A stretch of DNA of 42,741 bases from a virus. The notes under the pieces were generated by a model. That model was not told the origin of the DNA. It saw only the letters and a program-made list of their open reading frames with translations, and did not search any database. Made by a program: the position numbers and the translations under genes. Position 1 is the first letter of the stretch. Each line of letters begins with the position of its first letter. Positions 1 through 42,741 of this stretch are shown here, in pieces. Location of the stretch: the IMG/VR virus record IMGVR_UViG_3300030329_001707, positions 1 through 42,741 of that record, one strand, 5' to 3'.

Positions 1-183
1 TCCAAGCCCCAAAGATATGGGCAAAACCAGGTTTCCCAGAACTTCAAACGCAAATGCAGGTAGAACAGCCAAAGTGAGGCCAACAGCCAGAAGACTAATT
101 GCAGTGCCTTTTGCCCCACTAATAAGAGCAACTACCCCGCCCAAAAGGGCAATAAATCCAACAACCGTAAGGGGCCACAAGAA
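1..183. repeat. Left copy of contig-terminal direct repeat
   Basis: These bases match 42559-42741 at 171 of 183 positions without gaps. The match begins at base 1 and the partner ends at the last base of the window. The differences lie in the first 106 positions; bases 107-183 are identical to 42665-42741 (77 bases). In the gene crossing this point the differences are almost all silent (one Ile/Val change). Ends that coincide with a repeat are what a circular or terminally redundant genome gives on assembly, with two strain variants at the two ends. A real tandem duplication is the less likely alternative. Confidence 0.85.
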
Positions 184-357
184 ACCTACTTCTGAAGCCC
201 GTTCCATCAAGGCCGAAGCCCCGCCTTCCATCGCCGCGTACTGACCGGGTTCCCGCAAGGAGGGAAGGGTGCTAGGAGCCGCACAGCCAGCAGCGGCGAG
301 GGGGAGGGCAAAATAAACCCAAGGAAGGGACTTAAAAAATCTACCGAGGAGGCTCAT
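1..357 (-). CDS. Lipoprotein-like membrane protein, 5' part (gene continues at 42558-42361)
   Basis: Read leftward from the ATG at 357, this runs off the left edge after 119 codons. If the map is closed by removing the terminal repeat, it continues at 42558 and stops at 42361, giving 184 residues in one frame. The N-terminus has a basic stretch, a hydrophobic segment and a possible lipobox (LPLAAAGC), so residue Cys25 may be lipidated. Two hydrophobic helices follow (FIALLGGVVALISG and LLAVGLTLAVLPAFAF), then a third near FLAIVGVAYVCGVAW and a basic, charged tail. It overlaps the previous gene by 17 bases. The site next to another small membrane protein suggests a holin/spanin-type lysis role, but this is inference; I do not recognise the family. 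Confidence 0.75.
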   Translation of the reverse strand, partial: MSLLGRFFKSLPWVYFALPLAAAGCAAPSTLPSLREPGQYAAMEGGASALMERASEVGFLWPLTVVGFIALLGGVVALISGAKGTAISLLAVGLTLAVLPAFAFEVLGNLVLPISLGLG

Positions 358-562
358 TGGGAAATCTCATATTACTAAGGGTATCCTCAACCTGCGCAAC
401 TCTGGCAGACAGTGTTTCCTGCTTAACCAAGACCTCTGTCAGAAGACGATCATGGCGAATAAATTGGGAACCAAGAACAAACAAAACGGTCAAGGTCAAA
501 GAAGTGATTCCAAGCCAATCCCTGCTACTTAATCGCACTGTTTCCCCGTGTCCCCTTGTCAT
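341..562 (-). CDS. Small single-span membrane protein with coiled coil (possible holin or spanin component)
   Basis: 73 residues. The ATG at 562 is preferred over a TTG one codon earlier because GGGAGG sits five bases upstream and the ATG overlaps the TGA of the upstream gene (TGATG). After a short charged N-terminus comes one membrane helix (WLGITSLTLTVLFVLGSQF, residues about 17-36), then a heptad-like helix rich in Leu, Val and Glu (LTEVLVKQETLSARVAQVED). This 'one helix plus coiled coil' build is common in small phage lysis proteins (inner spanins, some holins), but there is no diagnostic motif. It overlaps the following lipoprotein-like gene by 17 bases, an arrangement also seen in spanin pairs. 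Function is inferred only. Confidence 0.7.
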   Translation of the reverse strand: MTRGHGETVRLSSRDWLGITSLTLTVLFVLGSQFIRHDRLLTEVLVKQETLSARVAQVEDTLSNMRFPNEPPR

Positions 563-855
563 CAAAGCCTCCCATATTTCCTATCAGAATCAGGGATTTC
601 AGATGGATCTACCCTGCTTGCAGTAAGTTTTGCAATAGTTCTCTTTTCCTTTCGCCACCAACGGCGCAATTCCGAAGCAATATCACAGTCATCATTACTG
701 TAAAGCCATGTTTGACCGATTGCATCACTGCGACGATCTGACGGTAGGTTGCCAATAAACTCAATGATTTCGGCAATTTCAGTGTTTTCTACCGGTGGTA
801 ACGGAAGCATATATCCATCTGCTTCAATGTGTATATTTAAGTTATTTATTTCCAA
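562..855 (-). CDS. Hypothetical protein, first gene of the leftward array after the control region
   Basis: 97 residues if it begins at the TTG at 855; the first ATG in frame is at 813 (83 residues). Neither has a strong ribosome site, so the start is uncertain. The protein is soluble, acidic in the middle and rich in charged residues, with a WRRWWRKEK-like basic-aromatic patch (ELRRWWRKEKR) near residue 65. I recognise no family. It ends with TGATG overlap into the small membrane protein gene, so it is translated in the same unit. The palindrome at 879-895 lies just upstream. Confidence 0.6.
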   Translation of the reverse strand: MEINNLNIHIEADGYMLPLPPVENTEIAEIIEFIGNLPSDRRSDAIGQTWLYSNDDCDIASELRRWWRKEKRTIAKLTASRVDPSEIPDSDRKYGRL

Positions 856-878
856 GGGTTTATGATTCTCGGCTTAAA

Positions 879-895
879 GCAAGATATATTCTTGC
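879..895. promoter_or_regulatory. 17-bp inverted repeat upstream of the leftward gene
   Basis: GCAAGA-TATAT-TCTTGC is a perfect 6-bp inverted repeat with an AT-rich centre, 24 bases upstream of the TTG at 855. It has the size and symmetry of a dimeric repressor site. The rest of the 856-1019 interval holds no gene I can support: it contains a run of nine C (948-956), a short GGGGG/CCCCC hairpin around 940-956 and no convincing -35/-10 pair. The winged-helix protein encoded next door is a natural candidate to bind here, but nothing shows it. Confidence 0.35.
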
Positions 896-1019
896 CCGCA
901 ATGCAACATTTACACTCGCAGTCCGGGGGATCCGTACCAGGGGGTCTCCCCCCCCCTCCGATTTTGGTCTGCTTTCGTGCAGCGAGTTCGAGCCACCTGT
1001 TCGATTGCTCTTTCATCTC

Positions 1020-1340
1020 TTAGCCATCTTCCCTTCGATTCTGCGCAGACTGCTGATCCAGCCAGATCTGGAGGCCCTCTCGAATCGGGTGGTCTGGCTC
1101 AAGTGAAAGTACCAGGTACTTGGCCCTTCGACGGTCACTGACGACGGCCACACCTCTGCTCTCCAGCCACCTCAAAGCCCTGCCAATCTGGTGGACACTC
1201 AGGCCCAGATCCTCAGCCAACTGATCCTGCCGTGGTGGCTGTCCGGCTGCTGCTGCCTCCATCCATGCCTCAGCAATCCTAAGCCTCTGGTCAGCCTCTC
1301 TGGCTGCATCACGCGCCCCCTGTTGATGTCCGATATCCAT
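1020..1340 (-). CDS. Winged helix-turn-helix DNA-binding protein (early/late switch candidate)
   Basis: 106 residues from the ATG at 1340. The N-terminal third is a charged helix; residues about 37-80 form a helix-turn-helix (QDQLAEDLGLSVHQIGRALR) followed by a wing-like segment (WLESRGVAVVSDRRRAKYLVL). This matches the general MarR/GntR-like winged-helix plan, not a particular family. It is read leftward away from the plus-strand early operon, so the interval 1341-1628 is a divergent control region containing a promoter and a palindrome. Its likely job is repression or activation at that region. A long reading frame on the opposite strand has no domain character and is ignored. Confidence 0.75.
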   Translation of the reverse strand: MDIGHQQGARDAAREADQRLRIAEAWMEAAAAGQPPRQDQLAEDLGLSVHQIGRALRWLESRGVAVVSDRRRAKYLVLSLEPDHPIREGLQIWLDQQSAQNRREDG

Positions 1341-1402
1341 CCTCTTATGCCTTTCATGAAATTGGGTACAGTCCAGCCCCTCATCTGGTCGATGAGATCG
1401 GC

Positions 1403-1495
1403 ATGGACATCATCGAGAGAATAGCACATGAATTGAGTGGTCAGGGCCTGCCGTGGTTGACGGCAATCCTGATCCTGATCCTCTGGCTTTCTTGA
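1403..1495 (+). CDS. Possible 30-residue membrane peptide
   Basis: A short reading frame from the ATG at 1403 encodes an amphipathic start (MDIIERIAHELSGQG) and one strongly hydrophobic segment (LPWLTAILILILWLS), ending at the TGA at 1493. The ribosome site is weak (GATGAG about 6 bases upstream). It lies upstream of the predicted early promoter, so it would need its own transcript. The composition looks like a membrane microprotein, but a chance frame of this length is quite possible. Confidence 0.3.
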   Translation: MDIIERIAHELSGQGLPWLTAILILILWLS

Positions 1496-1520
1496 TCATT
1501 TCCACTTTCTGAAGTACTAT
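1492..1520 (+). promoter_or_regulatory. Sigma70-like promoter for the rightward early operon
   Basis: TTGATC (1492-1497) and TACTAT (1515-1520) are separated by exactly 17 bases, close to the TTGACA/TATAAT consensus. A start site near 1527 would produce a leader of about 100 bases before the first gene at 1629. It is the only good rightward promoter I see ahead of the early genes, and it lies just before the palindrome at 1551-1578. Confidence 0.55.
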
Positions 1521-1550
1521 TCTTTTTGCTCTTTCTCAATCGAATACCAG

Positions 1551-1578
1551 TTTCCGGCGACACTGTGTCGACCGGGAA
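1551..1578. promoter_or_regulatory. Large palindrome flanked by direct repeats: operator or leader hairpin
   Basis: Arms TTTCCGG-CGACAC and GTGTCG-A-CCGGGAA surround a single central T. The inner 13 bases (1558-1570) are a perfect palindrome; the outer arms match with one bulged A and one position that would be a G-U pair in RNA. The 8-mer AATCGAAT occurs on both sides, at 1538-1545 and 1577-1584. Placed about 25-50 bases after the predicted early start site, it could be an operator for the neighbouring winged-helix protein or a structured 5' leader element. Confidence 0.5.
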
Positions 1579-1584
1579 TCGAAT

Positions 1585-1614
1585 GCTATCTGCGTTGATT
1601 CAGGTGGCTCTGAG
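1585..1614 (+). repeat. Inverted repeat arm A (left of the Zn-ribbon gene)
   Basis: A 30-base arm starting GCTATCTGCG and ending CTCTGAG. It pairs with 1985-2014: 27 Watson-Crick pairs, two G-U pairs and one A-C mismatch. It ends 14 bases before the ATG at 1629. The outer ten bases and last seven bases are shared with arm B (2373-2401); the middle differs and matches only its own partner. Confidence 0.85.
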
Positions 1615-1628
1615 AATGAGAGCAAGCC

Positions 1629-1976
1629 ATGCCTAGAGTATCCGCGACATCACCTGAACTAGATCGCCATCATGAGAATGGCGGTGATCTGGAAATCACT
1701 TCAAGTATCGACATGTGCCGCATCTGCTGGTCCGACTGTGACCAGATGACGATGATGGAATTCAAGGATCGGAATAAGCATTGGTCAGCCACTAGATTCC
1801 TCAATCATTTCAGTTACTGGCCTCTGGGTAATGAACCTTGGAAGACCGGCATCATCATGACGGACAATGGGAATTGTGATGGAGAACCACATCCTGATTA
1901 CGAAGAAGAGTCTGAGTCTGGCAACCCCTACTGCTGCGAAGTATGCGGCGAACCACTGACCTCTGAAGACAACTGA
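1629..1976 (+). CDS. Zinc-ribbon-like small early protein
   Basis: 115 residues from the ATG at 1629. Two cysteine pairs, CRIC (about residue 30) and CEVC followed by GEPL (about residue 103), with extra Cys at DCDQ and CC, are typical of a structural zinc site. Between them is an aromatic, acidic stretch with no recognised fold. It is the first gene after the early promoter and is enclosed by inverted-repeat arms A and A'. The stop sits in a CTGAACCA context that recurs after the next two genes. No function is known; short Zn-binding phage proteins are often host-takeover factors, but that is only a general expectation. Confidence 0.7.
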   Translation: MPRVSATSPELDRHHENGGDLEITSSIDMCRICWSDCDQMTMMEFKDRNKHWSATRFLNHFSYWPLGNEPWKTGIIMTDNGNCDGEPHPDYEEESESGNPYCCEVCGEPLTSEDN

Positions 1977-1984
1977 ACCACCAA

Positions 1985-2014
1985 CCCAGAGCCGCCTGAA
2001 TCAGCGCAGATAGC
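1985..2014 (+). repeat. Inverted repeat arm A' (right of the Zn-ribbon gene)
   Basis: Starts 8 bases after the TGA at 1976. It runs from CCCAGAG to CGCAGATAGC and is the reverse complement of 1585-1614 with three exceptions, two of which are G-U compatible. Its last 12 bases (2003-2014, AGCGCAGATAGC) are also a perfect complement of 2373-2384 inside arm B, so it has two possible partners. Confidence 0.85.
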
Positions 2015-2021
2015 CGACCCC

Positions 2022-2051
2022 TGCAATGCTTGAGATTGGGGATTGTCCTGG
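2022..2051 (+). repeat. Inverted repeat arm C (left of the 83-residue gene)
   Basis: A 30-base arm beginning TGCAATGCTTGAG and ending TTGTCCTGG. It pairs with 2339-2368 through 25 Watson-Crick and three G-U pairs. Its sequence is unrelated to arms A and B, yet it takes the same position relative to its gene. It lies 26 bases before the ATG at 2078. Confidence 0.8.
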
Positions 2052-2077
2052 TACTTGAAGCTACGAGGAGAATGCCC

Positions 2078-2329
2078 ATGAATTATGAAGTAAAAGAAGC
2101 TATCGCTGATTACCTCAGAGATAACGAACACATGCACAGGCCAACATCAGAAGACCCCGCCAAACCCGACTGGGAGTTCAGCGATGAGATCTGGGAGAAA
2201 GTCTGCGACGCGATCATCGAAGAGATGGCAGATTCATTTGAACACGACATCGAGGTTCTGGTCTCCGACTACTGCAACAGACACTCAGGATCAATTGATG
2301 GAATCATAGAAGAGCAAACCCGCAACTGA
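2078..2329 (+). CDS. Small acidic early protein, unknown
   Basis: 83 residues. The ATG at 2078 is chosen because GAGGAG ends eight bases upstream and because the frame upstream of it lies in inverted-repeat arm C; a longer version from 2030 would translate the repeat. The protein is mostly helical by composition and very acidic (IWEKVCDAIIEEMADSFEHD, IIEEQTRN). No family is recognised. It is bracketed by arms C and C' and, further out, by complementary segments of A' and B. Confidence 0.65.
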   Translation: MNYEVKEAIADYLRDNEHMHRPTSEDPAKPDWEFSDEIWEKVCDAIIEEMADSFEHDIEVLVSDYCNRHSGSIDGIIEEQTRN

Positions 2330-2338
2330 ACCACACCG

Positions 2339-2368
2339 CCAGGACTATCTCCAATCTTGAGCATTGCT
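2339..2368 (+). repeat. Inverted repeat arm C' (right of the 83-residue gene)
   Basis: Begins 9 bases after the TGA at 2329 with CCAGGAC and ends GAGCATTGCT. It is the complement of 2022-2051 at 25 of 30 positions, and three of the five exceptions remain G-U pairs in RNA. Arm B follows after four bases. Confidence 0.8.
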
Positions 2369-2372
2369 AAAC

Positions 2373-2401
2373 GCTATCTGCGCTTATTGGGTCACTCTGA
2401 G
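2373..2401 (+). repeat. Inverted repeat arm B (left of the 176-residue gene)
   Basis: A 29-base arm with the same GCTATCTGCG beginning and CTCTGAG end as arm A, but a different middle. It pairs with 2957-2985 at 28 of 29 positions. It ends 14 bases before the ATG at 2416, the same distance as arm A from its start codon. Confidence 0.85.
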
Positions 2402-2415
2402 AAATGGAGAATGCC

Positions 2416-2946
2416 ATGAACAGAAAAAACATGAGCGAAAGAGACCTGTGCATCTTCGAGAGAATCGAGAGAGACTTCGAGAATGTCGGGCAGCATGCGA
2501 TACTGAGTCAAGCTGACCAATTCGTATATGCATTGAACATTCCACTGTACTCTGACGATGAGAATGACGAAGACCACGACATCACGGCCACGCTGCTGAT
2601 GAGGTATCTGCCGAATTTCAATACTTGGGTGGTACACGATCACACCACGCATACGGATTTACCGATGCATTGCCTACAAGCCGTATTCGTGAACCACTAC
2701 CTTACTGACACCAAGGATGAGGCACAGGAAAACGAATGGACAATCAAGATGATGTTCTTCCTTGGACCACCATTGCCCACCTCGGGCAGGGCCAAAGTGA
2801 AAGTGAAGTCTGTTGAATTCGACATCTCGCCAGACAGGCGGAGGATTACGACTTCAAACATTCCGAATGCATGGTGGATTGATACTCACAATATCCCCAG
2901 CTATTACGACGATCTGGGAGTCCAGCCAGCCATTACCCACTTCTGA
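2416..2946 (+). CDS. Hypothetical early protein between inverted repeats B and B'
   Basis: 176 residues from the ATG at 2416. An ATG four codons upstream is possible, but the leader TGGAGAATGCC-ATG aligns with those of the preceding genes and places the ribosome site at a sensible distance from 2416. The protein has a charged helical start (SERDLCIFERIERDFENVG), an acidic segment (SDDENDEDHD) and a beta-rich, aromatic C-terminal half. No family recognised. The stop lies in the recurrent CTGAACCA context and arm B' begins ten bases later. Confidence 0.65.
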   Translation: MNRKNMSERDLCIFERIERDFENVGQHAILSQADQFVYALNIPLYSDDENDEDHDITATLLMRYLPNFNTWVVHDHTTHTDLPMHCLQAVFVNHYLTDTKDEAQENEWTIKMMFFLGPPLPTSGRAKVKVKSVEFDISPDRRRITTSNIPNAWWIDTHNIPSYYDDLGVQPAITHF

Positions 2947-2956
2947 ACCATCAAAC

Positions 2957-2985
2957 CCCAGAGTGACCCAATAAGCGCAGATAGC
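2957..2985 (+). repeat. Inverted repeat arm B' (right of the 176-residue gene)
   Basis: Runs CCCAGAGTG to CGCAGATAGC and complements 2373-2401 at 28 of 29 positions. The single mismatch (A-C at the second base) is at the same place as one of the mismatches in A/A'. It starts ten bases after the TGA at 2946. Confidence 0.85.
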
Positions 2986-3014
2986 AAACACACTCTCGAA
3001 TCAGGAGCGCGACA

Positions 3015-3230
3015 ATGGAAGTATGCATGATGGAGCGGATAGAACGCTTGATCTACAGACTGAACAAGGAGCAGATCACCGAACATGAATTTGAAATTCG
3101 GTGGCGGGACCTGCGAATCGAAACGCTGCAATGTGAGATTCAGAAGCTGAACATCACAATCAACGGACTAGACAATCTGGTCGATAGCTTGCAGGATCGG
3201 CTCGCTCAGAAGGAGTCAGACAATGCTTGA
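3015..3230 (+). CDS. Small coiled-coil protein
   Basis: 71 residues; AGGAG lies eight bases before the ATG at 3015. Apart from the first few residues it is one long charged helix with heptad spacing of Leu/Ile (ERLIYRLNKEQITEHEFEIR, LNITINGLDNLVDSLQDRL), so a dimeric coiled coil is likely. Its end overlaps the start of the next membrane microprotein (ATGCTTGA), which implies coupled translation. A partner role for that membrane peptide is possible. No family assigned. Confidence 0.65.
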   Translation: MEVCMMERIERLIYRLNKEQITEHEFEIRWRDLRIETLQCEIQKLNITINGLDNLVDSLQDRLAQKESDNA

Positions 3231-3324
3231 AGATGCACTGTTCATCATTTCATGGATGGGAATCATTGTAATGCTGTGGCTGACAATCTCAGCCGTAATC
3301 GTGACATTCAGGAAACCGAAATAA
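3223..3324 (+). CDS. 33-residue single-span membrane microprotein
   Basis: Begins at the ATG at 3223 inside the stop of the coiled-coil gene (ATGCTTGA overlap), with AAGGAG eight bases upstream, and stops at the TAA at 3322. It has an acidic start (MLEDA), one continuous hydrophobic helix (LFIISWMGIIVMLWLTISAV) and a basic end (TFRKPK), so the C-terminus should be cytoplasmic. The good ribosome site, translational coupling and following hairpin all support a real gene. Its job is unknown; early membrane microproteins of phages often modify the host envelope. Confidence 0.6.
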   Translation: MLEDALFIISWMGIIVMLWLTISAVIVTFRKPK

Positions 3325-3336
3325 GCCAGGGCAATC

Positions 3337-3362
3337 GGGGGGCCTCAATTCTGAGGCCTTCC
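3337..3362 (+). terminator. Intergenic hairpin (terminator or attenuator without U tract)
   Basis: GGCCTCA (3341-3347) and TGAGGCC (3352-3358) form a perfect stem with an ATTC loop, extended by GGGG/TTCC to 11 pairs. Only two T follow before CCC, so it is a poor intrinsic terminator and may instead mark RNA processing or partial termination between the membrane peptide gene and the next gene. Confidence 0.5.
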
Positions 3363-3395
3363 CGAATGTCCACATTCAATGGAGGCCAAGCAAGT

Positions 3396-3620
3396 ATGGA
3401 GTTTGAAGCAAGCGTACATGAACGCCCATCTAGACCTTGCCCATGTGGCAGTGGAGAACCTAGCTGGTGGATGACCGATTGCCAAGGAATCGAGTTGTGC
3501 CGGGTATGTTCGACATGCGAAGATAAAGCAATGAAGAAATACACTCCAGAAACTTTCAGTGGATACAATCAAGCTGATCTGGACGAGTGGACCGGGGAAC
3601 GAATAGAACCCCTAGACTGA
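3396..3620 (+). CDS. Small cysteine-rich protein, CxC/CxxC type
   Basis: 74 residues from the ATG at 3396, which has GGAGG ten bases upstream; longer versions would translate through the hairpin at 3337-3362. The sequence has CPCGSG, then WWMTDCQGIELCRVCSTC and an ending like KKYTPETFSGYNQADLDEW. The Cys-rich core plus a 'GYNQADLDE' C-terminus is a recurrent small phage protein I have seen annotated only as hypothetical. The cysteines probably hold zinc. It has its own 5' and 3' hairpins, suggesting an individually tuned message. Confidence 0.7.
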   Translation: MEFEASVHERPSRPCPCGSGEPSWWMTDCQGIELCRVCSTCEDKAMKKYTPETFSGYNQADLDEWTGERIEPLD

Positions 3621-3631
3621 ATCAACCAGAG

Positions 3632-3666
3632 GAGGGGGCATCTCATGGTGGGATGCCTCCCCCTCG
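3632..3666 (+). terminator. GC-rich intergenic hairpin
   Basis: GGGGGCATC pairs with GATGCCTCC (one G-U), with further GAGG/CCTC pairing possible. It lies 12 bases after the stop at 3620. No U tract follows (CGCATT), so attenuation or message processing is more likely than full termination. Confidence 0.45.
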
Positions 3667-3690
3667 CATTATCAGAAAGCGAATTGAGAC

Positions 3691-3972
3691 ATGGGACAGG
3701 TAACGAAGAAGAAACTGAACACTTACAGCCACATTGAGAATGGGCAGCAGGCATGCATCATCCTTGTTCTCAATGATGGCGAAACATACAGCGATCTGGA
3801 GGGATGCACGCTCCAGATCCTAGCTGAAGAGGAAGCCGACAAGCTGATGAATGGGGCTAACCTGAAAGACATTCCGACACTGGAGACAGTCCCAATCGAC
3901 CATCTCATTCATCAAGTACAGAACCAGACCAAAGCTGAAGACGACGATGGAAAGGATGAAGGCGAAGAATAG
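3691..3972 (+). CDS. Hypothetical acidic early protein
   Basis: 93 residues from the ATG at 3691. A basic start (GQVTKKKLNTYSH) leads into a compact alpha/beta-like core (ACIILVLNDGETYSDLEGCT, LQILAEEEADKL) and a disordered acidic tail (KAEDDDGKDEGEE). The ribosome site is weak. No family recognised. It stands alone between two hairpin regions rather than overlapping its neighbours, unlike the genes after 4554. Confidence 0.6.
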   Translation: MGQVTKKKLNTYSHIENGQQACIILVLNDGETYSDLEGCTLQILAEEEADKLMNGANLKDIPTLETVPIDHLIHQVQNQTKAEDDDGKDEGEE

Positions 3973-3984
3973 CATTCTCCCCAT

Positions 3985-4026
3985 GGCTTGGTGGTTCAAG
4001 CCAACCCTTCCCCGCAAGGGGAGGGG
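3985..4026 (+). terminator. Tandem hairpins, second with GNRA tetraloop
   Basis: First stem GGCTTG (3985-3990)/CAAGCC (3997-4002). Second stem CCCTTCCCC (4005-4013)/GGGGAGGG (4018-4025) closed by GCAA, a GNRA tetraloop, with one bulged T. They fill the gap between two genes and precede a strong AAGGAGG ribosome site at about 4044. Without a U tract they look like RNA stability or attenuation elements. Confidence 0.5.
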
Positions 4027-4057
4027 CTACTTGGATCATTAGATAAGGAGGATTCCA

Positions 4058-4510
4058 ATGCGTGACATTCACGTTGCACTGGTCAAAACCAGTGGCGAAG
4101 TAGAAGACAAGACCATAAGCAATCAGGGAAGTCTGGAGTATTTGCAGGGGTGGGTGGACGGCTACATTGAAGTAGTATCTCATCCTGAATTCGACATGAT
4201 CATCAATGAGGAGGGACGCATCAACAAGCTGCCGATCAACATGACCGCAACTATGCTCCTCAGAGGCCTGCGAGAAATCAACATGGTGACCTCAACAATG
4301 GAATGGGGCAGGATGAAGATGAGCAAGCCACCAGTAGACACGATGCAGGCCCTAGAGACCTATGAGAATGGGCAAACAATCATTCATGGCGATGTCGTCA
4401 TATGTGGGCCAGTAGATCAACATGGATATGAAACAAGCATAAAGGAGGCAGTCAGAAGAAGCATTCCAAGGCTATGGACAGAACCGCACTTTGAAGTAAC
4501 CGTATTTTGA
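4058..4510 (+). CDS. DUF3846-like early protein
   Basis: 150 residues, with AAGGAGG and good spacing before the ATG at 4058. The order YLQGWVDGYIEVV, then IINEEGRINKLPINMTAT and near the end GDVVICG is the pattern I associate with DUF3846 proteins of phages and plasmids (function unknown; shorter, usually 100-130 residues, with a conserved 'NE.g...lp.N..A' and 'i.Gd.vi'). Here the middle carries an additional helical stretch (LLRGLREINMVTSTMEWGRM). The assignment rests on motif memory, not an alignment. Confidence 0.6.
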   Translation: MRDIHVALVKTSGEVEDKTISNQGSLEYLQGWVDGYIEVVSHPEFDMIINEEGRINKLPINMTATMLLRGLREINMVTSTMEWGRMKMSKPPVDTMQALETYENGQTIIHGDVVICGPVDQHGYETSIKEAVRRSIPRLWTEPHFEVTVF

Positions 4511-4553
4511 ATTTCCCATATCACAAGCTACTAGATAGAAAGAGCAAAACCGA

Positions 4554-5279
4554 ATGACACTTACAACTACATTCAACATCCCCGGATCCATTGGACAGGG
4601 GGCAGGAGCCGAAGGCGGCAGGTATGACATCGACCATGTGATGATGGCATACGACGGGGAGAGGGCAGTGGCAATAGCCACTGATGGAGTCGGTCTGGCA
4701 ATCTGCAAAGCAACAGCCACAGGAGAACCATGCACAGCCCTGGTACATCCCAAGTCTACGCCCGTAGGCGCAGCGGCAAGCAAGCGCGATGTCATCATCG
4801 ACCATGACGAACACACTGCTAGACATGGAAAGTGGGTTACGCCCTGCTGCGTTGACGGAATCTTTCCAGAACCAAAGCCAGCAATTCCAGATAGTGATGA
4901 AGGCGTGGAATGGTTCCCGATTGATGTCAGTCGCCTGATTTCATTCTGTATGGCAGTGACAAGCAAGCAGAACAGGAGAGTGAACATTGGAATTCCTACA
5001 GCCCCAAGGGAGCCGGGATCCCCTCATGGAAACATTGGCTTGAGGATTTCAGGGGATTCAGGGCAAGCAATAGTTCTTCCTGCAAAGTGGGACAATAAAA
5101 CATACACGGACTGGAAACAGGCCGATCTGGACTGCGACATCATCATCAAAACGAATGAGCTATTGAAGAATAGAAACAGCAGTTCCACAGTTTCAGACGA
5201 GGCCGAAATGGTCGAAGTATCAGGCGCAGTGGACGAGGCCAATGGCTATGTAACCAGTGACGCTGATACAGGGCTATGA
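4554..5279 (+). CDS. Possible sliding-clamp-like (DnaN-like) early protein
   Basis: 241 residues. Around residue 40 the segment AIATDGVGLAI resembles the 'ATDGHRLA' strand-turn found in bacterial beta clamps, preceded by a DGERAV strand, and a second part (VEWFPIDVSRLISFCMAV, GNIGLRISGDSGQAIVLPAK) alternates strands and a helix as in clamp domains. It is shorter than a three-domain beta clamp (about 370), so it would be a two-domain form or a decoy. The C-terminus is acidic and has no clear clamp-binding peptide. The next gene starts within its stop (ATGA overlap). The reading is tentative; unknown function is the alternative. Confidence 0.5.
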   Translation: MTLTTTFNIPGSIGQGAGAEGGRYDIDHVMMAYDGERAVAIATDGVGLAICKATATGEPCTALVHPKSTPVGAAASKRDVIIDHDEHTARHGKWVTPCCVDGIFPEPKPAIPDSDEGVEWFPIDVSRLISFCMAVTSKQNRRVNIGIPTAPREPGSPHGNIGLRISGDSGQAIVLPAKWDNKTYTDWKQADLDCDIIIKTNELLKNRNSSSTVSDEAEMVEVSGAVDEANGYVTSDADTGL

Positions 5280-5485
5280 TCAAGCTAGACGGATGGACAA
5301 TGGGATTCATTGATGCAACACAGGGTTGGGGGCAATATGCCCCTGACCTTGTGCTGTGTTCTCGCGTATACCGCGAGAAATACACGAAAGGGTACATGGA
5401 TGGACGATTTCAAGTTAGGCTGCGAAGTATCACCGAAAGAAAGCATAGCCGTTCAGGTGATAGGGCCAGCAGGCGCGGGTATTGA
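5276..5485 (+). CDS. Small early protein overlapping the next gene
   Basis: 69 residues, starting in ATGA overlap with the upstream gene. The first 45 residues look protein-like (WTMGFIDATQGWGQYAPDLV, YREKYTKGYMDGR), while the last 28, in the 86-base overlap with the following gene, are Arg/Ser-rich with little character. Either the overlap is real, or the tail is tolerated read-through into the next gene. A perfect 8-bp hairpin (5359-5379) sits in this gene just before the next start. Confidence 0.5.
   Translation: MIKLDGWTMGFIDATQGWGQYAPDLVLCSRVYREKYTKGYMDGRFQVRLRSITERKHSRSGDRASRRGY
5359..5379 (+). promoter_or_regulatory. Perfect 8-bp hairpin before an internal start codon
   Basis: TTCTCGCG and CGCGAGAA with a TATAC loop, inside one gene and 20 bases ahead of the ATG at 5400 of the next. 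It could hold back initiation at 5400 until ribosomes translating the upstream gene open it. Confidence 0.35.
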
Positions 5486-5921
5486 AATTCCTGATACAGG
5501 AGGGAGAGGCTACTGGAAGGAGGGAGTCCATGCGATCTGCGTGGACCCTGACAAGTCGCTGTTCTTCATCCAGAGGACTCCTCGAACAGAACCATGCTTG
5601 GCAGAAGTAGTAGGAGGACGAGCAGAATGGACAGACAAGTGTGTGGTACAGGAAAGCATTCACGATTACGAAAAGGTTGAGGCTGTCAGCATGGCTCTTG
5701 CCTTGGTGAAGACTCATCCGATTCTGTCAACCCCACTTGGCCTGCAATCACTCATTGATGAGCCGGAGCAAATTTCAACTGTTGCCCAGGCGTTGAGAGC
5801 ATTATTCATATTGGCTCATCACCAGCAGGATCTCATGGAGGAATTCATGCGATCAGCAATGCCTGATTGGCAAGGTGACGATGATGATGGGCCTGTAGAC
5901 GCTGCGGGGCAACCACTATGA
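5400..5921 (+). CDS. Hypothetical early protein
   Basis: 173 residues from the ATG at 5400 (GAAAGGG about eight bases upstream). A longer frame from 5310 would overlap the upstream gene by a further 90 bases and has an out-of-frame look. Beta-rich N-terminal half (IAVQVIGPAGAGIEIPDTGG, LFFIQRTPRTEPCLAEVVGG) and a helical C-terminal half with a His/Gln/acidic end (LFILAHHQQDLMEEF, GDDDDGPVDAAG). No family recognised. It ends in an ATGA overlap with the next gene. Confidence 0.6.
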   Translation: MDDFKLGCEVSPKESIAVQVIGPAGAGIEIPDTGGRGYWKEGVHAICVDPDKSLFFIQRTPRTEPCLAEVVGGRAEWTDKCVVQESIHDYEKVEAVSMALALVKTHPILSTPLGLQSLIDEPEQISTVAQALRALFILAHHQQDLMEEFMRSAMPDWQGDDDDGPVDAAGQPL

Positions 5922-6103
5922 GCGATGGATATTTCGCAGAAGCAAGGCCGAATCTTGGCAGAATTGAACACGACGTAGTGCAGGTGGACATCCACAGTAG
6001 GCCCGACATGGTTGTGAAAGCAAACATAACTATTGAGGAAGCCAAGAAGCTGGCATCCCAACTGCAAAGCGCAATAGATTTCTTTGAATCGAGGACAACA
6101 TGA
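5918..6103 (+). CDS. Small hypothetical protein
   Basis: 61 residues with ATGA overlaps at both ends, so translationally coupled. Two parts: a beta-like start (RIEHDVVQVDIHSRPDMVVK) and one amphipathic helix (IEEAKKLASQLQSAIDFFES). This strand-strand-helix order is seen in many small phage and toxin-antitoxin-like proteins but carries no diagnostic residue. Function unknown. Confidence 0.6.
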   Translation: MSDGYFAEARPNLGRIEHDVVQVDIHSRPDMVVKANITIEEAKKLASQLQSAIDFFESRTT

Positions 6104-6453
6104 GAGAAAGATTACCAGCAACATATCCAGAGGACGAGCAATACAACATCAGGCAGAAGTGGGGAGACATCAATTGCAGGGAACGGATCTCTGCTGTTTT
6201 CAATGAATGCCTGGACGATTACGATGATTCTCCGGATCTGGCATATGGGAGCGAACAAGTGATGATATGCACGGATCTTCTGAGTGATGCATGGAATGAA
6301 ATGTCGGCCATGCACACTGAAACGGTCAATTGGAGATGCGCATGGGCCAAGCTAGAGGGGCTGCTGAGCAAGCCGGACCTTCTTGGAATCAATGACGGAT
6401 CAGCAGACGTGATACTGGCGCACATGCGATCAATCAAAGACAAGATGAAGTAG
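6100..6453 (+). CDS. Hypothetical protein, last gene of the rightward operon
   Basis: 117 residues. Helical, with several Trp and Cys (WGDINCRERISAVFNECLDD, NEMSAMHTETVNWRCAWAKL). Nothing identifies a family. Coupled to the upstream gene by ATGA and followed after 24 bases by the operon terminator. A short helical hypothetical at an operon end gives no safe functional hint. Confidence 0.6.
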   Translation: MRERLPATYPEDEQYNIRQKWGDINCRERISAVFNECLDDYDDSPDLAYGSEQVMICTDLLSDAWNEMSAMHTETVNWRCAWAKLEGLLSKPDLLGINDGSADVILAHMRSIKDKMK

Positions 6454-6477
6454 ACTGAACAGACATCGAGAGAGATT

Positions 6478-6535
6478 ACCCTCCCAGACCCCTTGTTATT
6501 CGCCCAAGGGGGACTCACTGGGGGGGTTTTCTTCT
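6478..6535 (+). terminator. Intrinsic terminator of the rightward early operon
   Basis: Outer stem ACCCTCCCAG (6478-6487) pairs with CTGGGGGGGT (6518-6527) with one G-U. Inside it a second stem CCCCTTG (6489-6495)/CAAGGGG (6505-6511) stacks. A T-rich tract TTTTCTTCT (6527-6535) follows, as expected for Rho-independent termination. The 3' half overlaps the last codons of the convergent minus-strand gene. Confidence 0.75.
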
Positions 6536-6885
6536 GCGCGGACAACACCTGCACCATCCAAGCAAAACTCAGTCACCTTTACCTGCCACTTCTTTTTTAT
6601 CTTGCCCCAAGATACAACTTGCAAGCGATTTCCAGCACCAAGCCACACTTCAGCCGTATCAGACTCAAGTATCTTCTTGATGCGGCTGCCGTGATTGCTC
6701 CGGCTAGTGGCTTGGACTCCAATGGTAGTAGGCTCACCATCGAGAACACCGACCCCAAGTATGTCGATGATGTTGTATAGGTCATGCCTTCTACGTGCCT
6801 GGGGTATCCATCGTTCGACCACTTCACACAAGAGGCCCATGCCTCGCATGTGTTTGAGTGTTCTTTGCGTCGGAGTTACTGCCAT
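6496..6885 (-). CDS. Restriction-endonuclease-fold nuclease, resolvase-like
   Basis: 129 residues. The beginning PTQRTLKHMRGMGLLCEVVE, then WIPQARRRHDLYNIIDIL, GVQATS and a late WLGAGNRLQVVSWGK match a small phage family that usually reads 'TPTQRTL...L...G....vVErw.....r.DLfg.iDi....GvQ.ts...'. These are generally regarded as PDDEXK-type (VRR/Holliday-resolvase-like) nucleases: the D of DLYN/IDIL and Q of GVQ would be the active-site positions. The ATG at 6885 has AGGTGAG upstream. It is the last gene of the leftward array, next to replication proteins, consistent with resolving replication or packaging intermediates. Its final codons are within the convergent terminator. Confidence 0.65.
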   Translation of the reverse strand: MAVTPTQRTLKHMRGMGLLCEVVERWIPQARRRHDLYNIIDILGVGVLDGEPTTIGVQATSRSNHGSRIKKILESDTAEVWLGAGNRLQVVSWGKIKKKWQVKVTEFCLDGAGVVRAEENPPSESPLGE

Positions 6886-7209
6886 TTATCTCACCTTTAT
6901 CCAATGGTATTTTTCCATAAAGTCATCAATGTTGATGTACCAAACATTTTCTCTATTGTTGAAAGTACCCATAGTTGCAAGCACGCCCCTGTTCTCAAGA
7001 ATTCGGTTGATTGTCCTGGCATCAATCACGAATAGTTTCGGCATTCTTGGCGCGGCTACCCACTCCTTCGGATCAGGTGCATGATCAAACCCCCCAGACA
7101 ATACTGGAGGGGAATCTGGCCTGTCCTCATAACGCTTGGCATTCCTGCCATCTGCGCTATTCAAGCCAGCTATCGACCCTCTGATTCTTGACTTGCTTTC
7201 GTAGCTCAT
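6886..7209 (-). CDS. Hypothetical protein in replication module
   Basis: 107 residues from the ATG at 7209; a GTG two codons earlier is possible. It overlaps the end of the helicase-loader-like gene by about 50 bases. The first half is polar and probably disordered (ESKSRIRGSIAGLNSADGRN, PDSPPVLSGGFDHAPDPK); the second half is a compact helix-strand unit (FVIDARTINRILENRGVLAT, VWYINIDDFMEKYHWIKV). Could be a small DNA-binding or adaptor protein. No family assigned. Confidence 0.6.
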   Translation of the reverse strand: MSYESKSRIRGSIAGLNSADGRNAKRYEDRPDSPPVLSGGFDHAPDPKEWVAAPRMPKLFVIDARTINRILENRGVLATMGTFNNRENVWYINIDDFMEKYHWIKVR

Positions 7210-7687
7210 CTTCACCTATCTCCTGTCTAACTGCATGTCGAAACATGATCGACCACTTGCAGGGATCGTCGCCATCGTGATTGCTCAAGGCCCAGCCATA
7301 CTTCCTCCTAGCCTCCTTGGCGGCAGGCAGGAGAACATCGAAATCGCAGACCATCAAGAGATCAAGAGTGTGTTGGTGGGACTGCCTGATTAGCTCCTCA
7401 TCGACATCGCCATCATCCACAGACTCCCACGGCTGTTTGGCTGAATCACTCAACTGATCACGGACTAGCCTGTAACTCGCCTTTATGTCAGCCAGCCGGG
7501 GAGTCTTCCACCCCTTGCCTGCATAGTTATCTTTCATGGCATCACGCAAAGTTTCCTGATGGAGGGGGGATAACTCCTTCTCCCATACGGCCAACTGCTC
7601 ATCCGTGAGATCAGCATTAGGCCATAGGCCCTCCATAAGCTCTACAGTGATCTTCCACTCAGCGTAATTCTTGTTTAGAAAACCCAT
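7157..7687 (-). CDS. Helicase-loader-like replication protein
   Basis: 176 residues; GGAGGAG upstream of the ATG at 7687. The N-terminus resembles the helical domain of phage helicase loaders/inhibitors (G39P or DnaI N-domain type): WKITVELMEGLWPNADLTDE, then W..ELSPLHQETLRDAMKD and a 'P.l.di' turn (TPRLADIKASYRLV). It follows an initiator-like protein in the same unit, the usual initiator-loader order. No ATPase motif is present, so it would be a loader of the non-AAA+ type. Assignment from pattern and context, not from an alignment. Confidence 0.5.
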   Translation of the reverse strand: MGFLNKNYAEWKITVELMEGLWPNADLTDEQLAVWEKELSPLHQETLRDAMKDNYAGKGWKTPRLADIKASYRLVRDQLSDSAKQPWESVDDGDVDEELIRQSHQHTLDLLMVCDFDVLLPAAKEARRKYGWALSNHDGDDPCKWSIMFRHAVRQEIGEDELRKQVKNQRVDSWLE

Positions 7688-8497
7688 CTATTCTCCTCCT
7701 TTCAATTTTGAGAAACTGCTTTTGCTCCCCTCAACATCCCCTGAATTCCACTCCTCCGGATCAAGCTCGTGCCTGCCCTCCCCAAAGAAATTAGCTGCCC
7801 TACACCTGTATTTCCTGTCTTTAGCAGCAGGGGACTTCAGATAAGCCTCAGAGGCCTCCACTAGCTCAGATGATGTCGGACCCTCTGGAATCGACAGGAT
7901 CGCCCATATGGCCTCTGTGGCCCTCCTGGGGGATCCTACGGAATTGTGGGCCTTCCATACCTTCAAGACATCCTGAACCCCCTTGTCGTGGCTTGCCATG
8001 TAATATTCAGAATCAGAAATTGGCAAACTAGTTTTATGGGGTACGGGATCGGTACGGGGACGGGTACGGGATCGGTCTGGACCAGAGGTGGAGCCAGCAT
8101 CCTTCGGAGTGCTGGTAGTTGCTGGATTTTTAGGCTTGAAACGGCCATTCGCCGCCCTGGGCTTTCCCTGAGATTCAGACCTTGCCCTGTTCCTGCGGCT
8201 CTTGGTAGTGCGTCCGTCGCCAGTGTACCGATCAAGATTCGGCAGGCGGAAACCGCTTCCCGGAAGTTCAATCCAGCCAACAGACGCAAGAGCATCAATC
8301 AAACCTGAAACGCCAATAATGTTTTCCAGCAGTTTTGGAGAATGCATGGAATGACCATCATCTGTGTGCTGGTCCGCCCAAATCCAGACTCTAACGAGAA
8401 TGCCGATGGTTGCGTTGACATCCAGATTCAAGTAAGAGGCAATCGCATGGACCTCTGGCTTGTTGATTAGCTCATGACATATCCTGATATCAGGCAT
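7688..8497 (-). CDS. Replication-initiator-like protein (DnaD/replisome-organiser style)
   Basis: 269 residues from the ATG at 8497 (GGGGGA upstream; the TTG two codons earlier is less likely). The N-terminal 90 residues look like the winged helix of phage replisome organisers: EVHAIASYLNLDVNATIGIL, VRVWIWADQHT, then LIDALASVGWIELPGSGFRL. A long basic, Pro/Ser/Arg-rich linker follows (KSRRNRARSESQGKPRAANG), then a helical C-terminal domain (VLKVWKAHNSVGS ... RCRAANFFGEG). Initiators commonly bind an origin inside or near their own gene, but I see no clear iteron set. The stop is directly followed by the helicase-loader-like gene. Confidence 0.6.
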   Translation of the reverse strand: MPDIRICHELINKPEVHAIASYLNLDVNATIGILVRVWIWADQHTDDGHSMHSPKLLENIIGVSGLIDALASVGWIELPGSGFRLPNLDRYTGDGRTTKSRRNRARSESQGKPRAANGRFKPKNPATTSTPKDAGSTSGPDRSRTRPRTDPVPHKTSLPISDSEYYMASHDKGVQDVLKVWKAHNSVGSPRRATEAIWAILSIPEGPTSSELVEASEAYLKSPAAKDRKYRCRAANFFGEGRHELDPEEWNSGDVEGSKSSFSKLKGGE

Positions 8498-8810
8498 CGA
8501 CAATTCCCCCGACTACCCAGACAATCGCATTCCTGCCACTGCGAGTCTTTCGCCTCTCTCCGCTATCAAACACCTTGCCCTCCTGCTGCAATTCCTTTCG
8601 GCGTGGACGCTGGGTGTTCGGCTCAATACCTGTGCCTTCCTGCATCTCCTCATCGGTTGCGCCCTCCCATCCCCTTTCGTCTAGCCATTGAAACAATCGG
8701 ATGCGCAGGCTGGAAAGCCCACGCATCCGATGTGCTGCTTCGACTGACGTATCAGGCGAAGACGAGGAGAAAAGTCCTACTTCTAGTCTTCCATTAGCAT
8801 CCTTGCTCAT
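8490..8810 (-). CDS. Helix-turn-helix protein at the head of the replication genes
   Basis: 106 residues; TGGAGG precedes the ATG at 8810. The centre reads as a winged helix: RLFQWLDERGWEGATDEEMQ, EGTGIEPNTQRPRRKELQQE, GKVFDSGERRKTRSGRNAIV, where the 'NTQRPRRKEL' helix would contact DNA and the Arg-rich turn forms the wing. It overlaps the initiator-like gene by 8 bases. The predicted promoter and inverted repeat immediately upstream suggest autoregulation, or it may be a partner of the initiator. Confidence 0.65.
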   Translation of the reverse strand: MSKDANGRLEVGLFSSSSPDTSVEAAHRMRGLSSLRIRLFQWLDERGWEGATDEEMQEGTGIEPNTQRPRRKELQQEGKVFDSGERRKTRSGRNAIVWVVGGIVDA

Positions 8811-8832
8811 GGCGTGCCTCCATTTCTGGAGC

Positions 8833-8863
8833 GTGTTCTAACACAGCAAGAACACTGCGTCAA
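8833..8863 (-). promoter_or_regulatory. Leftward promoter with overlapping inverted repeat
   Basis: On the minus strand TTGACG (8863-8858), 17 bases, then TAGAAC (8840-8835). GTGTTC (8833-8838) and GAACAC (8850-8855) form a 6-bp inverted repeat with an 11-base gap that spans the spacer and -10. It lies in the largest gap of the replication block and would serve the winged-helix, initiator and loader genes. Confidence 0.4.
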
Positions 8864-9277
8864 CTAGAACGGGATGTCATCCTCCCCAACAGCAGCAGAA
8901 GTGTTAGCAGCACCACTCGAAGGAGGACTGGACGAGTCTGCGCTTTTCACTTCTGAAACAGGATTCTTGAGCGTGATCTTTTTCAAATCATTGTATTCAC
9001 GATCCCTCTCTTCAACGTATCTAGTGTCAACCTTGACAATAACTTCTTGGCCTTCACTGTCACACGCAACAGCATCAATCTTGTCTTCGCATTTCAACTG
9101 CTCAACAAGAGACTTGTATTGCTTTCCACCTTGAAACACGTTCAGCCACAGCCTTTCTTCAGGGCTTATGTCAACCTTCAAGGCCAAATACTCATTGTCG
9201 TTCTTGTCCGTGGCAATGTCGGCAAAACGAATCTTTCCTTCATACTCTCCGGCGGGTTTGCATACGATCTCTGGCAT
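8864..9277 (-). CDS. SSB-like single-strand DNA-binding protein
   Basis: 137 residues. The ATG at 9277 has AAGGAGG eight bases upstream. The first 100 residues are beta-rich (YEGKIRFADIATDKNDNEYL, LKVDISPEERLWLNVFQ, VIVKVDTRYVEE), a pattern compatible with an OB-like fold and reminiscent of DUF669/SSB-type phage proteins. A Ser/Pro/Ala-rich linker leads to the C-terminal tip GEDDIPF, the signature ending of bacterial SSB that recruits partner proteins. Next to ERF and the exonuclease, a role in binding single strands for annealing and replication is likely. The fold itself needs confirming. Confidence 0.7.
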   Translation of the reverse strand: MPEIVCKPAGEYEGKIRFADIATDKNDNEYLALKVDISPEERLWLNVFQGGKQYKSLVEQLKCEDKIDAVACDSEGQEVIVKVDTRYVEERDREYNDLKKITLKNPVSEVKSADSSSPPSSGAANTSAAVGEDDIPF

Positions 9278-9279
9278 TG

Positions 9280-9978
9280 TCAATCCTCCTTATTGGAATT
9301 GTTTTCTTTTCTCAAGTGGTCAATCAAGCGTTGAGCAACAGTGGTATTTATCCCTCGCAATGGCTTTCCATATCTGGTTCTACACTGGGATTCTATTTTT
9401 TCCATTCTTGCTGCATCGCCCTGGCAAAGCTCTTTCACTGTATTCAACTGGGCGGGGGTAATGTCATGGGCTGCTGCTGAAGCCTCACCTCCCTTGTCAT
9501 TGTCAACCTCCAACTGATTGGCTTCAATTCTTGGAATCATCAAGACATCACGCAGCATGTAATTCCATGAAGTAGAGCAAGTCGCATTGTAGCCCTTGGT
9601 CAATGTTCGGTCGTTCTCAATGGGAACTGTTCTTGTGTAATACTTCTTTTCATCAGTTTCAACATGAGTCAAAGACCAGATCTCCCTGACCAATGGAATA
9701 TTGCGCTCCACAATGTCTAGCGTGCTGGTGATTGTTTCAAGAGACTCTGGCTCAAGAATCAAATCATTATTCAACAGAACATCATTGCAATGCTGAATTG
9801 ATGCTTCATGGCCAGCGAAGGCATACGACCCCCCCCTGCCCATATTGGCCTTCTGGTCTTTTACAAGAGGGCCAATTTCTTTTCTGGCCTTCAGCAAAGC
9901 CTTCATAAGGCTAGAAGTCTTCGGGGCAGAAGTCTTCTTGCTCACTTTCTTCTTTGGCGTTTCATTAGCAACAGTCAC
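9280..9978 (-). CDS. erf: ERF-family single-strand annealing protein
   Basis: 232 residues from a GTG at 9978, with GGAGG seven bases upstream and overlap with the exonuclease stop (GTGA). The core (SLMKALLKARKEIGPLVKDQ, then YAFAGHEASIQHCNDVLLNN, then the Tyr-rich strand region and CSTSWNYMLRDVLMIPR) follows the ERF superfamily pattern 'l..al...q.e.....K...n..f..kY.....v......l...gl'. The N-terminal 20 residues are Lys/Ser-rich and the C-terminal 60 (ITPAQLNTVKELCQGDAARM ...) resemble the small helical domain often found after ERF cores. Works with the adjacent nuclease and SSB in recombination. Confidence 0.75.
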   Translation of the reverse strand: MTVANETPKKKVSKKTSAPKTSSLMKALLKARKEIGPLVKDQKANMGRGGSYAFAGHEASIQHCNDVLLNNDLILEPESLETITSTLDIVERNIPLVREIWSLTHVETDEKKYYTRTVPIENDRTLTKGYNATCSTSWNYMLRDVLMIPRIEANQLEVDNDKGGEASAAAHDITPAQLNTVKELCQGDAARMEKIESQCRTRYGKPLRGINTTVAQRLIDHLRKENNSNKED

Positions 9979-10799
9979 AATACGACCTCCTTATAGGCCC
10001 ATTCGGGCAAATCCAAAATTGGGGTTTGGCTTGGGTACTCCACCCAATCCCCAGACACGGAACTCCATTTAGTCCATGCATCAATCATCCTGTCAACCAG
10101 CCTGTTTCCCGCATCCATGAAACGGAACGACGGCTGAAAGCATTGTACCAGATGCGGAGGACTTTGCATTACCACGATTATCCTTGTGTTCCCCAGATTG
10201 CTGCGCCCTACCATTTCTAGGCCCTTGTTATAAAAGGCCACTTGTCCGTGGTACTTGAAATTGTAGGCCCTTCGTGAAAACCCATCCCAGTCTTCAGCAG
10301 TAGTAGTCTTCAACTCAACAAAACCGCCATCTAGTCTTAGCCAGTCAATCAATCCTCGACACAACACAGGATGCCTATCGTCGGTCCATTCAACTGCACA
10401 CTGCCCCTCTCCGGGGCCTCCCAGAATCTCACCTGCCTCTGGATGCATGTTGATCGCATCGGTAATTCTTCTGGCTGAATCGTAGTCATCCTGAGTAATA
10501 GCTGTCAAACCCTGAAGCTCTATCTCATTCTTCCACAACTTGGAATCCAAAGTCCTGTATGACGAATACTCGCCTGGACGAATAGCAAACTGCGAATCAA
10601 ACAAATCAGATTGAGTGACTAAGCAATCTACAAGGGCGCCTAGAATCATTGCCTGAGTAACCGGAGCCGGGTTTTTGATTTTGTGTTTAGCTAATGCGGG
10701 AACATCCATATCCTTCAGCTTGGACCAATTAATTCCATCTGAAGAATCGTATTCTTCCCTTGTACAATTGAACGATATCTTTGGCTGTGTTTTTTCCAT
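9975..10799 (-). CDS. RecE/lambda-exonuclease-type PDDEXK nuclease
   Basis: 274 residues. The catalytic core is visible: GLIDWLRLDGG (Asp), VELKTTTAEDW (Glu-x-Lys) and a late YHGQVAFYNKG (Gln-x-x-x-Tyr), as in RecE/YqaJ/lambda-exo nucleases and the DUF3799 group. The N-terminal 'S...k' segment (SDGINWSKLKDMDVPALAKH) is also typical. Upstream of the core the usual 'G.a.H' reads GALVDCLV, so the customary His is Asp here. It degrades one strand of linear DNA to make substrate for ERF. The start at 10799 has no ribosome site but a -10 box six bases upstream, so it may be made from a leaderless message. Confidence 0.7.
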   Translation of the reverse strand: MEKTQPKISFNCTREEYDSSDGINWSKLKDMDVPALAKHKIKNPAPVTQAMILGALVDCLVTQSDLFDSQFAIRPGEYSSYRTLDSKLWKNEIELQGLTAITQDDYDSARRITDAINMHPEAGEILGGPGEGQCAVEWTDDRHPVLCRGLIDWLRLDGGFVELKTTTAEDWDGFSRRAYNFKYHGQVAFYNKGLEMVGRSNLGNTRIIVVMQSPPHLVQCFQPSFRFMDAGNRLVDRMIDAWTKWSSVSGDWVEYPSQTPILDLPEWAYKEVVL

Positions 10800-10805
10800 G
10801 AAGCC

Positions 10806-10833
10806 AGTATATCAATTTGCACATGCATTACAA
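10806..10833 (-). promoter_or_regulatory. Leftward promoter, probably leaderless, for exonuclease-ERF-SSB
   Basis: On the minus strand TTGTAA (10833-10828), 16 bases, TATACT (10811-10806), then GGCTTC and the ATG at 10799. The -10 ends six bases before the start codon and no Shine-Dalgarno is present, so transcription would begin at or next to the ATG, the usual architecture of leaderless messages. The site fills one of the few gaps between leftward genes. Confidence 0.5.
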
Positions 10834-11094
10834 CTAGGATACGGATGCATCAACTATCTGTATTGCACGAATAACACCCTTTGGCAAATTCAAAACGCCG
10901 GAAGTATCTGGCCCCCAAGTACTTGCCAAAGAAAGCATTTCGTCATTATTTTCTATGATAAAGCCAACTGTCCTGATTATTGAAAAAGGCTTTTTAGAGT
11001 CTTTCCTAGCCGTTTTACTATCAACCCAGCCCGGTGAAGTTCTATCTTCAACGTCTACCCATTCAACGATAGCTACTTTATCAGGTTCCCACAT
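10834..11094 (-). CDS. Small hypothetical protein coupled to the phosphoesterase
   Basis: 86 residues from the ATG at 11094, which overlaps the stop of the phosphoesterase (TAATG) and has AGAGAGG four bases upstream; longer versions would lie inside that gene. Strands VAIVEWVDVEDRTSPGWVDS, FSIIRTVGFIIENNDEMLSL and LNLPKGVIRAIQIVDA suggest a small beta barrel or beta-sandwich. Short proteins with a 'W.D......W.....' start and 'TvGwl...' strand are frequent in phage DNA modules but unnamed. Function unknown. Confidence 0.6.
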   Translation of the reverse strand: MWEPDKVAIVEWVDVEDRTSPGWVDSKTARKDSKKPFSIIRTVGFIIENNDEMLSLASTWGPDTSGVLNLPKGVIRAIQIVDASVS

Positions 11095-11858
11095 TAAACC
11101 TCTCTCCATTCGTCGTAAGTGCGAAAAACGTCCAACTCTGCTTCCCAGCAGCGTTTTGCCCTTGGAGACTTCAATAACTGCGCCCTCCCCGCAACTAATC
11201 CCTGTCCCCATCTGCTCTTATCCTCCTTAGCCATCCAATCTGGGTTCATATGCCTCATGCACCCCGGACAGGCTCGCCACCAATTTAAATTCCAACTAGA
11301 ACCAGCCACAACTCTTTCAATGCCATTGCTTGGCCTATGTGTATGGCCATGACAATAAAGCCCCCACTCTCTAGCCAAAAAGGTTGATTCTTTTTTCAAA
11401 CCACTTGCACTACTACTTACACCGTGGAAAAAGGTTACCTGACCAATTCTAAACACACCCTTATGCCTACAATACTCATATTTCTTAACGGGGAATTCCC
11501 AATGCTCCATCATTTCACGCTGATGCTTTCGGTAATGCATAGCAGTTTTGATTCGATCATCTATTTTGGGAGATTCCAATCTCGCCTCATGATTGCCTGG
11601 GAGAAAAATACGCCTAGACTTAGGCGAGGCCTTCCTCATTTCAACAAGCAAATTGTTGTGAACCTCATATTCTTCTAATGCATCCAATGGTTCTTGGCTT
11701 GGATGAGAAGAAGCCCAGGCCATTTCCATCCCATCTCCCATATGCACTAAAACATCAGGTTTCCTTTTAGCAATCTGCTCAGTCAACCAAGCCATTGCTT
11801 CTGGATCATGCAAAGGAGCATGAACACAACTAAAGCACAAGAATGAAACGTCTTTCAA
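11094..11858 (-). CDS. Calcineurin-like metallophosphoesterase with altered first motif
   Basis: 255 residues from a TTG at 11858 (GGAG seven bases upstream; the TTG at 11864 is too close). Motifs in order: FSCVHAPLHD (normally D-x-H), VLVHMGDGME (GDxxE-like), FLPGNHEARL (GNHE), FFHGVSSS and CHGHTHRPSNG (GHTH). This is the core of calcineurin-like phosphoesterases. The first metal-binding Asp is Cys here, so metal use or activity may differ. A C-terminal cysteine motif CPGCMRHMNPDW may hold zinc. Between the giant protein and the exonuclease it may act on nucleic acid or nucleotides. Substrate unknown. Confidence 0.75.
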   Translation of the reverse strand: MKDVSFLCFSCVHAPLHDPEAMAWLTEQIAKRKPDVLVHMGDGMEMAWASSHPSQEPLDALEEYEVHNNLLVEMRKASPKSRRIFLPGNHEARLESPKIDDRIKTAMHYRKHQREMMEHWEFPVKKYEYCRHKGVFRIGQVTFFHGVSSSASGLKKESTFLAREWGLYCHGHTHRPSNGIERVVAGSSWNLNWWRACPGCMRHMNPDWMAKEDKSRWGQGLVAGRAQLLKSPRAKRCWEAELDVFRTYDEWREV

Positions 11859-11872
11859 ATTCAATCTCCAGA

Positions 11873-14800
11873 TTATTCTGGTAATTCAAGCAATCCAGCC
11901 CTGTCAACCTCATCCACATAATCCCAAAAGCCTTCTGCAATTCTTGTTTCCCAATATAATTGAGCTTTATCATACATTCTTTCTTGCTCAGGGGTAATTT
12001 GAGACATATAAGCTTGTTTTTGCTCATCATTCAAAGCACCCAAAGGATGAAGATACTTAATAGATTGATTTCTAGCCGCAACCATATCTTCGCCGCTTTC
12101 AAAGGTCATTGCATAATCCAAAAAGGCTGTTGCAAATTCATGTTTATCTTCATACCATTGAGCTTCTCTCATTCTTCGCAAAGCGTCAGGTCTTGCACCT
12201 GATTGATTAATTGAATGAGTTCTAGTAATGCCATTTTCATCCATCCATTCGCTAACTTCATTTCTAGTAAGTTGATAAGCGGCTCTATTAGGCTCAATCG
12301 CATTAGCCATTCTCTTGGTCCATTGATCTTTAAAAGATCTATCTGGAGCATCCATAATCCATCTGCTTGCAGATTCCAGAGACCAAATCTTGGCCATAGC
12401 ATGAATTCTTTGCTCTGGAGTCATAACTTTGCCTTCAAAGACATTTGGGAAAGTATCAATTCCAGCGGCAGCAAGAGGCATTTTCCATGCCGGGCCTACC
12501 ATATCCCAATAGTTTTGAAAAGTCTGTTTTGCAGATTTTTGAACCTCTTTTTGGAATTCAATATCTTCTCCTCTTAGATATTTTTCAGCTGTCCAGGCTG
12601 CTGAACCCAAACCAATAGTTTCATAAAAATCTTGAATGGTTCCAGTCCTATTGAAGTAAAGAGCATTTCCTTCTTCATCCCTGCCCAATATTACATAATT
12701 CCCACGCTTTACATGCTCTGGAACATCATCAATCAAATCTGCATGGTATTCCTCATTCCACCAATAATGCAATAGTTCTTCAGCAAGCAGAACTCCAGCA
12801 ACACCAGCCAATGCTCCAAGCAAGCTCCTGCCAATGCCGGCAGCAGCAGGAATGGGAGTGTATTTAAGCAAAGGCATCTTATTCATGAAATCATAAGTCA
12901 TTCTTCCTTTTGCTATAGCCATCAAGAATTTGTTATGAATTGCTTTCGCATATGCTTTCATATTACTTTCTCTAAATGACCAGAAAGGAATAAGAGATTG
13001 CCGTCCGTGCTGTCCAAGCTGACTAATATCTCCATAAGCACCAAGAAGATCATCAGACATCTTGAATGCTTTATCTTCATTTTTTTCAATAGCACGAATT
13101 TCTTTTCGACCAGATGCGCCTAGTCGAGTTATGTTTCCGTTGTTTTTCCTAGCATGTTTAAGGTAATAGGTGTATGCCGAAAATCTCATAAGGGCTTCAC
13201 GGAATTCGGTAAACTTAGTAACCGTATTCCAATAGATTCTAAATGGCATAGTCGGAACACCCTTGGTAAAGTCCCAAGCACCACGGTTCCTTAATGCCTT
13301 AAGTTTCTTAAGATTGGTTTTGTTAGCAAGATTTTGCAATTCAATTCTACTAGGCAAAGATCTTAATCCACCCTTTTTCTTCCAATAAGCAGCATCAGCA
13401 CTAGCTTTTTCGGGATTCAAAAACAACAAAGTTAATTGCCAAGCAGCTTCCGGCAAATTCATCATAACGCCGGGTTCAATGATTGCAACTTTACCAACTT
13501 CAGTCATATTTCTAATATTGTAAGAAGCTGCAGCGATAGGATTCAAAAGAGTCCATCGCCTCCAAGCACTTGTAACTTTATCAAGGCCTCGTATGATTAT
13601 TGAACGAGTGTCTTTATCAGATCTTGCTTTGGCTTTTCTTGCTTCAGTATCTAGCTGCTTGACAATTCTTTCTGGCAAAACTTCAGGATCATACTGCTTG
13701 CCCTGGGCCATTACTTCTTGCAAAGCATTGGCGGGAATAGACATTTCTTTCTGCTCAAGTAGTTCATATGCAATTTGATCACTAAGAGCAAACGCTTTAT
13801 ACATAGGAGCAAGTTCGTCACGAAGCCTATATTCGGTATAGCCTTCAGGAATCAAATCTCTCCATGTGACATACTCTCCTCGACTTCTTGCGCCCTGAGC
13901 AATAGCAGCACGTTTCTCAGCAGTACCCTTGAAAATTGTTGCAGCACCCAATTTTGCCAATTCATGAGTAGATTCCGTACCAACTTCAATATCGCTTTGC
14001 TTCATAATCCAACTCATATATTGGTAAAGCAATGGCATTTCTTTTTCCCCAAGAGAAAGAGAGCTAAGAGTAAATTCTTCCATATCTCCCTCTTGAATTG
14101 ATTTCATTTTTGCTTGAATGGCCGCATCTTCCAAGACTTCAAACCATTCAAAAGGAGCTTTAGGCGCATCCCCTGTGGCAAGAGCATTAATAATAGTGCT
14201 AAAACCAATGGCAGTCTTCCTTCCCACCCGACCCAGGAATGTGTCTATCATATCTGGAGTAGGATTTTCGTTAGGAGCCAACCCAAAATCAGCAGCAACA
14301 GCAGCTTGAATATTCATCTGAGTAGCTTGCTTTTTAAGAGTTTCAATAATGCCTTCTTTCTTTCTGATTTCTCCAATGATTCTCATTGTTTCAATATCAG
14401 TAAGAACCTGCTGAAGAACAGAAAACTCAGCTTGATGATAGTTTGCATTAATAGCTTCTTCAGATCCAGTTCTTTGCCTCAAATACCCTCTTTGAGTAGG
14501 CATTGACAAAGGCTTGGCATCTGCAAAAGATTTAGACTTTTTATTAGCATGCTTCAAAACCATATGAGGGAAGTAGTCTTTTCTTGTTAGCTTGCTATCT
14601 GCTGATTTCCATCCTGCTTCTTTTGCCTGATGAATATAAGAGTCACGAACAACACCCCAAGCATAATTCCTGTATTTGATGGCTGCCTTAATCGATTCAT
14701 TGCCAGCAACATATTCATTTACAGTAGATGACCATTGAGTAAGTTCTTCTTCTGTTACACCCCAAGGAAGTCCGATTTCAGGATCTTCTTCCCTCATTGC

Positions 14801-17800
14801 AATAAAGTCATCAATAATTACTTTCTGAGTAAAGATTTGATAATCTTTATTATTCATCATTTTCGCAGTTCTAACAATAATATCAATCGCCTCGTCTACT
14901 GATTTGGCTCTTGATTGGCTTAGATCTCTAAGAAGATTCCTGATTTCTCCATAACGACCCTGTGGCAAATGTTCAAAATTGCCTCTAGTAATTAATCGTT
15001 TAACAAACTCAGATCCCATTTTGATTGAATCAATAACGGTTCTGGTTTTACCTACGCCCTGGCCTGACCTTTTATATTCATCTCGGAACCTTTCAGGAAC
15101 CATATTTATCGGAGAACGATTTCCAACAGATGGCTTTCTATCATCTCCAACCATGTCAACCGCACTTCTAACAGGATCAGTAACCTCGCCTCTAGGCCCA
15201 ATTACAGAACCCGGCTTGCCAGTTGCCCCCATAGCATCGAATGGCCGAGGATGCAGCAATGCAGAAACACTAGCAGCACCACCCCCGCCTCCAGTCATAG
15301 GTCTATTATCCACCGAAGACATCACTGTTCCTGTATATGAAACAGGCTTAGTCATGTTATATATTTTTTGCATAGCTCTGAAAGATTCTTGAGGATCTTG
15401 AGGAAGATGAGCAATATTCTTTGTCCCTCTTGTCCTATGTGGAAGACCCAGCATATCTCTAGTTCCAGAATCCATTTCACTAGTTGCCGACGCCATTACA
15501 ACAATAAAATTCTGCTCATCCATTTTTCTGGTACGAATAATGAATCCATTAGCAAAACGGATAAGTTTGGCTGCACCTGACCTGAGATTATCTAAAGCCA
15601 TCTGAGGATCCAAAATGCCCGCAGGCAAATCGAATGCCTTTCCTGCATCCTCCATTAGCTGGTTTGCTTTAGTTTTATTTACTTCAAGACCAAGAATTTG
15701 TTCGCCATCATTGGTGACAGCTCTTCTAATTTTAAAATTCTTCCTGTCAAACCTAGTCCAATGCTGAAGCAAAGCACCAGTAACAATGTAATGAGAATCC
15801 ATTTGAGTTCCAGGTTCCTGAGAATCAAACATATTCTTGGCTTCTGCTTCATCTAGCCTTCTGAATTTTTCAGGATTATCAATACTAGCTGCGACAATTT
15901 TTCTGCGTTGAGATAAAACAAGAGGGCCTTGCAAAATGTACTGATCTTGATATCTACCGCCTACAATTTCAGTCTTTTTATTGACTATCATATATGGCGT
16001 ATTATTTTGAAGATCAAGAACAGCACCAAACCTAGTTTTACGGTACTCCCTAAGAACAGGCTCAGATTCAACTTCCAACTTAACCATACGAAGATCTGAC
16101 CCTTTGTCTTCCTGGCTGATAATAATGTCATCAGTTTTGACAATAGAAATACCGGGAATTTCCTGCATTCCTACATCCAAAGTTCCTTCTTCTCTTTGTT
16201 TCTGGTCAATAAGTTCCCAGTTTTGATTGAATTCCTCCATAATCATATCCTGTCTTTCAGGAGGAAGCATCATTACCCTATTCATAAATTGGCCAACATT
16301 AGGAAGAGCCTTTTTAAGATCTCCCTCTGGAGTTGTAATCTTCAACCCCATGTTGTTTTCCAAATAATCTATATCAAACGGAGGAACTTTGTTGTTATGA
16401 ATATCTTTAAACAACTGTTGCAGAGCGGCCCTTCCGTTATCAGAATCCAAATTGGATCTTGCATCAAATACAGATCCACCACTTGCAGACCTAGAACCAC
16501 GGGTCAAAGCACCCATTTGCTCCAGCTTTTTAATAATTGCTGAAGTAAAACGCTTTTCCCCTTCGACATTTGTATTTACCACTTTGACAATAGGCGCGCT
16601 AGTCTGATTAGACCTGTGCGTTCTACCCAATGCCTGGACTGTTGTATCGGCTCTCCAGTCGGGCTGGAACATATAATGAACACGCCTACGCTGGTTAGCA
16701 AAACTTTTTTCAGCAGAATAAGTTTTGCCTGTTGCTCCTGCATTAGAAAAAACTAGTGCATAAACCTGACCTGAAGTAAATCTTTTCTCTTCGACTTCAT
16801 TAGCTTTAGAGCCTCTCTTTTGAAGCCTTGCAACTCCTTCTTCATCAAAGACTCTTCTTTCTGTTCTGCCTGTAATTTCAGCTATGCCATCTTCACCAAA
16901 CTCTTGAATAATATAATCGAGAGCATTCTGTGGGAAAGACATATCCGCTATTTCAGACATTAGCATGTCTCTTCTTCTTAAAGCAGAAGGATCAACAACA
17001 GGATTTCCGCTAGAATCTTCGACCTTTCTAACTATTTCCCTTCCATCTTGATCTTCAACTACTTCCATTCGATGGATGGGGAAAGACTTTTCAACGTAGT
17101 CCATGAAAATATCTTTCATAGACATTTCAAGATCAGTTTCTTCTAATCCAGCTTCCTTGGCAGCAAGTCTCTTAGATTTAGCCTGAGATTCTCCAGTATT
17201 TGTAAGCTGAATTACAACAGCATTACCATTTTCTAATTCCCGCTTGGCATCAGCTACCAAAGCCGGAGCTTTAAGCCCATTGATAAATTGCTGGAAAAAC
17301 CTCAAAGTTGTTCCATAAAAAGTGGAAGCAACATTTCCCCTGGCCTTAGAAAGATTTTTATCACCTACCTGATCTCTAAGCACATCCTCCATCACACTCA
17401 TTACCTTGCCCCATTGATCAGAAATATTGGTATACATTTCCTCTTCTTGTGGAGTCAAGTTATGAACGATAGGATCTCGGACTTCAACGTCTTGCATTGA
17501 AATTGTTCTTGCCAAATAAAGGCCTCTAGCCTTAAGGTCTTGAGCAACAATTTCTAGTCCAGACATACCAGCAGCAGTAATATTGTCAAAGAATTGTGAC
17601 ATATTTGCAAACTGAGTTCCTGTTCCCCACAAACCCATTCTTGCGCCAGCATAAGCAAGATTGTTTAAGGTAGTAGCCCCTGTAGCGGAAAGATATGTAA
17701 CCCTAGCATTTTCAAATCTATTGGTAAACGAAACTCCAGCAATACCCTGTTTTGATGCCTTGATAGCACCCCTTGCGCCTTTGGTTTCTGTAGCATTCCC

Positions 17801-20800
17801 CATCATGTGAGATTCGTCAAACAGGATTGGTCCATCAAAATCAATTACTGGTTTCCCCGTGCCTGCTTCGATTTCCAACCAGCGATAAACCTGAGATAGT
17901 CTTGGGGATGTTTTTTTCGCATCATCCCAAGCCCGGCCCATAATTCCATAAGTCATTACAACAACACCTTCAAAATCAGAAGGTATTTGATCATCTTTTT
18001 TGGTTTCACTAATTGAAAGAACCTTGACATTAGGATCAAGTTCTTCAAAAAGATCTTTAAAATCTTTTACAAGGCTTTCGTTTTTAGTAACTAGTACAGA
18101 TTTCTTTCTTCCTTTGTAAAAGTTGTCTAGAATAATTCCAGCAACAATTCTACTTTTACCTACACCAGTACCATCTCCACAGAAAAATCCTTGTCGAGTA
18201 CCATTGGGAAAAACAGTTTCATGGGCGGCAGAAGCGAGAGCAACAGCTTCTATTTGAACATCAGAAATACTTCCGTCTTTAACAATTTTATTTGGCACTT
18301 TAACATCGGCCTCAACAGGAGGAGGAGCAATAGCCGACATTGCTTTGCTTTCTACAAGCGTACCAGGATGCTGCTTTGAATCCTTAACTTCTACATTAGG
18401 CTTATATACACGAAATGCCCCTTGATCATCTTTCAAAGCAGCTTCTCTATTAGCATATAACGTGTCAATTCTGGATCTTACTGATGTAGCATCCGGCTTA
18501 TTTGCATTTGGAGCAGTAGAAATATCTAGAGGTTGCTCTCCAGATGGCTCAGTAGAAACTGGCTCGCCTCGTCCGGCGGCAGGCTGTTCAACTCCTTCAG
18601 CAGGAACTTGCGCTCCTCCCTCGGGAATAGCTTTTTCTGGAGCCGGCTCTGGTCTTGCTTGTCCTGGTATTCCCTCAGTAGGTTCTGCAACAACCCCAAC
18701 TCCCCTTCCCTCCCCGGTGATGCTTGCAGGTTCTCCAGCCCCCAATTCGCCAGTTTGAGGCTCGACAATACCTGCGTCTGGCTGGACTCTTCCTTCCGGT
18801 CTAGCTTGTCCAGATGGTTCCGGCACTGCCTCTCCAGTGGGTCGTCCCACCACTTCGGCAGATTCAGTTTGGGTTTCGATAGTTTTTTCGGCACCTAATT
18901 GCTCCCTTTTCAATGGATTATCAGATTTAACTTGCAATGGATTTGATTTAAACGGAAAATTGCCTATAGATTCCCATTGTGGTACGGTCATTTTATTGAT
19001 TGGAATATCTTCCAATTTTTGACCCGTAGCAACTTTGTCAATAACCATTACATTGGTATTGAACTTTGTTCCCATACTGGAATACGCTTTGCCAGGAATC
19101 TGAAAAATTGACTTAATCGTTGCATTTTCCAACGTCTTTTCAAACCATTCTTTATGGGCTTTAGATGTTGGAAGCATTCCACCACTTCCTCGCATTCCGC
19201 CCCCGACAATGGCAACTACTCGTCCACCATCCTGAACGGCATTCAAAGCAGCAGTAACATGCCTGCCTCCTGTATGAATGTCCCTTTTAGTGCTTTTGTC
19301 TCCCCGTCTAGAAAACGGAGGATTCATTACAACAACACTAGGCTTTTCCGAACCCATAACTTTTTCCAGCAAAGCATCAATATGCTCTGCATCTTCTTTA
19401 GTTACAGACTTAAGAGATGCCCTAAATTCAGGCGTAGAAATTTCTCCGCCAATAAAATCTTCAATTAACTTTGCACGGGCAGGGTCAATTTCATTAGCGT
19501 AAACACTAATTTCACCAGGCGCCTTAGATATTGCAGCAGAAACCAAAGCACCTGTGCCAGCACTTGGCTCAAGAACAATATCTCCAGGACTAATAAGTGA
19601 TAAATCTGCTACAAAATTAGCAAGTTTGGGAGGCGTACTAAACTGCTGAAACGCAATCTGTTCTTCTGATCTTGCTGTTTGCGGATCAATACTGTCAGCA
19701 GCTTCTGGTCTTTGCTCTTGAAAATAAACACGATTCTGATGAGCTTCAACAATGTCAGAAGCTTCTCTGGGCTTGTAATCCTCACCCATAGTCTCTCTAG
19801 CCCATTGCCTAATATCTTTTTGCGAAACATCAGAATCTTTAATCGCCTCACGAACTCGACCAGCCAATGGATAAGACAAGTCTATAACTGATTGCAGAGA
19901 TTTTTCTGCTTCTACTTCATCTATTTGCTTTTGTTTTTCAGCTTCTTTTTCAGCATGCCATTTTTGTAAAAATTCCCTACCTTCTCTAACCGCGGTTACT
20001 ATGTCATGCTCAGTTTTTTCCCCATACGGCTTGTCAATTACCTCTTGCCTCTCCTCTTCAGTAATTGGCCTCTTGTCTTCTTCAAAGTATTTTTCATTTT
20101 CTGCTTTTTCCAAAGCTTTACGCTCAATGCGCCTGACTCGATTAACTGCATTTTCAAGATAAGCTTGTTCAATCAATTCTTCCCGAGAAAAATCTGTTCT
20201 GTCAGGATTTAATTTTTCCAAATTAAATTGTGCGCCTTCAAGATCGCCTTCTTCTAGCTCTTCTTTTCTTGCTTCCTCTATAAATTTATCAAGATTAGCT
20301 CTTGCTTTACTAGACTCTTGAATAAATTCTTTTGCAAATTTATCTCCCAATTTATCAGCGCGTTCTGCAATCTCGCTGTCTCTAAAATCCAAAGCCGCTC
20401 CCGGAATTGATTCTGAAAGAGGGCGGAATTTATAAGAAGATTGAGCCGTTGGCTCTGCCACAGGCTCCGCCATATCCGATTGCTTGCGGTTTATTTCTTC
20501 ACGGGATGTGATTGTATTCGTATCTGTATCAATCATAGCACCGGGGAAAAGATCACTTGGTATATATCTTTCTTGTGGTGCTGCGGGATCTGGATCTTGC
20601 TTGGCTTGTTCCACCTCACTTTCTTTTCTGGCTTTATCAACAGCATCAACGTCAAGACCCATATTCCTAGCAATTTCTTTGGTGATATCAGCTTCGGTAA
20701 TATCTGCTTCTGAAGCAAATTGACCACTATGAAGCAAAGATTCAATAGCATCTTCTTTAGCAGAAGTGCTTTCTACAGGAGTCTTTGTTTCAGCAAGAGG

Positions 20801-22834
20801 TTCGCTAACAGCACTAGGCGGAGCAGGTGGTTTTGCAGATTCGGTTTTAGGAGCCGGAACAACATCGGGTTTGGAAGCAGGAACAGCTTCAGGTTTAACA
20901 ATTGGAGCAGCTTCTTCGGGAGTAACAACAACCTTTGCATCCTGGACTTCAGGCTCAGTCTTATCTTTTTGGGGCTGTTCAGCAACACTATCTTCTCTTC
21001 TGCGTCCACCTACCCACGTTCGCTGACGAGGAGGAGGCGCAGGTTCAAGACCAACAACTTGCTCGGTTGCTCTTGCTGCTTCAGCCGCTTGTTCTTTAAG
21101 ACTAGTTTTTGCTCCCCCTGGTTGAGTTCTGGGAGCAATAGTTATAAGGCGATCTGCTTGCAACCAAACATCAAGGTTAACTGTTGCCGGAATTTTAAAG
21201 TGTTCAGCAAGCTGTTCCGAAGTAAGTCCTGTAAGACCTTCCTTCTTCCTGTATGCATTAACTTCTCTTAGGAATCTTCCAGAATATTGCGCCCACTTAA
21301 TTGCAGCATCGTATTCAAGCTGCAATTCTTTAAGTTCCCTTCGAGACATCTTTGACGGATCTTTCCCGCCAAGAAAGTTTTGGTCTCTAGGTCCAGGTCT
21401 AGACGTTAGAATTTCTATAGCACGCTTTGTATCAATTTCTACACGGCCAGTTTTGAATGTCCTACCTCTAAAACCCAAAGACAAAAGTGATAGCATTGCA
21501 AGATTTTGGACTTCCTGATCCCATGTGCCAATTAATTCATGGCCTTCCATATAACCAAGCTGCTGCAATCCCGCTTCAACACCTTTAAGGCTGACATAAC
21601 CAGTAGCTCCACCAACAGCGGATGCAGGAATAGTAGATAGAATATGGGCTTGAGCGGCTTTATCTCCTGCTCTTACAGCATCAGCATAAGCCTTAGATCC
21701 TCTTCGCACACCAGTTCCAACAATATAAGAACCGGGAACAGCGAAACCAATAAACTCTCCACTAGCCACTTGGTTAGGATGCAGATCTCTAGATGTGGCA
21801 AACTTTTCAGCAAGTTCAGAATGTTGCTCTGCAAGATCAAGAACCTCATCCATAGTCCAACTAGCTACCATAGAAGCAACTACACCACCAGCAGTCGTGC
21901 CAACATGCTCTACAAATGGGCCAATAAGAGGTATGCGGCCTACAAGTGGACGCAAAGCTTTTCCAGTAAGTTTTGCTCCAAGAGGAAATGCAGCAAAGGA
22001 AGTTGCCCCTTTAGAAATACCCCATGTATATGCAAAACCTGGAACAGCTTGAATGATTTTCAATTCTTCTTCAGTGAAATTGGTATTTTGAAACGCTTCC
22101 CAATCAGCAGCATCTGAAAGAAGCTCCTCAGCATCTTCAGGAGACATGACCTCATCTTGAACAGCAAGCCTGACCGCTGATTCAAATCTATTAGGATCTA
22201 TTTGTATTTCAGGTCCATGCATTCGATAAGGCTTATCGCCTTCATCAAAAAGATATGGCTGCATTTCTTTAATTTGAACAATTCTTTCCAAAGGCCACAA
22301 TGGACTATCGGAAAAATCTTGGCCCAAACCAATAGAGTTTTCCCATTCAAGTGCAGCAGCATCCATTTCTTCAGTAGAAAGATTTCCAAGCCTTGCGTTT
22401 ACATACCTCTCTGCCCTTTTACGTTCTTCTACTCCAGCAAAATTGGAGTACAAATCGTTAATTCGGTATTGGGAATAAAGCCTTGGATTTTTATATGGAT
22501 CAGATCCGCCAGTTTCATTAAACCATTTCTTCGATGAATCGGGAGAAAACAAATCTTCAGCTTCGTACTTTACTGACCATTGGGCATGAGCAGAAGTATC
22601 CGTACCGCCAAACAGAACATCAGACAACGAGCCAACAGACTCCTCCGAAGACTTGCCTTTAGCATAAGAAAAACCTCGAGAATAAACATCGGCCAAAATC
22701 TGATTAGAATCTCTTGTAATAGACGGACTTTCTTGAGTGTCTACAAGAGTTTCATTTTGGCTTGAAACGATTTGTTCTTTAGGATCTTCTTCTTTAAAGA
22801 TATCGAAGAAATCATTAACGCTACTGGTTGTCAC
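11873..22834 (-). CDS. Giant polyvalent protein: DNA methyltransferase + Strawberry-notch helicase + large C-terminal region
   Basis: 3653 residues from a GTG at 22834 (GGAG seven bases upstream, 14-base overlap with the previous gene); an earlier start at 22870 would add 12 residues. Residues up to about 480: mixed region with Gly/Ala-rich hydrophobic stretches (GPFVEHVGTTAGGVVASMVA). About 640-800: Pro/acidic linker. About 1050-1250: N6-adenine-type methyltransferase with EPSAGTGAL and NPPF. About 1330-1450: Pro/Gly/Glu linker. About 1530-2150: superfamily 2 helicase with DGTGVGKSR (Walker A), LFDESHMM, YLSATGATT and QALGRTHRSNQ, the last diagnostic of Strawberry-notch helicases. About 3000-3653: helical region with membrane-like segments and a conserved-looking end. 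Comparable multidomain proteins (DarB of P1, 'polyvalent proteins') are ejected with phage DNA and counter restriction. It occupies a quarter of the genome. Virion location is inferred from its neighbours. Confidence 0.85.
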   Translation of the reverse strand: MTTSSVNDFFDIFKEEDPKEQIVSSQNETLVDTQESPSITRDSNQILADVYSRGFSYAKGKSSEESVGSLSDVLFGGTDTSAHAQWSVKYEAEDLFSPDSSKKWFNETGGSDPYKNPRLYSQYRINDLYSNFAGVEERKRAERYVNARLGNLSTEEMDAAALEWENSIGLGQDFSDSPLWPLERIVQIKEMQPYLFDEGDKPYRMHGPEIQIDPNRFESAVRLAVQDEVMSPEDAEELLSDAADWEAFQNTNFTEEELKIIQAVPGFAYTWGISKGATSFAAFPLGAKLTGKALRPLVGRIPLIGPFVEHVGTTAGGVVASMVASWTMDEVLDLAEQHSELAEKFATSRDLHPNQVASGEFIGFAVPGSYIVGTGVRRGSKAYADAVRAGDKAAQAHILSTIPASAVGGATGYVSLKGVEAGLQQLGYMEGHELIGTWDQEVQNLAMLSLLSLGFRGRTFKTGRVEIDTKRAIEILTSRPGPRDQNFLGGKDPSKMSRRELKELQLEYDAAIKWAQYSGRFLREVNAYRKKEGLTGLTSEQLAEHFKIPATVNLDVWLQADRLITIAPRTQPGGAKTSLKEQAAEAARATEQVVGLEPAPPPRQRTWVGGRRREDSVAEQPQKDKTEPEVQDAKVVVTPEEAAPIVKPEAVPASKPDVVPAPKTESAKPPAPPSAVSEPLAETKTPVESTSAKEDAIESLLHSGQFASEADITEADITKEIARNMGLDVDAVDKARKESEVEQAKQDPDPAAPQERYIPSDLFPGAMIDTDTNTITSREEINRKQSDMAEPVAEPTAQSSYKFRPLSESIPGAALDFRDSEIAERADKLGDKFAKEFIQESSKARANLDKFIEEARKEELEEGDLEGAQFNLEKLNPDRTDFSREELIEQAYLENAVNRVRRIERKALEKAENEKYFEEDKRPITEEERQEVIDKPYGEKTEHDIVTAVREGREFLQKWHAEKEAEKQKQIDEVEAEKSLQSVIDLSYPLAGRVREAIKDSDVSQKDIRQWARETMGEDYKPREASDIVEAHQNRVYFQEQRPEAADSIDPQTARSEEQIAFQQFSTPPKLANFVADLSLISPGDIVLEPSAGTGALVSAAISKAPGEISVYANEIDPARAKLIEDFIGGEISTPEFRASLKSVTKEDAEHIDALLEKVMGSEKPSVVVMNPPFSRRGDKSTKRDIHTGGRHVTAALNAVQDGGRVVAIVGGGMRGSGGMLPTSKAHKEWFEKTLENATIKSIFQIPGKAYSSMGTKFNTNVMVIDKVATGQKLEDIPINKMTVPQWESIGNFPFKSNPLQVKSDNPLKREQLGAEKTIETQTESAEVVGRPTGEAVPEPSGQARPEGRVQPDAGIVEPQTGELGAGEPASITGEGRGVGVVAEPTEGIPGQARPEPAPEKAIPEGGAQVPAEGVEQPAAGRGEPVSTEPSGEQPLDISTAPNANKPDATSVRSRIDTLYANREAALKDDQGAFRVYKPNVEVKDSKQHPGTLVESKAMSAIAPPPVEADVKVPNKIVKDGSISDVQIEAVALASAAHETVFPNGTRQGFFCGDGTGVGKSRIVAGIILDNFYKGRKKSVLVTKNESLVKDFKDLFEELDPNVKVLSISETKKDDQIPSDFEGVVVMTYGIMGRAWDDAKKTSPRLSQVYRWLEIEAGTGKPVIDFDGPILFDESHMMGNATETKGARGAIKASKQGIAGVSFTNRFENARVTYLSATGATTLNNLAYAGARMGLWGTGTQFANMSQFFDNITAAGMSGLEIVAQDLKARGLYLARTISMQDVEVRDPIVHNLTPQEEEMYTNISDQWGKVMSVMEDVLRDQVGDKNLSKARGNVASTFYGTTLRFFQQFINGLKAPALVADAKRELENGNAVVIQLTNTGESQAKSKRLAAKEAGLEETDLEMSMKDIFMDYVEKSFPIHRMEVVEDQDGREIVRKVEDSSGNPVVDPSALRRRDMLMSEIADMSFPQNALDYIIQEFGEDGIAEITGRTERRVFDEEGVARLQKRGSKANEVEEKRFTSGQVYALVFSNAGATGKTYSAEKSFANQRRRVHYMFQPDWRADTTVQALGRTHRSNQTSAPIVKVVNTNVEGEKRFTSAIIKKLEQMGALTRGSRSASGGSVFDARSNLDSDNGRAALQQLFKDIHNNKVPPFDIDYLENNMGLKITTPEGDLKKALPNVGQFMNRVMMLPPERQDMIMEEFNQNWELIDQKQREEGTLDVGMQEIPGISIVKTDDIIISQEDKGSDLRMVKLEVESEPVLREYRKTRFGAVLDLQNNTPYMIVNKKTEIVGGRYQDQYILQGPLVLSQRRKIVAASIDNPEKFRRLDEAEAKNMFDSQEPGTQMDSHYIVTGALLQHWTRFDRKNFKIRRAVTNDGEQILGLEVNKTKANQLMEDAGKAFDLPAGILDPQMALDNLRSGAAKLIRFANGFIIRTRKMDEQNFIVVMASATSEMDSGTRDMLGLPHRTRGTKNIAHLPQDPQESFRAMQKIYNMTKPVSYTGTVMSSVDNRPMTGGGGGAASVSALLHPRPFDAMGATGKPGSVIGPRGEVTDPVRSAVDMVGDDRKPSVGNRSPINMVPERFRDEYKRSGQGVGKTRTVIDSIKMGSEFVKRLITRGNFEHLPQGRYGEIRNLLRDLSQSRAKSVDEAIDIIVRTAKMMNNKDYQIFTQKVIIDDFIAMREEDPEIGLPWGVTEEELTQWSSTVNEYVAGNESIKAAIKYRNYAWGVVRDSYIHQAKEAGWKSADSKLTRKDYFPHMVLKHANKKSKSFADAKPLSMPTQRGYLRQRTGSEEAINANYHQAEFSVLQQVLTDIETMRIIGEIRKKEGIIETLKKQATQMNIQAAVAADFGLAPNENPTPDMIDTFLGRVGRKTAIGFSTIINALATGDAPKAPFEWFEVLEDAAIQAKMKSIQEGDMEEFTLSSLSLGEKEMPLLYQYMSWIMKQSDIEVGTESTHELAKLGAATIFKGTAEKRAAIAQGARSRGEYVTWRDLIPEGYTEYRLRDELAPMYKAFALSDQIAYELLEQKEMSIPANALQEVMAQGKQYDPEVLPERIVKQLDTEARKAKARSDKDTRSIIIRGLDKVTSAWRRWTLLNPIAAASYNIRNMTEVGKVAIIEPGVMMNLPEAAWQLTLLFLNPEKASADAAYWKKKGGLRSLPSRIELQNLANKTNLKKLKALRNRGAWDFTKGVPTMPFRIYWNTVTKFTEFREALMRFSAYTYYLKHARKNNGNITRLGASGRKEIRAIEKNEDKAFKMSDDLLGAYGDISQLGQHGRQSLIPFWSFRESNMKAYAKAIHNKFLMAIAKGRMTYDFMNKMPLLKYTPIPAAAGIGRSLLGALAGVAGVLLAEELLHYWWNEEYHADLIDDVPEHVKRGNYVILGRDEEGNALYFNRTGTIQDFYETIGLGSAAWTAEKYLRGEDIEFQKEVQKSAKQTFQNYWDMVGPAWKMPLAAAGIDTFPNVFEGKVMTPEQRIHAMAKIWSLESASRWIMDAPDRSFKDQWTKRMANAIEPNRAAYQLTRNEVSEWMDENGITRTHSINQSGARPDALRRMREAQWYEDKHEFATAFLDYAMTFESGEDMVAARNQSIKYLHPLGALNDEQKQAYMSQITPEQERMYDKAQLYWETRIAEGFWDYVDEVDRAGLLELPE

Positions 22835-25055
22835 TATTGTTCTCCGGGGTATAAATGCCCAATTCAACAAGATGTGCCATCAGGCCTTCTTTAGTAAGCT
22901 GGCCCGTTTGCAATGCCTGAATCAATTTATGAGTAATTTCTTTGGCTGTAGTACCAGGAGGCATTGATGGATGTACAGCAAGCTGCTCAATCATATTGTC
23001 ATCAACAAACGGAACAACGCTTTTGAGAGCGTTAGTCATTTGTATCGTTTCGGAATCTGGACTTGCAGTACCAGCAGTTGCCAATCCTGATGGTTCTGCA
23101 AATTGATCTATAGTCCATTGTGCTACATCTCTAATTGTTTGACCTATGCCTAAACCAGCGTCTTTTGCCTTTTCCAAAGCACCACTTTCATCTGTAGGTT
23201 TAGTTGATTCTGGAGATTTTTTAGATCCAACAGACATTGCCTGTTCCTCTGTTATTCCAGCGCCAGTCGAATGCATAGCTGTAATTGCATCCATAGCTTC
23301 AATCCATTCTGGACTACCTAACTGAGTTGGATCTCCGGCAATGGTCCTGGCTTTTTCATACAAGGAAACAGAAGATTCTCCTTGTCCCATGCCAATCTCT
23401 GTATGGTCTTCAACAGATGACTGTGAAGCCTTAATTGCTTTTCCTGAAGCAGATTGCCATCTATTCATCCAATAAGATTTAGGAGGAACATTTTCCCAAT
23501 AAGCCCCATGAGCAACTAATTGGATTTGCTCATAAAAGGAATCAAAATCATCTGTGTCCGAAGGCGCGAATTCAGAATTTGAGGTAAATTTATTCCAAGC
23601 ACTATCTGGATTACTGTCACCCGAAACAGAAGTAGCTGCCAATCTTTCAATTCCAGAAAGTACGCTTTCAGAAGCAGGGCTGCTATTAGCGAATCTATTC
23701 AAATCCTGATTGCCCATATAAGATCTATGCTGAATATTCTTTCTCATAGATGTGGCAACCATTTGCTGATTAAGCGTATTAATTCTATCTTGAAGTTCTG
23801 AAATAGTATTTGCTTTATTAACGCGCCCTTCCCGAGTAAATGGCGTAACTTTATGCAATTCTTCTAATTGTGCATTTAAGGCTTTAAGCTGGTCTCCCTG
23901 AAGTTCTAAAGAAGAATCATGTTGAGAATCAATTTGAGAAGTCCTTCTCCCAATAGCATCATTTTCAAATGCACCTATATTTTTAAGGTCTTTATGTATA
24001 TTGTCAAGAAATTTGCCATCGCCATGCGCAACCACTTGAACCATTCGATCATATTGCTCAGGAGTAATAACTCCATTTGACAAAAGTAAATTCAACCTTT
24101 CAATGTTTCCGGCGGCAGCAGCCAGATTTCCCTGTTCAGTCTGGAAACGAGCCATTTCACGAAGAGTTTCTGAATCGTTCCATTTTGCAGCAGCACGAAT
24201 GCGATCATCTTGGATAGCAACAAGACCCATGATTTCTTTAAGACCGCCTGGACCCATAAAACTCCATCGACCATCTTTATTCTGGACGGGGTTAAGTCCT
24301 TGCCCTGTAGGATCCCGGTATACCCTAAATCCTTGAGGAAACATTCCTATTTGAGTGCTTCCCGGCTGAGTTACTCCTGATCCCTGGGGCATCTGGAATC
24401 CACCAGCATTTGACGGAAAAGACATTGGCGCACCAGATTGAGAAACAGTTTGGCCTTGAGATTGAGATTTTTGTTCAGCCCGAGATTGGCCCCTATCTTT
24501 AACGTCTTGCCTATTTTTAGCTTGAGTATCTTCTTTAGAACTCGAATCCTTTTTTCCCGTCAATGAAATGCCCAAAGCATTAGCCATTTCAGAAACAGTC
24601 ATTTGCTGATCCGAATCATCCTTTTCTTCTCCAGCCATTTTCTTTTTAGGCGTATCCTTTTTCTTTGGTGCATCACCCTCCCCCTCGCCGGATTTATCCG
24701 ATTTAGAAGTATCACCAAAGTCTGCAATAGCAACACCAGATTTAGCCGCTTCTTCGCCATAGGCCTCAGCAAGAGTACTCATAGCTCCTAAAGTAGCCTT
24801 ACCCTTCGCAACCATTCTTCGTTCTTGCGCCCATTCGCCCAACGCGCCACCATAAAGCACATCTTCAAACAGCTTTCCAGCCGCTGGAGCATAAACTTCT
24901 GTAGCCATATTGAACAAAAATTTATCATAGATATTTCTTTGTTCAGTCTGGAAATTTCTACTATCTCTATAAAAGGCTTCATAGTTTGCCTGAGCCTGCT
25001 GTTGCTGCTGGCTTCCAGACATAACCATATTGACCAAATCGAATCCACCTGCCAT
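22821..25055 (-). CDS. Internal virion/ejection-type protein
   Basis: 744 residues. N-terminal MAGGFDLVNMVMSGSQQQQQ with a Gln-rich helix, then a hydrophobic-helical part, a highly charged disordered stretch (residues about 115-215, Lys/Glu/Asp/Ser with KKKDTPKKK), and a long helical body (MARFQTEQGNLAAAAGNIER, LKALNAQLEELHKVTPFTRE). This composition and its place between the tail proteins and the giant protein match podovirus internal/ejection proteins, which form a conduit for DNA entry. No transglycosylase or lysozyme motif is evident. Family unassigned. Confidence 0.6.
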   Translation of the reverse strand: MAGGFDLVNMVMSGSQQQQQAQANYEAFYRDSRNFQTEQRNIYDKFLFNMATEVYAPAAGKLFEDVLYGGALGEWAQERRMVAKGKATLGAMSTLAEAYGEEAAKSGVAIADFGDTSKSDKSGEGEGDAPKKKDTPKKKMAGEEKDDSDQQMTVSEMANALGISLTGKKDSSSKEDTQAKNRQDVKDRGQSRAEQKSQSQGQTVSQSGAPMSFPSNAGGFQMPQGSGVTQPGSTQIGMFPQGFRVYRDPTGQGLNPVQNKDGRWSFMGPGGLKEIMGLVAIQDDRIRAAAKWNDSETLREMARFQTEQGNLAAAAGNIERLNLLLSNGVITPEQYDRMVQVVAHGDGKFLDNIHKDLKNIGAFENDAIGRRTSQIDSQHDSSLELQGDQLKALNAQLEELHKVTPFTREGRVNKANTISELQDRINTLNQQMVATSMRKNIQHRSYMGNQDLNRFANSSPASESVLSGIERLAATSVSGDSNPDSAWNKFTSNSEFAPSDTDDFDSFYEQIQLVAHGAYWENVPPKSYWMNRWQSASGKAIKASQSSVEDHTEIGMGQGESSVSLYEKARTIAGDPTQLGSPEWIEAMDAITAMHSTGAGITEEQAMSVGSKKSPESTKPTDESGALEKAKDAGLGIGQTIRDVAQWTIDQFAEPSGLATAGTASPDSETIQMTNALKSVVPFVDDNMIEQLAVHPSMPPGTTAKEITHKLIQALQTGQLTKEGLMAHLVELGIYTPENNSDNQ

Positions 25056-25073
25056 TATAAATCTCCAGTTTTA

Positions 25074-25895
25074 TCAGCTAAACAACCATCCGCCAAGTCC
25101 CAATCCGAGGGAGCCAGCAAACATAGGAGCAAATACATCGGTAACTAGTCCGCTTTGGCCGGGACTACTCATCCACTGGTTTTGACCAGGACCAAAGTTT
25201 TGACCAAGATACTGCTGACTTTGCCAATTAAATTCAGGAATAGGATTCATCATCGGCTCATAATTAGCAAGAATCTGTTCTTTAAACGAAGTATAAGCAC
25301 GCTCTGCCTCTTGTTTCCCACGATCAATAGCTGATCTTCCTTGCCTGATAGAAGCCATTCCAGTATTAAGTCCGGTTGTATACTGGCTTTCAGCCTGCGC
25401 CGTACTATCTGATTTCCATTGAGCAAGATCTTGATTAGCTTTGTTTTCTTTAGTGTCAATAGCACCTTGCTGCTGATCATAAACAGTAGTTCCCATCATT
25501 CCTCGACGGGCCAAACTAACTCGGTTAGTTCCTCTAGCTGTCACTGCAGTTGACGCAATATCTTCTTTTTGGCTATCGTATTCGGATCCAATTCTTGACA
25601 AAGCAGTATCTCTTTGCTCTCCAAGCATTGCTTTAAGATCGGCTTCTTGCTGATCAAAATAAGCATATTGATCGTCAAGATAACCCAATTCTCTTTCATA
25701 ACCCAATTTAGCCTCATCCAGTTGACCAAAAACTTTATCTTGCATATCAGCCATATATTGATACATAGCTTGCTGTTGCTGTTGCTGATACTGTGCAAAA
25801 GCATTCTGGCCCCAACCTTGTCCCCAAGGAGTAGTTTGATATTCAGGACTTGCACCAAACAACCATCCACCTAGATCGTCAAAAAAATTACCCAT
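25074..25895 (-). CDS. Gln-rich internal virion-like protein
   Basis: 273 residues. Trp/Gly-rich ends (MGNFFDDLGGWLFG and GSLGLGLGGWLFS) surround a long polar helix rich in Gln, Tyr and Asp (QQQQQAMYQYMADMQDKVFG, YERELGYLDDQYAYFDQQEA). The two matching GGWLF termini may be membrane-active or subunit-contact sites. Small helical proteins with an N-terminal glycine loop next to the nozzle gene are typical inner-core proteins of podoviruses (functional counterpart of T7 gp14). Inferred by place and composition only. Confidence 0.55.
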   Translation of the reverse strand: MGNFFDDLGGWLFGASPEYQTTPWGQGWGQNAFAQYQQQQQQAMYQYMADMQDKVFGQLDEAKLGYERELGYLDDQYAYFDQQEADLKAMLGEQRDTALSRIGSEYDSQKEDIASTAVTARGTNRVSLARRGMMGTTVYDQQQGAIDTKENKANQDLAQWKSDSTAQAESQYTTGLNTGMASIRQGRSAIDRGKQEAERAYTSFKEQILANYEPMMNPIPEFNWQSQQYLGQNFGPGQNQWMSSPGQSGLVTDVFAPMFAGSLGLGLGGWLFS

Positions 25896-25896
25896 T

Positions 25897-28800
25897 TCAA
25901 GAACTCCTATTCCTTACATTGCCAGCAACAGCTAGTGTTGCCGTAATTGATTCCAAAGACCAGGGCAAAGCAGATTCATTTGTATGAATTTTTACAAATA
26001 TAGATTGGCCTCTAGCCCTTGTATAATCCCAAAGATTTCTACCAGATCCCCAAGTTTTACTAATTACAGGACTGCTGTGTTTAGCTTCTTCAGCAGTATC
26101 GCCAACATATATATCGTAATTAACAGACGGTGAATCTTTATCCAAAACGGAACAAATACGAACCAATTTGGTTTCTGTTACTTCGTCTACAAGCAATGGT
26201 CCAATCCAAACATAACTGTCGATTGGAATTTGATCATCATGCAAAGCATTATTATCAAAGGTTCTAAGCCACCCATCCCATCCACCAATTAACATACCTC
26301 TACGATCATTATCTTTATCAGGATAAAAATGAGCATAAGAGGGGCCATATCCTGACGGATATTCCTGCTTCCAAAATGCATCTGCTCTTTCATCGTAAAA
26401 GTAATGCATTGATTTTGTTCCCAAATCAAACAGAGGGATTAGGAATATGTGTATACCAGTTAGATTAATGTCGTAAACCATATTTACGTCATAAGTTCCA
26501 AGAGGCAAATTCAAAAATTCCCTATCGTATTTTCCCATATTGACTTTATTTGTCTGGTCAATATTAAATTCGTTTGGGGTAACTCGATATAAACCATCAC
26601 TACCAAAGAAATACAAGGTTTTATTTGGGGCGTAACAATAAGAATTTTGTCCAAGAATTCCAATATCCCTAGACAACGCCTGCATAGTAGAACCATCAGC
26701 AAAAGGATCGTCTGTTAGAACATATATAGAATCACTGCAACCAAACACAAACTTAGTTCCGTCTTTGGGGAATATGCAAGTAATCGGATCTCCGATTTCA
26801 GCTAAACCCGTAGAGTTACCAGAAACAGGATTAGACGGATCTCCATCACCATCGTTGTCACCTGTATTCCACCTATATGGATCTGCTGTCGCACTCATCC
26901 ACCAGTTGTTTGGCTCGTCATCTTTACCAGACAAAACAAGTCTGGACATATAAGAACTAATTAATGAAGGTTTAATTGCGTCTCCCTGATTGCCTCCTGG
27001 CAACTGAGGACTAGATTCACCTGCATCAATACACATTTGCCACCAATCCTCAACAGTAAAATCGTCAGGATTAACTCTAGACCAATTTTTACCGTCAGCA
27101 AAATAGTAATGTCCAAGGAAAGGCTGGCCATCAATACGGTTTCCCGTAGGAGTTTTTGCGTTTTCTGTTACGGTTAGATCTTGAAATACCTTGTTATCTT
27201 GAGAAAGGAAAACCGTTGATTCACTATTACCGCTATCGTAATTTCTTCCAAGAGCAACCGTTGTTTTGATAGTATTTCCAGTAGCATCAACACCTTTCCA
27301 AGAAATATCAACAAAATAAGGCTCATACCAAGTCCTTAGCCAATCTCCGCCAATTTCTTGTCTAAAAAGAAGTTGAAGCGGCTTTTCGCAACGAACCCAA
27401 CCAGTAGTTGCAGTATCACTAACAGACGGATTGGTTCCATCTCCTGCAAAGAAGGTTTTACCTGGGCCTCCGTAAAAAGGTCTAAATTGATCTTCTAACC
27501 AATGTATGTTTTGATCGTAAGTTTCATTAAAAGTTGAATTCATTTTATCCCAAGTACTTGTTGAAGCATTATCAGGATTTGAATCATAATCAGCATCGGC
27601 ATAACTAGCGTGATAACTTGTTTTTAACAAACTTGTAGCACATCTTTCAACTATGCCGTATTTCAGAGAAGGCGCAAGATTAATACCACCAGAAGCACTA
27701 GCATTTGCTTTAGGAATATATTCCGTCATATCAATATTTTGATTGCTTGCAGCAGGTAATGATGTCATTGCGTCGGAAGAAAAAACCTGATCACCATCAT
27801 AATTAGACGTATTTACAACTGGATAAGCTGTCTGCTGATCTCTAAAATAAATATGATATTCTTTGCCGCCATGAGTAAATTTCAAATCGTCTCTGTAACT
27901 ATTAATAGTATCGTATACTTTTTGAAATACTCTATTTCCACTGTGATCATAAAATATAAACCCTAAACTTTTGGGCCAAATTTCATTGGAAACAGTTTGA
28001 ACTAAACAAGTATGCCTTCTGTCTGTTGCAAGATCATTTCCATTATCAATAGCGCCCACAGAAGTTCCATCTATATCTGTTCTCAAATACTGTTCATTTT
28101 GATTGGTCTGAGGATCATACATATTCAATTTGTCAACTTTGGTTCCGGCGATATTCCCATTAAAATCTTTTCCTAGCTTAACAGCTTCCCCATTGACAAA
28201 TAACTGCAAATATTCCCCATCATAAGAGACATCTATGTTATACATTTTCCGCTCTCGTTTTGGGGTATGGTAAAACAAACCCTCCTTTTCTCTGTCAAAT
28301 GGACCCTGACGACCATTTGTACCAATCCAGGTTCCGCTAGGCCATTGGATATTATTAGAAAAGCCAATAGGATTTTCATCCATACATTTATTAGTATACC
28401 TGTAATAACCACTGCTACTCATCCACGGAAATTTTTCTGAAGAAATATTAAATCTTCTTGCCGCATTTCCGTTAAGAACTTTCCAATGTTCTGTACTAGT
28501 ACTATTAGCAATTTTATATGGAGTGGTTTTAGTTACAATTAAATTTTGTTCCCATCCAGAACCAGTTTCTCCGCCAGTTGCAATACACCCATCTCCATTC
28601 ACATTTTCAAAACCAATAAATACAGCCGGGCTTAAATCAGTATTCGAATTAACAACTGATTCATCTGGATTAATTTGCCCTTTTGCAAATACGCAAATAC
28701 CGTATCTTATAGCTTGCGATGTGTTTCCGCCTTCTTCAAAACAAATATCAACAGCTTTAAAAGCATTACTTCCCTTATCTTCCCATATGTTATCCGTAGC

Positions 28801-30675
28801 ATTCCAAATTCTCATATTATTGAAAAAATTAGGAGAACCCAATCTAACTTTGCCACTTTCTCCCGTACTATCATTTGGGGGAAATTCTTGATTTCCAATA
28901 GAATCGGTATCATAATTCCAAACAGTGGAATCAAAAAGGTGCTTCCTGTTTTTGTAAAAACCGGAATTTGGCATAGCAGTATTACTTCTTTCACGCAGAA
29001 CGTAATCTTCATCCCAAATAACATAATTTACCAATTCACTGCTTTTCCAGTAGAAAGGCTGAATATAATCCCTTTCTGGTTGCCAAGTGGGTACATAAGA
29101 AAGTTCGGCACGTCTTTTAGTTTTATCGTTACTTCCCCAATTCTGAGAAACAGTCCATTTGTTTCCAAAAAGACCATATCTTAATCTTTGGCCTGCTGGC
29201 TCCTCATCTTCGTCAGTTCCCTCTTGTCCACCCCATTCAGGATCATTTATTTGCCATACGGGACTACATGGAGCAGCGATAGTAAACGAACATGACCAAG
29301 GTCTACTAGGCGTAGAATTAAAAGCCACATCATTTTGCTGTTGTGCAAAATACAAATTGCCTTTATAGCAAGACATAGTTGTAGGAATCCAAACTTCATT
29401 TCCTGAAGAAGTAGGAGTATCAATATCTATCAATTTCCCGTTGCCAATAAATTTAGTTGGAATATTCCAATCATGTACTTTGCAAACTGTTCCGTGAGCA
29501 TTAGGAACCAAATTTAAAATAGTAGATTCCATATTCATCCACGAAGAAAATACGTTGTAACCCGGATACAAGCCTTCGTCCCATCCACCCAAAAGTCCTT
29601 CTTCTATGAATTCATATCCCTTTTTCCCCCTTAATCCCCGATTAGTTCTATTCCACCACCCAGATTGATAATAAGTTCCATCGGTAATTGCGTATTGCCA
29701 AAGAAGAGGCTTCGTAAACATTTGATTATAGTTTTTAATTGAGTCAGCATAATAACCGTCAATAGTTATTTGCCCACCCCCTCCATCAGCTATATAACTT
29801 GTATGTTCGTTAAATCCCCACTCTGAAGATCTATCCTGGGTTTTATATTGGTAAACCTTTTGCAAAGTCAGCATTGGAGGAGAAAAAGCTATTCCCGCTG
29901 CGTGGCCATCTAGTTCTATACTATAGTGAAGAACTTCAAGATCTTCTTCATCTCTAGGAACTCTGCCATGACCACAAAGATTTTTCTCGAAATCCCTTGC
30001 TTGCCAAGGCCTTTCGGCAAAATCTCTGTTTTCATAAGTAATATTCTTAGTATCATCAGGTACAAGAACACCTGTATTTCTTATACTATCAGATCCACCA
30101 ATAGAATCAGCAGTACCCCAACCGCCGCCACCAGGAGAAAAGAAATCTGCAAATCTTGGATTTTGTGGTACGACTTCTTCTCCACCAGTATTATGTTTTA
30201 CATTCGGCCAAACACCATTACCCCAATCAGTAGAATTCCCTCCGGGCCAAGCTCTTGTAACTTCCAAAAGTTTTGGCTGCGTCGTTTCAGGGAAACATCT
30301 TCCATTAATCAATTTGTCCGAAATTTCCCCATCAAAATTGGGATCTTCAAGAAAACTTGACAACAAAGCTGGACGATTATTCAATCTAAAAGATAAAATG
30401 TCTCCAATTCCAGCATCTACTGTTGTTGATACAGCAGATTTATTAAACGTATCAATAAATCTAAAAGAAAGCCCTTGAAGAGTAGTAAGGCTTTTCTTAA
30501 CAAGCCCTGGCCTTCTTCCTCCACGAAGACGACCTTCTTCTCCATCAAAAGCCAATACGTTCTTAGCGTCAAAGGTTGTATTTTTCATTTGACGGGCATG
30601 AGGTCCACCCTGATGAATGCCCTTGCTAGGAAATTCAACTGAAACATTTTTAACTGGTTTCTTTTCTTTAGCCAT
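25897..30675 (-). CDS. Large tail nozzle-like protein with inserted carbohydrate-binding-type domain
   Basis: 1592 residues. The N-terminal LRGGRRPGLVKKSLTTLQGL and the later SRLVLSGKDDEPNNWWMSAT (about residue 1245) and YVLTDDP, GILGQNSYCYAPNKTLYFFG (about 1315-1360) recall the tail tubular B/nozzle and 'stabilisation' proteins of podoviruses, where a beta-propeller reads 'R.g.rPGl' and 'dRl.f.g....p..v..S...'. The middle carries extra domains, one with DVSYDGEYLQLFVNGEAVKLG (about 815), a jelly-roll/LamG-like pattern often used for sugars. At twice the size of T7 gp12, it may combine nozzle and receptor-binding roles. No depolymerase motif is recognised. Confidence 0.6.
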   Translation of the reverse strand: MAKEKKPVKNVSVEFPSKGIHQGGPHARQMKNTTFDAKNVLAFDGEEGRLRGGRRPGLVKKSLTTLQGLSFRFIDTFNKSAVSTTVDAGIGDILSFRLNNRPALLSSFLEDPNFDGEISDKLINGRCFPETTQPKLLEVTRAWPGGNSTDWGNGVWPNVKHNTGGEEVVPQNPRFADFFSPGGGGWGTADSIGGSDSIRNTGVLVPDDTKNITYENRDFAERPWQARDFEKNLCGHGRVPRDEEDLEVLHYSIELDGHAAGIAFSPPMLTLQKVYQYKTQDRSSEWGFNEHTSYIADGGGGQITIDGYYADSIKNYNQMFTKPLLWQYAITDGTYYQSGWWNRTNRGLRGKKGYEFIEEGLLGGWDEGLYPGYNVFSSWMNMESTILNLVPNAHGTVCKVHDWNIPTKFIGNGKLIDIDTPTSSGNEVWIPTTMSCYKGNLYFAQQQNDVAFNSTPSRPWSCSFTIAAPCSPVWQINDPEWGGQEGTDEDEEPAGQRLRYGLFGNKWTVSQNWGSNDKTKRRAELSYVPTWQPERDYIQPFYWKSSELVNYVIWDEDYVLRERSNTAMPNSGFYKNRKHLFDSTVWNYDTDSIGNQEFPPNDSTGESGKVRLGSPNFFNNMRIWNATDNIWEDKGSNAFKAVDICFEEGGNTSQAIRYGICVFAKGQINPDESVVNSNTDLSPAVFIGFENVNGDGCIATGGETGSGWEQNLIVTKTTPYKIANSTSTEHWKVLNGNAARRFNISSEKFPWMSSSGYYRYTNKCMDENPIGFSNNIQWPSGTWIGTNGRQGPFDREKEGLFYHTPKRERKMYNIDVSYDGEYLQLFVNGEAVKLGKDFNGNIAGTKVDKLNMYDPQTNQNEQYLRTDIDGTSVGAIDNGNDLATDRRHTCLVQTVSNEIWPKSLGFIFYDHSGNRVFQKVYDTINSYRDDLKFTHGGKEYHIYFRDQQTAYPVVNTSNYDGDQVFSSDAMTSLPAASNQNIDMTEYIPKANASASGGINLAPSLKYGIVERCATSLLKTSYHASYADADYDSNPDNASTSTWDKMNSTFNETYDQNIHWLEDQFRPFYGGPGKTFFAGDGTNPSVSDTATTGWVRCEKPLQLLFRQEIGGDWLRTWYEPYFVDISWKGVDATGNTIKTTVALGRNYDSGNSESTVFLSQDNKVFQDLTVTENAKTPTGNRIDGQPFLGHYYFADGKNWSRVNPDDFTVEDWWQMCIDAGESSPQLPGGNQGDAIKPSLISSYMSRLVLSGKDDEPNNWWMSATADPYRWNTGDNDGDGDPSNPVSGNSTGLAEIGDPITCIFPKDGTKFVFGCSDSIYVLTDDPFADGSTMQALSRDIGILGQNSYCYAPNKTLYFFGSDGLYRVTPNEFNIDQTNKVNMGKYDREFLNLPLGTYDVNMVYDINLTGIHIFLIPLFDLGTKSMHYFYDERADAFWKQEYPSGYGPSYAHFYPDKDNDRRGMLIGGWDGWLRTFDNNALHDDQIPIDSYVWIGPLLVDEVTETKLVRICSVLDKDSPSVNYDIYVGDTAEEAKHSSPVISKTWGSGRNLWDYTRARGQSIFVKIHTNESALPWSLESITATLAVAGNVRNRSS

Positions 30676-30676
30676 A

Positions 30677-31054
30677 TTAAGACAATCTATCTTTCGTTTT
30701 TAGCCACACAGCACACGGAGCAATTCCAGCAACAGCCTGAATATATCCTTCAGGCTCTAGTTTAATACCATAATCCTCATGATTCCAAACATAGGATTTA
30801 CCGGGACTAATATTTACTTCATCAAAAAGAACTAATGAACTTGAGGCAGTGTCGTAAAAAAACAATCTAAATATACAATCTTGAGAATTACTAATTGGAG
30901 TACAAGCAATTGCTCCAAAAAACTCTCTATAAGCCTTGCCTCTTTTGCCTCTAGGATCTGATTTCAATGTGTTAGAATCACAAGTTCCATCAATAGAAAG
31001 CATTTTATAGGCAACTTGATAGTTGCAATGATTATCCGTTGTAAGGCGCGCCAT
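30677..31054 (-). CDS. Hypothetical virion-associated protein
   Basis: 125 residues from the ATG at 31054 (23-base overlap with the upstream adaptor gene); a longer version would sit deep inside that gene. Beta-rich: CIFRLFFYDTASSSLVLFDE, VNISPGKSYVWNHEDYGIKL, and an ending that resembles typical 'Dq.....k....vS' structural proteins (AVAGIAPCAVWLKTKDRLS). It probably is a small structural protein of the head-tail region, placed between the adaptor and nozzle-like proteins. Not recognised. Confidence 0.55.
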   Translation of the reverse strand: MARLTTDNHCNYQVAYKMLSIDGTCDSNTLKSDPRGKRGKAYREFFGAIACTPISNSQDCIFRLFFYDTASSSLVLFDEVNISPGKSYVWNHEDYGIKLEPEGYIQAVAGIAPCAVWLKTKDRLS

Positions 31055-31775
31055 CAAAAGGCTCTCCAATAGTATTGAAAGGCAATCGACCAGATTCAAA
31101 TCCTCCTTGAACAGAACCGCCAGCAAGAGGACCGTAATCAGGTTGCATCAATCCATCAGTAGCAAGTGCTTGTTGGAATACAGGAGATGCCTCTGCTTCC
31201 ATAATCAATCTTGTCATATCGCCTTCTTCATATCCCAGGGCAAACGCTCTAACAAGAGAAATCAAAGCAGCTTCAGCAAAAACAGGAATATCAACATATT
31301 CAGTAGCATCAGTTTCACTCAAAAGCTCTTTCCACGAAGCTCTATATGCAAGAGTAATGCTTTCAACAGCAGAAGGTGTTGGAGAAAGCTCTAATCTTAC
31401 TGGAACAAAAGTGGTAGAACTGTAGGTTTCAGGATATGAAACTGCCGCAAGATAATGAGAACCACCGTTAACAGTTGAATTCCTCTGGGCAATTACCTCG
31501 GCAAGAGTGGTAAGTTTAATACTATCAGTAAGTCCGTCAGTCATATGCAAATAAAGTATTTCTCCCAAATCATCTGGAAGATTAACATATGACTGACTAG
31601 CAGTAGTTTGCAAATCCGGGGAAGCAATTCTTTCCCTGAATTTCCACGGATGGGCAAAGAAATGCCTTCCTGCCTGATTGATAATAGATAATGCAAAGCC
31701 GGTAATCTGACTTGCAGGAGTACCGCCAAGAGCATGCTCGACATGAGACATTAAATCTTTAGTAAAAATTGGCAT
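31032..31775 (-). CDS. Head-tail adaptor / tail tubular protein A-like
   Basis: 247 residues from the ATG at 31775. N-terminal helix pattern LMSHVEHALGGTPASQITGF, then AGRHFFAHPWKFRERI and YVNLPDDLGEILYLHMTDG ('lP.D...i..v'), SITLAYRASWKELL and DIPVFAEAALISLVRAFALG EE (helices). This helix-strand-helix plan with a 'LP.df..i' strand is that of phage adaptor proteins (T7 gp11, 'gp4-like'), which connect portal and nozzle. Its place before the nozzle-like gene fits. Confidence 0.65.
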   Translation of the reverse strand: MPIFTKDLMSHVEHALGGTPASQITGFALSIINQAGRHFFAHPWKFRERIASPDLQTTASQSYVNLPDDLGEILYLHMTDGLTDSIKLTTLAEVIAQRNSTVNGGSHYLAAVSYPETYSSTTFVPVRLELSPTPSAVESITLAYRASWKELLSETDATEYVDIPVFAEAALISLVRAFALGYEEGDMTRLIMEAEASPVFQQALATDGLMQPDYGPLAGGSVQGGFESGRLPFNTIGEPFDGAPYNG

Positions 31776-31776
31776 A

Positions 31777-32292
31777 TTAGGTTACCGCAAAAATTCGCAC
31801 ATTTGCAGCCGCACTACCATTTTTATTAACAGCCTGAATACGATCAATCGTATCAACAATCCATGCCGTATTCCAGATATCAATTTCAGTGGCCCATTCA
31901 GCATCCATATCTCCACCGATATTTCCGCCATTCATAGAACTATTGCTCATCAGAATAAACGGACAAGATGCTTTCAGTCGAAAAACGTATCCAAGTTCAA
32001 CATTGTTAGCACCAGTGGTTCCGCCTTCGTTTGTAACAAACTGGATATCAACATCATCTACAGTTGAAACAATCCAAAGGAAATCAAAATCGGAAGGCTT
32101 GATACTATCTGACCAGAGCGTTTCAGGAGTAGATTGACCCTGGGCTAAAGCAAAAGACCTGTCATAAATCTCATCACCAAAGGTTTTCTGCAAAGCATCA
32201 GAATCAACCAACGTAGAAGCAATGGATCCATCGGTATATGTGTTGCTATTAGATGTATATTCAAATTTTGTATATAGTTTCAGAGTACCCAT
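31777..32292 (-). CDS. Structural protein, unknown (beta-rich)
   Basis: 171 residues. Mostly beta strands: LKLYTKFEYTSNSNTYTDGS, DFDFLWIVSTVDDVDIQFVT, VELGYVFRLKASCPFILMSN and a closing WIVDTIDRIQAVNKNGSAAA. An alternation like this, plus its place between capsid and adaptor genes, suggests a virion decoration or fibre-like protein. It follows a strong hairpin at 32309-32338, so its level may be set separately. Family not recognised. Confidence 0.55.
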   Translation of the reverse strand: MGTLKLYTKFEYTSNSNTYTDGSIASTLVDSDALQKTFGDEIYDRSFALAQGQSTPETLWSDSIKPSDFDFLWIVSTVDDVDIQFVTNEGGTTGANNVELGYVFRLKASCPFILMSNSSMNGGNIGGDMDAEWATEIDIWNTAWIVDTIDRIQAVNKNGSAAANVRIFAVT

Positions 32293-32308
32293 ATTCTTCT
32301 CACTTCCG

Positions 32309-32338
32309 GGCGGATGCTGGCCGCAGCCAGCACCCGCC
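32309..32338 (-). terminator. 13-bp hairpin between structural genes
   Basis: Arms GGCGGATGCTGGC (32309-32321) and GCCAGCACCCGCC (32326-32338) with a 4-base loop. The only imperfect position is A-C on the plus strand but G-U in the leftward transcript, so the stem is better in the RNA that is actually made. No U tract follows. Probable attenuator or RNA-processing/stability element. Confidence 0.6.
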
Positions 32339-32352
32339 GCAGCTAAGGTTTA

Positions 32353-32787
32353 TCAGGTCGTGGCGGTAATGCCGCCATTTGAACTGGACTGGGCATAAAC
32401 GTACCAATTAACCCCATCGTATTCACAGTAAACACGGTCGCCAACAAGCGATCCGGCCAAAAGATTGATTTGATCTTCATCAATAATGGCCGCTGTAGCG
32501 TTAATATCAAGAATAACCCCATGCATCTTTCCGTCATCAGTAGCATTGCTGTGAATTTGCACAGCATTAGAACCGGCTACCTGCTGATTAAAAGTAACAT
32601 TCCAGCCCGCTGTAATTGTTGACATCAGGGGAAGGGTGATTGTCCAACCACCACTACCATGAGTGATATTAAAAATCTGGTTGTCATCACTGCTAGTCAG
32701 CACTTTGGCAGCAGTAATATTGGTTGGATTATAAGTTGGACCGCCAACTTGTCTGGCGATCTGTCGTGTTTGAAATGGACTAGGCAT
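32353..32787 (-). CDS. Structural protein, unknown
   Basis: 144 residues from the ATG at 32787, preceded by AAAAGGAG; the 15 extra residues of a longer frame come from the hairpin region and are discarded. After a basic start (SPFQTRQIARQVGG) it is beta-rich with Thr/Gly (ITHGSGGWTITLPLMSTITA, WNVTFNQQVAGSNAVQIHSN, YCEYDGVNWYVYAQSSSNGG). The order 'G....tLP.....G....v.......v.i..' and ending 'w.v.......' are typical of phage head/fibre shaft proteins. Role inferred from the location. Confidence 0.55.
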   Translation of the reverse strand: MPSPFQTRQIARQVGGPTYNPTNITAAKVLTSSDDNQIFNITHGSGGWTITLPLMSTITAGWNVTFNQQVAGSNAVQIHSNATDDGKMHGVILDINATAAIIDEDQINLLAGSLVGDRVYCEYDGVNWYVYAQSSSNGGITATT

Positions 32788-32820
32788 AGTAAATTCTCCT
32801 TTTGCCTGTAGGTAAAGTTT

Positions 32821-32877
32821 GCGTAAACCCACTCGTTACGCTTAAGAATGCCATCTGCCCCCCGAAGGGGACAGATG
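32821..32877 (-). terminator. Two tandem hairpins, one closed by a UUCG tetraloop
   Basis: In the leftward RNA, CATCTG-U-CCCC and GGGG-G-CAGATG (32877-32852) are joined by UUCG, the most stable tetraloop class. A second stem GCGTAA/TTACGC (32841-32821) follows. They lie between the 155-codon capsid-associated gene and the next structural gene. No U tract follows, so partial termination or protection of the capsid message is more likely than full termination. Confidence 0.6.
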
Positions 32878-32893
32878 ACGCAATACGTTAAGA

Positions 32894-33352
32894 TTAGACA
32901 GTTCCCATGCCCGTGCCGTCAAACAGCACACTCTTCAGCACGCCATCTTCAAGGGCTTCAAGAGCGACAGCAATTACCAAATCTGATGCGGTATTTGCAA
33001 TTTCAAGATTGCCATTACCATCAACAGTAAGGACGCCGCCCCTGGCAGTAGTGTCACCACCAAGAGCATCGACAATGCCGCGCACGCGAACCTTGCCAGT
33101 TGCATTTTCAGCAATCGCCTCAAGGCAAACACCGTGAACTGTACCGGCGGTTGCCGGATGGCTCGCTTCAATACAGTTAGCAAAGACACCAGCACTGCTA
33201 CCAACATCATTGGTAGTTACCAGATCGTCACTGGCTCCAAGATCGAACTTAACGACCTCGCCAACAACAGCGGCAGCATTACGCATAGTAATAGTGACAT
33301 CAAGGGTAGTAGGACTAAGCCCAAGAGTCGTTTGAATAGGGGTATCAAACAT
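32894..33352 (-). CDS. Head decoration-like protein
   Basis: 152 residues from the ATG at 33352 (AAGGA eight bases upstream). Directly downstream of the major capsid gene. The sequence is beta-rich, Gly/Ala/Val/Thr-rich and without cysteines at the start: LGLSPTTLDVTITMRNAAAV, VHGVCLEAIAENATGKVRVR, GIVDALGGDTTARGGVLTVD, VIAVALEALEDGV. The 'G.a.e.i..g..g.v.v.G.v.a.' pattern is that of DUF2190/decoration-type proteins often paired with HK97-fold capsids. Assignment by pattern and location. Confidence 0.6.
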   Translation of the reverse strand: MFDTPIQTTLGLSPTTLDVTITMRNAAAVVGEVVKFDLGASDDLVTTNDVGSSAGVFANCIEASHPATAGTVHGVCLEAIAENATGKVRVRGIVDALGGDTTARGGVLTVDGNGNLEIANTASDLVIAVALEALEDGVLKSVLFDGTGMGTV

Positions 33353-33385
33353 AGTTTTCATCCTTTCTAAAAGGCTTTACTCATA

Positions 33386-34564
33386 TCAAGCGGTCGGACG
33401 AACAACACCCTGACGCTGACGGGAATTACAGAACACGTTCCACCAACAATCGACTGGCTGGACGCTAGTAAATGGCTGGTTAGGATGACGCATAGGAGCA
33501 TGCTTCTCGAAATACCGACGTGAGTGATAAATCGGAGTCATGTAATTAGCGTTAATCCAGTAGTAACGTGAACCCGTGTAGGCAGCACTGGCACTATCTT
33601 CTGTATGATAAGTGTAAGTACCACCAGTATAAGTATTTGGATAGATCGCAGCAGTATCAAGAGCAGCAACGTAAATAACGTCAATACCACTATACTGAGG
33701 ATTGTTGTATGCAGGATCCTGGGCTGAAATCAATGAATCATTACTAGCTCGCAGAGCGCGCTTATACTGATTCACACCATCACGGCTAGTAAAGATCATC
33801 TGCCGTCCAAGATTAGCATTCTCGAAATACTCCTGCTTAGTTGCAGGCGGAATAAACTGACACTTGAGGAACATTTCATCAAACGCAGCAATAAGCGAAT
33901 CACTGCTGCCAGTTCCACCGCCAATGATTCCATCAGGGTCATTGGCATCGTAAGTCGAGACCTGATTCTTATAAACAGAACCCTGATTAGCGACGTTAAG
34001 GCCCTGCAAAGCACCTGAACTGAATGCCACATGAGCAGCACCATCATTGTCTTCAATGAAGGCAGGAATGGAATATGGCAGTTTGCCACTTGCAGTTTCC
34101 ATTTCAGATTCATTAGGCAGCTTCCAAAGATCGTTTTCCATACCATTCAGCATAGAAGTCCAAAGACGCATTTCTTTAATACGCTTAAGACGCTTGTAAA
34201 CAACCTTCTGAGCATCCTTGCTCAAACCACTGCCAACATTCAGTTCGACTTCCTGGTCCGTCCAACTCATGTGATCAACTGAGAATCGCCAGTTAATTTC
34301 CAGAGTTTCCGTAACCTGTGGATTTGTCCATGTGAACGTATCGTTAGGCTGATAGTGGTCATAAGTGCTGTTCTCTGAGAACATCACAACGTCATTAATA
34401 GTTTTACCGCCCTGAATCACTTTATCCATACCCTTACCCTTAAGGAATCGGGAAAGAACATAAGTGTTCTTGACGGCTTCATTTATAACATCCTCTGCGG
34501 ATGTGAGATAACGCGGCCCAGTTGCGGCCATGAAATCATTAAAATTACTGAGTGCAGTACCCAT
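33386..34564 (-). CDS. Major capsid protein
   Basis: 392 residues with AGGAG before the ATG at 34564. It follows the scaffold-like gene and precedes the decoration-like gene, the canonical order. N-terminal helix region (TSAEDVINEAVKNTYVLSRF), then KVIQGGKTINDVVMFSENST, WRFSVDHMSWTDQEVELNVG and C-terminal YHSRRYFEKHAPMRHPNQPF, QPVDCWWNVFCNSRQRQGVV. The 'G......i' strand and helix plan fits an HK97-fold capsid of the kind found in podoviruses, although I do not recognise the exact family. Length is typical. Confidence 0.75.
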   Translation of the reverse strand: MGTALSNFNDFMAATGPRYLTSAEDVINEAVKNTYVLSRFLKGKGMDKVIQGGKTINDVVMFSENSTYDHYQPNDTFTWTNPQVTETLEINWRFSVDHMSWTDQEVELNVGSGLSKDAQKVVYKRLKRIKEMRLWTSMLNGMENDLWKLPNESEMETASGKLPYSIPAFIEDNDGAAHVAFSSGALQGLNVANQGSVYKNQVSTYDANDPDGIIGGGTGSSDSLIAAFDEMFLKCQFIPPATKQEYFENANLGRQMIFTSRDGVNQYKRALRASNDSLISAQDPAYNNPQYSGIDVIYVAALDTAAIYPNTYTGGTYTYHTEDSASAAYTGSRYYWINANYMTPIYHSRRYFEKHAPMRHPNQPFTSVQPVDCWWNVFCNSRQRQGVVRPTA

Positions 34565-34586
34565 TATTTAACTCCTAACCGTGTAG

Positions 34587-35579
34587 TTAATTACCAGTGT
34601 TATATGCTTTAGCTGCACCATCAAGGCCTTCGCCATTAAGAATAGCATCCAAAGCACGATCCTCTCGGTCTTCACTAGACATTGAAGGTGAAGGACGCGA
34701 ATTGCTTGTGCGAGCCATAGGTTGACCAGCACTTCTAGCCGCATACATATCCTTTTGGTTTTGACTAGGAGCAGCAGAAGACTGAGAGAAACTCATCCTC
34801 GCTGCATCTGTCATCAAATCCTTAATGTTAGAATATTCACCTGTCTTGTAAAGAGTTTTCATTTTTTCGATAACGCCATCATAAGCATCATCTTTTGTCA
34901 ATTCAGGATATTGATCCTGCAATGAAGATCTTGTTGAGCTTAGTTCTGCTTGTTCGTTTTTAGTATTAAGACTATTAACTGTTGCATAAAGCTCTCCAAG
35001 CATCAGGGCCATATTACGCATTGGACCCATCAATGTAGTGGCTGCTTCTTCTCCAAAAACTTCCGACAAATCATCACTGTATTTCTGGAAAGCATCGCTT
35101 ACAGGAGATGGACGAGTTTGGTCCATATTCGGCTCCTGGTTATTATTGCTTTCCATATCAGATTGCATTTTCTGTTTTAGTTCATTGAATTCAGAAGAAA
35201 AACGATCTCCATCCCTTTGAACCTTTTCACGCTTCAAACCCCAATCAATAAAATCTTGAGGATTTTCATTGTAAAGTTGATCCAATACAGACCTCGGAGT
35301 TCCATCTCTCTGCAATGCAGCCAAAGCCCTGAAATAATCATCTCCGGGTTCAGCGTTTGTTTCGCTGTCCGTTGATTCAATAACAGGAGACTCTTCAATA
35401 ACCGGGGTCGAAGGCCCCTCTTCTTCCAGACTTCCCATGATTTCGTCTAACATCGCATCGTCATCGGAATCATTTTGCGAGCTAACGCCTTCCGAAATCG
35501 GGTTTGCGAGAGAAGACTCAGGAGAGTTATCTTCAAAAAAGGTTTCTTGACCGTCAGTTGTGTTGTTATTTTCAGACAT
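34587..35579 (-). CDS. Scaffolding protein-like
   Basis: 330 residues. Acidic, disordered N-terminus (residues 1-80, Glu/Asp/Ser/Asn-rich), a small folded part (DDYFRALAALQRDGTPRSVL, NENPQDFIDWGLKREKVQRD), long polar helices (FNELKQKMQSDMESNNNQEP, GPMRNMALMLGELYATVNSL), and a Ser/Arg/Gln-rich C-terminus. This composition between portal and capsid genes is typical of capsid scaffolds, which guide assembly and then leave. No protease motif seen. Confidence 0.65.
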   Translation of the reverse strand: MSENNNTTDGQETFFEDNSPESSLANPISEGVSSQNDSDDDAMLDEIMGSLEEEGPSTPVIEESPVIESTDSETNAEPGDDYFRALAALQRDGTPRSVLDQLYNENPQDFIDWGLKREKVQRDGDRFSSEFNELKQKMQSDMESNNNQEPNMDQTRPSPVSDAFQKYSDDLSEVFGEEAATTLMGPMRNMALMLGELYATVNSLNTKNEQAELSSTRSSLQDQYPELTKDDAYDGVIEKMKTLYKTGEYSNIKDLMTDAARMSFSQSSAAPSQNQKDMYAARSAGQPMARTSNSRPSPSMSSEDREDRALDAILNGEGLDGAAKAYNTGN

Positions 35580-35599
35580 TTTGTACCTGGGTATAAACC

Positions 35600-35902
35600 C
35601 TATTCCTTAACCATATCGTGGCGAGATGCCACATCTCGTTCGTGAGACTGGGATCGGATCACAGGACGACCCTGCGAATCATAAGAACCAACCCCAGACA
35701 AATTTCTAGGCAAAGCCCTACTTACATAGGGATATTTATGCGTCTTTCTTTCAATACCAGAAGTATCAAGTATGAAACTCGGAATCCTTGTGCATTCCAT
35801 TCCATCAATTTCTACAGTATCTCCAATTTTAGGAGCGTCATCGTAGCTAAAATAGCTTTCAATATCTTCGCCATTAGAATTCTTAAAACAATATACAGGC
35901 AT
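35600..35902 (-). CDS. Small FmdB-like protein lacking the zinc cysteines
   Basis: 100 residues. The ATG at 35902 overlaps the portal stop (TGATG). The start PVYCFKNSNGEDIESYFSYD, then APKIGDTVEIDGMECTRIPS, has the layout of FmdB-type small zinc-ribbon proteins ('P.Y.y.C..CG...e...s..e.P......CG'), but the paired cysteines are mostly gone. It ends with a basic, polar tail. Such proteins are common between portal and scaffold genes of marine and environmental podoviruses; their function is unclear. Confidence 0.5.
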   Translation of the reverse strand: MPVYCFKNSNGEDIESYFSYDDAPKIGDTVEIDGMECTRIPSFILDTSGIERKTHKYPYVSRALPRNLSGVGSYDSQGRPVIRSQSHERDVASRHDMVKE

Positions 35903-37671
35903 CACAAACCAGCTTTCTGCATTTCTTTAACTCTATCTGCTACCAAATCTCTAGAACTGCCTCCTCCGGAACTTGGGGGGGCAGATTGACTCGCCTGAGC
36001 TTCCATTGCTGCTTGCTGTTGCTGCTGCTGTAGCATCATTGCCATCATTTCCATGTCAATCAATTCTCCCAATTCTGGAACATTCATGGCATCACCAAGT
36101 TTCTTCAGCAAAGAATCCCAATCCAAAAACGGAGTTTGAGGAATAATTTGAGCAGCCTGGACAACTAAGCCAAACGCATCAGAAGCCCTTTTCTGCAACA
36201 AAGGCTCATTAGATTTTTGCATAGAATATGTGTCAATTTCAAGTTCAAGATCTTGATAACTGGCGCCAGTAATCTGGGCAGCAATACCGCCTTGGAATAT
36301 AGGCTCTTCTACACCAAGTTGCATAGCCGCTTCTTTTCCTAGAGGGAATACAACTCTATCGTCGTGGTACAAATACCATCCAACTTTGTTCATTACATTT
36401 CTTACGGCATCTTGATATTGCCGATGAATATGTGCAAACCTAAGACCACCAGCAGATTCAGCAACTTGTACTTCCGTAGCAGTAGCTTCACCAGTAACAA
36501 CGCCTCGCTGGGCATCCTGAACACCACTATTTCTATCAAGCCTTTCCCTTGCAACCTGCATATAGGTTAGTTGCTGGTTAGTAATACCACCCATTTCAAT
36601 GGGAATAATGCTATCTTTATCAATTCCATCTACAGGAATAACATAATTATCAGGCTGATTTTTAACGTCCTGAACAAGTTTCTTGTTTTTCGCATCTACA
36701 AGAACAAGCCTTTTATATTGTGCAGCAGACCTAGTTGCTGATCTGACATGCTCATTAAGCTCCATAGCTTGAGGAAGAGTAGCAACAAGAGGTGAAAGAG
36801 GATAAGGGCAATCAGGAACACTATAAGATCCAAATAGAGTATAAGGCCCTGAAGGGGGGCCATAATATGGTCTTGGCTTTCTTATGAAATCAGCACGAAC
36901 CGAATCTTCTCCAGAATCATTTCCAGAAACAGCCATAGTATAAATAGATCCATTGAATCCAAATTCAGGACCAGGAGACTGTTCATGATGAATTTCTGGG
37001 ACCCATACTTCATAACACACCAATTCATTTCTAGTTGGAGATGATCCGGACTTATCTCTCATTTCATTTACATTATCGTCAGTAGACAAGGCTTCAATAA
37101 CATCAGCATTCCAAGACGGATCCACACTGGCTTCCATCAAAAGATCTGATTTATCCCTGATCCACCTATGCCCACAATATCTTGCTTCCGAAATATCCGT
37201 TGCAATAGGATCCATAAACCAACGCTTAGGACTAATTCTATAAATTGTAGGCCAATGGGGCGCGCCTGCATCAATAGTTTCATACCCCATAATTTGTTCT
37301 TCAAGGGTAATACAAACACCGAAACCCAAAAGCATGTCGTAAGCAATACGCTGCAAAACACGCCTTGCATCAACATCCCTAATCCAACGATTTATTCCAT
37401 GCTCAAGAGAAATTGCAATTCCACCCTGAGTAGCAGGCCTACGAGTTGCCACATTAACTCTAGGATTGTCATAAATTAGTCTAGGAACAGTAAGACTCAA
37501 ATATTCATAAACATGATTTTCAGGAAGATAGTTATCAGTTCCGGTACTTCCTCGGTAAGCAGGACCAATAAACTGTTCTACCAAATCATCAAAATATTCA
37601 AGATGCTCATCCCTAAAGGCTTCAGCAGATTGAATTTCGTCATACAAATTTTCAGGAGTAACATCAAGCAT
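35902..37671 (-). CDS. Portal protein
   Basis: 589 residues from the ATG at 37671, which overlaps the stop of the small basic gene (ATGCTTGA). Features include YDEIQSAEAFRDEHLEYFDD near the N-terminus, YGPPSGPYTLFGSYSVPDCP, the 'G....QR....GEATATEVQ' region (QDAQRGVVTGEATATEVQVA) that precedes the crown helices, and a Gln/Met-rich C-terminal helix (MMAMMLQQQQQQAAMEAQAS). The dodecameric portal is the DNA gate of the capsid. The lineage resembles portal proteins of T7-like/environmental podoviruses. Placement after the terminase genes agrees. Confidence 0.75.
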   Translation of the reverse strand: MLDVTPENLYDEIQSAEAFRDEHLEYFDDLVEQFIGPAYRGSTGTDNYLPENHVYEYLSLTVPRLIYDNPRVNVATRRPATQGGIAISLEHGINRWIRDVDARRVLQRIAYDMLLGFGVCITLEEQIMGYETIDAGAPHWPTIYRISPKRWFMDPIATDISEARYCGHRWIRDKSDLLMEASVDPSWNADVIEALSTDDNVNEMRDKSGSSPTRNELVCYEVWVPEIHHEQSPGPEFGFNGSIYTMAVSGNDSGEDSVRADFIRKPRPYYGPPSGPYTLFGSYSVPDCPYPLSPLVATLPQAMELNEHVRSATRSAAQYKRLVLVDAKNKKLVQDVKNQPDNYVIPVDGIDKDSIIPIEMGGITNQQLTYMQVARERLDRNSGVQDAQRGVVTGEATATEVQVAESAGGLRFAHIHRQYQDAVRNVMNKVGWYLYHDDRVVFPLGKEAAMQLGVEEPIFQGGIAAQITGASYQDLELEIDTYSMQKSNEPLLQKRASDAFGLVVQAAQIIPQTPFLDWDSLLKKLGDAMNVPELGELIDMEMMAMMLQQQQQQAAMEAQASQSAPPSSGGGSSRDLVADRVKEMQKAGL

Positions 37672-37843
37672 TGTTTTCAAATTCCGATCTTACTTTATCC
37701 TGCCTTGCTTGTTTAGAAGCCTTTTTGACAGCATTTTTTCTTGTAGAACCACTCCTAATCATTTTTTCAATACGATTAGCAGTAATCTTTCGTTTTCGGT
37801 TTTTTCCAGATTTAGAATACAAATCAATAACCGCCAGCTTCAT
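37664..37843 (-). CDS. Small basic protein
   Basis: 59 residues from the ATG at 37843, overlapping the end of the Gly/Gln-rich gene by 20 bases and the portal start by 8. Sequence MKLAVIDLYSKSGKNRKRKI, then ANRIEKMIRSGSTRKNAVKK; net charge strongly positive. Could bind DNA or RNA or be a minor capsid component. Longer versions of the frame run antiparallel to nothing but overlap the upstream gene heavily and look non-coding. Confidence 0.55.
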   Translation of the reverse strand: MKLAVIDLYSKSGKNRKRKITANRIEKMIRSGSTRKNAVKKASKQARQDKVRSEFENNA

Positions 37844-38444
37844 ATCGTTCTCTAAATTGATTTCTAAATTGTCCAAAATCAAATTGAGGCCTTTGCTGCC
37901 TTTGCTGCCCCATTCCTCCAAACATATTCCCATAACCGCCACCACCTCCAAACATGCTTGCCATAGCTTGCATTGGACTAGCAAATTGAGGTCCACCTCC
38001 CCCACCCATAGCAGCTCTGAACATTTGCTGTACTTGTTGGCCAGGGAAAAATCCTCCCGGAATAACATTTTGAGTACTGGGCATATATCCCAACTGTTGC
38101 ATCTGACCAAGAATATCTGCTTGATGACTTTTAGTTTGTTGCCGTCGCTGTTCCGCTTCCTTACTTTGGTAATCCCTTTTCATTTCCTCAAACATAAGTT
38201 GATGCGGACCCATAGTACCGGAAGTTTTAAAATTCCTACGCCTTCCTTCCCATTCTTGGGCAGCCAATTGAGCCATATTGGTTTGCCAAGGGCTAACATC
38301 AAACTGCCAACCACCGTAGCCACGGTTATATTCACCATGAACTCCACCACCACCGCCACCACTATTTGCCCAACCTGAAGGAGAATAGACTCCTTGCCGA
38401 TAATTGGCGGGATCATTTCTTGGGTTATAACCTTTATTGCCCAT
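37824..38444 (-). CDS. Gly/Gln-rich low-complexity structural-like protein
   Basis: 206 residues with AGGAG before the ATG at 38444. Residues 25-45 contain GGGGGGVHG; the C-terminal half is Gly/Gln/Phe/Met-rich (MFGGGGGYGNMFGGMGQQRQ). Between them is a helix (MTFEEMKRDYQ-like, here MFEEMKRDYQSKEAEQRRQQ). Low complexity prevents family recognition. It is in the head gene cluster beside the portal, so a minor head protein or an intrinsically disordered assembly factor are the options. Confidence 0.55.
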   Translation of the reverse strand: MGNKGYNPRNDPANYRQGVYSPSGWANSGGGGGGVHGEYNRGYGGWQFDVSPWQTNMAQLAAQEWEGRRRNFKTSGTMGPHQLMFEEMKRDYQSKEAEQRRQQTKSHQADILGQMQQLGYMPSTQNVIPGGFFPGQQVQQMFRAAMGGGGGPQFASPMQAMASMFGGGGGYGNMFGGMGQQRQQRPQFDFGQFRNQFRERYEAGGY

Positions 38445-38446
38445 TA

Positions 38447-38599
38447 CTAATAACTCCTTTTAGTAGCCTTTCGCCTTACTTTTCCAGCAGGCTTGTTCTT
38501 TTTCATTTTTGCAGTCGCTCTTTTGGCGGCAGCCTTACCAGCCTTAGAATAGGGGAAATTTTTAACTTTACCAGTTTTAGGATCTTTAACTTTTGGCAT
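38447..38599 (-). CDS. Small very basic protein (PKVKDPKTGK type)
   Basis: 50 residues from the ATG at 38599. Starts MPKVKDPKTGKVKNFPYSKA, ends in Lys/Arg-rich repeats (AAAKRATAKMKKNKPAGK). The opening 'P.vkdpktGK.k.FpYs..G' is a small conserved phage protein I have seen near terminase/portal genes without a function. It is preferred over an 81-residue version because GGAG precedes this ATG and the extra N-terminus lies in AT-rich intergenic sequence. A DNA- or RNA-contact role is plausible. Confidence 0.6.
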   Translation of the reverse strand: MPKVKDPKTGKVKNFPYSKAGKAAAKRATAKMKKNKPAGKVRRKATKRSY

Positions 38600-38612
38600 A
38601 ACGTCTAACTCC

Positions 38613-38641
38613 ATTAAAGGCAATATAAAAAAACTTGCCAA
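38613..38641 (-). promoter_or_regulatory. Possible leftward sigma70-like promoter
   Basis: Minus-strand TTGGCA (38641-38636), 17 bases, TTTAAT (38618-38613): each one base from consensus. It sits in the 79-base gap 38600-38678. Against it, the expected start site (about 38606) would cut off the GGAG at 38612-38609, and the gap is AT-rich, so chance is possible. Confidence 0.35.
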
Positions 38642-38678
38642 GAAAAAGGGATTTAAATACAGCCGTTTCAAATTACGA

Positions 38679-38897
38679 CTATTCATTTTCAATTATACGA
38701 GCATATTTGCCGCAATCACTTATTTCATAACCATTGTCTTCAGCCATTTGCATTGTCATACAAGGGCATTCCCAAGCATGAATATCACACCTGGGACACC
38801 ACCATTCTTCACATAATTCACAGCGATCCCAATCATCATAATCATATATTCTTTCCCATTCGGATTCACAATTCTTCGATGAAATCGTCAAGTTCAA
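38679..38897 (-). CDS. Cysteine-rich Zn-binding small protein
   Basis: Up to 72 residues, starting at a TTG (38897 or 38891, AAGGAA upstream). The middle has RCELCEEWWCPRCDIHAWEC, then PC: six cysteines in CxxC pairs with a His, compatible with a zinc knuckle or treble-clef. The rest is acidic. It starts inside the previous gene (32-base overlap or less). Function unknown; the start codon is uncertain. Confidence 0.5.
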   Translation of the reverse strand: MNLTISSKNCESEWERIYDYDDWDRCELCEEWWCPRCDIHAWECPCMTMQMAEDNGYEISDCGKYARIIENE

Positions 38898-39177
38898 ATT
38901 CCTTACAGTGTGTTTGCATTAACTCTATAACAAGTTTAAGTAAAGAAACCGGATCACCCGCAGCAACTACAACCCAAGGGAATTCCTCCCTACTTGTCTG
39001 AACATAGCCAATACCTGAAAACTCATCATCTTCTTTCATATATTCCAAAGCCAATTCAAGTATTTTAGGAACATGAGGATTGAGATGATCTTCTTCAATT
39101 TCAGAAGTTATTGAACAAAAATCTCCAAACCAATCACTGTCTTCAGTGCCTTTAAAACGATTACCAAAATCCACCAT
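38866..39177 (-). CDS. Hypothetical acidic protein after the large terminase
   Basis: 103 residues from the ATG at 39177, overlapping the terminase stop by 17 bases. Acidic and mixed: FCSITSEIEEDHLNPHVPKI, LELALEYMKEDDEFSGIGYV, EFPWVVVAAGDPVSLLKLVI, ELMQTHCKEFELDDFIEEL. Looks like a small globular alpha/beta protein. No family recognised; it may help packaging or be unrelated. Confidence 0.6.
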   Translation of the reverse strand: MVDFGNRFKGTEDSDWFGDFCSITSEIEEDHLNPHVPKILELALEYMKEDDEFSGIGYVQTSREEFPWVVVAAGDPVSLLKLVIELMQTHCKEFELDDFIEEL

Positions 39178-41113
39178 CTTCTGTCTCCCACACTTCTTCG
39201 TGTTTTAGAACATCGCCCATTGAACCGGGTTCATATTCTATAGTAGGTTTGACAAATCGAGGGGCTTCAGAACGCATGTATACACAGCCAGCGTAAGCAA
39301 TAACTCTATCTCCATGCGCTTCTTTTGCCCCAGTAGTTTCATCTCTAAGAAGGCCGGGGCCAATACTTCCATTATCCATATAAACGTATTCCAGCATTTC
39401 TCCCAAGCCCTTCTTGCTTGGAATATATATTTCATTTGTACTCATTGCCCTGGACAATCCACTCAGGAAAATACGCTTTGATTTCCTATCAGGCTTCCAT
39501 CCATATTCTCTAGTTCTTCTGGATGTTCTTTGCCCTAATTGTCTGCGAAAATACACGTTGGAATAATCCAAGCGACAAATATCTTCGTACCATGCTTCTC
39601 CCGGTCCCGCCGCTTCCCATCCCAAAAACGCTTCTTTTTCTCCTCCTGAAAATACTGTTCTTCCTGCATGTGCAATTTCTTCAGACAACGCAAGTGGCCC
39701 TGTGTAAGCATCTACAAACTCCGCAACTATTTCCCCAGTATTACAATTCATTACCGCTACAGCACTATTGCTTTTTCCCTTTCCGGCAGAAATATCAGCA
39801 AACATAACAAAGTTGCATTCAAGGTCTGGAACTCCATTTTTATCCAATTCGCACCAGACAAACCATCTACCCCTTTTATCTTTAACAAATTGTCCGGCTT
39901 CTAATTCGCATCTAATTGGATCTCTTCCGTATTGAGCAAGATGTTGCGTTACAGATATAGAATTAAAGAAAAGATCTCCTGAAGTAGTATGGTCAATCAA
40001 GATATTCTGACCAATATCCGCAGGGTCTTTACGACGCTTTAATTCAACATCAAACCAAGGGGTCCAGTAATAGCCTCTTCCAGCAATTCCTGTCAATTCA
40101 CCATCTTTATCGACTCTCCACTCTCTACCTCGACCTTTTTCAGGATGGTCCCAGTATCCCAAAGTTATTACTTTAGGCGTACCGTCAATTAATCCAGCAT
40201 TCCTTTGGTTGGTAAATTCAGTACCAGGACCAATAGGAGTACTATTCCCGATCCGACAAGCCGTGGTATCAGCAGCAGCACGCCAAGCATCTGTAGCGTG
40301 ATCCATAGCAGCCATTTCGTCAAACAGAATAAAGGTTCGACGGCCACCACGACCAACGTGACCAGTAGTCGCTTGACCACTAATAGTCGCATCGGTAATT
40401 GGGTTAGTTAGCTGCATGTGGTTTCGGCATTGCCCACCACGCCTAAACAGTTCAGGCTTCCCCGGCAACATCCATTCTGGCAACCGATCAATAATATAAT
40501 CAATTTTCCAAAACAATGTATCAGGGTCGCCTCGTCGGTCTACCAGATCCTCAACACGGCTAACAACCATAAGCTGAGCATCTTTTCTAAACAACCAGTA
40601 ATAGACCGCAATCGAAACTGCCAGCCAACTAGCCCCCATATCTCTTGACTTGTCAAGGATCAGATCGACACCAGTATCAATGGCATCTACAATATCGCAA
40701 ACAACGGAATCCTGAACTGGCCATGTGATAAATGGCACATGATGTTCAGATGCGGGAATTTCTTTCCCTTCTTCATTTACTGCTTTAACCACATAAGTCC
40801 AGGCAAACATATTAAACCAGAACAACGGGCTGTCTTTGCAGTAATTTCTCAGTAACTCTTGCTCGTCTTCATTATTTATCGCCGCCTCTAGAAGCCACTC
40901 TCTTGCTTCCAGATTTTCGTATAACCTTTTGGGAACCAGAAACTTTGTTGCTGGATCCTCCCAATAGCTTGGGGCTTCCAGTAGATGCGTCTTCAATTGG
41001 TTCGATACGACTTCTTCTGTCACGAATAGTTTCCAAAAGTTCTTCTGTAGTCCTTCCGTGACGAACACTGATGTCTCCGCCGTCAGGACCACTAATTTCA
41101 TGCCTATTAGCAA
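39161..41113 (-). CDS. terL: Terminase large subunit (packaging ATPase/nuclease)
   Basis: Up to 650 residues; the start is unclear because 242 bases overlap the small subunit. Start options in frame are ATG 41101, GTG 41023 and TTG 40996; the family-like region begins around REWLLEAAINNEDEQELLRN. Visible motifs: Walker A-like DLILDKSRDMGASWL, Walker B TFILFDEM, coupling motif STPIG, and the nuclease Asp residues in MFADISAGKGKS and HGDRVIAYAG, with LGWEAAGPGEAW between. The deviant Walker A (KSRDMGAS) is normal for many phage terminases. It translocates DNA through the portal and cuts it. Long overlap with terS is unusual. Confidence 0.85.
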   Translation of the reverse strand: MLIGMKLVVLTAETSVFVTEGLQKNFWKLFVTEEVVSNQLKTHLLEAPSYWEDPATKFLVPKRLYENLEAREWLLEAAINNEDEQELLRNYCKDSPLFWFNMFAWTYVVKAVNEEGKEIPASEHHVPFITWPVQDSVVCDIVDAIDTGVDLILDKSRDMGASWLAVSIAVYYWLFRKDAQLMVVSRVEDLVDRRGDPDTLFWKIDYIIDRLPEWMLPGKPELFRRGGQCRNHMQLTNPITDATISGQATTGHVGRGGRRTFILFDEMAAMDHATDAWRAAADTTACRIGNSTPIGPGTEFTNQRNAGLIDGTPKVITLGYWDHPEKGRGREWRVDKDGELTGIAGRGYYWTPWFDVELKRRKDPADIGQNILIDHTTSGDLFFNSISVTQHLAQYGRDPIRCELEAGQFVKDKRGRWFVWCELDKNGVPDLECNFVMFADISAGKGKSNSAVAVMNCNTGEIVAEFVDAYTGPLALSEEIAHAGRTVFSGGEKEAFLGWEAAGPGEAWYEDICRLDYSNVYFRRQLGQRTSRRTREYGWKPDRKSKRIFLSGLSRAMSTNEIYIPSKKGLGEMLEYVYMDNGSIGPGLLRDETTGAKEAHGDRVIAYAGCVYMRSEAPRFVKPTIEYEPGSMGDVLKHEEVWETEDGGFW

Positions 41114-41375
41114 ACAATCTAGGATGCAAGGCTTTGCTTAAATGCACTAGAAGGGGAACATTCCCATCCATCGCAAGTTCACGGCATTTTTCAAGTATTG
41201 TGTCTTTAGACTGTGCATCAGCTTCTTCAAACGCTTCAGCATATAATTCATTTTTTTGCCACTCATAATGTTTCTTTCTTGCCACATTTGCTGCTCTAGC
41301 AGCACCACTGACAGTACCACATTGAACATAAGCCGCAAGAAACCTATGTTGGTTAATAGTCAGCTTTCGACGCAT
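40872..41375 (-). CDS. terS: Terminase small subunit
   Basis: 167 residues from the ATG at 41375, directly after the stop of a small basic gene (TAGATG). N-terminal helix-turn-helix (NQHRFLAAYVQCGTVSGAAR, AANVARKKHYEWQKNELYAE), then an oligomerisation helix (FEEADAQSKDTILEKCRELA, DGNVPLLVHLSKALHP) and a basic, disordered C-terminus. This is the usual organisation of phage small terminases, which recognise viral DNA and present it to the large subunit encoded next. Confidence 0.75.
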   Translation of the reverse strand: MRRKLTINQHRFLAAYVQCGTVSGAARAANVARKKHYEWQKNELYAEAFEEADAQSKDTILEKCRELAMDGNVPLLVHLSKALHPRLFANRHEISGPDGGDISVRHGRTTEELLETIRDRRSRIEPIEDASTGSPKLLGGSSNKVSGSQKVIRKSGSKRVASRGGDK

Positions 41376-41537
41376 CTAATGCCCATTTTTCTTCTTTGAT
41401 TTACCGCGTGCGGCTGACGCGCCTTTGCCGCCTGCACCACGTTTTCTAGGGGCACTTCTGCTGGCCCTAGCCATTCTTGCTGATGTCTTAGCACCTCTTT
41501 GCTTCGACGAAATACTTGACCCACCACCTCTAGGCAT
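41376..41537 (-). CDS. 53-residue extremely basic protein
   Basis: Reading frame from the ATG at 41537 to the TAG at 41376, abutting terS. Composed mainly of Gly, Ser, Lys, Arg and Ala: PRGGGSSISSKQRGAKTSAR, ARASRSAPRKRGAGGKGASA, ending GKSKKKNGH. It resembles histone-tail-like or nucleoid-type low-complexity peptides. Tight packing between genes and a clean start and stop support it. It could bind DNA during packaging. Unrecognised. Confidence 0.6.
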   Translation of the reverse strand: MPRGGGSSISSKQRGAKTSARMARASRSAPRKRGAGGKGASAARGKSKKKNGH

Positions 41538-41545
41538 AACTCACC

Positions 41546-41887
41546 TCACATCTTCTCGTAATAAAGGTTTATTGTTCTAGGAACAGACATAGTTGACGCT
41601 GTTGCCTTGAGCGGACCTCTGCAATAAGCACCCGACCCATCATTAAAGTTTGTGGGGTGCATATCAGTTAGATCAACAGTTCCTGAAAACAGTCGCATTC
41701 CGTTTGCCGTGTCTTCAAGAGTCAACGTAAAAGAATTAGATATTCCGCCAGAACCGTCCACAGTGAACTGCTTCAGGTGTCCAACCACATTTTCTGTAGT
41801 TGTTGCGTTGCCGCCGCCGGATGTGACATTGATTGTCAACACGCACAAATCCCCGTCACGCTCAGTATTCGTAACTGTTACACCCAT
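41546..41887 (-). CDS. Structural-like protein, paralogue of its upstream neighbour
   Basis: 113 residues. Beta-rich: VTVTNTERDGDLCVLTINVT, NVVGHLKQFTVDGSGGISNS, FTLTLEDTANGMRLFSGTVD and GSGAYCRGPLKATAS near the end. The next gene upstream (41889-42230) is also 113 residues and shares the order RDGxLCxLT, VVG, TLTLEDTxNGMxLF and GAYCRGPLKAT, so they are tandem duplicates. The pattern is like small virion decoration or fibre-shaft proteins. Both are translated in one unit. Confidence 0.6.
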   Translation of the reverse strand: MGVTVTNTERDGDLCVLTINVTSGGGNATTTENVVGHLKQFTVDGSGGISNSFTLTLEDTANGMRLFSGTVDLTDMHPTNFNDGSGAYCRGPLKATASTMSVPRTINLYYEKM

Positions 41888-41888
41888 G

Positions 41889-42230
41889 TCACATCCTGAT
41901 GTAGTAAATTACAAATGTTTGCGTATCTGCATTAGCAATACTGGAAACAGTTGCCTTTAGTGGACCTCTGCAATACGCGCCACCACCGGCGTTTACACTG
42001 TCAGGAGTAATGTCGCCAGAACCAAAGCTAGACTTGGTAAATAGAGTCATACCGTTAGAGGTGTCTTCAAGCGTAAGCGTACACGTTTGGCTGCCTGATT
42101 GAGTAACCGCGACTTGGACGATTTGGCCGACTACCGTATTGCCAGTAGTCACATTGCCATTAGCGTCAGCCGTCACCGTCAGGGTGCAAAGAACACCGTC
42201 TCGCTGATGTGATGAAATTGCTACAGCCAT
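41889..42230 (-). CDS. Structural-like protein, paralogue of its downstream neighbour
   Basis: 113 residues from the ATG at 42230, which overlaps the previous stop (TAATG). Same strand order and motifs as its tandem copy: RDGVLCTLTVTADANGNVTT, TCTLTLEDTSNGMTLFTKSS, GGAYCRGPLKATVSSIANAD, ending FVIYYIRM. The copies differ at most other positions, so the duplication is old and the shared motif CRGPLKAT is probably structurally important. Function inferred as virion component only. Confidence 0.6.
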   Translation of the reverse strand: MAVAISSHQRDGVLCTLTVTADANGNVTTGNTVVGQIVQVAVTQSGSQTCTLTLEDTSNGMTLFTKSSFGSGDITPDSVNAGGGAYCRGPLKATVSSIANADTQTFVIYYIRM

Positions 42231-42361
42231 TACTTACACCCGCCCTTGCATTTGCTCCAAGGCATCTTGTTGTAGAGCCAGCAAAAAAAGCCCGTACACT
42301 GAAGTGCTGCACCAACCACAATTCCGCCACCAATAGCCAAACACAGAGTTGAAATATCCAT
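42230..42361 (-). CDS. 43-residue membrane microprotein with C-terminal cysteines
   Basis: Starts at the ATG at 42361 in TAATG overlap with the preceding gene and ends in a TAATG overlap with the following one, so it is an integral part of the coupled array. One membrane helix (TLCLAIGGGIVVGAALQCTG), aromatic interface (FFCWLYNKMPW) and a Lys/Cys tail (SKCKGGCK). Five cysteines in 43 residues is unusual. Position next to the lipoprotein-like gene fits a lysis or envelope role; unproved. Confidence 0.65.
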   Translation of the reverse strand: MDISTLCLAIGGGIVVGAALQCTGFFCWLYNKMPWSKCKGGCK

Positions 42362-42741
42362 TATTCTTTAACATCCTTTTTGGAATCAAATTTAGGATCC
42401 ATAATATGGTCCAAGACCTTTTTAACTGATCCTGGAGTCAGATTTTCTTCCGGAACCTGATATTTGATATAGTTTCCACGATTTTCCAGCCTACGTTTAA
42501 CCTTCCATTTCATCCAAGCAACACCACAGACGTAGGCAACTCCGACAATAGCTAGAAATCCAAGGCCCAAAGACACGGGCAAAACAAGATTTCCCAAAAC
42601 TTCAAACGCAAATGCGGGTAGAACAGCCAGGGTGAGGCCAACAGCTAAAAGACTAATTGCAGTACCTTTTGCCCCACTAATAAGAGCAACTACCCCGCCC
42701 AAAAGGGCAATAAATCCAACAACCGTAAGGGGCCACAAGAA
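42361..42741 (-). CDS. Lipoprotein-like membrane protein, 3' part (gene begins at 357)
   Basis: The reading frame is open to the right edge and ends at the TAA at 42361-42363. From 42559 to 42741 it duplicates the left end; 42361-42558 supplies the C-terminal 65 codons missing there (SLGLG-FLAIVGVAYVCGVAW, then a Lys/Arg/Asp-rich tail ending KFDSKKDVKE). Joined to 1-357 this yields one 184-residue protein with an N-terminal possible lipobox and three hydrophobic helices. No independent start codon exists in this part, apart from a TTG that is simply internal. Confidence 0.75.
   Translation of the reverse strand, partial: FLWPLTVVGFIALLGGVVALISGAKGTAISLLAVGLTLAVLPAFAFEVLGNLVLPVSLGLGFLAIVGVAYVCGVAWMKWKVKRRLENRGNYIKYQVPEENLTPGSVKKVLDHIMDPKFDSKKDVKE
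42559..42741. repeat. Right copy of contig-terminal direct repeat
   Basis: Matches 1-183 with 12 substitutions, all before position 42665, then 77 identical bases to the end. See the left copy for interpretation. Confidence 0.85.

Follow-up and report, generated by a model that had tools for sequence, protein, structure and literature searches.

Why should three consecutive small genes of a phage each lie inside an inverted repeat of their own, and is the pairing of the arms a matter of the message or of the DNA? The genes belong to the uncultivated phage IMGVR_UViG_3300030329_001707, a single virus record whose entire 42,741 bases form the window analysed here. Its terminase has 18 relatives among viral contigs, its matches to an SU10-type portal and adaptor are both weak, and it encodes a replication-initiation protein, an ERF-like annealing protein and a DUF3799 nuclease of the PD-(D/E)XK class; together the terminase, the weak portal and adaptor matches and the replication and recombination genes indicate that the window is a tailed phage. 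About a quarter of the genome is taken up by a 3665-aa reading frame on the minus strand (11873-22870) with AAA_34 and Strawberry-notch Helicase_C_4 domains. The G+C content, read in 2-kb steps, is ~50% over the first 10 kb and ~40% over most of the remainder. The two ends carry a direct terminal repeat of 183 bases (1-183 and 42559-42741; 93% identity, 171/183), which seems to reflect a circularly permuted or terminally redundant genome with ends from different variants. The bracketed genes stand at the head of a series of small plus-strand genes, across from a divergent gene (1020-1340) whose small protein product shows weak matches to helix-turn-helix.

All three brackets and the genes within them read on the plus strand. 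Arm A (1585-1614) pairs with A' (1985-2014) around gene A (1629-1976; 115 aa, CxxC-rich at its C-terminus), arm C (2022-2051) with C' (2339-2368) around gene C (2078-2329; 83 aa), and arm B (2373-2401) with B' (2957-2985) around gene B (2416-2946; 176 aa from ATG 2416, 180 aa from ATG 2404). A recount gave the same figures as an earlier note on this DNA, i.e. 27 Watson-Crick, 2 G-U and 1 A-C of 30 positions for A/A', 25 Watson-Crick, 3 G-U and 2 U-U of 30 for C/C', and 28 Watson-Crick and 1 A-C of 29 for B/B'. The layout described there was found as well: every pair encloses one reading frame, the start codon lies 14 bases past the left arm in A and in B, with ATG 2416 taken as the start of the latter, and 26 bases past it in C, and the stop codon is separated from the right arm by 8 bases in A, 9 in C and 10 in B. 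As a refinement, the A-C near the inner end of A and B falls outside the helix proper, which comprises 28 bp in A (1585-1612 with 1987-2014) and 27 bp in B (2373-2399 with 2959-2985); in C, positions 2023-2051 pair with 2339-2367. The helices are free of bulges, and their sole interruption is one U-U in C. The common frame reaches beyond the arms, since the spacers are shared too: all three bracketed genes end with CTGAACCAY before the right arm, genes B and C begin alike with GGAGAATGCC(C)ATGAA, and the fifth gene of the run, gene E, ends with CTGAATCAACCAGAG, a near match to the spacer of the bracketed genes. The 15 bases of spacer that follow gene A (TGAACCACCAACCCA, 1974-1988) are also complementary, at 93%, to the loop region of a hairpin behind gene F (3984-3998).

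To ask how exceptional such repeats are, we scanned the whole window for long-range inverted repeats with loops of 60-1500 nt. A, C and B were the only three scoring above 15.5 (in descending order 27.7, 26.1 and 22.6), while 400 first-order shuffles of its sequence yielded at most 19.9 and never 22.6, ruling out a chance origin. The same scan of five phage records (228 kb) gave a maximum of 18.6 and found no panhandle-class repeat in T7, and as a positive control the script recovered the known 16S stem of E. coli rrnB with a score of 25.8. The arms are specific to their own partners, with duplex energies of -56.5, -47.7 and -53.7 kcal/mol as against -11 to -35 kcal/mol with non-cognate ones. 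Equal pairing with other arms, which the earlier note had named as the outcome that would speak against it, was thus not seen: cognate pairing is far stronger (-48 to -57 kcal/mol versus -35 kcal/mol at best).

Conventional signals did not account for the arms. Within the window the arm motif occurs at A, A', B and B' and otherwise as one match with 3 mismatches at 35912, and operator sites for a regulator were rejected on this ground. Neither promoters nor terminators were found at the panhandle boundaries, where a search for intrinsic terminators (a G+C-rich local hairpin followed by a T run) gave no such site. No Rfam family reached its gathering score; the S15 leader (E 0.43) and CRISPR-DR57 (E 0.025) were sub-threshold chance matches.

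The changes that separate the brackets bear on whether pairing matters in RNA. A and B are one frame in two diverged versions, with 23 of 30 aligned pairs unchanged. Among the seven changed pairs, four differ on both sides, two exchange G-U for Watson-Crick or the reverse, one is a paired indel and none is broken, in line with the earlier proposal of a shared frame with mirrored changes. The transition-type exceptions inside the helices (2 in A, 3 in C) read as G-U in the coding-strand RNA in five of five cases, with no A-C, and on the opposite strand the same five would read A-C; under equal odds the one-sided probability of this is 1/32. The bias drops to 5/6 if the A-C that A and B have in common, close to the inner end of the helix, is counted as a mismatch. 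That most exceptions in A and C are G-U compatible, as had been noted, is borne out by five G-U pairs (2 in A, 3 in C), the rest being one A-C and two U-U. Partition-function folds of 1550-3100 and of 1550-4100 gave mean cognate-pair probabilities of 0.999, 0.95 and 0.96, and the bracketed cassettes folded better than shuffles with z of -5.1, -2.95 and -8.3, low values that we take to stem mainly from the brackets. The idea of RNA-selected pairing with the gene as a loop thus finds backing in the compensatory A/B changes, the coding-strand G-U bias and the folding, all drawn from a single genome; on this basis a predicted RNA helix around each gene is well supported, and a role of the helices in RNA moderately so.

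Arms can also be kept matched by mutation itself. Template switching or gene conversion would homogenise them, and the brackets would then be relics of inverted duplication. Inverted repeats are known substrates of template-switch correction, A/A' and B/B' are almost perfect, and with an ERF-like annealing protein and a PD-(D/E)XK nuclease in the phage, recombination could mimic selection. However, there are three independent brackets at like distances from start and stop codons, the exceptions in A and C are G-U on the coding strand, and an arm spacing of 290-560 nt is long for intrastrand switching, and we hold homogenisation to be quite unlikely.

The content of the brackets raises the further question of whether each is a unit of DNA exchange. 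The enclosed proteins are orphans: no family was found for A, B or C in the collections searched. Searches of viral contigs and phage records gave no relative of them or of gene H, and a search of genomes gave none of gene B. The one Pfam hit of gene A, a small cysteine-rich family at E 0.012, fell below the cut-off and was set aside as a chance cysteine match. No similarity was detectable among the three proteins, and common ancestry was rejected accordingly. In one version of a DNA origin, gene and bracket are swapped in together by homologous recombination at the conserved frame; in another they move in a transposition-like way via terminal inverted repeats. Such exchange agrees with unrelated genes inside homologous frames (A/B) and spacers, with the ERF-like and PD-(D/E)XK recombination proteins that the phage encodes, and with the other genes that occupy this region in a sister phage. 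Against it, no transposase or site-specific recombinase was present among the scanned proteins, target-site duplications are absent around A and C and amount to just a 4-base AAAC around B, and the arm pairs are private and mutually diverged, unlike terminal repeats that one enzyme must recognise. Furthermore, no free copy of a bracket was found elsewhere, and a coding-strand G-U bias is unexpected for a DNA element. A MITE or mobile insertion cassette was rejected on the target sites, and cassettes as the whole explanation appear unlikely to us, while the similar brackets around unrelated genes may well have arisen by gene exchange within a conserved frame, a history that an RNA function would not contradict.

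Integron cassettes and attC clusters in phages resemble this locus as arrays of unrelated single genes with a common boundary sequence (PMC9892861), but an attC site folds locally after its gene and has GTTRRRY/RYYYAAC cores. The bracket boundaries carry no GTTRRRY, the single one lying inside gene B (2812-2818), and an integron array was rejected for this reason.

Comparison with relatives set the reach of these tests. The closest sister phage (L005/L039), whose terminase is 75% identical, differs in its early genes and shows no repeat comparable to the brackets; terminase relatives in genomes were not found. Frame patterns searched across 2.9 million viral contigs gave 16 matches without brackets and, separately, one match within an open coding stretch, and weak long-range repeats in two relatives (L010 and L019) were discarded as they overlap reading frames. 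Given that no relative carries these genes and that the sister has others in their place, covariation was judged between paralogous frames of one genome only. It is the lack of a gene-bearing relative, together with a closest sister devoid of brackets, that leaves some weight to a DNA-cassette origin or to homogenisation of the arms. Other repeats were seen among the relatives. In the sister L005, CGGACGCGATCA stands in place of brackets as a direct repeat, one copy at each of two boundaries between early genes (6010-6027 and 6300-6317). Inverted GTAACGCT repeats, possibly origin iterons, surround replication-initiation genes in L044 (10110-10317) and also in L040, L041, L045 and L046. Two copies of a 20-base near-palindrome, AGGTACGGGAAACCGTACCT, lie 540-623 bases from each other in L028 (10430-10990), L030, L034 and L035, which come from different samples.

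Genes enclosed in this way are known from ribosomal RNA. The statement of the earlier note that no described element has this layout was too strong: pre-16S and pre-23S rRNA are likewise enclosed, the rrnB 16S stem recovered above being a case in point, and biology thus has a precedent for the layout. Inverted RNA repeats that form RNase III stems are general in bacterial pre-rRNA, and the stem is cut by RNase III (PMC7038931). As in the bacterial pre-16S and pre-23S stems, each gene of a polycistronic transcript has a private repeat here, the whole gene is the loop and the stem is of similar length; complementary flanks of at least ~20 bp around one gene, which define such stems, are present at three genes with 27-29 paired positions. 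The brackets differ in that they contain reading frames and no structural RNA, in that the arms lie 8-26 nt from start and stop codons of protein-coding genes, and in that RNase III cutting is here a proposal. Archaeal rRNA stems of the bulge-helix-bulge kind are also gene-enclosing inverted repeats (PMC7038931), but have two 3-nt bulges around a short helix, whereas the helices here are bulge-free. Among phages, RNase III sites between the early genes of T7 mature and protect the mRNA (PMC8708148). The R1.1-type sites are, as here, duplexes at early-gene boundaries of a polycistronic phage message; they are local intergenic hairpins, whereas this phage has panhandles plus local hairpins further downstream.

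These downstream hairpins, at the D2/E, E/F and H/I boundaries, are of ~16-18 bp and take the place of brackets in the genes after the trio. Folding placed one upstream of gene E (3329-3371, plus strand; -31.7 kcal/mol, z -5.75) and one after gene E with CTGAATCAACCAGAG in front (3629-3665, plus strand), and a third, between genes H and I (5313-5359), has a terminator-like tail and is stronger than any other local hairpin of the window. A further local hairpin stands in the leader directly upstream of arm A (1550-1579, plus strand; -17.4 kcal/mol, z -2.4). Because the downstream early boundaries carry local hairpins, duplex at cistron boundaries can be regarded as a theme of the operon, which seems to have a duplex at most gene boundaries, as a clasp for the first three genes and as a local hairpin later.

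Together, these comparisons lead us to favour, at a probability of roughly 0.55, RNA-level helices, one per cistron, that would serve rRNA-like processing by RNase III and/or protection of the ends. According to this proposal, the early plus-strand transcript would be polycistronic across A, C and B, and the sequence upstream of each ribosome-binding site would pair in the cell with sequence past the stop codon of the same gene. Three successive helices of 27-30 bp would form, each with one whole cistron inside its loop of ~290-560 nt. Host RNase III would then cut both strands of the helix, yielding monocistronic messages with their ends clipped together or trimmed, and a helix left uncut may shield both ends of its cistron to the benefit of the mRNA. 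RNase III should be able to cut both strands of a near-perfect helix of this length (27-29 bp), and it is this property, with the rRNA stems and the T7 sites, that makes processing or protection by the host enzyme the favoured role; we infer the RNase III step by analogy with those systems. No phage-encoded RNase III was recognisable.

The arms might alternatively govern translation. If the inner end of the left arm hid the Shine-Dalgarno sequence until the 3' arm captured that left arm, only complete messages would be translated. With the 3' arm present, opening the Shine-Dalgarno region is computed to cost 2.1 instead of 5.1 kcal/mol in gene A, 3.5 instead of 11.7 in C and 2.6 instead of 3.8 in B, with no appreciable drop in seven neighbouring genes. 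The leader hairpin, however, beats shuffles for C only (p 0.01, versus 0.46 for A and 0.64 for B), for which reason the left arm was rejected as a general Shine-Dalgarno mask, and ribosomes would normally load before the 3' arm exists; such a switch therefore appears very unlikely to us. We regard as possible, though doubtful, a wider variant in which cistrons would be self-closing: the clasp would be completed after full transcription, so that only complete messages are processed, protected and, at least for gene C, unmasked.

The converse effect, in which the 3' arm closes the message into a stable inactive form as in hok mRNA or S. aureus icaR, has a precedent in icaR, where the 5' and 3' UTRs of one bacterial mRNA pair and thereby create an RNase III substrate (PMC3868564). 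The icaR pairing is short (UCCCCUG) and lies over the Shine-Dalgarno sequence, whereas here 27-30 bp avoid the ribosome site at three successive genes. Since the ribosome site and start codon are outside the helix, the arms stopping 14-26 nt before the start, silencing of the icaR type fits poorly, and the closed form lowers rather than raises the opening costs; we consider it most improbable.

Our search of the open literature gave no description of panhandle or bracketed phage mRNAs, and a clasp around a row of protein-coding phage genes, known around ribosomal RNAs, appears to be new. We regard the brackets as real and unusual, and class them with processing or clasp stems, here applied to protein-coding genes. 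If the helices form, phages would clasp ordinary mRNAs gene by gene, as is done for rRNA, and would have a simple route from a polycistronic transcript to separately stable messages. Inverted repeats that bracket single genes would then constitute a design rule that can be searched for across phage genomes.
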